Shown in pieces: positions 1-64,000 of a stretch of DNA of 64,000 nucleotides (its first letter is position 1; the number at the start of each line of letters is the position of its first letter). The stretch spans positions 46,815,293 to 46,879,292 of the forward strand of contig OZ024927.1 in NCBI GenBank assembly GCA_964017235.1. The letters run 5' to 3'. This stretch comes from Sabellastarte sp. h YS-2021. Lineage: Eukaryota > Annelida > Polychaeta > Sabellida > Sabellidae. The position numbers were made by a program, and so were the translations under genes. Below the pieces are notes generated by a model. That model worked only from the letters and a program-made list of their open reading frames with translations, did no database searches and was not told the origin of the DNA.

Positions 1-427
1 CGTGAACACTGACAACATGCAGTCAAATTCTTATATAGCACTGAAACAACAACTATAGGACTGTCCAATAAAAGGAGGACCAAACCAAGAGAAAACACAA
101 CATTCTATCATATTTGGAGAAAATTACTTTCACATGCAAACATATCAACTGAAATTTACAAAAAGAAGCTGTTTTTCCTTCAATATATACATACTAAATG
201 GATACACCTACAAGTTCCCTTATATTTATATTAAAGGTTGTTGTCTCAACAAATAAAACTCAAGTGTTTTTCTCCAATATGATAAAATGGTTTAGTGTTG
301 GCATGGAATTGACATTTTAATATCAATATCAAAATTTGTTTTGGCTTTCATACCAATCAACACAAAGGATTGTTTCTTGTTGTAAAATGTAATGCTTTAA
401 CACAAAACTTAAGCTTGATTTACCAAT
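1..427. other. AT-rich spacer, no feature recognised
   Basis: Low-complexity AT-rich sequence with no open frame, splice pattern or repeat that I can name. It ends where a DIRS terminus begins. Confidence 0.5.
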
Positions 428-831
428 TTGCAAATTTAATAAGTAAATTAAATTTTTATAAGTTAATACCCTATCCAATGGACAATAGCTTATCCGTTCG
501 GCGCAGACCGGCCCGCCAAATGTCAGAAAAAGACGTCCTGTGTCTCCACCGGCCAGCCGGTCCCTAGTACTGTGCACTCCCCAGATGGCGCCTCGTACTT
601 CCTTCCTGTCTAGACAACCTGACGTCATAGCATCTTTTTCGTTGTCTAAAACTCTTTGACCCCTAGTAAGCTGATAGCGGGGTCGGTGAGGAGGGTCTTG
701 TGTGTCCATTGGATAGGGTATTAAATTTAATTTACTTATTAAATTTGCAACTTTATTGCGTTAATACATCCTATCCAATGGACAATAGCTGAATAACTAC
801 CGCTTGGTCGGCAGGTAAGTTACTAGGGACT
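428..831 (-). mobile_element. Solo DIRS terminus (fossil fragment)
   Basis: This stretch is close to the reverse complement of the right end of the DIRS element at 34416-40741 (its 40310-40741 part). It shows the same right inverted repeat, the short spacer and the internal complementary region, marked by copies of CCTATCCAATGGACA in both orientations at about 472, 705 and 772. There is no coding part, so it is a terminal fragment of the same or a sister family. Divergence is visible but modest, which suggests a fairly recent but dead copy. The longest open frame across it is a by-product of this non-coding repeat. Confidence 0.85.
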
Positions 832-1252
832 TCTGCGAACTCACAAGTAATCAGTGTTCACGCTTAAGAAAAATATGGAGGTGGTCCGAAGGACCTTCAA
901 CTCTGAAAATGAAAAGGTCCGAGCCAAAAATAACAAGTCCAAAGTTTATTTACCAAATCGACATATAGTTAATTGCATACACCTGAGTACTGTACACCTA
1001 CTTGAAAAACTACAGTAAATCTGGGTCCAGTTAGGCCTAATACATGATATAGCAAATAATTTGTTATAGAAGTTCCACAAAATTACTATATGTAAAAATA
1101 CACTTACAAATTGTAAAGTAAAAAATGGTACTTAATTTTTTTTTCACATCTTGTCAACTTAATGTCTATTAACAACACTGTTTAAGTGAGTTTGTATGTC
1201 TATTGCTTAGGATAATATTTCACAAATTAAAATAAAACAATACGCAGTTCAT
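832..1252 (-). other. 3' flank / probable 3' UTR of the hAT-like gene
   Basis: AT-rich sequence between the stop codon of the minus-strand gene (1253-1255) and the solo DIRS terminus. It holds one AATAAA on the minus strand at 945-950. No other feature is seen. Confidence 0.5.
945..950 (-). promoter_or_regulatory. Candidate polyadenylation signal AATAAA
   Basis: TTTATT on the plus strand reads AATAAA on the minus strand, about 300 bases past the predicted stop codon of the hAT-like gene. It is the best-placed signal, though such hexamers are common in AT-rich DNA. Confidence 0.4.
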
Positions 1253-4200
1253 TCACTCATTTTCACTTTCGGCAAAGTCATTAAAGTTGCTGTCCAGGTC
1301 AGAACACTGTGAAATATCAGAATCTATGAAGTCTTTAGGTTCAGCATCTGAAAAACAAAGTTCGTCAGAAATATCAGAAGTGATAATATTGATAAATTAT
1401 CAGAAGTATGTGACCTTAATCACATGGATATTGGTAGCCAACCTTTCGTTACTCTGGACCCTGGGTAGTTGTGGCCAACATTAGGCCTCTCTTACTCTGG
1501 ACCTTTGTCAATGGTGGCCAACATTAAACCTCTCTTATTGTGGACCTTTTTGTTAATAAAATTACACATTTACACTGAATATAATAAAATTTTACTCCAG
1601 TCAATACTAATTGCAAATTACTGCAAGCAGGCTTTAAATCTAAGGTAGGTAAAATATTTGACATTCACATTAAATCTAAGGTAGGTAAAATATTTGCTAT
1701 TTTGAGTAAAATTATGCAAAACATTCTAGATTTTAAGCACTTACCCATATCCGACTTATCAGTCTCTGGGTTGACACTATGGGCAGCAGCAGCCGCAGCA
1801 GCACCATCTGCCTCTTGTTCTGCCAATGTGCTGTTTCTGTCTGTGCGCCTGGCTCTGCTAGAAGACGAATTCCAATAATGAATGGCCTGACAAGGGTCAA
1901 AATCAGCAACTTCAGGTGAGTGTAGCTTTATTAGTATCAAGTCACACAGGGATGAGTTACCCATTCTGTTACGGTACTCGTTCTTGATAATCTTCATTTG
2001 GTTGAATCCACGCTCACACACAGCAGAGCTTGCAGGTAGGGAAAGAAGCAAGTCAAAGAGCTGCAGGCAGTTGGGAAATGACTCTTTGTACATTTTGTTG
2101 ATTTTTTCCCAGGTAAGTGGAGTTGAATCTGAGTGGATTTCATTTTTGTGGTTTTCATACAGACTTTTTTGAAGTAATGTCCACTCAGGCTGAATATCAG
2201 GCAGGCTGCACACTTTATCAAGTCGCTCACCAAAATGCTTGCAGAGGATTTTGATGTTTTCATCGCCAAAATCTTCGTGGAAATCAGAGGGCCAGGTTTT
2301 CAAATTAGCTATCTTGGTACTGGCAAGTAAACCATCACTGATGTCACTAAATCTTTGCTCAAGACACATAATGACAGCAGTAACTACTTCAGTGTGTTCT
2401 TTGTTGTATTGATCTAAGTTGCCTTTTAGATCCACCCCACAGTATTTGGCGTCAGTGACCACGGAACAATCGTCATCCTGAACTTTGCTCAGAAAAAACC
2501 CAGGGGTTGTCAAGAATTTGCGGATCAATAGCAATGCCCCTTGAAGAGAATCAAAGCATTCATGAATGCTGGCATCTTGACGTTGCCATGTCAGTGACAC
2601 CTTAGACAGTGTAGAAAGTATGTCATGGAGAAGATGACCGAAGACAATCACATCTTTTGCAACCAAGGCCTTGTGAAAATTCTTTGCCTTTGATTGTAGA
2701 TTGCCGGGCCCATTGCCAATAGCAACCTAAAACATCAGTTAAAAAATTAGCATTGACAACTTGCACATCACAACGGTGAGATGGGATGAAAAGTGGGATG
2801 TACAGATCAACTATACTATCACAGATACTAATTGATCATATCAATCACACCAGGGCCCCTATCAAAATACTGTGTGGTGTTTATTGTATGTTTTATTGTT
2901 AGAACAATTACTGTCAATAAGTTTATTTCTAACAGTACTTTTATGGCACTTAACCTCCATCAAAAGACAGAATCTAGGGCACAACACAACAAAAACAGAA
3001 TTCAATATTTGTAAGCCAGAGACATTGCAGGGGTCAATGCCCCAGAGAAAACAAGGAAAAAAAATGAAAATTAATGTGGGTATGCTTTTTCAAAAGGATA
3101 GGTTTACAAGAGTAAACATAATTTCTTAATATACCAGTTCATCAAAGGGTTAAAGACTTTACAATACCTGACTCAGGTGCATTTCCAGAGCAGGATAAGC
3201 ATTCCAAAGTGGATTCAATGCCAAAAGTGTATGGGACACCCAACGAGTCCCACCAACTCTGAGTGGAACAGCAAAGGGACTCTTGGTTGCCTCGGCAGCT
3301 TGCTTTAAGTTCTGTCGTTGTAAGGCACTTGTGTGATAAAAGCCATAAAGGCCTGACAGCAAAGACATGATGCGACTGTACAATTTTGACTTCTTCATAG
3401 CTGCCTTGTAGGCCAGTTCAAGGCGATGAACTAAGCATCTTACCATGACAATGTCAGAGTTCAAATTTTTCCTCATTATGGCAATAACGCCACCTTTTTC
3501 ACCTGTATTAACTGAGGCTCCATCCGCTCCAAATCCAACAACTTTACTCAAGCTATTTTGCAAATTGAAGTCGGGAAATGCAATTGAAATGCCTTTGCGC
3601 AAAGCTTGGTATATATGATCAGCATTTGCCCTTTCTACTGCAACAATTGCCAAAAAAAATACATGTATGGTCCCCTCTATAGCGAAACGTGCAAAAATTA
3701 TTTCATTTTCTTTAACAGATATGTCTGTGCTCCCATCGGACAACAATGTCACAAATTTGGCTTTTTCAAATAAACCTTCAATTTTCTTTCTTTCTGTGGC
3801 GGCAATCGCTCTGATAAATTCTCGGCAAGATTTATCACTGCGATAGGTGTTGCCAATGACAACGCCTTTCTTTTCATCGACCTCACAAATCCATTGGAAA
3901 TCAGTGTATGGCCTGCAGTTTTTAGCAATTCCATGTGCAGTGCGAAATAAATTTTCCAATTTGTCAAACGAGGACTTATTCAACATTTGAATGCATTGCT
4001 CAGCTTTGGAGCTGCCTGGGGGTTGTCTTTTTTTTTCAAGTTCAAATTTGGCAGTTTGATGGCCTTCACTTTCATGATGGACTTTCACCACACTCAATTT
4101 AAAATTTTTGCAGCCACCAGTAACAAAAGGGCCACCAATATACTTTGAAAATTTATCTGGTACCACAATTGACTGTTTAACTTTTGACTGGCTCAAATGC

Positions 4201-4409
4201 CCAAAAATGGCTCTACAAGTGGTACAAAACATTGCATTATTGCCTTGGTCATACAAAATCCAGGGGTATGACTTCACCCAGGAAGCCTGAAATTCCCTTT
4301 TTCTGATATTTTTTTCATACTCCCTTTGCTTTTGAAGCCGGTCTGTCTCTGAAATTTTGGGCTTTTTGGGATTGGAGCCTAGATCTAGGTTTGTTAGGTA
4401 TTTGTCCAT
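1253..4409 (-). CDS. ZNF862-like TTF zinc finger / hAT transposase-derived protein, three exons
   Basis: Exons, 5' to 3' on the minus strand, are 4409..3168, 2726..1745 and 1347..1253. The junctions are CAG|GTATTG to TTTTAG|GTT (phase 0) and ATGG|GTAAGT to TTTTCAG|AT (phase 1). They give one open protein of about 772 residues. Order of parts: a TTF-type zinc-binding segment (W near 44, CTTC near 62-65, paired His near 110); an RNase H-like hAT core with SDGSTD and FGADGAS; then the hAT dimerisation block containing SAVCERGF in exon 2; a Ser/Arg/Ala-rich linker; and an acidic tail ending ESENE. Such proteins are hAT transposases or host genes derived from them, with DNA binding in the nucleus expected. 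Introns, intact frame and an acidic tail favour a host gene, but terminal repeats were not excluded. An in-frame ATG at 4508 would add 33 mostly hydrophobic residues. I prefer Met at 4409, which begins MDKYL. Confidence 0.8.
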
Positions 4410-4513
4410 GTCAATTGCACAAGTCTGTATCAGGTGATTTAGTAGAATTTTGATGAAATAAAATGCGCCAAAAGCAATACCGGAAGCTATGAAGCAACGA
4501 GACTTCATCTTTA

Positions 4514-4556
4514 AATCTCGAGGTCCGCGAGATTTCCGCGAGATTTCCTATCGCGA
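4514..4556 (-). promoter_or_regulatory. Candidate CGCG-box promoter of the hAT-like gene
   Basis: Just upstream of the gene the minus strand carries two tandem copies of AAATCTCGCGG plus a CTCGAGATTT and a TCGCGA. They resemble the TCTCGCGAGA promoter motif known from many TATA-less animal genes. The local CpG content stands out in AT-rich surroundings. Motif identity and use as a promoter are inferred. Confidence 0.45.
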
Positions 4557-4579
4557 CACAAACAACCAACAATAAAATC

Positions 4580-4840
4580 TTATTTTAAGGCGAAAAACGT
4601 CTTGTGTACAGCAATAGCAAGTAAAATATATTTAATTTTAAAGTATTTGTCATCCATCTCAGCCTTACAGTTCGTTTGCAGAACGTTTTTCAATGGGCGA
4701 TAATCGAGGATTCTCAACAGTCCGACGGACCTGTAAGTACTAAAACTCGGCGGTCCTGCAGCAATATTGGCGGTCGCGGACTCGCGGGACGGCGTTGAGT
4801 TCGAACACTGCATGTTGTCTGAACCATTGTTTGAAACCAT
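4580..4840 (-). other. Possible upstream 5' exon (uncertain)
   Basis: An open frame of 86 codons starts MVSNNGSDNM, is Ser/Thr/Ala-rich at first and is GC-richer than its flanks. It lies 70 bases upstream of the hAT-like gene on the same strand. A weak donor (CAG|GTCCGT) occurs within it, but I find no convincing partner acceptor upstream of the MDKYL start. It may be leader sequence or an alternative first exon. Confidence 0.25.
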
Positions 4841-5435
4841 GTTTGAACAAATTCAGTACTTTGCTGTTCTTATGAACAACCAATATATACCGCACTATCA
4901 TTAATCCAAACAAAAGTAGAATTGAGTCTGTATGATTGATGTATGATAGACTTTAAACTTCTGATATTAGTTGGATTTGATTTTTATGCTTCCACTTATT
5001 CCAAATAAATATCAGATATTGTGTTAATGCCATTTTTATGTCATCACTCTGCGGCGTGTACGTACACATCCGCATACGCGTCCGCGTGAACAACTTCTTC
5101 TCCAAAACTACAAGGCCTAGAGACATGCTGTTTTTTTTAAAAGATACCTTATCTATCGAGGATGAAAAATTGTTCAAGGCATGCAAATCTGTCTGTTCGT
5201 CTGTTTGCTAGAGACATTACAAGGGAGGTACCCCCACCAAAAGTGTGAAAATTTCAACACTTTATCACAATTTTCTCAGTGACTGTTTGAAGGATTTCTC
5301 TCATATCTTGCATATATGTACTAGGCCAGAGGTAGATTCTCTTGTGTGAGTATGAGACCTGGGTCTGTCTTATTTTTTTTTTAATAAATTTTTTTAATAT
5401 TTTTTAATGCATTAAAATTCATGAAATCATGCACT
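4841..5435. other. Spacer leading into repeat array A
   Basis: No coding signal is seen. A short run rich in CG dinucleotides lies at about 5055-5095. A segment at about 5190-5330 resembles the unique head sequence often found before invertebrate tandem-repeat elements. Confidence 0.35.
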
Positions 5436-7620
5436 AAATCACTTATAACTTGAAAAGTGTTGCATTTAGAGCATTTTGTTAAAATATGTTGTTCAGCTAC
5501 TTTTTCCATAGCTACAACATGGTGAGTAACTTGGGTGTCTATCTCAATAGCTAACTGAGTAATAGCTACTTTTGGGCTTTTCAGTAACTTCCATCATGAT
5601 TAAACTCACTTGTAACTTGAAAACTATTGCATTTAGAGAATTTTGTATAAATATGTTATTCAGCTACTTTTGGGTCAGCTATAACATAGTAAAATTTCAG
5701 ACCTGTAGCTCATGTCACAGCTGAGTAATAGCTACTTTTAGGTTATCACTGTTGAGTAAATCACTTATAACTTGAAAAGTATTGCATTTAGAGTATTTAG
5801 TTTCAATATGTTATTCACCTATTTTGGGGTCAGCTATAACTTAGTGACGTTCCAGACCTGTGGCTCATTGCATAGCTGAGTAATAGCTACTTTGAAGTTC
5901 TCACTGTTAAGTAAATCAGTTGTAATTGGAAAACTATTGCATTTACAGAAATTTGTGTAAATATGTTATTCAGCTACTTTTGGGTCAGCTATAACATAGT
6001 GAAGTTACAGACCTGTAGCTCATAGCACAACTGAGCAATAGCTATTTTCAGATTATCACTATTGAGTAAATCAGTTGTAACTTGAAAACTATTGCATTTA
6101 CAGTGTTTTGCTTAAATATGTTGTTCACCTACTTTTGAGTCAGCTATAACATAGTAAAAATTCAGACATGTAGCTCATTGCATAGCTGAGTAATAGCTAT
6201 TTTCAGGTTCTACTATTGAGTAAATCAGTTGTAACTTGAAAACTATTGCATTTGGAGAATTTTGTATAAATATGTTGTTCACCTACTTTTGGGTCAGCTA
6301 TAACATAGTAAAATTTCAGACCTGTAGCTCATTGCATAGCTGAGTAATAGCTACTTTGAGGTTATCACTGTTGAGTAAATCACTTATAACTTGAAAATTA
6401 TTGCATTTTGAGTATTTTGTTTCATGTGTTATTCACCTATTTTGGGGTCAGCTATAACTTAGTGAAGTTCCAGACCAGTGGCTCATTGGATAGCTGAGTA
6501 ATAGCTACTTTGAAGTTCTCACTGTTGAGTAAATCAGTTGTAATTGGAAAACTATTGCATTTACAGAAATTTGTGTAAATATGTTAATCAGCTACTTTTG
6601 GGTCAGCTATAACATAGTGAAGTTACAGACCTGTAGCTCATGGCACAACTGAGAAGTAGCTATTTTCAGGTACTGACTGTTGAGTAAATCAGTTGTAACT
6701 TGAAAAATATTGCATTTGGAGTATTTTGTTAAAATATGTTGTTAGCCTACTTTTGGGTCAGCTATGACATAGTGAAATTACAGACCTATAGCTCATGGCA
6801 TAGCTGAGCAATAGCTATTTTCAGGTTCTCACTATTGAGTAAATCAGTTGTAACTTGAAAACTATTGCATTTGGAGAATTTTGTATAAATATGTTGTTCA
6901 CCTACTTTTGGGTCAGCTATAACATAGTAAAATTTCAGACCTGTAGCTCATTGCATAGCTGAGTAATAGCTACTTTGAGGTTATCACTGTTGAGTAAATC
7001 ACTTATAACTTGAAAATTATTGCATTTTGAGTATTTTGTTTCATGTGTTATTCACCTATTTTGGGGTCAGCTATAACTTAGTGAAGTTCCAGACCAGTGG
7101 CTCATTGGATAGCTGAGTAATAGCTACTTTGAAGTTCTCACTGTTGAGTAAATCAGTTGTAATTGGAAAACTATTGCATTTACAGAAATTTGTGTAAATA
7201 TGTTAATCAGCTACTTTTGGGTCAGCTATAACATAGTGAAGTTACAGACCTGTAGCTCATGGCACAACTGAGCAATAGCTATTTTCAGATTATCACTATT
7301 GAGTAAATCAGTTGTAACTTGAAAAATATTGCATTTACAGTGTTTTGCTTAAATATGTTGTTCACCTACTTTTGGGTCAGCTATAACATAGTAAAAATTC
7401 AGACATGTAGCTCATTACATAGCTGAGTAATAGCTACTTTGAGGTTATCACTGTTGAGTAAGTCAGTTATAACTTGAAAACTATTGCATTTAGAATATTT
7501 TGTTTAAATATGTTATTCACATAATTTTTGGTCAGCTATAACAAAGTGAAATCGCAGACCTGTATGTCATGGCATAGCTGAGCAATAGCTACTTTCAGGT
7601 TCTCACTGTTGAGTAAATCA
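5436..7620. repeat. Tandem array A, unit about 154 bp, four-unit higher order
   Basis: About fourteen diverged units each carry TTGAAAACTATTGCATTT, GGGTCAGCTATAACATAG and AGCTCATTGCATAGCTGAG. The spacing of the phrase GAGTAAATCA is about 154 bases. A block of about 600 bases starting near 6241 recurs almost exactly near 6860, a shift of 619, so four monomers were duplicated together. No coding role is apparent. A single unit of the same family appears at about 26680-26857. Confidence 0.9.
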
Positions 7621-8828
7621 TTGTATCCACTGGATAGCTGCAGTGTGTAGAGAGATTTCACCATTACCGCTCTAACGAAAAAAATATTATAGCTAGCCTT
7701 CTCAAGTTTGCAGAATATATGAATAACCATAAAATGTTGCCTGGGAATATTTTTGGCCTCATTTTGAAAAACAAGATGGCTGCCAGGGATGTTTATTCGA
7801 CTTCAAACAAGGATTTTTTTGGCCCTCTAGAGCAAAGGATATTATGGATAGAGATCTTAAATTCGCAGGATATGTTCCTCATTATAAAATCTTGACTGGG
7901 AATGTTTTTGGCCTCATTTTGAAAAACAGGATGGCCGCCAAGGGCATTTCTTTGTCAGTCATGAAAAGTGCTTATATCTCCCTTATTATTGGTCCTAGAG
8001 GTTTGGGATGGTAAACCAACCTGTAGGAAATCATGGGCTGGGAATATTCTGGTGTGGTCAGATATGACCTTTGATCCCTCCTTCAAGGTCAAACAAGGAT
8101 AGCTAAACTTAAAAGTGTTTATAACTTGCTCATTATTGATCCTAGAGGTTTGGGATGGTAAACAGACATATTGGAATCATGGGCTGGGAATCTGTTGATG
8201 TGGTTCGATTTAACCTTGGACCCCTCCTTCAAGGTCAAACGAGGAAAGCCATACTTAAAAGTACTTATAACTCATTTATTATTGGTCCTAGAGGTTTGGA
8301 ATGGAAAACCAACCTATAGAAAATCATGGGCTGGGAATCTTTTGGTGTGGTCGGATTTGACCTTGGACCCTGCCTTCAAGGTCAAACGAGGATAGCCAAA
8401 CTTAAAAGTGCTTATAACTCGCTAATTATGGTCCTAGAAGTTTGGGATGGTAAACAAAGCTATAGGAAATCATTGGCTGGGACTCTATTGGTGTGGTCAG
8501 ATTCGACCTTGGACTCCTCCTGCAAGGTCAAACAAGGATAGCGAAACTTAAAAGTGCCTATAACTCGCTTATTGGTCCTAGAGGTTTGGGGTGGTAAACC
8601 AACCTATAGAAAATCATGGGCTGAGAATCTTTTGGTGTGGTCGGATTTGACCTTTGGACCCTGCCTTCAAGGTGAAATGAGGATAGCCAAACTTAAAAGT
8701 GTTTATAACTTGCTTATTATGGTCCTAGAAGTTTGGAATGGTAAACCAACCTATAGGAATTCATGGGCTGGGAATGTTTGTGTGGTTGGGTTTGACCTTG
8801 GACCCCTTCTTCAAGGTTGAACGAGGAT
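7621..8828 (+). repeat. Repeat-B element inserted in array A
   Basis: Array A stops at 7620 and resumes at about 8829 (TTGCATTTGCAGTATTT). The inserted part starts TTGTATCCACTGGA, has a unique head similar to 60127-60560 (including AAACAAGATGGC), then about six repeat-B units carrying GGTCCTAGAGGTTTGGGATG, GGAAATCATGGGCTGGGAAT and TTCAAGGTCAAACGAGGATA. Unit length is near 147 bases with small indels. Confidence 0.8.
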
Positions 8829-9120
8829 ATTGCATTTGCAGTATTTCTTTAAATATGTTTTAACCTACTTTTTACACTAAAACAGTTACCTTGTTACTTT
8901 CCTTTATAATACCATTTGCAGGGCACAACTTTTTTGTCCTTCTGTCAGCTTCGAAATTTCTTTCAAACATGCTGTTCAATTACCATTTACTGTACTTCTG
9001 TACAGCACTTTCCCTTATAATTATGCTTTCCTCTCATTATCACCTTCACAAATCAAAAACACTCACTCAGCTGACACAGTGCCCGTGAACGGGCACTCTA
9101 CTCTTGTTATTCATTTTTAC
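8829..9120. other. Array A remnant and short spacer
   Basis: The first 60 or so bases match the interior of an array-A unit. The rest is AT-rich and unremarkable. No gene signal is seen. Confidence 0.5.
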
Positions 9121-10003
9121 CCCACACCACGTAAGGACTGTTGGGGTATTGTTTTCACCCATGGTGTCCAGGTGGGAAAAAGTTTGTCCGGGCTGTATCT
9201 CAGAAACTGTAAGGTGTAGGAAGCTGATACGTGGTAGGGACATTGGTTAGGGAGTGTAGGTGTGCAATGTCATGGTCTGACCTTGATTTGACCTTTGATC
9301 TTGCTGTAGTGACCTTGAGTTTGAAAATCTTGTCTGGGCTATATCCTGGGAACCGAAAGGTGTAGGAAGTTGATACTTGGTAGGGACATTGGTTAGGAGG
9401 TGTAGGTGTGCAAGGTCTTGATGTGACTTTGATTTGACCTTTGGCCTTGCTGTAGTGACCTTGACCTATAAAATCTTGTCCGGACTATACCTCAGAAACC
9501 GTAAGGTGTAGGAAGTTGATGTTTGGTAAGGACATTGGTTAGGGAGTGTAGGTGTGCAGTGTCATTGTGTGACCTTGATTTGACCTTTGACCTTGCCGTA
9601 GTGACCTTGACCTATAAAATCTTGTCCTGGCTATACCTTAGAAACCATAAGGTGTAGGCAGTTCATACTTAGTGGGGACATGGGTTGGGGGTTGTAGGTG
9701 TGGAACGTCATGGTTTGACCTTGATTTGACCTTTGACCTTGCTGTAGTGGCCTTGACCTATAAACTCTTGTCCAGGTTATATCTCGGAAACTGTAAGGAG
9801 TAGGAAGTTGATACTTGGTAGGGACATGGGTTGGGGATTATAGGTGTGCATTGTCATGGTGTGACCTTGATTTGACCTTTGATCCTGCTGTAGTAACCTT
9901 GGCTTTTAAAATTTTGTCCAGACAATATCTCTGAAGCCGTAAATTTTTTCAAGTTGATAGTTGGTAGGGACATTGCTTAGGGGTTGTAGGTGTGCATCAT
10001 AAT
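9121..10003 (+). repeat. Tandem repeat C, about six units near 147 bp
   Basis: Units repeat TATCTCAGAAACCGTAAGGT, TTGGTAGGGACATTGGTTAG and GTGACCTTGATTTGACCTTT. The landmark CTCAGAAAC and its variants fall at about 9194, 9343, 9490, 9637, 9780 and 9928. A diverged array of the same family lies at 55500-56470. Many units contain TGACCTTTGACCT, which reads AGGTCAAAGGTCA on the other strand. Confidence 0.85.
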
Positions 10004-10007
10004 TTTT

Positions 10008-10510
10008 AAGTGGGTTGCGTGTAACCAACCCGCCTCTTAGATTGATGTGTACAACGTCCGTCTGTGCGCCACATTTTTCGTTTTTGGACTCTTAACTCAA
10101 AATAGTTTGTCCAATCCAATTCAAAATTTACAGGGAGATAGATCAACATCATAGCTAGGTTCCTTTCGAAATTGGTAAAATTCCATCTGTTTGTTTGTCT
10201 GATTTTTGTCCGTGTGTCCATCCGTCTGTCCACATTTTCGAAACTCGAAAACGGTTTGTCCAATCGAATTCGAACTTGACAGGGATATAGATCACCATCA
10301 TCGCCAGGTTCCTGTCAAAATGCTTGTAATTTTATCTGTTGATTTGTCCGTTTTTTGTCTGTCCATCTGTCCATCCACATTTTTGTTTCCGGATTCTAAC
10401 TCAAAAACGCTTTGTCCAATCGAATTCAAACTTGACAGACATATACATCACCAACATAGCTAAGTTACTTTTGAAATTGGTGTAATTCCGTTCTTTTGTT
10501 TGTCCGTTTA
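10008..10510 (+). repeat. Short tandem array with hairpin head, about three units
   Basis: It begins with a hairpin (GGGTTG, 8-base loop, CAACCC near 10013-10032). Three units of about 150 bases follow, each with GTCCGTCTGTCC-like runs, TTTGTCCAATCGAATTC, and GACAGGGATATAGATCACCA. Reading frames here are repeats, not genes. Confidence 0.75.
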
Positions 10511-11946
10511 TAGCATAGATACAATTATGTAACCTAGATTACAAGTTTTAAGTTTCTCAGCACGTCTAATACATTCACCTTAACTGGGTAACCTGATATT
10601 TCTTTCCTGGTTTCTAAATGTAATTACAGCAGTTGCTAACCTTATTGCTGCCTGCGCAACCTGCCTTTTGGGGCATCTTTGACCATCTTGTTAGTTTACT
10701 GGTTAATGCTGTCATCTTGCTATTGAATTGTCTTCTTTTAATACTTTATCTTTACATACATTTTCTTTCACTTAGATATTATTTTCTCTATGTAAACATC
10801 ATTTGGACCTTTTTGTAGCTGACACTGCTCTGAAAGTATCCCGATCTTTGTACTGTTTCACTACTTCTATATCTCATGGTATTGAAAACAATTTCCCCCA
10901 GCTGTGGGGTATCTCTGATACTATTTTTTCAATTAAAATCTAAGGGTGCATAATTTTTTACTGAATGTGTAGATACACATCCAATAATAAATAACATTGA
11001 TGATAAGCTTCATATTTCCAAAATAAATGGTTTTGAGCAATTTTCTAGCAAGTTGTTAACCTCTACCATTGTTAAGTGAGATTCCATGTGAGGTGAGAGA
11101 TACGCAAGATGAGGTCCATCTGTGATAGAATAGAAGTTTACTGTAAATATCTTAACGATATTATGAGTAGTGTGAAATTATAATGAGCACACTGGTTAGC
11201 AGTAACCTGCTGACAGGTCAGTAGTTACAAACCCGACCAAGTACTGTACATACTTCATCATGTACATGTATTTGTATTTACCACTTTTACTCTGATTTAG
11301 GAATATGTATACATCAATATGTTTTACTAGGTGTTGCATGAAATTATTGTAATCAGTTGAATATTTTCCTTCAAAGTGGTGGCTTGTTTAATATGAGCTT
11401 TTATTTTAACCAGTGCTTAAAAGTAATCACAAAGTATGGTGTTCATTATCCTGGTTGTCTGTGTTTGATCTTGCATTTAACCCATATGCAGCTTAAACAT
11501 TTTCAACTAGAATCTTAAGTGACCATATTACTTTATGATCATAGTTTCATGATGTTTGCACAAAACCTGCATCCTCATTATGTAAAATTTTACTGGTGAC
11601 AATATTACAAAATCAGTATTTTACCTCACAAGGAAACTTGGATGTGCCTGTGTAAGTGATACTTTTCAACATGTTAAGCCCCATGTGTGTAACATACATT
11701 AAAAAGAGGCATCAGAAAAGATTTTTGGATATCTTCACTTTCCATGTGTACTGACTGGAGGTCAAAAATATATAACAGAGGATCTGCTTTGTCATTTAAT
11801 TTCAACAAAACCAAAATTTTGCTCTTGAGTTTGATAAATTTATCTTAGTGTGTAAATTCCTTTCAAGAAAATGTTAAAGAATTAATCAGGGAATAAAAGA
11901 GAGCTAGGCATGGTTGAGACAGGAAGTACTTTGTATTCTTACTCAG
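10511..11946. other. Upstream region of the helicase-like gene; 5' exon(s) not resolved
   Basis: AT-rich sequence. The first recognised exon of the next gene needs an upstream exon ending in phase 2, if translation does not simply start at 12002. I could not pick a convincing ATG-bearing exon here. Confidence 0.4.
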
Positions 11947-14900
11947 GGATGATGAACTGGAAGAGTATTGCGAAGAGTACAGTGAGCAAGAAAGTGTGGA
12001 GATGAATGATTTCAAAGAAATTGGCTTGAAACCTGGATTAATAGAAGCTGTGAAGAATGCTGGGTTTGAAAATGGTTCCGACATTCAGAAGAAATTTCTC
12101 CCCACTGCAATAAAAGGACAGGATTGCATTGTGCAGGGAAAGTCAGGAACAGGAAAAACTAGTGCATGTGTATTGGCAGTACTTCAGCAGCTCCCAGAGA
12201 CAGATGATGGGCAGGTGAAAGCATTATTCCTGTGTCACACAAGAGCCATCTGCTACAGTATTGCTGCAGAAATGAGGAGACTAGCCAAGTCCATGTACAA
12301 AGTAAGGGTAGCCACCTTTTATGGTGGTGTGCCCGTGAAAGAGGATTTGAAAACCCTGAAGGAGCTTAGACCAAATATAGTCATTGGAACACCAGGAAGG
12401 GTTTTGCAGCTCATGAAAGATTCAGCCTTATGTCCAGCAGAGTTGATGCATTTAATTATTGACAACTGTGACCATTTTCTCACAAACATAAGCCTGCGAA
12501 GAGATATCCAGGAAATATACAAGATGCTGCCAAAGGACAGGCAGGTTCTACTGGTGGCAGTGACCTTACCAAGAGAACTAAGACCTCTCTGTAAGAAGTT
12601 CACTCGAAATGTGCAAGAAATTTATATGGAAGATGTGGATCTGGTTCACCACAATCTGAATCATTATTTCCTCAATGTAGACCATACGGGAAAGAATAAA
12701 GTGCTGGAAGATGTGTTGGATGACATTTCTTTCAAGCAAGTCATTATATTTGTGAATTCAGCTGAAGCATGTCAGGAGTTAAGTAAACATCTAAACAGCC
12801 AGTGCTTTCCAGTAAAAGCAATACATCATTTACTACCACAGGTTGAGAGAGATTTCAGATTGCAACTGTTTATTGATTTCCTTTCTCGTATTCTGGTGAC
12901 CACAGATGCCTTGAGTCAAGTTCAAGTTGGACATAATAACAACTTAGTTATAAATTATGAGATGCCCAAGACTACAGAAGCACTTTTGCACAGAGTAAAC
13001 AAAGCGGTGTCATCAGCCAGCAATCCAGGAGTTGCCATCACATTTGTATCTTCTGAAGCAGACAAAAAAATGTTGCATTCCTTTCAGGAGAGATTCATGA
13101 CACACGTGCATCATTTCCCATCTGCTAATATTGTTTGTGAAAAACTTAAATCTCCCCCGTTTGCTAGGTAAGACTCTACAGTAAATAGTTAACATAAGTT
13201 ATAACTAAAATGTTTATCATGGTTTGTCTTTGTTTTTCTGTTCATTTCAACAGAAAAAAAACACAAACTGGTTAAACTTACTACTAAATTTAAATACAAA
13301 AGTTTAAATTCCTATTAAAATGTTTCAGTTTCATTCAGTCAAATACATGCATAAGTACAGGAGATTGTAAATGCCGAAATGATTTTTTCAGTTGTATCTA
13401 CCCCAACATTAAATTCCCCATTGTATATATCTCTGATTTTTATTGTGGTCCTTAAGGAGTCAGTTTACAATGAAGCTCCTAATGGCTGGTTTGTTTTTAT
13501 ATTTAAATAATATTTTAGGTTCTCTCAATCAAAGAAGAAAGAAAAGGAAAGGGATAAAGCCTCAAGTTCAGATGGCAAGGGTATTGAAAATGAGTACAAA
13601 GCCCCACCTGTGTAAGTCAATGTTATTAGAGTAGAATAGTTTACAATGTTCGGTCCCCCAAAGCTCCCCAAAAGACAGAGACACAAGAGACTGAGGAATC
13701 TAGTATGTATTAATATGCAATAACAGATGTGTATACATGTATGTAAAACTCATGAGCTAAACTACTTTAAATTTACATATCCCAAAGATTACACATGAAT
13801 TAATAAATCCTGCACATTACATAAATAACCCTTAAATACAGAAATCAGCAACCAATATTAAATAACTGAGTATACATTTAATGTTAATACCAATTTCACA
13901 TCTTTCACTAGAAATGAATCCAGTTTATTACAATTCAGAAACTCAAAAACACTTATAAACTACAGACTGAGTTTAGAATTGAGATTTTAAGGCATCTAGG
14001 GAACACCTTGAGTAAATATTAAAATTTAGATAAGAAAACTTATCTGAAGTGAACCCAACTTTAAGCAAAAAATTATTTAGAAAGAATTACAGTGAAGCCT
14101 GACAAGGATAACCAGGTAAAACGCAACAAGGGTTAACTTTGAACAATATGATTGCAGTTAACTGGGGCCTAAGACAGGTAGTTTACTGGCTATAACACAT
14201 TTATTTTATACTAACCAACATGAAAGTATGATTATTGGGCAGGAAGGGTGGGCAACAAATAATCTGTATAGTCCAGGGCCAGTATTCATAAAACTTGCTG
14301 AGAATAAATTTTGTCTCAAGTGTCAAGTTTTTTGGTCTCAAATCTGAGACTGTTTTTGGTCTCAAACTTGTTAGTTATTCACAAAATAGTTGAGACCAAA
14401 TTTAGTCTCAGATTTGGGCTCAAACCTAAGACTGGTATATAGTTGTCTCAAATATTTTGGTAAAAGTCTCAAGCATTATTCCACCTTAACCGAGATTCAT
14501 GTTTTTACTTTTTATGGCTTAATGTAAAGTAGAAATAATTTACAACATATATAATACTTGGCCTAAACTTTTGTAACAATGGATATCCCAAACTTTGGTT
14601 TCAAAAGTACCTTACTTTGAGACACTTTTTCAACAGTGTTTTCTGACTTCATAGCCACAAAGAAGTAGATCATGTGATATGAAAAATAAAAAAAAAAACA
14701 CTTGACACAATTTTCTATTTATTTTTTTTATTTTAATAGACAGTATAATTTTTGTTAAGAATTAAAACACACACAAACTATTGATCTTTAAAAATATGTT
14801 GGATATATTTGCAAGTTTATGGTTTGTTTACATTGGAAAGACTTGAGACTGGTCTCAGCTGGGTCTCAGCTGAAAACCTGTTTGTGAATACAAAGCTGAG

Positions 14901-17900
14901 AATATTTTTTGTCTTAGACTTAAGATGTCTATGGATGAATAAGATAAATAAGATGAATATGGTCCCCGGCTCTCAAGTTTGAATGAAACTTAATTCCCAG
15001 AAGAGAACCCCAGTTTAAGACTCCACCAATCAGGTGCTGTGAAACAAGTTCCTAGAAATGACCCCAATGTGACCTCATGAATATTCATAAGTGAATTCAT
15101 GCCAGAAACTAGTGATCTCCCAGCCACCAATATTAGAGTAGAACATTTTATAATGTGAAATGCCCCACTGAGGAAAATTTCTTCACATGATTTTACTGAA
15201 TAATGGGTTGGAACTAGTATTTTCAAATTTATGACATTTTGTGACAAGCTTATGCTTTACATAATGTATTGCAATATGTTTGTGAATTTGGTTTCATAAT
15301 ACTGGGCTCTTATATAGTGCTTTGTCTATTATAAGCTCAAAGTGCTTTACGTAGTATTACCCCAGCAAGGATAGCTAGCCTTGTTGAACTTACCTTTTGC
15401 TGCCATGCAAGGCGCAGAAGCCAGTATCCCTTATAGCTGGGTACCCATATTTCCCCTGGCTGAAGAGGGGCACAGTCCAGGTTGACATCTTGCCCAAGGA
15501 TGTTATCCCACATGAAACAGTTGGCATCAGTGGGGATCAAACCCATTACCCTTGGATAATGAGTTGAACACCCTATCTACTGGGCCGCATGAGACCCTGA
15601 GTACTTGTGTTTTAAGTCAGAAAACAGTGATGGTCCCATAGAGAATTGTCATACATCATAGTACAAGTTTTAGTTCTAGTAGTACCAGTGTTGCATTTAT
15701 ACCTACAATATTATTCTAGAATTTGTGAATATGGGACAGCAAAACAGTGTCACTTGGTTCCAGTTACAGCATAGTTTGACTCTCTCTGGTTCTGCTTGTA
15801 TATGGGTTTGTTGACACTAAGTCTGCTGTATATATTTTAGCTTGCCTGATGGGAAAAAGAAGTCTAAGAAAAAGAAAGCCTTTACTTCCTTGTATGATGG
15901 GGAAGACCTCAGAGAATGTGGGCTCATTGACAATTATTTGGAAGATGATGCAGGCATCGACCTGTTCGTGTCAGATACTTATGCGGTCATGGCCGGCACT
16001 GCTAGTATGTACAGATACATAGTAGTATTTCCTGTTTTTATAAACACATGGCTCAAATCACTATTGCTGATGTTTGACTGATAGCAAACTTTAGTGAAAA
16101 CTCTGTGAAAGCAAAAATTTTCCATTTGAGTATCGGCATAAAATCAGTGTGCTAATGTTAAAATACTGAATGTCTTGGAAAGTGGAAAATGTGATTATAA
16201 AGCCATGTAGACTGTTTGTATGTTTAATTAAAAGCCGTACCCAAAGTTAGAGTGAAAAATGTAAAATTTGACATGTATCTGAATTTGCCACACATGGAAA
16301 TACTAATGAAATAAATTAACTTAGGTGAGATATATTGAATGTATAGTAAGTTAAAGGCTTTTTAAACTGACATATACTAAGTTTAAGACAAGCCATGGGG
16401 AGTTTTACATTTTTGACGAATTTTTTATTCCTTCTCTATGCATACTTTTTGTGCCAGAAGTATGTTATGCATCACAAAATTGACAGAAAAATGCAAGTTC
16501 AAAATTATCAAAGGACTAGTTTGGTCGCCATTTTAATAAATATGTCTTTCACATAAAAAATTCACAAGACTACCTGTTTTTGCTGGTATTATAGGTATTG
16601 TGTGTAGGTTCAGCCAGAAATGAGGTAAATGTAATATAATGTGTGATTTATTATGATTTACTGCATCAAAGAAAACATTTAGTGGACCATGGTTATTTAC
16701 AGTCTATGGTTTCATGCTATATTTTGTTTGAATATAACTTGGTGAGGTCTTTCTTGTTATTTAAAGGGAAAGCCAGACAGGACACAGAGAGTGAGGGTTA
16801 TCAAAGTGATTTTAGTTCTGCCTCAGTACAAGACTATCGTATAGCTTTTGGTGTTCCCAAACTTTCATCTGAAGATATCCAGAAATTGTTTGAACACCGA
16901 AATCAAGTATGGAATATTTTCTACTGATTTAATAGAACAGCTGAACCTCTGTTGTCTCAACATCTTTTATTTAAATGTTCACTTTTATAAAAGCTTACCC
17001 ACTCTTTCGAAATTTGTATTTCCCTTTTGTGATAAACTAAAAGACTTCTTCTGTTTTATTAACATTCTGTTATATGACTTATTTTGTTAATGTCAGAGCT
17101 AATTGATTGACAAACTAGTGGCTGACATAAAAAAAATAAGAATTCCAATTCCAATGTTAAAGAAGTTTCAGGTAATTTTACTACCCAGAACTGTAATTTT
17201 CCTAGATAAGCATGAGCTGAGAAACCTCCTAAGATCTCATTAACATAATGCTTCAAAGCCTTGATTTTAATGGGCATTTGTTTTTGAATTCATGTCAACA
17301 GTTTTGTCAGAGTACTACTGTAACAATAAAGAAGAGTAAAAAATTCTTACAGAAATCATTCAGAGTAATGAGAAAAAATACTTTAGTTAGATTATACTGA
17401 AGAAAACTGCAATAAAGTAAGTTTAATATATCTTGTCCATCTATTGTTAAAAACAGACCTTGTATTATTGTCACAGTTGGGCTACTGGGAATTCACTGAC
17501 AACAGCATTTGTATGGGACTTCTGAAAATATCCTGGCTTGAGTGCAACAAACTTCTCAAAGATGCTGGCATCATGTCATTAGGTCAGTACCTGTTCAGTT
17601 CTTTTCTGTGTCTAAAGCAAGAAACATTTTCTTTCTGTAATTACATTATTATGTAATCATTGTTGTGTATAAACATTAATCATTTTTCAAAATTCATTAT
17701 CAGCCAGTCATAAACCAGAGGCACTTGGGAACCAAGGTTGTTTATTTCTAAGGTAATTGAAAATGAATGAAGATTCTCGGTGGCCTAGTGGTTAGCAAGT
17801 TTGGCATCTAATCACAGGCTATCACCTCTGTGTGGGTTCAACCCCCACAAGTGGCAGTGCCAAGGGCCTATTCCAGTACGACCTTTGCTCTTGAATAAAA

Positions 17901-19945
17901 TGTAAAACCCTAAGCTTTGACATTAAAATGAAGTGGCTTTTGTTAGACATAGGTATCTTGCTCAACAAGTTTTTCACCGTTAATTGTCCAAATAATATTA
18001 TTTGGAATAGTTTGGCCCAACTGTTAAAAAGTAAGCTGTCACAATACATCAGTTTTCAATATGGGTTTTAACAAGACAGATTTCTCATTGGATAGGGGAC
18101 CAGATCAGGGGCGGCAGGGGTCGAGGGGGGATAGGCTAGTCTGAATAGACAAGTCTTCAATTGTTGTCTAATCCCAGTGACACTATTCCAAGTTCAAGAA
18201 GCAAGAAATTTTTGGAGTTATTAAACTTCATTTCAAATAAAAAGTAAACAAGGCATTAAAATATCCAAAACTAGTATATATTTTATTGTTTTGATGAAGT
18301 ACCAGTCATTAGAAACCCTATCTTTTAATAACTAGTCCATAAATATTCTTTACAGATTTTGCCATTTCTATGACATTGACATAAAACTGGACTAGCACTT
18401 TAACATTCACACCACTAGGTGAAAGCTAAGGGCTGAAATGCCAAACCTGTTAACCAGAAGTCCACTGTGGCTTCTTGTACCAGTCACTTACTGTAACTAT
18501 ATCACATCACTGTTCCGTTGATGTTATACAGTTAAAGCTCAATCTTTTAGGTTGTGTGGCACAGAAAACCATTGAGCATCTAGTGGTCACACTGCTTGTA
18601 CTGGCACGCATACTACAAGTGCATTTACCCCAGTTCTTGGAGGGAGATTTGCTGGATTATCCAGAGACCAGCAGCTTCTTTGTAAGTACACAAATTCAAA
18701 GTGCATTTTCTGGCTTACATTTATAATCCTACATACCTTTGTGTGGAAATAGTAATGGTAATAGTGTACATCCTCTGAAGCATTCCAGGTAAACTTAAAA
18801 AAAAAATTGAAAGTAAAAGTTTATCCTTGTTTCAGGAAGTTTGATAGAATATCTAGACCTTACAATGGTGTTGCAATGTCTGCATTGTTCAAACATTATA
18901 TCCTTGATACACTGTTGTGAATTTACCTCCCAACTCCCAACTGTGTGAATGTAGTGGCCATGGTAACATTACATGTCAGTTAAGCTGTAAATGTCGGGAG
19001 CATAATTGTGGTGATCATAGATGCTTGTCCCAAATATTAAACACATTTCATAATCTTTGTGAGTGGGAATTTTTCTGTCCTGAGCACTCACGGCTGATCA
19101 TTTTAATTGCAAGTCTTCACGGAGCAACAAAGGATCTTTACGGTGACACCATTAAAGGTGTCCACTCTTCTGCAAAAGATGAGGGCAAGAGTTATGTTTA
19201 GGAGCTGTACAAGTTGGGAGCAATATTATTTTTTTCTGGCTTATGATATTTCATTAGGGACTATTCACCTTTATTTTCAGTAGTCCCACACTATGTCAAT
19301 AGGATCAGTCACGGCAGTCCTGCCCACACCTCTGACTAGGTCTTATGGTAAATCACACAAGTGGGATAGCATTATTGCACTGAATTTGAGAGGATTTTTT
19401 GTCCTTAATAATAATAATATCTACAGGTGTTTAAGTATTTGGCCAAAGTTCCTGCTTCATCTCTACACCCCCACTTTATCACATGACTGAAGAGTCTGTC
19501 TGGTACTATGGGTTCCCATATGGAAAGATTTTTGTGCCAATAGTCATACTCCTTCCAGTAAAGCCTGACAACAATAAATTATGTTTTAAACAAAATTCAA
19601 TATCCATTTCTTAGAGCGCCATTCTCATTTAACATTACTCCTTTTTGGGTATTATTGGTCAAGTTAAAGTGTTTTCGTTCAAATCGTGCAAGGTTTGATA
19701 TGAAAACCTTTGATTATTTTCTACAGCATGAAGCCATGGAAAAAATCAAGGAGAAATGGGGAGACCTAAAGTCAGACTTAGCCCACAAATTATCCATTGA
19801 AAACCAGAAAAAGCTAGAGGAGACAGGGGAGTGGTGTTGTATGGTACTACAGCAGTACCCAATGGTTTACTCCACCCTGGAACTGGGCAAATCCTGGTCA
19901 GATGTGATGAGGAAGTGGCTGGAAATACCACAGAAGTGCCTGTAA
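11947..19945 (+). CDS. Degenerate DDX39/UAP56-like DEAD-box protein fused to a vPARP INT-like domain
   Basis: Seven exons keep one frame: 11947-13167, 13519-13611, 15841-16004, 16767-16906, 17477-17582, 18551-18681, 19727-19945 (about 690 residues; first ATG in frame at 12002). All introns have GT/AG ends. Exon 1 aligns along the UAP56/DDX39B core from an acidic DDELEEY start through FKEIGLKPGL, Walker A GKSGTGKT, CHTRA, GTPGR and VIIFV. Motif II is DNCD, motif III is AVT, and motifs V and VI have lost the usual residues (HRVNKAVSS instead of the HRxGRxGR type). Nucleotide binding may persist, but helicase activity is doubtful. Exons 2-4 encode a Lys-rich then acidic linker. Exons 5-7 resemble the PARP4 C-terminal vault-binding domain. 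The gene could act in RNA handling or as vault cargo, both inferred. Any upstream coding exon is missing from this model. Confidence 0.8.
14270..14972. mobile_element. MITE-like element in intron 2
   Basis: The ends are imperfect inverted repeats: GGGCCAGTATTCAT at the left and ATGAATATGGTCCCC at the right. Inside there are inverted stretches of TTTGGTCTCAAATCTGAGAC and its complement, and both ends carry a CTGAGAAT plus TTTTGTCT/TTAGACTTAAG motif. No coding capacity is seen. The family is unassigned and the exact boundaries are soft. Confidence 0.5.
15295..15594 (-). mobile_element. tRNA-derived SINE, minus strand, intron 2
   Basis: On the minus strand a tRNA-like head shows an A-box-like TAGATAGGGTGTTCAACTC and a B box GGGTTTGATCCCC. 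A body of about 200 bases follows, with a tail containing AAAGCACTATATAAGAGCCC and ending in an ATTAT-type terminus. This is the usual layout of a SINE whose tail matches a LINE 3' end. Confidence 0.75.
17768..18060 (+). mobile_element. tRNA-headed SINE-like insert in intron 5
   Basis: The head reads GGTGGCCTAGTGGTTAGCAA (A box) and GTGGGTTCAACCCCCAC (B box), spaced as in a tRNA gene. The acceptor arm does not pair and unrelated tail sequence follows, so this is a SINE and not a tRNA gene. The right end is uncertain. Confidence 0.55.
19427..19486 (+). other. Possible alternative terminal exon
   Basis: After TCTACAG a phase-0 frame reads 19 residues (starting VFKYLAKVP) and then TGA. It would fit the donor at 18681 as well as the exon at 19727 does, and would end the protein before the last half of the INT-like domain. 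It may be a cryptic site only. Confidence 0.3.
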
Positions 19946-20737
19946 AGATTTGGCGGGGCAACAATTTATCTGAACTGTAGACTTCATACAACTGAAATAA
20001 AACTGAGAAATTGGTGCCTTCAGATTTACATGGCCTGTCCCAATCCAACTAGTGTTGGTATCGAATAAAAATATTTATATCAATATCAAATGAAAAATAA
20101 ATGAAATATCAGGGCATGAGATGCTTTCCAGGGGAGACCTTCCAAACTCTTTCGCAATGTTTAGTAGGTTCCTGAAACATAAACAAATATGGCATTTCCG
20201 CTTTAGCGGTAATTGAAAATTAACAAAAATAATGTGAAAATCAATATATTCTTAAATATTGTCCTTTATTTGATTGAAAAACACCATAGTTGTACCTGTT
20301 AACTAGTATGTTTTGATATTGATATTGTACTCTACATTATTGATATCGTCAAGCTTAGCATGAATCGATAAATATTTCACTATCGATAAACAATACCAGC
20401 ACTAAATCCAACCTTAGCTGTTGAGAAACCCAAACTTGATACAGCTTGGTTAAATTGTCATGGGAATCCACTGTGTGAATTAATATTTGAAATCGAAGCA
20501 TTGTCTCCAGGTCATTCTTGTGTACATAATTAGTTGTATAATATTGATAAATAGTGCAGAATTTCTTTGGCTTGTATTTCATAAGTGGATTTTGCCAAGG
20601 CATTAGGCTGTATTGTGTGGAGTATTAATAGTTATAAGAATATATAAATTATTAATGTAATTGCTGATGTAAGCTGTGCTGTAATTAATGTTTTCTATAA
20701 TTCACAGTGAGAGAGAATAGTCTTTAAAATGTTTATC
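19946..20737 (+). other. 3' UTR and flank of the helicase-like gene
   Basis: An AATAAA lies at 19996-20001, only 50 bases past the stop, and another AATAAA follows near 20064. The rest is AT-rich without gene signals. Confidence 0.5.
19996..20001 (+). promoter_or_regulatory. Candidate polyadenylation signal AATAAA
   Basis: It lies 50 bases after the stop codon of the helicase-like gene. A second copy near 20064 is a possible alternative. Confidence 0.5.
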
Positions 20738-21379
20738 TAATACCCCTTTCACACTACAGGTGATCTAACCTGTAGTTATAGGTGTTGGACAAACTGCCCC
20801 TGTATTTCAACTAGTGCCCGACATCTGTATGCGAACTTGTGAGACACTGGCCCACCATACCATTCCTTCAGCGCCCCGCAGAAGTTTTGAAATGTTCAAA
20901 ATTTCTGCCTCTGAAGCCCTAACTGTCAGTCACCATCAATCAGTGTCTCTTGTCTGCGCTACCATCCTCCCTGTGTTCATGCGTGTCCATCCCTGTTCCG
21001 TGTCCATCTATTTTTCATTGACTTTCTGTAGATACGTTTTTCATACGGTAACTGAATGTGAAAAAAAGGTATGACTCACACAGTGACTGATGGGACATCG
21101 GGTGCAACTGTCAGCAACAGTAGCATGACAATAGTACAAATGTTTGTCACTGAGAAGCAACCTCTATTAACCTCTATTCACCTTCTATAGCCATGGGATG
21201 AACACCTGATACCAAAACAAGAACGAGTCACAACCAACTATAAACTGCAGACACAATCGTGACACCACAGCAACCATAATGTGGGTGCATAAAATCTTGT
21301 AAGATATGAGGCATCTTGGGAGGTGGTCCGCTACCAAGTAAAACTTCTAACCGTGGGGAATAGTGTGAAAGGGGTATTA
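20738..21379. mobile_element. DNA element with perfect 19-bp terminal inverted repeats
   Basis: The left end TAATACCCCTTTCACACTA (20738-20756) is the exact reverse complement of the right end at 21361-21379. The interior of about 600 bases is non-coding. The outer TAA/TTA could include a TA or TAA target duplication, so a Tc1-like or Harbinger-like origin is possible. The superfamily is not assigned. Confidence 0.75.
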
Positions 21380-23404
21380 ATGAATAATTTACCTCAATGC
21401 TTCTGTACAGTTTTTCATTCAAATATTGATCCTGTTGAAGGAGTCTGTGATAAAGTTTAATGCTTATAGGCCAGTTCCATATCAATGAGTTTGCTCTTTG
21501 ATTGGGTTATGAAAATGAAAATTATTCATTCAGGTGGCTAATTTTTTTCATTCAGAATGTTTGTAAACCACAATCGGAATTTCTGGGACTGACTCGAGAC
21601 AGGCAATTTGGGGTCAGAAAGTATTTGGGATATTTGGGAGTGAATGGTTGTGTCCCCGTTTCTTTCAAACTGTTTGAAAATATCGTGAACCATGATGATC
21701 CTTATCAGATCTTGCATTTGGGAACCCAGTCACAAACCTATCTTAACCTATGTTAATGTTCATACAGTATTCTTTTGGATCTTATTCAATTCTAGTGATC
21801 GTATAGTCCTTCATTAGGTATGTAACCCATTCTGGATAAATCAGGAATGTTGTTTTCGGGAACCAATTAGAATGATCAGGAAATAGCAACTATTTGGGGA
21901 ACAACTAGAAGTCTTTGAGACCAAACAGTAGCTTCTATCCAAAAGCTATCTTAAAAGTACTGTATTACAAATTCCACCCAAGGATCATGAGTTGTTTTAT
22001 TTTCTCTTATCGGGAGCTAGGTTTATGATCTGAGCGGGGATATGGAACTGCTACATAGAAATAAGCGTGTTTTGTTCTAATTTGATATATATTGTATTGT
22101 CTATGCTTTATTCAGAAAATTTAAGTGCTTTATGTGAATTCAGTATGTCTGTGATTTTTCAATTGTAAGATGATTTTATGTATGCAAGTCGATTGTTGTC
22201 ACTAGACATTGTTCATTATCTATTGCAAATTAGTTTTTATTATATATCTCATAAAATATTAATTGGTCTTTTTGACATTTCTTTTACTGTGCTGTTGTTG
22301 TTTTATTGACAGTTAATAAGAGTTTTGTATTTGAAACTTAAATTTGATTGTATATTGAATATTAATTGGATTTATGTACTGTAGAGATAATGTGGTTGAT
22401 TTACTTATGTCACAATTGTCCTAGCAGGTTTCATTTTGTGTTGAGTATTAAAAATAAAAAAAAATACTGGATAGATTGTAGCAAAACTTGGAATGTGTTC
22501 GTGCCTTGAGTATGCAAGGATCCCTGTAGTATGGTGATCTTAAATGCCTCATAATTAACGGATAACAGTGAATGGTTGCGATCTATTAGGTCAGGTGATA
22601 AAAAGGAATTGTCACAGGAAAGTAGAATGTACAATGATTTAACGCCTAAATGGTTATGTAAATTTATGTTTTATCAATTTGTTCTATATATCTGTTTTAT
22701 ATAGTGTATAAACATCAGTTTATGAATAACAAAAATGTAAGCTAGGAGAATGTGCAAATTCAAATAATGTACAAATCTTGCAGTGCTAGATGACACCAGT
22801 ATTTCTTACACCGATTGGGGTTTGTCTTTGTATTGATTGCTGTATTTTAATAAAGATGTATATTAAACGGAAATATAAATACGTACCCAAGATTTGCATA
22901 TTCACAACTTTTATGTGATCAAAACAAGTAGACAGTTTCAAGCTTTTTCATTTCGTATTACTGTGTATATTGTGATGCAAATACATTCTTGACTTAGTTA
23001 CATTGCACAGTCAATTGAATTTTTAGTTAAGTTAAAAAGGCCACAAAATCTGATTTTCTGTTGTCAAAACCTGCAGTCTGTAAACTGAGTGAAATCATTT
23101 AATCACATCTGAAACTGCAAACAATTTCAGTTGGAAGGAAAAATAATTTATCAGTTAACAAAAGAGTGAAAAAGTACCCAACATTACACCTGATCCTTCA
23201 TATTTCAGAAATTGTATGATTTTAAAATGTAGAACATTAGTACTTGGATGTAAACAATTATAAATTCAATGCAAGAATATGTTTTTTTGTTCCAGAGATG
23301 TTCACTCAAAGATAATAAAAACAGGTCTATCCAAGAAGCTTGTCTTGTTTTATTGCTATTGTATCTATTTGAATGATTAAGTCTTTATAGCCAGCATTGC
23401 ACAC
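21380..23404. other. AT-rich spacer with possible long 3' UTR
   Basis: No exon with both splice sites and a recognisable product is seen. A TTTTAATAAAG polyadenylation-like site lies near 22849. The segment from about 21900 to 22870 has the look of a long 3' UTR, but its gene is unclear. Confidence 0.3.
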
Positions 23405-23682
23405 TTTTCCTGCTTCTTTTTCTTCTATTTCACTGATTTTGGGACCTAGTCCAACTCTCAACTGAGATCCCACTCCTACTACCGGCATCTAAAACACTTC
23501 TCAAACAGCCTCACAATCAGGTGTTTCACAACAACCCACAATACCTGAACCTACATGCCTGGTCTCTAGGAGTGGATTCGTTTAAGAACAAGGCTTCTCT
23601 GTGGAAGTGGCAGAGAGAATTGCTGCACCTCAAAGGTCATCAGCAAGGACCGTCTACAAGTCAAAGTGGTCCCTTTTTAACC
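23405..23682 (+). mobile_element. Old DIRS fragment (junction of RT/RH and recombinase parts)
   Basis: It matches the region between the RNase H part and the start of the tyrosine-recombinase part in the other DIRS copies here, for example 27680-27767 plus 40941-41110. It is heavily diverged and broken, and is a separate copy from the long old DIRS to its right. Confidence 0.7.
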
Positions 23683-23950
23683 CCAGCCCATAAAGGCTGG
23701 GGGTATAGTCATCCCCTGCACTGTCCGTGCGGCGGCGGCAGTGGGCATAAAGTTTGTGGGTGTTCCACAGCCTAAACCCCTGCACCGATTTACACCAAAT
23801 TTTCAGATGACCATGTGTCACTCGTGATTAAAATAATTCCAGTTGTGTAGTTCTTTTAAAAGAACTGGAAAAGTAAGGAAAGCTTACATAAAAATTATAA
23901 TATCCAACTTCAACCACATGGGGGGTTTTTCTTCAGGCTTCTATTGTGAT
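23683..23950 (+). repeat. Hairpin-headed repeat inserted next to the DIRS fragment
   Basis: It opens with CCCCAGCC, a 6-base loop and GGCTGGGG, then GTATAGTCATCCCC and a CGGCGGCGGC run. The layout matches the heads of other tandem-repeat elements in this window. The right boundary is a guess. Confidence 0.45.
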
Positions 23951-26262
23951 TTTATAGTCCTTGTAGGACTAGTTTTAAGATCCATCTCGGATCTGAAGCT
24001 TTGTATTGACAACCTGACTTGCATTCCATGCTCAGGCCCATTCTCGGGTCTCGACCCACTTGGGCCCCTAGTCTCAGCTCTCGGGTCCCTAACCTCAGGT
24101 CTCGGGCGCCTAACCTTGGGCCTCGGCCCTCTCAGGTCCCTAACCTTGGGTCCCGAGTACATGGGCCTGTCCAAGACTTTTGCTGCTGCATCTGAAGACT
24201 CTTGGATGATATTAAGTTCAGACACAGAGGAATCCATGTTATCTATGCAAGTCAAAACTTTCTCAAAGCCAAAGGGCTTCTTCTGAACAGGTTTTCACAT
24301 CAGTCCCTGTATTTTTATAGGGAAGTAAACTTGTCCGACTGCCCTCAGGACATACCGAGGACTTTAAGATTAGGCGTTTTTTTTAACCACAATGTCCCTA
24401 GGGACAGTATGCCTAGGTCCTCTTCCAGTCTGAACTTTGAATGATGTAGCAGGCCAACAACAGCTTAGGCCCAAGGACCCTTCAGCTTTTCCTCAACTAA
24501 ATATGCTAGTCTAAATTTAGATGATTCGATGGCTGCTATTAAACCCCCTGGTCCCAATCTTAAGTACTTCTATTGGGATAACATTGTCTTTTATCTTGAA
24601 GACAAACTACAAGTTTTCAAATCTGTATCTCCGTAGCCCCTCTGGGGCCTCTATGGGTAAGCCCCCCCCCCCCCCCCCCCCTTCTGGTAGTCATGAGTTT
24701 GAGCTTCAGGCTGCTCTTTACTAGGTCTTTTCTGAATGCAACCTGGTCATGGAAATCTGTTAAGACAGTAGCAAGGCTACTGTCAGACGGGTCAAACTCA
24801 ATTTAAGTTCATATAAGCAGTCAGAATAATTATGGGGAATTCAGGGGAGATACCAGATCTTAAGAACTTAAGAGTTCCCCATTCACAATTAGTTTTGGAG
24901 GGACAGGAGTTCCTCCTCAAGGCACCCGTAAAAGCACTTAGGGTTTAGGCATTATCAAATCGGCCCTTTCACGCTCCCCACTATCTAGAGGCTCCTACAG
25001 GAAACATCTCAATGGGGGTCATTCCATTACAAGCAGTATCCATCATTTTCCCCAGGTAGGGGGAAATCGAGTAGCAGAGGCTCCAGAGGTCGTTTTCGAC
25101 CGCACTCAAGGTGAAGAGGGTGTGGAAACCCCTCCTTCCAATGACTCCTTAAAAGGCCTCCCTCAGTCCACTAGTAGGAGGTCGCCTCCGTTCTTTCAGA
25201 AGAGACTGGCAAACAAACAAATGCTCAAACATTGTGTAAAACATTCTTACCATTCATCTACAATCAAAATTTGCCAGAGTCTCCTGATTCTCTCAGGACC
25301 CAAGGCCCATCAAAGGTCCAGCTCTGGCCTCTTATCCAGTCTCTTCTATCAAAAATGCAATAGAAAGGGTGGAAAATGTAAAATCTCTCTGGTTTTTACA
25401 ATTACCTGTTCCTAATCCCCAAGTCTCACCAAGGGTGGAGGCCAATGACAGACATAAGCAGGCTCACCCCCCTTTCTACTTGTAGAAAGGTTCAAATGGA
25501 AACTCCAGAGTCCATCATGGCCTCTCTAATTCGAGGGGAATGGGTGTCATTGATAGACCTGTCAGATGCATACTTTCTCATTCCCATCCTCCAAGCTCAA
25601 GGAAGTTCCTGACACAGTCGTTGGAGTGGATAATAAATCAGGAGAAGTCCGAACTCAACCTACTCGCCACGGGTGTTTCTGTTTGTGGGCTACGAATTTC
25701 ACCTAGATTTAGCCCTTGTTAACCCACTCAGAGAGATGGCTCAATTTTCAGGATTTGATCCTACACTTAAAGTCAAACATGTTTTTGACTTCAGGATGTT
25801 TGATGTCGCTAATTGGGGTGCTTGCCTCAATGGAGAAAATGGCCCCGGAGGGACGCCTTCACACGAGGCCCTTTTCAGTTTCACCTTAAGGAGCACTGGA
25901 GATATTCTCAGTGATTGCACAGCCTCCTTCCTTGGACAGAGTCCTTTGCAGCTCACCTAGAGTGGTGGCAAGTGCCTCAAACGTGATGAAAGGTGCAGAC
26001 CTTTATTCCAAGACCACACGATCCAACTCTTTACAGATGCCTCAGACGAAGGCAGACAGGGAAAAAGGCTATACATAAATGTTCTAAGAGTTGAAGGCGG
26101 TTTCTCTGGTCCTTCAAGTTTCAAGGTCCAGTGTCAAAACCAAACGGTGTTGGTTGCAATGGACAACTCAACAGTGGTAGCCTACATCAATAAACAAGGG
26201 GGAACCCTCTTGGTGGAGATGTGCGCTCTCCTGTGGAAGATCATGACCTGTGCCATCATTGT
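23951..26262 (+). mobile_element. Old DIRS element, left portion (gag/RT/RNase H remnants)
   Basis: Fossil DIRS-type retroelement of a third family. Remnants in order are a gag-like stretch (about 24.0-25.1 kb), reverse transcriptase (about 25.4-25.8 kb) and RNase H (about 26.0-26.26 kb). It lacks a left terminus and carries many breaks, so it is old. A CTCGGG-rich imperfect repeat lies at 24050-24160, and a run of about twenty C at 24662-24681. The copy continues at about 27450 and again at 40941. Confidence 0.7.
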
Positions 26263-27450
26263 ATCCCCAAAAAGCGGGGATACTATGGATCACGCACGGT
26301 CATCGTCCGCGTACACATCCTGAAGAGATTTTCTTGTGTTCAACCTACAAGCCACATTTCTTTTGGGATTTCTTTTAAACTTTGCAAGTGGCTTACTATG
26401 GCAGAGGTCTGGCCACCCTATTGTTTTGGTAGGCCAGGAGTCAAAATTAGGCTCTGGGGAGTCAGAAATATCTAAAATTTTGACTATTGCTTGTGTTCAA
26501 GCTGTAGTGCACAGTTTCTTTCAGATTTATTTTATAGTTAGTGCATGAATTGGTGGGTATGACATCTCGCCACCCTATCTTTTTTGTAGCCATAGGGTCA
26601 GAATCAAGCGAAAAATAGCTTTTTTAAGCCCAGGAGTCAAAATTACGCTCTGGGGAGTCAAAAACATCAATAATTTTGACTTGTAACTTGAAAACTATTG
26701 CATTTAGAGAATTTTGTTGAAATATGTTATTCAGCTACTTTTGGGTCAGCTATAACATAGTAAAATTGCAGACCTGTAGCTCCTTGCATAGCCGAGTAAT
26801 AGCTACTTTGACGTTCTCACGGTTGAGTGAATCAATTGTAACTTGAAAACTGTTGCAAAAGTGCTTAAAACTCGCTTATTATTGGTCCTAGAGGTTTGCA
26901 ATGTGAAATCAACTTATAGGAAATCATGGGCTAGGAATCTTCTGATGTGTTCAGATTTGACCTTGGGCCCCTCCTTTGAGGTCAAACTAGGATAGTCAAA
27001 GTCAAAAGTGCTTATAACTCACTTATTATTGGTCCTAGAGGTTTGAAATGTGAAACAAACATATAGGAAATCATAGGCTAAGAATCCTCTGTTGTGGTCA
27101 GATTTGACCTTGGCCCTCTCCTTCAAGGTCAAACGAGGATAGCCAAACTTAAAAGTGCTTATAACTCGCTTATCATTGGTCCTAGAGGTTTGAATGTGAA
27201 ACCAACCTACAGGAAATGCATCTTCTGATGTGGTCGGATTTGACCTTGGGGCCCCTGTTTTTCAAAAATGTGGGAACTTTCCAAGGTTTGAACTTTCGAG
27301 GGATTTCTATACATTTTATCCTTTTTATAGGCCTCCTTGAAGGTGAAACAACATTTCTAAAACCCTAAACTGCCTTGACCTCTTTTGTTATTGCTTCTAC
27401 AGGTTTGCTATGTTCAGGGATACACTGCCGGCTCGCAATAAAACGAGCGG
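26263..27450 (+). mobile_element. Hairpin-headed A/B satellite element nested in the old DIRS
   Basis: It starts at TTGTATCCCC with a hairpin (GTATCCCC, 7-base loop, GGGGATAC), a unique part, then one unit of array-A type (about 26680-26857) and about three units of repeat B (26858-27250). DIRS RNase H sequence is present on both sides, which defines the insertion. The right boundary is approximate. Confidence 0.65.
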
Positions 27451-27767
27451 CCTTTGTCTAGTTACCAGATAACCTTAAAGCTAGACACATTCACAGGGTG
27501 TCTGAATGTGATAGCTGACCTTCTGTCCAGGTCACACCCAGTTCAATCAACACAATGGTCACTGCATCTGCAGGTGTTCAACAGATCTGTCTAAGTGGTT
27601 CACCCCTCATGTAGATCTATTTGCCACTCGTCTGAACCACAAACTTCCACTGTATGTGTCTCCAGGCCAGGGATGCCCTGGTTTTGGGACCTAGTGCAGC
27701 TCTCAACAGAGATCCCACTTCAGCTTCTAGTGCCAAGAACTCTTCTCAAACAGTCCCACAATTATGT
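27451..27767 (+). mobile_element. Old DIRS element, middle portion
   Basis: It carries the end of the RNase H region and the conserved region after it. It stops at TATGT (27763-27767), and the next bases of the same DIRS resume at 40941-40945 with the same TATGT. Fossil, many breaks. Confidence 0.75.
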
Positions 27768-28199
27768 CAGAGTTGCTTCTAGGACGCGTTTTCTGCTGGG
27801 ATGGCGCATTAATTCGCCTACAAATGCGGATTTTCTTGGAGTCTACGATGACCAAATGATATGAGAACGCGTAGTACACATGGCGATGCGGGAAATACAT
27901 GAAGCGAAAAGAAGAGAGATCTAGAAAATCAAAACACTGCATGGATCGAGAGTTTGATTTTTCCGTCAAAACATGCTTCGAATAATGCATGTTGACGATG
28001 TGGGTTTGTGATCGTTTACGTGTGTAAAAGAACTGGAATATATTACGTGCTACAGACATTATTTAAACATATTTTACCCAAAAACATGAAAGTAAGCTTA
28101 AAGTGGATGGTTATGTGACAAATGGCGGCAAGAAAAACAAAACTGACAGTACGTAGACTGGATTGTTACCACAACTGCTGACCCTACAGTACATATCTG

Positions 28200-28490
28200 T
28201 GGGGTTTCCCAGCAATGTATATGTAGAAAATATTTTACTTGAAGATCAAAATTCACAGACAACTCATTAATATTAATGAGGTCACAGATTTTTATAGTGG
28301 TTTCTTAACAATATTTTCTGCTTTAAGATCAAATACTAGATGCGCTACAGAGCTCATGAATATTTACATATGTGTAGAAAATATTTGACGATTCCATTGG
28401 ATTTTTTAACAATATTTTACTCGAAGAATTTGTGGACTACTCATTAATATTCATGAGGTCACGGTATTCTGTGCAGTTTTCCAACATATT
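28200..28490 (+). repeat. Imperfect internal repeat within the TIR transposon
   Basis: The phrases ATGTAGAAAATATTT, ACTCATTAATATTMATGAGGTCAC and AACAATATTTT recur two or three times over 290 bases. Non-coding. Confidence 0.5.
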
Positions 28491-28586
28491 TGTACGAATT
28501 GATGGTATAATGACTGAATTTGTGATGCCATGACTAAAACTTAAAACCATGATGCCGTGACAGGAGCCAATTTGATGTAAATAACC

Positions 28587-28797
28587 ATTTTATTGTGTTA
28601 ATACATCTTACCTAGTGGACAGATGCATTTGTCCTTCGCCTTGCCGGTCACGCCAAACGTTAGAAAAAAACGTCCTGAGCTGGGCTCTGGCCGGGACCGG
28701 TAGTGTCCTGTTCATTCGCCAGGTGGCTGTATAACCAACCTGCTGGTGTACTGCGCATGCTCGCGCATGAGCTCTTCCTCTTTTTGTTTGGCGCGTC
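28587..28797 (+). repeat. DIRS copy 1 left inverted terminal repeat
   Basis: It starts ATTTTATTGTGTTAATACAT and contains CTTACCTAGTGGACAGATGC. The reverse complement recurs with high identity at 34148-34368. Confidence 0.85.
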
Positions 28798-28902
28798 CAT
28801 TTTGTAAACGCTTGAAGTTTAAGAGAAACTTTTTCAAATTTTTAGTAGTGTTATAGTGGATTTTTGTTTAAAGTGTGTTAGTAGTGTTGTGCTATATATA
28901 TC

Positions 28903-30957
28903 ATGGATTCACCAGGAGAAAAGAAAGGACAAAGGCGGGGGTCATGTGGCCACGTTATGGCCGCCTTTGATTTGCACAAGAAATGCGCGCGCTGTCACGA
29001 TAAGGGCATTGGGGATGACCTTGTGTTAAAGACAAACAGTGTAGTGTGTGCGATTCCTTCTCTGATGAACAAAGGGAGTTGATTTCTACCCCATCTTCTA
29101 GAATTAGAAAAGACCGTAAAGCAGGTATTTTAGTTTCCCCTAAAGAAGTTGAAGTCATTGCTTCCGTGGATTCTTCTGCCGAGCCAACTTTTGCTGCCCC
29201 TCCTCAGAGTACCTCCCAACCTGCCACCTTTGTTACAGCAGAACAGTTTTCTTTGATAAATGGGCAGAGCAATTTGCACGTGTAGAAGCCTTGTTGAGCA
29301 GAGGCAATGTTTTCTCCACCCCCAAGTGGCGGTGAATCCTTCAAGTTCAAAAGCTGTGCCTTCTGATTCCCCCTTTATTGCCCCGGCTGCCCGGCCCACC
29401 GGTCCGGTGGAGACCCCGGCAGTGCAGGAGGCTGTTGTTAAATCTGGGGAGGATAAACCCAAGAAAACTAGAGACAAAAAACACAAGAAGTCAGTCAAAA
29501 TATCTGATAAACCAGTTTCCTTGGATAAACCGGTCCCTGCCTTGGGCACCTCCGGTCCGGAGAGTGTAGCGCAGGCTACAGTACAGAAGAAAGCTCCTCC
29601 GGCATCTTCAATCACCCTTACACCGGAAGATGACCAAGCCGGTCCTGCTGGTGACCTGTTTATGACTAAGTCTTCAACATCATCCTCAGGCTCCGCCTTC
29701 CCCGGTACCTTCAATCTTCCACCGGAACCGGACGACTTTGATTTTGATGACCCTTTGGCCGGTTCTGATGTGTCGTCTATTCACTCTGACTCTAACGAAG
29801 GTGAGATTTCCTCTGATACTCTGGAACATCCAGAACAAACCGAAGAGATGAACTACAGAGAAACTGTAAGGTCGGTTCGTTCCTTCATGGGGTGGACTCA
29901 CATACCGGACTTTGAAAGTGACTTGAATGAGCCGGATAAATCCAATAACCCTTGGAAGGGTAAGAATCCTAAAAGGCCTGCCCGTATTTCAGTTGAGATG
30001 CCGCCGGATGACTGGCTCTGCCAGAAGTTGGAGCGACTCAATACAGTTGTGGCGGAAGGCTACCCTTCAAGGGCCCAAGACTCGGCCGGACTGAAAAAAG
30101 ACCAGTTTGTGAAGATCCCCAAGTCACAGGCAAGATGGTACCAGATGTATACCATTAAACAAGATGGCCCCCACAGACCGGGTAGAAAACTCTTCAGTTG
30201 GCATAATACCAAAGCGAAACTTAATTCCCAGTTTCCAAGGCTTACTAAGGCTTCGGCCTATCCAGCTGCAGGCCCTCCGTCTAGGCCCATTTCCCAGGAA
30301 TACCTCAGAAGGTGGGAGAAGTGCGCTAGAGAGAACTCGTATATCATTAACAATGCTGCAGGGTTCAACCGGTGCGCTAGTGAGTTGCAAGATAAAATGT
30401 CTAGTAATGTTGCCATGTTATGTTCCCGCATCAACAAGGGCAAAGCCCCTAAGGAAGTGTCTGGTGCCCTGAACGACCTCAAGGACCTTATGGCTTTTCA
30501 CCAAAGTGTCTCTGTTGCCATGGGCACGGCTTTGCAACATCTCGCGGACAGTGTGTTTGTGCATCTTGCTAATCTTATCTTGATCCGACGTGATGCTTAT
30601 CTAGAACATATGAAGCCTGGTGTCAAGCAAGATACATGGTTACATCTTAGAAATGCTCCAATGTTTGGCTATGGCCTCTTTCCCGACACAGTCATTGCCA
30701 CTGCTGAACAGGATATCATCAAGCATGAGGCTTCCGGTACTGCTCTGAGACCCGGTCCGGGTGCTTCACAGCAGTCCGGTTGGAGAACAGCCAACAGATA
30801 CCGGCCTTATGACAGAAGGGATCAAAGATCTGCGGGTACGGAACAAGAACAACAACCCTGGAGGCAATTTAGTAGGCCTAGGAATAGGGGACGTGGCAGA
30901 GGAAGAGGTTCTAACCCTCGTTTCTCTCGTTCCAAGGGATATAAAGGTTTTAAATGA
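28903..30957 (+). other. DIRS copy 1 ORF1 (gag-like) region
   Basis: A Cys/His-rich start (CGHVMAAFD, CARC), a long Pro/Ser/Lys-rich stretch, a conserved central block also present in copy 2 (DDWLC, AGFNRC, RRDAYL) and an Arg/Gly-rich end. This matches the structural ORF1 of animal DIRS elements. It is a fossil and not claimed to be functional. Confidence 0.8.
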
Positions 30958-31299
30958 CAATTACAGCATGGTTCCTCCAATTCAGAAATCAGTAAATGTG
31001 TGGAGGACGTCAAAGTTAGTAAAGCAGACTGTACAACCAGTGGTTCAGGACAGTTTAAATGTTCAGACAGTAGTCAAAGTTCCTTCTTTAAACACTGTTC
31101 CAAAACATTCAAAACCTCTTGTATCTTGTCGTGTTGCAACTCATGCTCAGTATGCAATTTCAAAAGGGCTTCCGCAAAAGAAAGGTATAAGACCCGTGGT
31201 GAAAAAGACAGAAATAAAACTTGTCAAAGGTGCTTCTTTTGTAAATCATTGTCTTTCTGCCAAACCTGTTCCAAATGTCCCCAATGTTGTCAAAGAGTT

Positions 31300-32830
31300 G
31301 GGTGTAGGGGGGAGACTCCAGACCTTTTGGCCAAAGTGGCAAGAGCTAGGTGCAAACCCCAGAGTAGTCTCCATTTTGAAGGAGGGTTATGCCCTACCGT
31401 TCAAAATGAGGCCCCCCTTGACACGGTTTCCTCTCATCACAAGTGGTTATGCAAATCCGGTAAGAAGCCGGGCTCTGTCAGAGGCCTTAGCTGCACTAAG
31501 AGAAAAGTTGGTAGTCAAAAAGGTGGTTGTACGGACCTCCCTGTCCTTTTACAACCGGTTGTTCTTGGTCCCAAAGCCCAACAAAAAGTGGAGACCCATT
31601 TTGGACCTCAGCCAGTTAAACCTTTATCTCCAAACAAACACATTCAAGATGGAAACACCGGAAACCATCAGGGTCTCCTTACAAAAAGGGGAATGGGTCA
31701 CGTCGCTGGATTTCAGCGACGTTTACTTTCATATCCCCATCCATCCCAGATCCAGAAAATACCTCAGGTTCTTTTTGAACAGCAAGGCATATCAGTTCAC
31801 AGCCCTTCCATTCAGGCTAGCCACGGCTCCGTTGGAATTTACCAAGGTGGTAAAAGAGGTGAAATTGTTGGCTCAGACAAGGGGTATAAGAATCCACCAG
31901 TACCTAGACGACTGGTTGCTCAGAGCCCCGTGCCCGGAAACCTGCCAACGAAATACCCAGACCCTCTTGGCCCTCTGCCGCGAATTAGGTTGGGTGGTCA
32001 ACATGGAGAAGTCAGAACTGGTACCCCAGCAAGTGTTCAATTTTGTAGGCTACCGGTTCGATCTCCTGACGGGACGGGTTCTACCCACGTCAGAGCGCTG
32101 GGAGACATTAAGGGCGAAACTTCTCTTTGTAAAGAACAGGGACTCCTGCACGGTCAGGCAGTTTATGTCCCTCATAGGCCTCTTGACAGCCACAGAGAAG
32201 CAAGTCTGGTTGGGTCGCCTCCGCATGAGACCAATTCAGTGGCATCTCAAGCAGCATTGGCATGTACCGGAGGTCCTGGAAAAAGTGATTCCGGTTCCCC
32301 CGTCCCTTCACCCCCATCTGGATTGGTGGTTGGACGAAAAGAATGTGCTGCGAGGACAACCTTTACATGCCCTGCGTCACGCTCTACAAGTTTTTACAGA
32401 CGCCTCAAACGAAGGTTGGGGCGCTCACTTAGGAGAGGCTATAGCAAAAGGCGTTTGGTCAGAACCAGAAAGTCACCTCCATATAAACTTTCTAGAGCTG
32501 AAAGCAGTGTTTCTGGCCCTCAAGAGTTTCGAGCATCTCTGCAGGGACCAGGTTGTTCTTATAGCCACGGACAACACAACTGTGGTTGCCTACATCAACA
32601 AGCAAGGAGGTATGAGATCAGGCTCTCTCTGTGCCCTCCTGTGGAGACTTCTGGCTTGGTGCCATCCCAGAGGAATAGTCCTGAGGGCAAGGCACATTCC
32701 GGGTCGCCTGAATGTGATAGCGGACAAACTATCCAGGCACAGTCAGGTGATTCAGACAGAATGGTCCCTGTCCCTACAAGTGGTCAATCTCTTGTTCTCC
32801 AACTGGGACCTCCCACAGGTGGACCTCTTT
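31300..32830 (+). other. DIRS copy 1 reverse transcriptase and RNase H region
   Basis: RT signatures include NKKWRPILDLS, SLDFSDVYFHIPI and HQYLDDWL. The RNase H part shows VFTDASNEGWG, LELKAVFLAL, IATDNTT and RHIPGRLNV. Typical of the DIRS1 clade. Confidence 0.85.
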
Positions 32831-32849
32831 GCAACCCAGTTCACATGGT

Positions 32850-33663
32850 GGGAAACCAGGAGGTGAACATCAGCAAAGATGAAAACTTAACTCGTCTATT
32901 GGACAGTTTTCATAGGGATAAGCCCAAGAGCAGACGAGGACTGCCTTCTTGGAATCTTTCCCTTGTTCTTCACCAGTTGACTAAACCTCCTTTTGAACCA
33001 ATGAGGAAAGCTTCTCTTAAGCATCTGACCTTTAAGACAGTTTTTCTTCTAGCTCTAGGTTCAGGCAAGCGTAGAAGTGAAATTCATGCTTGGCTATTCA
33101 AGAATATACGGCACCAAAAAAACTGGAGTCAGGTGTCGTTCTATCCTTCTCCCATGTTTCTTTCCAAGAATCAGTTGGCTAAAGAAGGCCCGGCATCTGT
33201 GGCTCCGGTAGTGATCTCGGCCTTGGCACCCTCCTTGGACAAAGAGCTTAAGGAGGATAGGTCCTTGTGCCCAGTCAGGGCCTTGTGTTACTATCTAGAT
33301 AGGACCAAGGATCTCCGCAAAGGGAAGGATCTGGTTTTTGTGTCCTTCCGGAAGAGCTTTGAGAAAGATATTGTTCCGGCCACTATCTCCTCTTGGATTA
33401 AACAAACAGTACTCTTGTGCTACCAAGTATCCGATGAGGATTCCCACAAGTTGCTTCAAGTCAAGGCACATGATGTCAGGGCTTTTGCGGCTTCCAAGGC
33501 TTTTCAGGGAGGTGTGTCCTTGGAACAAATTCTCTCAGCCTGTCATTGGAAAGCCCACAATACCTTTACTCAGTTCTATCTGAAGGACCTAGCTTGGGCC
33601 GACTCGGACCTGTACCATCTGGGGCCCATTGTGGCTGCACAACAGGTCCATGCAGACAAATAA
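32850..33663 (+). other. DIRS copy 1 tyrosine recombinase region
   Basis: It carries LALGSGKRRSE (the first Arg box region), VKAHDVRAFAASKAF and LSACHWKAHNTFTQFYLKD, with the H-x-x-R and final Tyr pattern of DIRS recombinases. The region is shorter than in copy 2. Confidence 0.85.
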
Positions 33664-33990
33664 AAGTCAACCTTTGGTTCTTATTGTAGATAGTGTACAT
33701 AATTTCATAAATAAGTTTTTCCCCTGGATTACCACGAGCCTAAGTGGTTCCAGGGGGTTATTAGGTTTTTCAGTTCCTGTTCTTCCTCACTACGTGATGA
33801 ACTCGTCTCTCCCCTTCCCTCTGTACCCTCGGTTGAGTTGGTACAAGGAAAATTTCAAAAAAAGGGGGGGGGTGTGTGTTTTTCCTAAGGGCTGGTTTAT
33901 TTAACCATGGCTGGAATCACCCCTTAGTCTCTAGAGTTCTCAGGAATTTCCCCTTCTTTCTGCTACCCTCCTTCCACTGGGTAGTTATTC

Positions 33991-34088
33991 TGCATCTGTC
34001 CACTAGGTAAGATGTATTAACGCAATAAAATGGAAAATTTAATAGTAAATTAAATTTTTATAAGTTAATACCTTACCTAGTGGACAGG
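33991..34088 (+). repeat. DIRS copy 1 internal complementary region
   Basis: It joins the reverse complement of the outer left end (CTGTCCACTAGGTAAGATGT) to the reverse complement of the outer right end (AAATTTTTATAAGTTAATAC). It is the template-like junction DIRS elements use to complete their circle. Confidence 0.85.
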
Positions 34089-34147
34089 GGGATTCCCACC
34101 CTACCTGCCCCGCTATTCTAGTTTAAGGGGAAATTCATAGGTAGGCA

Positions 34148-34368
34148 ACAAAAAGAGGAAGAGCGCATGCGCAAGCATGCGCAGTACACCAGCAGGTTGG
34201 CTATACAGCCACTTGGCGAATGAACAGGACACTACCGGTCCCGGCCAGAGCCCAGCTCAGGACGTTTTTTTCTAACGTTTGGCATGACCGGCAAGGCGCC
34301 GGACAAATGCATCTGTCCACTAGGTAAAGTATTAACTTATAAAAATTTAATTTACTGTTAAATTTTCC
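34148..34368 (-). repeat. DIRS copy 1 right inverted terminal repeat
   Basis: Reverse complement of the left repeat over about 210 bases with few differences, ending near TTAAATTTTCC. Confidence 0.85.
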
Positions 34369-34415
34369 GTTTTCAGTATTTTTTTAAAATTCTATCACTA
34401 GGCTTGAAGTTTATT

Positions 34416-34617
34416 TTTTATTGCGTTAATACATCCTATCCAATGGACAATTGCTAATCCGGTCGGCGCAGACCGGCCCGCCAAACGACAGAAAAAGTCA
34501 TCTTATATGAGCGCATATTGCCCTCACAAGCTGGCCGGTCCCAGTGTGCACTCGCCTGGTGGCGCGTAGTACTTCCTTGCTGCCTAGACAACGTGACATC
34601 ATAGCATCTTTTTCGTT
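34416..34617 (+). repeat. DIRS copy 2 left inverted terminal repeat
   Basis: It starts TTTTTATTGCGTTAATACAT and contains ATCCTATCCAATGGACAATT. The reverse complement is at 40515-40741. Confidence 0.85.
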
Positions 34618-34741
34618 TGGCGCGTGCACAGTTCAGACGAATTTTATTTGGTGAGATATAATTTCAATTTTAAAGGTTAATATTGCTGTTTTTTATTGTG
34701 TGTCACCTTCATTGTACTGTATAGAACTCTTAGATCCTATA

Positions 34742-36819
34742 ATGTCTTCCCCGGGACAAAAACATGGTGGTTGTGGCCATTTAATGGCCGGGTTTGACAC
34801 TCACAGTTTTTGTGCTAGATGCAGGGAGAAGTGTAAGGGACCTGATCCCTGTGTTTCTAAGAATGATTGTCACGCCTGTAATATTCTGACAGAGGATCAA
34901 CGTCTTCAGTTATCCACCCCCAGTTATAGAATTAAAAAAGAAAAGCGTGAGTCAAAAAACAAGGTGACACTCCACAGAAAAGCTCAGACAGTTCCTCCCT
35001 CATTGACCCGTCCACTGTGACGGTAGTGGGGGCTGTGGACGACCAGGGGACGCTACAGTCTCCTGGTTCGAGCTCAGGGGCAGATAAGAAGAAAAAAGAC
35101 AAGAAACCAGCTCCAGAGAAGCCTAAATCGGGTAAATCCAAGTCTACCGATCCCAAGCCCTCTAAATCTTCCTCTGATGACAGGATAGATGAACTGGATA
35201 AAAAGTGGGCTGATCGCTTTAACAGACTGGAGGCTTTGCTTCTCGCCAAGTCTATTGAACAACCAGAGCCGACTTTCCAGGCTCCCAAAGTTGCACCGAC
35301 CCACCTCCCACCAGTGGGTGCTGTTAAGTCGTCTGCCCCCTTCATCAGACCTCCAACCGACCAACCGACCAAGTCAGATTTGCCTGGTACCGGCTATTCA
35401 ACCCCTCAGGGACAGGTTACCAGCAAATCGCCTCAGCCCAGCAAACAGAAACATTCTTCCAGCACAGACTTGTCTGGTACTGACACCAAGAAGCAGTCTA
35501 CTAGCAAGTCGACCCACACTCAGATCAACACCGGCCGACCTTCAGATTTGTCTGGCACCGGCTCTCCTGTAGCTTATCAGGTTACCAGCAAATCGACTGC
35601 TACAACCAGAGGCCAGAGTATCTCTTCAATGGACACAGATAGTGATCTCTCCGACCGACCACCGGTCGATCTGTTTGTTGACGAAGGGGAGCTCTCTGAT
35701 CCAGACCAGGATCCCTCTACCGACCCCGACCAAATATTGTCTGAAGAACAGACCTACAGAGAAACCCTCAGAGGTATTCGTTCGTATATGGGGTGGAACC
35801 AGATTCCAGATGTAGAATCGACCACTGCAACAGGGGATGATAATCCCTTTGCTGGACCCAGATCACAACCAGCCGGCAAAGTATCAGTCCGCCTTCCTAC
35901 TGATGACTGGCTGTGCAACAAAATGGCTAAGTTAAATATCACCCTGGTGGAGGGGTACCCCTCTCGCAGTTCTGAGGCCGGGGGTTTGTTAAGAGATCAG
36001 TTCGTACGTCCACCTAAGTCCCAGACCAAATGGTATGGGTTGTTCAGTGACCAGAAATCTTCTATTGCCAGCAGAGATTCGGTTACGTCATGGAATACGG
36101 ACGCATCCAAACTAAATAGTTTATACAGCAGGATAGCTAGGGCTGCCGGCATTGCTGCAACCCCACCTCCATCCAGGCAGATTACACACAACAACTTGAG
36201 GAGATGGGAAAAGTCGGCCCGTGAGGCCTCTACTTACTGTAACCAGGCGGCTGGGTTTAATAGATGCCTCCTAAAGGTGCAAGAAAATACACATAGCCAG
36301 TTGAAAATTCTCAAGTCTGAGCTCAGCAAGGGTAAAGGCTCGTCTAAAGTCTCAAGTGCTGTAGAAGAACTTCAGTTCCTCACTGATTTTAACTCAAATA
36401 TTTCACAAGCCATGGCCAAGACTATGGAACATTTGAGTGATTTTGTTTTTGTTGCTGTAGCCAACTCAACACTGGCCAGACGGGACGCCTATCTGTCACA
36501 CTTGAAGGCTGGCATCAAACCAGATACCCTGGCTTCACTTCGTACAGCACCTCTGCAGATGAACACCCTGTTCCCAGATGAAATACTTAAACAGGCAGAA
36601 CAGGACATCGCTAATTTTGAGGCCAAGAACCAGCCACCCTCTTCTTCAAAGAAGGGTCGTTTCCACCCGTATGATAGATCTGACAAGCGTGCGGACAACA
36701 AGAAACAGGATAGGCCTGCATGGAAGAACCTGGGATACCGTGGTCAGAGCAAGAGAGGCAGAGGCAAGACCTCCCACTACTCTTCGCGACCTGCCAAGGG
36801 GCAGCAGTCCTACAAATGA
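34742..36819 (+). other. DIRS copy 2 ORF1 (gag-like) region
   Basis: A Cys/His-rich start (GCGHLMAGFD, CARCREKC), Ser/Thr/Lys-rich middle with repeated LSGT motifs, central block with DDWLC, AGFNRC and RRDAYL, and a basic Arg/Gly-rich end. It is colinear with the copy 1 region. Confidence 0.8.
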
Positions 36820-37099
36820 CAATCACTTTGTAGTTCTATCAGCACAGGGACTGCTGCCCGGGAGCTTGAAGACAAGAAAACAGTCTCCCAAGTGCACCAA
36901 CAAGACAATGAACAGTTTATGTGTAAATTCAAGTGTTGTCGAACATGTACTTTTTGTAAAAGAGCAATCGCAAAAGAAAGATATAAGTCCCGTTATTGTA
37001 CCAATTTGCAAAGAGAAATTAAAGTCTGTGAAAAATGCTTCTTTTGTCACTCACTTGTCTTGTGCTCAACCTGCAAAAAATGTCAAAAATGTTGTTCAA

Positions 37100-38930
37100 A
37101 CTCAAACTGTAGGGGCCAGGCTTCAAAACTTTTGGCAAACTTGGTTGGATCTGGGTACGGGTCCGAAGGTGGTTCAGACCCTAAGAGAGGGTTACATTCT
37201 TCCCTTTCGGATCCGACCAAAACTAGCAAGATACCCCACAGTGATAAGCCGTTATGTAGATCCTCGCAGGAACAGCTACCTGTTAGAGGCATTGCATCAG
37301 CTTATGGACAAAAATGCAGTGGAACTAGTGCAAAACCAGGCATCCCTAGGGTTTTACAACCGACTATTTTTAGTCCCAAAACCAAACAACAAGTGGAGGC
37401 CCATCCTGGACTTGAGCAAACTAAATCTTTTTCTCAAGGTGGAGAAATTCAAGATGGAAACACCGGAAACCATCAGGACCTCCCTTCAGACAGGGGAGTG
37501 GGTCACCTCTATAGACTTCAAGGATGCCTACTTCCACATTCCTATACAGGAACAGTCCAGGAAATACCTAAGATTTCATGTCCAGGGTCAAACATACCAA
37601 TTCAGGGCTCTGCCCTTTGGTCTGTCCACAGCACCCTTGGAATTTACAGTAGTAGCAAAAGAAGTGAAACTGATGGCCCTATACAAGGGTATAAGGATCC
37701 ACCAGTACCTAGACGACTGGTTGGTGAGAGCCACATCCCGCCAGGTTTGTCTCCAGCATACCCAGTTGTTAGTCCAGATCTGTCAGGACCTAGGTTGGCT
37801 GGTAAATTTAGAGAAATCAGAACTGGAACCCAAACAGGTCTTCGACTTTGTAGGTTATCAGTTCGACCTTCAGTCAGGTCGGGTCCGACCCACATCAGAA
37901 CGCTGGCAGAACCTCCAGCAGAAAGTACTGGGACTGTTAGCCCTACCGACCTGTCCGGTCCGGGAGTTCATGTCCCTAATAGGGTTGCTAACAGCCACAG
38001 AAAAGCAAGTTCATCTGGGACGTCTCCACATGAGACCAATTCAGTGGCATTTGAAAAACCATTGGAGAGTACCAGAATCTCTGGAGAAAATTATTCCAGT
38101 TCCCAGGTCCCTGCACCCTCATCTACAATGGTGGTTGGAAGACGTAAATGTACTCACAGGTCAACCACTACACCCTCTGAAACATGCTCTGCAAATTTTT
38201 ACAGACGCATCAAAAGAAGGGTGGGGCGCTCACTTAGACGAGCACACTGCAAGAGGAACCTGGTCCTTGCCAGAAAGCAAACTGCATATAAATTACCTAG
38301 AACTCAAGGCAGTTTTTCTAGCCTTAAAAGAGTTTCAAAAGCTTTGCTTCAGCAATATTGTTCTGATAGCTACAGACAACACCACAGTGGTGTCATACAT
38401 AAACAAGGAAGGAGGCATGAGATCGGGCACACTTTGTGCCCTACTGTGGAGGATCTTGACCTGGTGTACCAAAAATCAAGTCACCCTCAAGGCCCGACAC
38501 ATTCCAGGCCGGCTGAATGTGGTAGCGGACAAGCTATCCAGGCTAGGTCAGATCATTCAGACGGAATGGTCCCTCCTTCCAGAGGTATTTCAAACAATTT
38601 GCTGCAGGTGGCACCGGCCTCAGATAGACCTTTTTGCCACAAGGTTCAACAACAAACTACCTCAGTTTGTGTCTCCAGTACCGGACTCCATGGCCATTGC
38701 AGTGGATTCCCTCAGTTTGCCATGGGAGGATCTGGATGCCTATGCCTTCCCACCAATAGCTCTGTTGAGCAAAGTGGTGGAGAAGTTGCAGGACTCCCCT
38801 TGCAAGAGCATCATCCTGATCGCTCCGGGGTGGCCCAACATGCCTTGGTTCTGGGATCTGGTGTCCATGTCCAGCCAGATACCCTTAAGTCTGCCATTTC
38901 TGCCCAAACTCTTGACTCAGCCCTTCAATC
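37100..38930 (+). other. DIRS copy 2 reverse transcriptase and RNase H region
   Basis: RT signatures include NNKWRPILDLS, SIDFKDAYFHIPI and HQYLDDWL. RNase H signatures are IFTDASKEGWG, LELKAVFLAL, IATDNTT and RHIPGRLNV. The family block QIDLFATRFNN to LIAPGWPN follows. Confidence 0.9.
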
Positions 38931-38939
38931 AGACTCCAC

Positions 38940-40053
38940 ACAGAAACCTGTCACACCTCAATCTTCATGTTTGGCTCCTAGAGCCACAACAATCAAAGAA
39001 CAGGGCTTCTCTGAGGCAGTGGCGGCAAGAATTGAGGCTCCTCAAAGGCAATCAACCAGATCAGTCTATGAAGCAAAGTGGACCATTTTTACAAAATGGT
39101 GTATCACTAATCAGGTGGACTTCAGGGCACCCCCTGTGAAGTCGGTTGCTGACTTCCTTATGTACCTTTTCCAGGACAGGAAGTTACAGCCCAGTACCAT
39201 TGATGGGTACAGGTCTGCCATCACTGATAAGTTAGGAAATTCGTCCAGTAACATCAGCAAAGATGAAAACCTCACCCGTCTCCTGGATAGCTTCCACAGA
39301 GACAGGCCAAAGGGGCGGAGAGGTATCCCCTCTTGGAACCTCTCTTTGGTCTTACATCAGCTGACCAAGGCCCCTTTTGAACCCCTTAAAGAGGCTTCCT
39401 TGAAACATCTAACTTTCAAGACAGTGTTCCTATTAGCCTTGGGTTCAGGTAAACGCAGAAGTGAGAATCATGCTTGGCAGAACAAAAACATCAGACACCA
39501 GGCTGACTGGTCAAAAGTGTCCCTGTACCCCTCACCCAGCTTTCTCTCAAAGAATCAGCTGGCCAAGGAGGGCCCAGAGAGTGTGGCCCCAGTGGTTATC
39601 CCAGCCCTGGCCCCAACTCTGGACAGATCCCTCAAGTCTGACAGGTCCCTTTGTCCGGTCAGAGCCTTGCGCTACTACCTGGATAGGACCTCAGACCTCA
39701 GGCAGAACAAGGAGTTAGTCTTTATCTCCTTTAAGAAAGGTTTCGATAAGGACATATCTCCTGCCATCATCTCCTCATGGATCAAGCAGACAGTGATCCT
39801 ATGTTATGAGCTCTCTGACCAGGAGTCGCACACTCTCCATCAGGTCAAGGCTCATGATGTCAGAGCCTTTGCAGCTTCTAAGGCCTTCCAGTCGGGAGTC
39901 TCCTTGGAACAAATTTTATCAGCCTGCCACTGGAAATCACATAACACCTTCACACAGTTCTACTTGAAGGACGTGGCTTGGGCCGATTCAGAGCTCTTTC
40001 ATCTAGGCCCGGTAGTGGCTGCTCAGCAGATCCACCAACAGGCCAGTACCTAG
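38940..40053 (+). other. DIRS copy 2 tyrosine recombinase region
   Basis: An N-terminal SAM-like part (RSVYEAKWTIFTKWC, TIDGYRSAI), then the catalytic part with GSGKRRSE, VKAHDVRAFAAS, ACHWKSHNTFTQFY. This class of enzyme inserts a circular DNA copy without target duplication. Confidence 0.9.
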
Positions 40054-40360
40054 AGGAGATCTGTACATATGTAAATAGTTGTACATATTTGTATACGTAG
40101 TACAGATAGTTAAGAAGTATCACTGAATTCATCCCTCTCTTCCCCTACCTCAGAGCAGGTCTGTTCAAAAAAAAAGGGGGGGGAGCAAGGTCGATTCTGA
40201 CGGTTCAACCCCAGATAACCGGATGATGATATTCGACCATAGCCTTAGGGTCATTGACCACAAGGTCTACCCAGGCTTGAAGGGAATGTTATTATTTCTG
40301 AGTATGAGTTCAATTTTTAGTCCCTAGTAACTTACCCGCCAACCAAGCGGTAGTTATTCA

Positions 40361-40457
40361 GCAATTGTCCATTGGATAGGATGTATTAACGCAATAAAAT
40401 TGCAAATTTAATAAGTAAATTAAATTTTTATAAGTTAATACCCTATCCAATGGACAC
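40361..40457 (+). repeat. DIRS copy 2 internal complementary region
   Basis: TGTCCATTGGATAGGATGTA (complement of the left end) is followed by TTATAAGTTAATACCCTATC (complement of the right end), separated by the junction CGCAATAAAATTGCAAATTT. Confidence 0.85.
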
Positions 40458-40514
40458 ACAAGACCCTCCCACCGACCCCGCTATCAGCTTACTAGGGGTC
40501 TAATACGTTTAGAC

Positions 40515-40741
40515 AACGAAAAAGATGCTATGATGTCACGTTGTCTAGGCAGCAAGTAAGTACTACGCGCCACCTGGCGAGTGCACACTGGGACCGGCCA
40601 GCTTGTGAGGGCAATATGCGCTCATATAAGATGACTTTTTCTGTCGTTTGGCGGGCCGGTCTGCGCCGACCGGATTAGCAATTGTCCATTGGATAGGGTA
40701 TTAACTTATAAAAATTTAATTTACTTATTAAATTTGCAATT
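40515..40741 (-). repeat. DIRS copy 2 right inverted terminal repeat
   Basis: Reverse complement of the left repeat over about 200 bases, ending TTATTAAATTTGCAAT. The solo fragment at 428-831 derives from this end. Confidence 0.85.
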
Positions 40742-40940
40742 TATTGGGCAAGACAATAAAAATTGATCACTAATTAATAGAAGTCCACTGTTAAAAATGC
40801 CTAAATAAACTGAAAAAGTATTTTTCATTAGTTTAAACTTTATCATAAAGTCATCCCCCAGAATTTTTAGCCCCTCTCCCACATTTTGTGCAGTGGTGGG
40901 GGAACGCCCCCACTTTTTGAAATTCCTAGAATCAACACTG

Positions 40941-42984
40941 TATGTGCTTCACAGCAAGTCACATCTCAACCTCAGTGCCTGGTGTCTAGGAGTGGACAGC
41001 TCCAAGAACAAGGCTTCACTGTGGAGGTGGCAGAGAGAATTGCTGCCCCTCAGCGGTCATCAACAAGGACCATCTACAAGTCAAAGTGGGCCCTATTTGA
41101 GAAATGGTGCAGAGGAAATTCGGTGGACTTCTCCACTCCCTCTGTGAAACAAGTCTCAGATTTTTTTTTGTGTACCTATACCAAGTTCTAAACAGGCTCC
41201 TTTCGACCATTGATGGTTACAGGATGGCCATTGTTGACACCTTGGGCTCAGCTGGGCACCATATTCTCCAAGCTCAGACCTTAACAGGTTACTCTCCAGT
41301 GTTCTGGGATGGTCCCTAAGTTCTAGGAATCTTCCAAAATGGAACCTTTTCTGTCATGCTTTAGGGATGGTCCCTAAGTTCCAGGAATCTTCCAAAATGG
41401 AACCTTTTCTGTCGTGCTTGATGAGCTCACAAAAGCACCCTTTGACCCTATGAAAGACAGTCCTCAAACATCTTCTCTCTCAAACTGGTTTCTTGCTAGC
41501 TTTGGCCTCCGGCAAGTGCCGCAGCAAAATCCACGTCTGGGTTGCAAACAACTATCTAATTTAGGCCAATGGGAAAAGGTTACCTTGTTCCCTCTTCAGA
41601 TTTTATAGCCAAAAAGCAACTAGCAAGAGAAGGTACTCAAAGTGTGTCTCTGGTGACTATTCCTGCCTTGACTACTATTGTAGATAGACAATTCAAGAAG
41701 TCAGGACCTTGTGCTCGGTACTGGCCCTGAGGTATTATCTGGATCGAACCAAAGACCTGAGAGGGTCTCGATCCCTACCATTTATTTCCTTCTGAAAAGG
41801 ACACACATCAGACATCAGACCTGCTACGCTCTCTTCTTGGTTAAAATAACTATCTTACTTTGTTTCAAACAAGCAGACCATCAGCCTTGGACTTGGTCCA
41901 AGTTAAAGCACATTACATTAGGGCCTTCATGGCCTCTAAGGCCTTATACTGTGGGGTTTTTGGTGGACCAAATCATGCAAGCCTGTCACTGGAAAGCTCA
42001 CACACATTTACAACTATTTTCGTAAAAGACCTTCCTTGGTCAGATAACAACAATATGTATCTGGGTAAATTAACAGCGGCTTAACAAGTCCTAGACCCTT
42101 TCTCTCAGTCTAGTCATAGTTGGGAAGTAAAAGTGGGGGGGGCACACCCGCTTCAACCGAGTTTCAGGAGTCTAAATCCCAGGGTCTAGGTAAATGCCTA
42201 CCTCCTCAGGATGTTTGGTAAGGTCTTTTAGCTTTTTATTAATACAGTACTTAATATGTATAATGTATTATGTTTTCCCCAGGTGACCCCACAATTCCTG
42301 TTTTCATCTTTTCGTGGGTGGCAAGATGATATTTCCAAGCCAGGGCTTGGCATCATTGGTAATGTAGCCCCTGGGGCTAATTAAGCCTATTTTAGTGAGC
42401 ATGGCTTCACTCCTTCCTCCAAAATCCAGACAGTATGGTTACTGTCATTTCAATTACCTTCTGGGTTTTGGCTTCTTACAGTCCCAGTTTTCTGAAACCG
42501 GGGCACTGTAAGCGGGACTCAGACTGGTCATTCTAATACATTCATTCCAATCTAATCCATTCAAAGTCCAAGAAAAATTGCCCAATACTTCCAGTCTCAG
42601 CTGTAATCCCTCCACCAAGCGGTTGGATTCAGCATTCAGTTCCACATGGTAAGCTATTGTAGCGCAATAAAATTGAAAATTTTAATTACTTTAATGTAGC
42701 TTTTATAAGCTACAAGCTTACCATGTGGAACTGAAGAGAGTCCCACCCTGCCTCCCTGCTGAATAACAGCTGAGGGGGTATGGGCAAATTTCCAACTCAA
42801 AAAGAGGAAGTGGATGGCTACATCACTACTGGGTTCACCTCGATTCCAAGGCATCTCGCCACTATTATGCTTCCATTTTTCTTGGATGTTGGCCGAATGC
42901 CTGCGGCCTCCCGAATAAGCATTCAGTTGCACATGGTAAGCTTGTAGCTTATAAAAGCTACATTTAAGTAATTAAAATTTTCAA
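40941..42984 (+). mobile_element. Old DIRS element, right portion (recombinase remnant, ICR, right end)
   Basis: It continues the DIRS copy interrupted at 27767. Recombinase remnants lie at about 40.95-42.08 kb with many breaks. An internal complementary region is at about 42621-42737 (TTCCACATGGTAAGCT, then TAGCTTTTATAAGCTAC). The right inverted repeat ends near 42984 (GTAATTAAAATTTTCAA). A short direct repeat of about 70 bases (GGGATGGTCCCTAAGTTC) lies at 41305-41410. Its termini define a family distinct from copies 1 and 2. Confidence 0.75.
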
Positions 42985-43492
42985 ATTTGACAGTTTCAGG
43001 TGTCTGTAAATTAGAACAGACAATTGTGGATTACCTAAAAATAGTACACACTTTTAAAAACAGAATGACCTCACAAGTGTGCTTTAAATCATAGTAACAC
43101 GCATAGAGCAAACACATAATAATTAAAAGATAAAACATTTATTGATTCTGTAGTTTTTTAATTGTATTTTATTTCTACTTGTAACATGTTATGGTTTTGA
43201 TACCACCATTATTTCTATCCATAGCTACAACTATTGTCTTTATTTGAGTTTATTTTGTCATTTTAGGACAATATTTACAAAACAGCACATTACAGAAGCC
43301 AGTCCTTGTCTGTGAAGCTCATCTCTCACTTTCTATGGTGTATGCTTTCTGATGTGTGACATATTTTAGGTTTCTGTAGTTCAATTAATCTGAAAAGAAA
43401 AGGAATAAAACAAAAGCAGAATAAAACAAACCTAAGAAAGTGTAACTTAATTACAAACCCTGTAAAACATAAAGCTTGGGTAGAGGTTTATC
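42985..43492. other. Spacer, nothing recognised
   Basis: AT-rich unique sequence between the old DIRS right end and the next MITE. No coding or RNA signal is seen. The 9-bp target copy AGGTTTATC is at 43484-43492. Confidence 0.5.
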
Positions 43493-44030
43493 GAATCCAG
43501 GGCAAAACCCCACTGGGGAAAACCCCACTCAGACCAAACCCCATCAGGCAAAACCCCACTCAGACACAACCCCACTCACTTATACTAATTTCTGGACAAA
43601 ACCCCACTTTTAAAATTATTTTAAAAATTTGAAGATGTTGAGGGGGGTGTTTTTAAATGTTAAGTTAAATCTTAAGTTTGAATTGATTCAGTGGTACTAA
43701 CTACTCAGGCTTTTATGATTAAACGAACAGTTAAATTTGCTAGTGTTTAAAGTGGGCTTTGTATTCAGTGGTAGTAGCTACTCAGTTGCAATCGTCAGTT
43801 AATCTTGTTGGATCAATCTGTGTAGATAAATGTGGGCAGGTATGGTAAGTAATCATTGTCTTCTAGATTTCATTATATTGCTGACAAATTCTGTGATATC
43901 TTATGACAAATGTGGGATATTAGGATATAAAGTGCTTAGAAATTTTGTGATATGTGGTGATACTTGGGGTTTTGCCCGATGGGGTTTGGTCTGAGTGGGG
44001 TTATGCCCAGTGAGGTTTTGTCCGTTTACC
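43493..44030. mobile_element. MITE with 9-bp target duplication and CAAAACCCCACTCAGAC repeats
   Basis: AGGTTTATC flanks both sides (43484-43492 and 44031-44039). The two ends are inverted over about 60-70 bases and are made of short repeats such as GGCAAAACCCCACT and CAGACCAAACCCCATC. The 538-bp interior is AT-rich and non-coding. A 9-bp duplication suggests a Mutator-like source. Confidence 0.85.
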
Positions 44031-44046
44031 AGGTTTATCATCTTAT

Positions 44047-47000
44047 TGTGTCACCAGCATTTATGCTGCGTGGCATATAGGGATCGCTTCGTCATCCAAA
44101 TTTGTGGCGTCGGCGTCGTCGTCTGTCGTCGTCGTCATCTGTCGTCGTCACACTTTGTATTCCGGACAGTATCTCAAAAATGGCTTGTCAGATTTAATTC
44201 AAATTTGGAATATGGATGTAACTGGTCCTGGGGGTGTGCTGTATAGTTTTGTGACCTTAAACTCCCACTAGAAAAATACTTAAACTCAATTTAAGTTTTT
44301 TCGTTTCCGGACAATATCTCAAAAATGACTTGATGGATTCAGTTCAAATTTGGCATGTGGTTGTAACTAGTTTTGAAGGTGTGCCCTATCCTAAGGTGAC
44401 TTTAAACTCCTACGTATAAAAAACTTATGGCCAGTTTACGCTTTTTCTTTCTCCATGGAGTATACTGAAAGTAACTTAAGAAATTTCATTCAACTTTTGC
44501 AGTTATATGTAACTGGCCATAGGTAAGCGCCACACATTAAGGTAACCTTAAACTCCCATTAATAACAGAATTATGTTCACTTTAAGTTTGGTAATTTTTG
44601 AATAGTAAGTCAAATATTGTGCAATTCTAGGTGTTTCAGTTGTGGATGTAACAAACCTTGAACAAAACTTTCAGGAAAAGATTACCTTAAACTCGCTACA
44701 ATATACAACAGTGCAAACAAACTTTGAGTTTAAGGTTGGGTCAATTTTTTTGGTGTTTGGAAGATATTTTATATGCAAATTAGGACTTTTTACATTGATA
44801 TTCATCATGTACATATATCTCCACAAGAAGAAAATGGTCTCTTTTGTAAGGTTATAGTAAATTGCTGATATTTTATAAATTAATGAGTTTAAGGTTGCAT
44901 TGGTTTGTGTCACTAGCAGCTTTGATGGAAGACATACATGGTCATTGTCGTCTTTACACTTACTTTGCAGAGAGTATCTCAAAAATGGCTTGATGAATTA
45001 AATTCCAATTTGGCATGTTGATGTAACTTTTCCTCAAGGTGTGCCCTATTTAAGATGACCTTAAACTCACAGTTGTAAGATGCTTATATTGATTTGAATG
45101 TTTTTTTGTTTCTGGACAGTGTCTCAAAAAATTGTAGACAGATTTGATTCAAATTTGGCATGTGGTTGTAACTGGTTTTCAAGGTGTGCCCTAGTTTAAG
45201 GTGACCTTAAATTCTCATGTATTAAAAAGTTATATTGAGTTTACATTATTTTTCCATAGAGTATATAATACTGGAAATAACTTGGGAATTTCATTCAAGT
45301 TTTGCATGTATATGTAACTGGCCCCAGGTAAGTGCGTTACAATAAGGTGACCTTAAACTCCTAGTAATAACAAAATTATATTTACTTTAAGTTTGGCAAT
45401 TTTTCAACAGTATTTCAAACACTGTGCAATTCTAAGCATTTTTCAAGTTGTGGATGTAACAAACCGTGAACAAAACCTGCAGGAAAAGATTCCCTTAAAC
45501 TTCGTTACAGCAGCAAACTAACTTTGAGTTTAAGGTTGGGACAATTTTTGGTGTTTGAAAGATATTTGATGTGCTAATTAAGACTTCAAGCTTTTGATAT
45601 CCATCATGTACATCTGTCTACACAAAAAAAAATCTCTTTTGTAAGGTAAATTCCTGATATTTGATAATCTCATGAGTTTAAGGTTGCATTACTTTTGTGT
45701 CACTAGCAGCTATGTTGTAGGACAAATATGATCAGTGTCGTTGTCACACTTCCTACACTACAGAGTATCTCAAAAATAGCATCATGGATTAAATTCAAAT
45801 TTGGCATGTGCATTTAATTGGTCCTCAAGGTGTTCCCTATTTTAAGGTGACCTTAAACTCCCACTAGTAACGTATTTATATTGATTTTAAGTTTTTCCTT
45901 TTCGAGACAGTATCTCAAAAATTTGTTGACGGGTTCAATTCAAATTTAGCATGTGGTTGTAACTGGTATTCAAGGTGTGTCCTATATTAAGGTGACCTTA
46001 AACTCCCATGTATAAAGGAAGTATGTTGAGTTTAAGTTTTTACTTTTCCATAGAGTATACTGAAGGTAACTTAAAAAATTCCATTCAAATTTTTGCATAT
46101 ATCTGTAACTTGCCATAGATAAGTACCACATATTAAGGTGACCTTAAACTCCCAGGACTAACACATTGAGAGTGTCATTGTCACACTTCCTTTCCAGACA
46201 GTATCCGAAAAATGGCATGATGGATTAAATTCATATTTGGCATGTGGATGTAACTCGTACTCAAGGTGTGCCCTGTTTTAAGGTGATCTTAAACTCCCAC
46301 TTGTAACATACTTCTATAGATTTTAAGTTTTTCCGTTTCCAGACAGTATCTCAAAAGTAGGTTGATGGATTCTATTCAAATTTGGCATGTGGTTGTAACT
46401 GGTATTCAAGGTGTGTCCTATTTTAAGGTGACCTTAAACTCCCATGTATAAAAGAATTAGGTTCAGTTTAAGCTTTAAACTTATCCATAGAGTATACTCA
46501 AGGTAAGTTAAGAAATTTCATTCAAGTTTTGCATGTGTATGTAACTGGCTATAGATAAGTGCCATACATTAAGGTGACCTTAAACTCCCACTAATAACAC
46601 ATTTTGAGTGTCGTCATCACACTTCCTTTTCAGACAGTATCTCAAAAATGGCATGGTGGATTACATTCAAATTTGGCATGTGGATGTAACTGGTGATCCA
46701 GGGGTGCCCTATTTTAAGGTGACCTTAAACTCCCACTAGTAAAGCACTTCTATTGATTTTAAGTTTTTCTGTTTCGGAGATAGTATGTTGAAAATGGTTG
46801 GATGGATTCTATTTAAATTTGGCATTTGCTTATAACTGGTATTCAAGTTGTGTTCTATTTTAAGGTGACCTTAAACTCCCATGTGTAAAAAAATTATGTT
46901 GAGTTTAAGCTTTTTATTTTTCCAGAGGTTGATGAAGATTACTTAAGAAATTTTATTCTAATATTTCCATGTATATGTAACTGGCCATAGGTAAGTGGCA

Positions 47001-47507
47001 TACATTAAGGTGACCTTAAGCTCCCAGTAATAACACATTTTGACTGTCACACTTTCCACACATTATCTCAAAAATGGCATGATGGATTAAATTCAAATTT
47101 GGCATGTGGTTGTAACTGGTATTAAAGGTGTGTCGTAACTTAAACTCCTATGTATAAAAGAATTATGCTTTTAAGCTTTTTATTTTTCCATTTTTGACTA
47201 AATTCAAATTTGGCATGTGAATGTAACTGATCTTCAAGATATGTCTTATTTTAAGGTGACCTTAAACTCCCACTAGTAACATGCTTATATTGATTTTAAG
47301 TTTTTCCGTTTCCAGACAGTATCTTGGACATTGGACAGACATTAACCTGTACATTGAATCAAGGCTATATTTTTCAACAAGGTACTTCTTAAGGATGGTC
47401 TGGATATGCAAAAATACTGCCAGTCAGCCAACTAATTTATGTTCAGCATAATTTTTGTCCCTTTGAATTTCATCCACTTCAGTCTTTAAACCAAAGCTGG
47501 TGACACA
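44047..47507 (+). mobile_element. Large tandem-repeat element with TGTGTCACCAGC ends
   Basis: The left end TGTGTCACCAGC (44047-44058) is the exact reverse complement of the right end at 47496-47507. A GTCGTCGTC-rich head (44105-44150) follows. About twenty units of roughly 150 bases come next, each with TATCTCAAAAATGG, TTCAAATTTGGCATGTGG and TTAAGGTGACCTTAAACTCC. No transposase is seen, and open frames are repeat by-products. Confidence 0.75.
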
Positions 47508-48465
47508 GTACAATTCTTCTGAATTCTTGTGTTGTAGCAGAGGTTGCAGTAGACTACAGTAAAACAGTTTGGTGTTTAATCTCTTTTTCTCAACTCAAAT
47601 CAAGAATACATGTTTGCCCTGATAGGATCTTACCTGTCCAAAGAGCATAAAAACCCAGTTTTGACCTCTCTCCTGTATTGTAACAGTGTCCCATTTAGAA
47701 TTTATGTCACAATTCTATGCATTGATTGTAATCCAATTATTTGTTGAAACTAATTCAATGCGTGTGGTGTGTGACTGGGTGTCTGTGGATAATTTTATAG
47801 AACAAGTATAGCTTATTGAGTCTAAAGCAACAAACAATGGCTGCAAATGAAGGAAAAAAACAACAGCACAAAATCCCTCGGTGTTTTAGTGTAAACATCG
47901 AGTAATAGATTACATGGTTTCTTGATTTAATCAACTAAAACTTATGACTGTAGAGTAAAACTGAGTTTGTTCACCTCATGCAAAAAAAAAAAATATATTG
48001 GTGGTAGTGACTGAAAATTGAAATTATGTCCGCAGTTTCACTATTTCTTATCAGGACCATTTTACTTTCAAAGACAAGACAAATTGTTACACTGATATCT
48101 TCACAGTCAGTGCATAGACCATACTGGCATAACATGAATATAAAACATTTGAGCATTTTATGTAGATTCTGTGCAGTGAAAACATACTTTTTTTAGCAAT
48201 AGCCAATCGATACATTAAGTAATAAAATACAATATTATCTGTATCCTGTAACCAAAATGGTTTTACATTCCCAGACAATAAGCATGTTCAGATACATGCC
48301 CTTTTCAGGCTGAAGAAATGTGAAGTAATATTCCAAATCAGACCAAGAATGAGGAAGTTCTGGTGATTTTAACTGGGAACTTTTGTGCATTGTAAATATA
48401 CCTCAGAATCTACCAATCTGACCAGAACTGGAGAATTATCCAAATCAAAACTTCAGCTTTTTTTT
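47508..48465. other. Spacer, nothing recognised
   Basis: AT-rich unique sequence with an A-rich run near 47980. No gene, RNA or repeat could be supported. Confidence 0.4.
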
Positions 48466-48474
48466 CTTTTGTGT

Positions 48475-48505
<31 letters not shown>

Positions 48506-48520
48506 TGGAGGTGGGGAGAT
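48466..48520. repeat. (GT)n followed by poly-G microsatellite
   Basis: About ten GT repeats run directly into about seventeen G residues, then GGAGGTGGGG. It lies downstream of the Penelope fragment. Confidence 0.95.
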
Positions 48521-48681
48521 AGACAAGGAGACCAGATCCATCAATGTTATTGGATTATACAGTCATTGATGCAGATGTACCTTAAGAGTACTTCAAGTGT
48601 GAACTCAAAGTATCTACATTTATACAGAAGAAGAGAGATTGACTACTGAGTGCAGGGTAGTCAGGATTATACCTAAAGAAA

Positions 48682-49170
48682 TCAAACAAATTGGTTGATG
48701 CCTACAGGGGCTAGGCAGTGTAATCTGAATATCCAAGACAGCTCAAGCCTCCTGCGCCTGGCTGTGTTGGATGCTTCAAATTTCGGTGTGCACCACTCTA
48801 GCACTGAGAACTTCATGTCCTTGTGGCCGTGACAATCGCTCTTAAAGTGGCTCGACACTGGTGTGATTTGTCCATCTTTTTGTACTGAGACTTTGTGCTC
48901 ATACATTCTTTTTCTAAATGCCCCACTGGTTTCTCCTACGTAGTGTTTGAGGCATTTTTTACAAGAAATCAAGTATATGACATTGCTTAATTCACAGGTT
49001 ATGTGTTTAGGTAAGTCCTTGGTTGGGTGGGACTTGTGGGTGAAGTTGCATTTTACTGTGTTGATTTTGTTGATCAAGGGACAGTAGGTGCATTTGCCCA
49101 GCCGTGTGCAAATTGTAGGTTTCGGGTCTTTTTTATCCGAGTCTGATTGGGGATATGTTATAGAAGCATC
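48682..49170 (-). mobile_element. Penelope-like element, GIY-YIG endonuclease fragment
   Basis: On the minus strand an uninterrupted frame of about 160 residues reads a Cys pair (GKCTYCP), NVIYLISCKKC with YVGET (the GIY...YIG core), FRKRMYEH (catalytic Arg helix), SHFKSDCHGH, and a basic RRRRLELSWIFRL end with APVGIN. This is the C-terminal endonuclease of Penelope-type retroelements, which nicks target DNA. The reverse transcriptase part upstream is absent, so the copy is 5'-truncated. The frame is open back to about 49170. Confidence 0.85.
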
Positions 49171-52100
49171 AAATTTATTAAAAATAAAAAAATTAATTAA
49201 TTTGTTAATTTAACATGCATTTAATGCGTTTAATGCAACAAACAAGATTTATTCATATTTACCTAGTCTGAACATAAACAGGAAGCAGTATATTTTGGTA
49301 TCTACATTTATATCCATACTCACTATAAGGTTAGAATAACACAAATCTCTTGCAGCAGTCCAAGCGATTATAGGTTGAAGGTTTTCCTGCAGCGGTCTCT
49401 CCTGGCAGACTCTCTCTGCAATAAACATGTATCATTCACATGAACAAAAAAGTGAGATTCATCAATGTTTACTGCAAACCTGCCACCAGTAAAATCCCTC
49501 ATAGTCCACTTTAATCACATTCCTTATAGTGTGCACTATTTTAGACCATTACTACAATGGTGGGGATATACTGCACTGGTGTATGTTCATTTCGCCACCA
49601 TAAATTTCATCACCATAGATTTTGACTCTACTTTCACAGGGTGCCTTGATTTTGCCACCAGTGAGAGGTGATTTTGCCACTATTTAAAAAAATGTTAAAT
49701 AATTATACTTTTACCGTAGGTACAATTTACTCCATTTCAGAAGGGCAAGGAGGAAAACCTATGACAACAAAATTTGTTTCTTGGTGCTATTTATTTGATA
49801 CAACAATAAAATGCTACAAGTTTCAAATGTGGCAAGAAATGCAATTAAGGAAACAACTGGATTGAAAGTTAACATGTACCACATTATAATGAAAATGTAG
49901 TACATCTTACACATTCAGTGAATGTAACTCATGTTAGTCAAATATAAATTCAACCTAAAGGTGCAGATTTTTCCAAATTTTAAATCAATCAAGGTTAGGA
50001 TTAAAAGTTAACAAATTCAGCACACAAAATAAAGGGACATTATCATAAAAAAATGTGGCACATCTTGCACATTGAGTGAATATAAATGATCTTAATCAAA
50101 TATAAACTCAATGTGTAAAAGTGGGTTTGCAGATTTTCCTTAATTTGAAATCAGTGGGGACAAAAATTTTTGATCATTATTAAAATAAATCTTAATGAAT
50201 AATAACTGACCTACTTATTGTTTGTTGACCCTTTGAAGTGAAATGTACATAGTTTTGTAAGAAACCACATCTTTATTTTTATCTGACTAAACCCTTGGGC
50301 TAACTTTTTGCCTAATTGCATCACTTTGATGTGAATTATGATCAATATCTGGTGAGGTAAGAAGCCACATCTTGATTTGATCAGTGTACCAGATGCTCTT
50401 TACACACTATTTGGCATAATATCTGCACAAATTGATGCTACTAGGGAAAGAAGGGCTTTTGGGGTAAGAGTTTCTGAACAAGTTTTATATGTTTTCTGTT
50501 AATGGGTCTATCCCTGAAAACTTGCCACTGGTGAAATCCCCTGAATTTCACTTATAACATTCATGAAAGTTTTGACTATTTTAGATCATTGGTACAATGA
50601 TGGATGGGGTATATATTACAATCCCATGATTCAAATTTGGTGGTTATCTGGACCATTGACCGGATGCAGACATTTTTTAAAGGATTTTCTAATCAGTGCA
50701 CTCAAAAGCAATATTTGAATAGTTGGGCCTTGGCAGAAGTATGCACTCTCTGGGTGATCTTTTTTCTTATGGTTTCAACAAATTGCACCCAACTGTGTTC
50801 CTGAGTCTTGGACCGGGGATTATTACGTCTGATATATTTACCTGAAATGATTTCTATGTGATGTCAGACTTAATACTTTTAAAAACAGTACACAGAAAGT
50901 TATGACATCAACAAGCAGCCATGCAATTACCTTGACTTCTGGCAATATATTTAAACCTCTATTGACCAATGAAAACCATTCAGATAAATCTTCATTTACT
51001 TCAGGCGACAACAGTTGATTAATTTGATAAAACACAATGACCACATTCAGGAGAACATAAATGATAATCTTTCTGGCGATAATTACCCTGTAGCTGTGAT
51101 TGTGATTGACAAAAAAGGATTAAAGATAATCTCAAGCTGTTTTCCGATTACAATTGATATCTGGAGGGCTGGTAAATGAAATGAAACATTGACCTGTGGA
51201 GAAGATACCGCATCAAATTTTTTTCCTGCAGCAGTTGAGAAGAAGAACGCAAATTCAAAACAGATATTGTACAGGGCTTCTCATTTTCTTATTTTTTCAC
51301 AATTTTATTACATTTGAGATCCTTGTATTTGCCACTAACTAAAAGGTCCTCTGAGTCACTAAACAGAATCTTAATGGATTGCTGCTTATAACATGTTTGG
51401 TAAGTATAATGACTTGGCTAATACAACAGGATTATTGCTTCGCAATAGCTTCATGACAACGGATGGTGAGTACTACAGGTCTACCCCATTAAAAATTTAT
51501 AGGATCTATAAACATGACTTTGACAATGTGGCCGATAATCATTGTTTGAGCCCAATGACTCACATTTCCTGTATGTGTAGCCATGATGGATTCGTGGCAT
51601 AAAATGACTGAGAATAGGATGCTAATCCTTTCTTAGATTTGAGTCCACTACTAGTGGTGGTACCTTTTTCATATTCCTTGCTGAAGAGAGGTGAAGAGAT
51701 ATCAAGTGTCACCTTCTAATCTCACTGTTACCCTTGAGTTAACAGATTATTTTAAATTTTACAACAGAATTATCCTAACCTGTGCAAATGATATTTCTTG
51801 GCGTTTTAAATATTTCTATCCCATATGAAATATTTTACTCCCAATATATTTCTGGGGGGTGGGTGGGTGTTGGAAATGTTACAGAGATAATTTTACATAA
51901 TGCGGATCATTGCTGCATTTAAGATGTTTTCATCTTAGACCTAGACCCCTCTCTTTTAAAAACTAAATGTAAATCTGAACAGTAGTTTTTTTTCATAATC
52001 TAGCTAATGAACATACAGAATCCAACTATCATATAACCTAAGCAGAGATAAAAAGACCTTATCATAAAAGGGGTAACATTTATACAAATAAATGCAATAC

Positions 52101-52180
52101 AATCTATATATATTGCTTATCAGCAAAACATGTGAACAAGTACAAACAGCATTCCACATTAAATCATTAAAAAACTCTAC
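49171..52180. other. Spacer / unresolved 3' part of the neuropeptide gene
   Basis: AT-rich. Two diverged direct duplications are present: about 49890-50020 repeats at about 50050-50160, and 49480-49570 resembles 50520-50610. The last exon of the minus-strand neuropeptide gene should lie here or further left, but I could not identify it. Confidence 0.35.
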
Positions 52181-52384
52181 CTTAATCATGTTGAGAATAT
52201 CTTCTAGCGTCTCTGCATCCCAGGAACAGTCCACTCCATACAGAGAGCGTTTGCCAGGAGACCCGCCACTGCCCCAGCCAAGACTCTGGGTTAACTGGGC
52301 CTCAGTTTGCGGGCTGGCAAGTAGTAGGACCAGACTTACCAGTCCTATGGTCAGGGTCATCAAGGTCAGCTTGGACAAATGCAT
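52181..52384 (-). CDS. AKH/GnRH-superfamily neuropeptide precursor, signal-peptide exon (partial)
   Basis: Sixty-eight codons start MHLSKLTLMT. Residues 1-29 form a signal peptide with a Leu/Val/Ile core and a T-E-A cleavage site. The next residue is Gln (pyroglutamate expected), giving QLTQSLGWGSGGSP, then Gly (amide donor) and the dibasic KR. The remainder, SLYGVDCSWDAETLEDILNMIK, has one Cys and a helical stretch as in AKH-associated peptides. The exon ends AAG|GTAGAG in phase 0, and an acceptor TTACCAG precedes the leader at 52421. The order of parts and Q-L-T-x-S-x-G-W-G match the AKH/RPCH pattern, although position 4 is Gln rather than the usual aromatic residue. Product: a secreted amidated peptide for a rhodopsin-family receptor (inferred). 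The 3' exon was not found. An upstream in-frame Met 17 codons earlier would spoil the signal peptide and crosses the acceptor. Confidence 0.75.
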
Positions 52385-52421
52385 TGTGGGTTTTTTGTGA
52401 TGTTGTGAGCTCTTTAAATCA

Positions 52422-54119
52422 CTGGTAATAAACACAAGAACTACTTATCACAAGTGTCATCTAATTATTTTATTTAGTGTACAGTAAGCTGTACATAGGT
52501 GTACAATCTGCTGAAGATGCTACAGCTTATGGCAGAGATAGTTTGCTATGATTACACACTAACTAAATAAAAATATATGTAGCGTGTGATACTTTTTTGA
52601 GAGAGATCTTTTAGTTAGGTTATTTAATGTAATAAAAGAAAGATATCTCACAAGAGAATGGAAGAACACAAAACAAAAACAGATGGAGTATCATGGATCC
52701 TTCAATAATTTTTTTTTAATATCATGAAGTGAAGGCTGACTCTACAAAATATCAGTACAAACATATGTACTTACGCTGACACATTTGGTGTTAGTGCTGT
52801 GTAAGTTGCCCACAAATATTGAAGTTATTGTAACTTTGAACATTTAAGACACTGTTACTCTAAGGACTTTTATTGCATATTGTTTCATTGTAAATATTAG
52901 AGTGATTGCAACTATATGCAGTTAGAATGCTATTTAAAACACTTTTATTGCACACCATTTAAATAAAACACGATAATATAAATATACTGGTTTTTTGCTT
53001 TTTAATGTGCCATTATGGCTTTCAGCTGCAATTTTAAGGCTTAAAATTCTGTCCTCCTGTGACAGAGCTGTTAACCTGCCACTGATATGTTTGTCATGCA
53101 ATTTAATCACACATTTAAAGCACTTAATCTGTGCACTAGTAAAGATGTGCATGACATAACCATTGTTCCCAAATCACTTTTTGCAATTGCTTAATCATGG
53201 CCCATTTACCAATTACGCAAATGATATTTATTTAAACTTATTGTACATTATATTTCGTGGCTTTTTGGTAGGTTTGAGATAAAAAGCAATTTTGTTACAG
53301 CATTTTATTGTTTTTCATCAACATTAGATTGACTCTACCCAAGTGAATGACAAACCATACACATACAAAATTATACAAGGTGTATAAATTACATTTACAA
53401 AAAAAGTACTGCAAAAATAGTTAAAATTACAGTCCCTCAAATATTATGTACATATTGAGAAATTAATATCAATCTGACTTAAATTTGTTCAAAATATGAA
53501 ATATAAAAGATAGCATCAATTTCTACAACACTACATCTGTCACTGTCCAATTTATTCTTACAACCGCTTATTATTTTATCATTATCCACAAAATCTAAGC
53601 AACTACCATTTCTAAAGTTTTTTTCTTTCCCCTTTTTTCTAATTCTAATATATTGACTCCAGTTATATTATAATGGAATGTAGTCAATGGACTTGGAAAC
53701 AGGTGACTTACTATCTTCTATCAGTAACCTTGGCCATAGGTTCTGTAAATTACCTTTTAATGAATGGTATGTATCATGTTTTTATAGGTTACATAGTTTC
53801 AGAAATATTGACAAAAAAGAAGCATTTGTGAACGAATTTCTAAGATGAAGTTTGCATAGTACCCAGCACCGTTAAATACAAAATATATATATATAAACTA
53901 TATCCTGGCTTGTGTGTCCCCTTATATGGGACAAATGTAGCATCCCATGAATAATAAATTTGTATGTAAATAAATTACTCAATATTTCATAAATCAGTTA
54001 TATAAGCTAGAGCTGCTATCCATATTGTAGTAACCCATATCACAAGTATGTTATAAAATAGTGTATTAAGTGCATGTTTATATCAAATACTAGTATATAC
54101 GAGATATTTAAAACCTCAC
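52422..54119 (-). other. Predicted 5' UTR intron of the neuropeptide gene
   Basis: A donor AAG|GTGAGG (exon end 54120) and an acceptor TTATTACCAG (exon start 52421) would remove about 1.7 kb of AT-rich sequence. Nothing else is recognised inside it. Confidence 0.45.
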
Positions 54120-54199
54120 CTTTCTTGAGAAGCACAGTGGTCTATTCCAATCAGGAGTCCAGTTTGACACTACTTGAAAACTGGCTTCCCTCCTTTATA
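54120..54199 (-). promoter_or_regulatory. TATA promoter and non-coding first exon of the neuropeptide gene
   Basis: On the minus strand GATATAAAGG (TATAAA at 54199-54194) lies about 30 bases before the expected start site near 54165-54170. The short exon ends at a good donor, CAAGAAAG|GTGAGG, at 54120. A TATA box and an untranslated first exon are common in neuropeptide genes. There is no transcript evidence. Confidence 0.5.
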
Positions 54200-55499
54200 T
54201 CTGCTCGGGGGATGATCTTTTGAGTCCTGGCAAATTGTTATTTTTAGCTACCTATTTTCTCTTGCCCCCAGAAAAACAATGCCTTAAATAATCACTGCAA
54301 AATAGAACCGAAGACTGAGTTAAGGGATCCGAACCTAACTACATTAAATTATATATAACTAATTTATCACAATTTAAGGTGCAAAAATAAAAATAATTAC
54401 AGAAATATATCATTTTGTGAGCTGAATACAATTTTCTGTCTACTTTATCATATTTGCTAATATGTATGTAAAAATAAGTACATGCATTAATAAAGTGAGT
54501 ATAAACATCCTGTACATTAGAAGAAATTGAGTAACAGACGGCCTTATCCTAAAACACCCCCTGTTGTTAAATTGACCTAGGTCAAATAATAGAGAAGATA
54601 CGTTGTAGCTGTAAATTGAATAATAAATCTAATTAAATCTTGGTCTAGCTAACTTCATTACAAACACCCTAGCTGCCCACACCTAATAAATGAGACAATT
54701 GTCACACTGTTAAAGGAACTTATTCAGCCTTCCACCTTGCCTATCCATCAATCTAACTCCCCAAAAGGGTGTTATATAGAAACAACCTTTAAACTCTCTC
54801 ATGTTAAAAGCAAACCAATCACAACTTACATGTTCACGTGAAGAACCAGGGGTGTTAATTTAATTTTTCACGCCCATACAGTTCAAGTGAATTAGGTTAG
54901 TCTCCTTCCTTCAGCAGAGAAAAGGCTCAAAATATATAAAATTAGGCTCCCCCTGTTCTTACTGAGCAAGTTTGCAATGCTTCATCACCTTGTGTGGTTT
55001 TGTCAGCAAGAGGCAATTAGTGTTTGTGTGCATGCGTGCACACATGTGTTTATCACTCGGTGATGTGTATCAACAACTCTCTCCCTCACCTCTCTCTCTT
55101 GAATATGAATTCTCAAAAGTGGCAAATATTGTCATATAATTGTGACTGAGAGACTTATAGTTACCCACAAAGAATGATTTATTTGTTGAGAAAAGTAGAC
55201 AGAGTTTCAAATGGCCAAAGCCAACAATTTTGTGAAAACAAATAAGTTAAATGCTATTAGCAAAATAATATCTCTATTTAATACCCACACTGAGCTTAAT
55301 ATTTTAAACTTAACAAAAAAATTTCAATAATAAACATGATTCATATTAAGCCAGAATTAGAAAGCATTATTTACTGTCTTTTATGCTGTAAATAAATATT
55401 CAAATTATTATAAGAAGGTTTTCTTTGGCAAATAAAACCTTTTATTTTTAGCTCAGCTTACATGCAAACCCGAACTGGTCCACTTTCCATAATAACATT
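54200..55499. other. Spacer upstream of the neuropeptide gene
   Basis: AT-rich. A plus-strand TATATAAAATTA near 54935 could be another core promoter, but no exon follows that I can support. Confidence 0.35.
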
Positions 55500-56470
55500 A
55501 TTATTTCCAAATGGCCATTAACAGCTGTGGAAGTATTGTTTTCACCCATGGCATCTGGGTGGGCAAGTGGGAGGCCGGATCGGTATTGTCCAGGCTGTAT
55601 CTTACAAACCGTGAGGTATGGGAAGTATATATTTGGTGGGGGCATTGATTGAAGGTGTAGATGTGCAATCATATGGTGTGACCTTGATTTGAACTTTGAC
55701 CTTATTGTAGTGACCTCAACCTTCAAAATATTGTCTGGGCTATATCTCAAAAAATGGGAAGTGTAGGAAATTGATAATCGGTGGAGACATTAGTTGGGAC
55801 ATGTAGGTGTGCAATGTCATGATTTGGCCTTACTTCAACTTTTAGCCTTCCCGCAATGACCTATAAGCTTGGCCTTTAAAATTTTTATCTCAGAAAATGT
55901 ATGTTGTACAAAGTTGATACTTGGTAGGGATTTTGGCTAGGAGGTGTAGGTGTGCAACGTCATGGTGTGACCTTGATTTGACCTTTGAAATTGCTGTGGC
56001 ACACCATAATTTTTAAAATCTTGTCTACTTTACATCTACGAAATCCTTAGGTGTAAGAAGTATATACTTTGTAGAGACATTCGTGCAAAGTCATTGTGTG
56101 GCCTTAATTTGACCTTTTGAATGGTGTAGTGTGCAAAATTAAAGTGTGACATTGATTTGGCTTTTAACCTTGCTGTAACGACCCTGACCTTTAAAATCGT
56201 ATTTGGGCCATATCTCAAAACCCGTAAGGTGCAGGAAATTATACTTGTTTGTGGTACTGGTTTGAGGTTCAGGTGTGCAATGTCATGGTGCGGCCTTGAC
56301 TTGTTTTGACCTCCCTGTAGTGACACAGATCTTTAAAATATTTTCCAGACTATATCTCGGAAACTGTAAAATGTATGAAGTTGTTACTTGGTAGATATAT
56401 TGGTCTGAGGGCATAGTCATCCAATGTGCTGTGACCTTGTTGTAACCTTTGACCTTGTCTCTGCTAGAAT
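55500..56470 (+). repeat. Tandem repeat C, second locus, diverged
   Basis: It starts ATTGTTTTCACCCATGGCAT, the same head phrase as near 9150. Six or so units follow with CTATATCTCAGAAAC-like and GTGACCTTGATTTGACCTTT phrases. It is more diverged than 9121-10003. Confidence 0.8.
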
Positions 56471-57344
56471 GTTTGCTGCAACTGATTATTATGTAGTTTC
56501 ACCTAATTGTGCAATCTCCACTGATAACTATATTTCATTACTAAATAGGCCAATACATTTTACAGCTCCTTTACAGTAACTTTTGGTTTACAAATGAATA
56601 CTGTCCTCTTGGTACTAAATTGTCCTGTTATGATGCTCTGGCTGTGTCACATTATTTGTCTTAATTAAGACATATTTCCCTATGTGATCTTGCGATTCAA
56701 TTGTATTGTTTTGATAATTATCTTTAACATTTTAGAATTGTGTCAAATGACAATGAGGATGTCCTACCCATAATGCAAATTGCAACAAAAACATCCTACC
56801 AACATACTAAAGGTCTGAACAAGATGTATGCATACTACAAACATATTATGTTTGTAACAATGTTTTTTCAGCCATTTAAAAACAATAACATGTCAAAAAT
56901 TAATAGGCGATTGTACAAAAAATAAAATTGTTATTACCTATTAACACACAATCAAACTAAAATGGCTAATACAAAAGCAACCCTTCTATTAATAATTAAG
57001 GCAAAGGAATTTGGAAATGTGACACAAGCAGTATTTGTGTTGTGGAAGCAACATATCAGAAAGCATCTGTTATTTCTGTTCATATTGATTAGTCTGCTTT
57101 AAACTCTCCTTTCATTGTCATCTGAATTGTCAAACTACAGATTCCTGGCTGTACAAAACAACAGGAAATCATTAATGCGAGAAGCACCTGCCCACGGTCT
57201 GGACTGGGTTAAAAAGAAGTCAGCCTCACACTCTGGGGAATGATAAGCCCTTAGTTTCTAACCTCACATTTCATACAAATAGTTCAAGGGTTTTTTATAG
57301 GTTACTCGACATAAAAATATATCAATTATAACTAGACCTATGCA
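56471..57344. other. Spacer, nothing recognised
   Basis: AT-rich. A 61-codon frame at 56740-56925 has no family resemblance or splice support. Confidence 0.4.
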
Positions 57345-58745
57345 TACAAATTTGTATCCACCGGAAAGACAACCCACCAAAGCCAGTGAACCATTGTTTG
57401 ACCTTGAAGGATGGGTCCAAGGTTGCATCTGACCACATCAAAAGATTCGCAGCACATGATTTCCTATAGGTTGGTTTACCATCCCAAACCTCTAGGACCA
57501 ATAATAAGCGAGTTATAGCACTTTTAAGTTTGGCTATCCACGTTTGACCTTGAAGGGGCAGCCCAAGGTCAAATCCAACCACACCACAAGATTCCCAGCC
57601 CATGGTTTTCCACAGGTTGATTTACCATCCCAAAGTTTTATGACCAATAATAAGCGAGTTATAAGCACTTTTAAGTTTGGCTATCCTCGTTTGACCTTGA
57701 ACGAGGGGCCCAAGGTCAAATCTGACCACACCAAAAGATTCCCAGCCTATGATTTCCTATAGGTTGGTTTACCATCCCAAACCTCTAGGACCAAAATAAG
57801 CGAGTTATAGCACTTTTAAGTTTGGCTATCCTCGTTTGACCTTGAAGGGGTGGCCCAAGGTCAAATCTGACCACAACACAAGATTCCCAGCCCATGATTT
57901 TCCACAGGTTGGTTTACCATCCCAAAGTTTTATGACCAATAATACGCGACTTATAAGCACTTTTAAGTTTGGCTATCCTCGTTTGACCTTGAAGGAGGGG
58001 CCCAAGGCCAAATCTGACCACACCAAAAGATTCCCAGCCTATGATTTCCTGTAGGTTGGTTTACCATCCGAAACCTTTAGGACCAGTAATAAGCAAGTTA
58101 TAAGAACTTTTAAGTTTGACTATCCTTGTTTGACCTTGAAGGAGGGGCCCAAGGTCAAATCCAAAAACACCACAAGATTCCCAGCCCATGATTTCCTATG
58201 TGTTGGTTTACCATCCCAAACCTCTGGGACCAATAATAAGTGAGTTATAAGCACTTTTAAGTTTGGCTATCCTCATTTGACCCTGAAGGATGGGTCCAAG
58301 GTCAAATCTGACCACATCAGAAGATTCGCAGCACATGATTTCCTATAGATTGATTACACATTGCAAACCTCTAGGACCAATAATAAGGGAGATATAGGCA
58401 CTTTTAAAGTCCGCTATGTGGGTTACTTCGGCACTCCATGGATGACCTTGAATTAAGAGCTTCAAGGTCAAATGTCTGCAAGGTTGTAGAGGACATATAT
58501 ATCTGTCATACACATCGCCTATGAAGTGATTCAACCTTCTACCTATGAGAAACAGCCAGTAGAAAAATGTAGATAATTTTCAAAGAAATGCCCACAGTGG
58601 TCATCTTGTTTTTCAGAATGAGGCTAATTTCAGTCCCAGAGAAGCTTACACCGCAATGTAGATATCCTGCAAATGTGGTGAACCTAGCTGGTGTAGTTTT
58701 CCTCTGAGAGCGTTAAAGCTGAAAATCTCTCTATGCACGGCGATG
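57345..58745 (-). mobile_element. Repeat-B element, minus orientation (left arm of inverted pair)
   Basis: It reads in reverse: a head with AAACAAGATGACC and TTAAAGCTGAAAATCTCTCT near 58600-58740, a transition at 58380-58540, about seven repeat-B units, and a terminal TTGTATCCACCGGA at 57350. The same head in the opposite orientation begins at 60127. Confidence 0.8.
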
Positions 58746-58799
58746 GTAGCAGAGTGATGGCAGGAATTTTAAGGAAAAAGGTCATTAAAAGTCTTCCTT

Positions 58800-59650
58800 A
58801 AACTTAATCAATGTGTCAAGATGAACTGATGTCATTGAACAGTAAGTCGGTTGGGAGCTGAAAACCCTCATTTTTACTTCAAGGTGGCCATAACTGTACT
58901 TGTATTGGAACTCCAAGGTGGAAAGAAAATAAGAATGTCCCTATTTTCATCTTTAATAAGTTTGCAAAAATTTAACTGAGGTCAGTTGAACAATACGATA
59001 GCTGGAGAGTAATTACTCCATAATCTCACTGCAAGATGGCCATAACTTCATTCATATTGGGATTTTAAGGTGACCATAAAATAAGAATGTCCCTTTTGTC
59101 ACCCTTTATAAGTGCATAAAGTCTAGCTGAGGTCAGTTGAACAATAAGATAGCTGGAGGCTGAAAACTTCCTTTTTTCACTGTAAGGCGACCATAACTTC
59201 ATTCATATTGCGACTTTAAGGTGACCATAAAATGAGAATGTCCCTTTCTGCCAACCTTTAAAAATTTGCAAGTTTTATTTTAAAAATTGAAACATTAACT
59301 GAGCTTAGGGCTGAAAACCCCTACATTTTAAGTTTATGATGGCCATAACATCATTAATATTTAAATCATAAGGTAGTAAGAGTATTCTTTTGATCTACTT
59401 CAATATCAATATACGTTAAATATGGAAAAAGAAAGTTGCCAGACGGCTTTATTCCAAATTTTATGACTTTAGGGGGGCCATAGCACCAATTATATTAATA
59501 GTTTAAAGTCACCATAAAGTCAGGATAATCCTTTTGTAAATCTTAATATATATGCCAAGTTTGGTTGAAAAAAGTGGAAAACTAAGTGAACTGGAGGGCT
59601 AAAACTCCCTTTTTTACATTAAGGTGACCTTAAGATTGCAGATACAGAGC
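58800..59650 (+). repeat. Tandem repeat D between the inverted arms
   Basis: Five or so diverged units of about 150 bases carry GATGGCCATAACTTCATTCA, TTTTAAGGTGACCATAAAAT, AAGAATGTCCC and GAGGTCAGTTGAACAATA. Two GTCAGTTGAACAAT copies lie at 58981 and 59132. Confidence 0.75.
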
Positions 59651-60126
59651 TAAAACTTTGGCATGTGAAAGATTATCAAAAAAGTAGCTGAATAAGTTAT
59701 TCCAATAAAACGCCGAAATCCTGACCGTTTTGAGATATAGACCAAGTACCCATTTTAAAAAAAATTACAAAAATAAAACCCCCTCCCATTCAGGAATCTA
59801 TGATCTGATTGATCAGAAAATCCTTTCCAACCTGCGGATATAGGTCCAGAATGTACCTGATAAATTTTATAGCACAGGTGTGTGTTTTTTTTCCAAAACG
59901 CAATGACAGGGTGTTTTTGAAAAATGCTTAAGGTTACCTTAAGTAAAGCTTAAGATCTCCACAAGTATCCCCCAAATTTTTCCCGCCCCTATAGTTTTAA
60001 AGAAAGATAAGAAGGAAAGAAAAATTTGAAAGCCCAAGAAGTTATTCAAGGGAGACCATAATCCGGTGTGGGCGATCAGTCGAACTTACATGAAAACTAA
60101 TAAGTGCCCCTGATGGGCTGCTTAAT
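59651..60126. other. Unique spacer between repeat D and the right arm
   Basis: Nothing coding is seen. It ends at CTTAATTGTATCC, where the right-hand repeat-B element begins. Confidence 0.4.
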
Positions 60127-63100
60127 TGTATCCACCGGAAGCATCCGGTGGATACTTTGGTTTAGCGTTCGCTACGCCGCCGCCACCGCACGTAGAGAGA
60201 TTTTCGGCGTTAAAGCTCTAAGAGGAAAACAACAGCAGCTAGGTTCACCAAATTTGCAGGATATCTTCATTGGGGGGTAAGCTTCTCTGGGAAGGAAAAT
60301 AGCCTCATTCTGAAAAACAAGATGGCCGCCACGGGCATTTCTTTGAAAATAATCTACATTTTTCTACTGGCTGTTCCTTATAGGTAGAAGGTTGAATCTC
60401 TTCATAGGTGATATGTATGACACATATACATGTCCTCTACAACCTTGCACACATTTGACCTTGAAGCTCCTAACTCAAGGTCATCCACAGAGTGCCGAAG
60501 TAACCCACATAGAGGACTTTAAAAGTGCCTATATCTCCCTTATTATTGGTCCTAGAGGTTTGCAATGTGAAGCCAACCTATAGGAAATCATGTGCTGAGA
60601 ATATTCTGATGTGGTCAGATTTGACCTTGGACCCCTCCTTCATGGTCAAACGAGGATAGCCAAACTTAAAAGTGCTTATAACTCACTTATTATCGATCCT
60701 AGAGGTTTGGGATGGTAAACCAACATATAGGAAATCATGTGCTGCGAATCTTCTGATGTGGTCAGATTTGACCTTGGACCCCTCCTTCAAGGTCAAACGA
60801 GGATAGCCAAACTTAAAAGTGCTTATAACTCACTTATTATCGATCCTAGAGGTTTGGGATGGTAAAGCAACATATAGGAAATCATGGGCTGGGAATCTTC
60901 TGGTGTGGTCAGATTTGACCTTGGGCCCCTCCTTCAAGGTCAAATGAGGACAGCCAAACTTAAAAGTGCTTATAACTTGCTTATTATTGGTCCTAGAGGT
61001 TTGGGATGGTAAACCAATATATAGGAAATCATGGGCTGGGAATCTTCTGGTGTGGTCGGATTTGACCTTGGGCCCCTCGTTCAAGGTCAAATGAGGAAAA
61101 CCAAACTTTAAAGTGCTTATAACTCACTTATTATTGGTCCTACAGGTTTGGGATGGTAAACCAACATATAGGAAATCATGCGCTGGGAATCTTCTGGTGT
61201 GGTCGGATTTGACCTTGGACCCCTCCTTCAAGGTCAAACGAGGATAGCCAAACTTAAAAGTGCTTATAACTTGCTTATTATTGGTTCTAGAGGTTTGGGA
61301 TGGTAAACCAACCTATAGGAAATCATGGGCTGGGAATCTTCTGGCGTGATCGGATTTGACCTTGGGCCCCTTCTTCGAGGTCAAACGAGGATAGCCAAAC
61401 TTAAAAGTGCTTATAACTCGCTTATTATTGATCCCAGTGGTTTGGGATGGTAAACCAACATACAGGAAATCATGGGCGGGGAATCTTCTGGCATGGTCGG
61501 ATTTGACCTTGGGCCCCTCCTTCAAGGTCAAGTGAGGACAGCCAAACTTAAAAGTGCTTATAACTTGCTTATTATTGGACTTAGAGGTTTGGGATGGTAA
61601 ACCACCATATAGGAAATCATGGGCTGGGAATCTTCTGGTGTGGTCGGATTTGACCTTGGGCCCCTCCTTCAAGGTCAAACGAGGATAGCCAACGGTAAAA
61701 GTGCCTATAACTCGCTTATTATGGGTCCCAGAGGTTTGGGATTGTAAACCAATATATAGAAAATCATGGGCTGGGAATCTTCTGGTGTGGTCGGATTTGA
61801 CCTGGGGCCCTCGTTCAAGGTCAAATGAGGAGAACCAAACTTTAAAATGCTTATAACTCACCTATTATTGGTCCTACAGGTTTGGGATGGTAAACCAACA
61901 TATAGGAAATCATGCGCTGGGAATCTTCTGATGTGGTCAGATTTGACCTTGGACCCCTCCTTCAAGGTCAAATGAGGATAGCCAAACTTAAAAGTGCTTA
62001 TAACTCGCTTATTATCGATCCTAGAGGTTTGGGATGGTAAAGCAACATATAGGAAATCATGGGCTGGGAATCTTCTGGTGTGGTCAGATTTGACCTTGGG
62101 CCCCTCCTTCAAGGTCAAATGAGGACAGCCAAACTTAAAAGTGCTTATAACTTGCTTATTATTGGTCCTAGAGGTTTGGGATGGTAAACCAATATATAGG
62201 AAATCATGGGCTGGGAATCTTCTGGTGTGGTCGGATTTGACCCTGGGCCCCTCATTCAAGGTCAAATGAGGAGAACCAAACTTTAAAGTGCTTATAACTC
62301 ACTTATTATTGGTCCTACAGGTTTGGGATGGTAAACCAACATATAGGAAATCATGCGCTGGGAATCTTCTGATGTGGTCGGATTTGACCTTGGACCCCTC
62401 CTTCAAGGTCAAACGAGGATAGCCAAACTTAAAAGTGCTTATAACTCGCTTATTATCGATCCCAGTGGTTTGGGATGGTAAACCAACATACAGGAAATCA
62501 TGGGCGGAGAATCTTCTGGCATGGTCAGATTTGACCTTGGACCCCTCCTTCAAGGTCAACTGAGGACAGCCAAACTTAAAAGTGCTTATAACTTGCTTAT
62601 TATTGGACTTAGAGGTTTGGGATGGTAAACCACCATATAGGAAATCATGGGCTGGGAATCTTCTGGTGTGGTCGGATTTGACCTTGGGCCCCTCCTTCAA
62701 GGTCAAACGAGGATAGCCAACGGTAAAAGTGCCTATAACTCGCTTATTATGGGTCCCAGAGGTTTGGGATTGTAAACCAATATATAGAAAATCATGGGCT
62801 GGGAATCTTCTGGTGTGGTCGGATTTGACCTTGGGCCCCTCGTTCAAGGTCAAATGAGGAGAACCAAACTTTAAAGTGCTTATAGCTCACCTATTATTGG
62901 TCCTACAGGTTTGGGATGGTAAACCAACATATAGGAAATCATGCGCTGGGAATCTTCTGATGTGGTCAGATTTGACCTTGGACCCCTCCTTCAAGGTCAA
63001 ACGAGGATAGCCAAACTTAAAAGTGCTTATAACTCGCTTATTATCGATCCTAGAGGTTTGGGATGGTAAACCAACATATAGGAAATCATGTGCTGCAAAT

Positions 63101-64000
63101 CTTCTGATGTGGTCAGATTTGACCTTGGACCCCTCCTTCAAGGTCAAACGAGGATAGCCAAACTCAAAAGTGCTTATAACTCGCTTGTTATTGATCCTAG
63201 AGGTTTGGGATGGTAAAGCAACATATAGGAAATCATGGGCTGAGAATCTTCTGGTGTGGTCAGATTTGACCTTGGGCCCCTCCTTCAAGGTCAAATGAGG
63301 ACAGCCAAACTTAAAAGTGCTTATAACTTGCTTATTATTGGTCCTAGAGGTTTGGGATGGTAAACCAATATATAGGAAACCATGGGCTCGGAATCTTCTG
63401 GTGTGGTCGGATTTGACCTTGGGCCCCTCGTTCAAGGTCAAATGAGGAGAACCAAACTTTAAAGTGCTTATAACTCACTTATTATTGGTCCTACAGGTTT
63501 GGGATGGTAAACCAACATATAGGAAATCATGCGCTGGGAATCTTCTGGTGTGGTCGGATTTGACCTTGGGCCCCTCCTTCAAGGTCAAATGAGGACAGCC
63601 AAACTTAAAAGTGCTTATAACTCGCTTATTATTGGTTCTAGAGGTTTGGGATGGTAAACCAACCTATAGGAAATCATGGGCTGGGAATCTTCTGGCGTGA
63701 TCGGATTTGACCTTGGGCCCCTTCTTCGAGGTCAAACGAGGATAGCCAAACTTAAAAGTGCTTATAACTCGCTTATTATTGATCCCAGTGGTTTGGGATG
63801 GTAAACCAACATACAGGAAATCATGGGCGGGGAATCTTCTGGCATGGTCGGATTTGACCTTGGGCCCCTCCTTCAAGGTCAAGTGAGGACAGCCAAACTT
63901 AAAAGTGCTTATAACTTGCTTATTATTGGACTTAGAGGTTTGGGATGGTAAACCACCATATAGGAAATCATTGGCTGGGAATCTTCTGGTGTGGTCGGAT
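60127..64000 (+). mobile_element. Repeat-B element, plus orientation, runs off the window
   Basis: It opens with a perfect hairpin (GTATCCACCGGA, 4-base loop, TCCGGTGGATAC), a CGCCGCCGCC-like run, a unique head to about 60540, then more than twenty units of exactly or nearly 147 bases. The four-unit block repeats every 588 bases with very high identity. On the minus strand each unit keeps an open 49-residue frame, because 147 is a multiple of three. Confidence 0.85.
60540..64000 (+). repeat. 147-bp satellite array (repeat B) with 588-bp higher order
   Basis: Successive ACTTAAAAGTGCTTATAACT phrases, for example at 60664 and 60811, are 147 apart. Four-unit blocks start the same minus-strand phrase at 62265, 62853 and 63441, spacing 588. 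Each unit has TTTGACCTTG and CAAGGTCAAA as an inverted pair about 13 bases apart. Confidence 0.95.

What the first reader, a model, noticed from the sequence alone, without database searches (positions are those of the whole stretch)
11947..19945. A UAP56-like helicase core joined to a vPARP-type vault-targeting domain
Seven exons keep a single frame from a DDX39/UAP56-like core to a C-terminal domain whose landmarks (GYWEFT, KDAGIMSLG, TLLVLARI, YP..YSTLELGKSW) follow the PARP4 INT domain in order. INT is the signal that sends vPARP into the vault particle. I know of no described protein with this pairing. If right, it is a new vault cargo linking vaults to RNA or mRNP handling. The alignment is from memory, not a search.
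Basis: partly seen in the sequence, partly recalled or inferred. Interest (0 to 1): 0.9.

Follow-up and report, generated by a model that had tools for sequence, protein, structure and literature searches.

The report
Dead helicase with vault-binding-like tail
An animal gene appears to join a worn-out copy of an mRNA-export helicase to the tail that sends another protein into vault particles, which would make it a new kind of vault passenger if RNA and binding tests confirm it.

Summary
The gene model holds: seven exons (11947-19945, +) with GT-AG introns give one open frame of 690 codons; the start lies in an unseen upstream exon. Exon 1 is a UAP56/DDX39B-class core (E 7e-95; 157 of 378 aligned positions identical), but dead by sequence: DECD is DNCD, SAT is AVT, motifs V and VI are lost; Q motif and P-loop remain. 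The last 151 residues match the human PARP4 vault-binding (INT/MVPID) domain (BLASTP E 4e-8; 0 of 20,000 shuffles). PARP4 is also first among 177,635 PDB sequences, but only at E 0.046 (reversed control 0.15). Against vault binding: Arg1689, centre of the conserved INT patch, is Thr668 here. New: the exon 1 donor overlaps an in-frame stop (AGG-TAA-G), so unspliced RNA would end near where UAP56 ends. My reading: a UAP56-derived pseudo-helicase used as a vault-tethered dock for mRNA-export factors. The fusion is likely; vault targeting is plausible but untested. No relative was found in the collections searched, which hold no animal genomes, and transcripts could not be searched.

The parts
11947..13167 (+). 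Exon 1: UAP56/DDX39B-derived pseudo-helicase core, residues 1-406
   Evidence: PDB phmmer E 7e-95 to DDX39B; 157 of 378 identical; catalytic motifs degenerate; strong acceptor and donor
11948..11968 (+). DDELEEY: resembles the UAP56 N-terminal TREX-2-binding motif (E9 L10 L11 D12 Y13 in human)
   Evidence: Translation compared by eye with residues named in PMC12823420: 3 of 5 identical
12137..12160 (+). Motif I (P-loop) GKSGTGKT, intact
12461..12472 (+). Motif II DNCD in place of DECD (Glu197 replaced by Asn)
13166..13172 (+). AGGTAAG: splice donor AG|GTAAG that overlaps an in-frame TAA stop (13169-13171)
   Evidence: the only AGG-TAA-G among 293 TAA triplets of the + strand in 10001-21000; AGGTAAG occurs 10 times on the + strand of the whole window
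13519..13611 (+). Exon 2: Lys-rich linker
15841..16004 (+). Exon 3: Lys-rich then acidic linker
16767..16906 (+). Exon 4: linker leading into the INT-like domain
17477..17582 (+). Exon 5: INT-like domain, GYWEFT...MSLG
18551..18681 (+). Exon 6: INT-like domain, helix VTLLVLARI and loop
19727..19945 (+). Exon 7: INT-like domain, EW...QYP...TLELG..W, and stop codon
   Evidence: human INT 1669-1704 finds this exon by tblastn, E 9e-4
19996..20001 (+). AATAAA, candidate poly(A) signal 51 bases after the stop

Best explanation
One chimeric gene. A copy of the mRNA-export helicase UAP56 without introns in its coding part came to lie upstream of exons coding for a PARP4-INT-type domain. Its end codons (AGG-TAA-G) serve as a splice donor, which removes the stop and joins the UAP56 part, through a Lys-rich linker, to the INT-type tail. 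The UAP56 part has lost the motifs for ATP hydrolysis and RNA clamping but keeps much of its protein-binding face: the N-terminal TREX-2 motif and the RecA1 site for C-UBM adaptors such as ALYREF. It most likely works as a non-enzymatic dock: the tail holds the protein on the inner wall of the vault, and the UAP56 part binds mRNA-export factors there. If intron 1 is retained, a tail-less UAP56-like protein would result, so splicing could choose between a free and a vault-bound form. Shown: open frame, UAP56 origin, lost motifs, INT sequence likeness, stop/donor overlap. Inferred: one transcript, origin by retrocopy, vault binding, partner binding, splice choice.
For: Frame and splice sites. 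DDX39B E 7e-95 against eIF4A-I about 2e-51. Motif losses. INT match: with the human sequence read off; human INT 1669-1704 finds exon 7 in the window, E 9e-4. Exon 1 donor at the 99.6th percentile although it sits on a stop codon. No AATAAA in intron 1, one 51 bases after the final stop. Exons 2-4 hold a single Met, residue 488, so an independent downstream gene has no good start. C-UBM site: 3 of 4 identical, the fourth Arg to Lys; TREX-2 contact positions on RecA1 5 of 7; N-UBM site 0 of 3 (positions from PMC12823420 and PMC12216326). Context: trypanosome MVP and TEP1 interactors are rich in splicing factors, U2AF35 among them and U2AF65 by proximity labelling only (PMC12547018, passages).
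Against: Transcripts and animal genomes could not be searched; the collections that could be searched gave no relative. INT residue Arg1689 is Thr668. The blind PDB search gives PARP4 only E 0.046, neither piece passes alone (i-E 61 and 46), and a reversed control reaches 0.15 with an unrelated protein. Human INT 1584-1636 does not find exons 5 and 6 significantly by tblastn (E 5 and 18) and has better chance hits elsewhere in the window (best E 0.85). Intron 1 holds two ATTAAA. The partner-site count is only weakly above the RecA1 background (8 of 11, P 0.047), and such sites are conserved in UAP56 anyway. Foldseek on the exon 7 model alone found nothing. PARP4's published splicing link is said by its authors to be independent of the vault (PMC11265163, abstract).
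Confidence: 0.45

Rival explanations
1. The fusion is real, but the tail is a VWA5A-like or diverged INT-fold domain that does not bind MVP; it is an ordinary protein-interaction domain and the protein is not vault cargo.
For: Arg1689, centre of the conserved patch of PARP4 MVPID and suggested by the authors as a possible MVP-binding site, is Thr668 here; VWA5A has a similar fold without that Arg (PMC10450202, passages). Identity to human INT is 34 of 144 aligned columns.
Against: Shared QYP, LELG and SLG motifs and C-terminal position.
Confidence: 0.25
2. Two neighbouring genes: a UAP56-like gene with one coding exon that ends at TAA 13169-13171, and a separate downstream gene with the INT-like domain. 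The donor overlapping the stop is coincidence.
For: An in-frame stop sits exactly at the exon 1 end, near where UAP56 itself stops after Arg (UAP56 C-terminus recalled). 347 bases separate it from exon 2, and they hold two ATTAAA. No transcript data.
Against: Donor at the 99.6th percentile; only 1 of 293 TAA triplets in the 11-kb region has this context; phases match; no AATAAA before exon 2; exons 2-4 contain one Met only, in exon 3.
Confidence: 0.2
3. A decaying chimeric pseudogene, transcribed or not, with no function.
For: Helicase motifs are degenerate; the 5' exon is not identified.
Against: 690 codons without an internal stop or frameshift although the core differs from DDX39B at about 58% of aligned positions; chance of no stop in 406 random codons at the window's stop-triplet frequency 8e-11.
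Confidence: 0.08

Closest known systems
UAP56/DDX39B (Sub2)
   Same: Both RecA lobes align end to end at 41.5% identity; Q motif, P-loop, motif Ib, C-UBM site (one Arg to Lys) and an N-terminal ELxxY are kept
   Different: DNCD for DECD, AVT for SAT, motifs V and VI lost, N-UBM site lost; the core lies in one large exon; carries a C-terminal INT-like tail
PARP4/vPARP INT (MVPID) domain
   Same: C-terminal domain of about 150 residues; G(Y/F)W, SLG, LVL, EW, QYP and LELG..W in the same order
   Different: Arg1689 replaced by Thr; longer middle loop; of 12 Pfam families listed for the whole protein at E up to 1, three pass their cut-offs (DEAD, Helicase_C, ResIII) and none is a PARP4 domain
VWA5A C-terminal domain
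   Different: Sequence not available here; the relation could not be measured
Engineered cargo-INT fusions
   Same: A foreign protein placed N-terminal to INT, as used to load vaults (PMC5665922, passages)
   Different: Here the arrangement would be natural

Membership tests
UAP56/DDX39 DEAD-box subfamily | Closest sequence match is UAP56/Sub2 rather than other DEAD-box proteins | tested here: met
   DDX39B 7e-95, SUB2 4e-86, eIF4A-I 2e-51
UAP56/DDX39 DEAD-box subfamily | Intact catalytic motifs (DECD, SAT, motifs V and VI) | tested here: not met
   DNCD, AVT, QVQV for RGMD, HRVNKAVS for HRVARAGR; therefore filed as UAP56-derived, not as an active helicase
UAP56/DDX39 DEAD-box subfamily | Nucleotide-binding elements (Q motif F and Q, P-loop GKT) | tested here: met
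PARP4 INT/MVPID domain | Sequence homology over the domain | tested here: met
   BLASTP E 4e-8, single comparison; 0 of 20,000 shuffles; first PDB hit, but E only 0.046
PARP4 INT/MVPID domain | Conserved Arg at position 1689 | tested here: not met
   Thr668 in the ungapped QYP...LELG segment; Arg1689 named in PMC10450202
PARP4 INT/MVPID domain | All-helical fold like PARP4 1570-1724 | tested here: inconclusive
   Exon 7 alone predicted all-helical, pLDDT 76, but no PDB fold match; the spliced domain was not folded
PARP4 INT/MVPID domain | Binding to MVP | not testable with these tools
   needs pull-down or SPR
PARP4 orthologue | ART catalytic, BRCT, VIT and vWA domains | tested here: not met
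   No such Pfam match at E up to 1 in the 690 residues seen; the missing 5' exon was not seen
VWA5A family | VIT and vWA domains before the C-terminal domain | tested here: not met
   No such Pfam match at E up to 1

The most novel reading that the evidence does not exclude
A natural vault-targeted UAP56 mimic: evolution reused the PARP4 vault tag on a catalytically dead mRNA-export helicase, joined to it through a splice donor that sits on the helicase's own stop codon, so that splicing decides between a free and a vault-bound dock for export adaptors.
Probability: 0.25. Interest if true: 0.85.

Novelty: new variant of a known kind. Interest (0 to 1): 0.6.

Why it matters
Vault function is unknown. 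Passages seen name PARP4 and TEP1 as the minor vault proteins, and describe INT/MVPID as a domain of PARP4 with only a VWA5A look-alike in humans. A natural INT-type tag on an mRNA-export factor would show that the vault address is a portable module and would give a direct, testable link between vaults and RNA export or splicing, at which interactome data from trypanosomes already hint. The stop-as-donor joint would also be a clear example of how a gene copy can gain a downstream domain.

Tried and rejected
Family-model search for INT: the human PARP4 pieces match no Pfam or NCBIfam family at E up to 10, so no usable model exists there. Relatives in prokaryote and viral contigs: tail (viral), human INT pieces (prokaryote), exon 1 (viral) and the tail/human alignment (prokaryote, viral) gave no relative; expected, as these collections are not animal genomes. 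Own genome: none held. Exon 1 fold from one sequence: pLDDT 38, discarded. Exon 7 fold: pLDDT 76, Foldseek best E 8.1, uninformative. Upstream first exon: four ATG-to-donor candidates listed (two of them share one donor), none convincing. Second copies in the window: tblastn with the spliced protein and with DDX39B found none (next-best E 1.7 and 0.43). Rfam (gathering threshold) and ARAGORN: nothing in the window. Literature: searches, judged from listings (titles, starts of abstracts, term counts), show no paper that describes UAP56/DDX39 joined to INT. Limits: one search listed 20 of 26, one search listed 20 of 91 and one search listed 20 of 184 papers; open-licence papers only; five papers listed hold both DDX39 and major vault protein, look like protein lists or reviews by title, and were not opened.
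Full report
What is there. The window is AT-rich DNA (GC 0.39) with an intron-bearing gene, animal-like in look; no genome is held for it. Seven exons from 11947 to 19945 on the + strand, all with GT-AG introns, read as one frame of 690 codons with one terminal stop. Exon 1 begins in mid-codon, so a short 5' exon is missing; four ATG-to-donor candidates were listed upstream and none is convincing. The exon 1 frame (417 codons between stops) is longer than any stop-free run in 100 simulated 64-kb sequences (longest 257).

The N-terminal part. Exon 1 matches DDX39B/UAP56 at E 7e-95, Sub2 at 4e-86 and eIF4A-I at about 2e-51, so it belongs to the UAP56 branch: 157 of 378 aligned positions are identical, 91 of 211 in RecA1 and 66 of 167 in RecA2. 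The enzyme is dead by sequence. DECD is DNCD, SAT is AVT, RGMD of motif V is QVQV, and HRVARAGR of motif VI is HRVNKAVS; Phe381, which in human DDX39B contacts the nucleotide, is Ala. The Q motif, the P-loop GKT and motif Ib remain, so it may still bind a nucleotide.

What the dead core may still do. Residues known from recent structures were read off the alignment. The RecA1 site for C-UBM peptides (R208, Q212, R216, K241; PMC12823420, passages) is R, Q, K, K. The TREX-2 contact positions on RecA1 (51, 66, 83, 105, 106, 135, 138; PMC12216326, passages) are kept in 5 of 7; the paper writes D66 while the PDB sequence shows Glu there. The N-UBM site (R276, A302, E309) is kept in 0 of 3. The N-terminal motif E9 L10 L11 D12 Y13 that binds TREX-2 has the counterpart E-L-E-E-Y at the very start of exon 1 (3 of 5, aligned by eye). 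Taken together, 8 of 11 RecA1 partner positions are identical against a background of 43% (P 0.047). This is weak evidence, because such sites are conserved in UAP56 generally.

The C-terminal part. Exons 5-7 encode 151 residues. A blind phmmer search of 177,635 PDB sequences puts human PARP4 first of 5 hits, at E 0.046, with two colinear pieces on 1584-1636 and 1669-1704, neither of which is significant alone (i-E 61 and 46). The reversed sequence reaches E 0.15 with an unrelated protein, so this search alone does not prove homology. Of 46 stop-free runs of 100 or more codons in the window, of which the last 151 residues at most were scored, only the one that contains exon 7 scores high (62; next 39). 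In the reverse direction, human 1669-1704 finds exon 7 at E 9e-4, but 1584-1636 does not find exons 5 and 6 significantly (E 5 and 18; chance hits elsewhere reach 0.85). The human pieces match no Pfam or NCBIfam family. I take INT-type homology as likely, about 0.85.

Would it bind the vault? INT is residues 1563-1724 of vPARP and binds the inner wall of the vault near the waist; cargo fused to its N-terminus is carried inside (PMC5665922, passages). This gene has the same order, other domain then INT. But the conserved surface patch of MVPID, which its authors suggest as a possible MVP-binding site, is centred on Arg1689, VWA5A has a similar domain without it (PMC10450202, passages), and here the position is Thr668. 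The structural paper on PARP4 in the vault was not held, so contact residues could not be checked.

One gene or two. The exon 1 donor, AG|GTAAG, overlaps an in-frame TAA: read unspliced, the protein ends ...SPPFAR-stop, near where UAP56 itself ends after an Arg (recalled). This allows a two-gene reading, and intron 1 holds two ATTAAA. Against it: the donor ranks at the 99.6th percentile; it is the only AGG-TAA-G among 293 TAA triplets in the 11-kb region, while AGGTAAG occurs 10 times on the + strand of the whole window; the phases match; no AATAAA precedes exon 2, while one lies 51 bases after the final stop; and exons 2-4 hold a single Met, in exon 3. I favour one gene. The stop-on-donor joint also suggests how the fusion arose, from a UAP56 copy lacking introns whose end codons formed a donor, and it predicts that intron 1 retention yields a tail-less form. 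Both are inference.

Context from papers. Trypanosome MVP and TEP1 interactors are enriched in splicing factors, U2AF35 among them, and U2AF65 in proximity labelling but not in the pulldown (PMC12547018, passages). PARP4 associates with hnRNPM and affects splicing, but its authors conclude that its tumour-suppressive role is independent of the vault (PMC11265163, abstract), which does not help the vault reading. TEP1 is reported as an NADase in the vault (PMC13174449, passages).

Verdict. It is a UAP56-derived pseudo-helicase joined, very probably in one protein, to a PARP4-INT-type tail. That it is vault cargo is the leading idea and is untested. In the listings of the searches made I saw no paper that describes the pairing.

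Noticed in passing
1665-4547, - strand: hAT-type transposase remains: C-terminal dimerisation domain (PF05699, E 2.4e-10) and a zf-C17orf113 zinc finger (PF25431, E 1.5e-10) in two long open frames.
   Followed up: partly
29260-33663 and 34655-40053, + strand: Two neighbouring, clearly related retroelements with overlapping long frames; reverse transcriptase (PF00078, E 1.3e-19) and a weak RNase H match in the first; only two frames of the first copy were scanned. They look DIRS-like (recalled).
   Followed up: partly
48682-49209, - strand: GIY-YIG domain frame (PF01541, E 2.2e-7), probably a Penelope-like element (recalled).
   Followed up: partly
52004-52444, - strand: Short frame with a signal-peptide-like start followed by QLTQSLGWGSGGSPGKR, which looks like an adipokinetic-hormone/GnRH-type neuropeptide precursor (recalled). 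No Pfam match; no held paper contains QLTQSLGW.
   Followed up: partly
5597-7625, 7964-8829, 9184-9996, 10069-10509, 26856-27217, 44160-44427, 45734-47132, 57396-58407, 58926-59260, 60519-64000: Tandem arrays (score 300 or more), some of unlike sequence, share a nucleosome-sized basic period of 145-156 bases; one unit (TTATTGGTCCTAGAGGTTTGG...) recurs at four distant places (7964, 26856, 57396, 60519), printed in both orientations.
   Followed up: partly
about 17770-17860: tRNA-like SINE sequence (GGCCTAGTGGTTAG...GGTTCAACCCC) inside intron 5 of the gene, judged by eye; ARAGORN does not call a tRNA.
   Followed up: no
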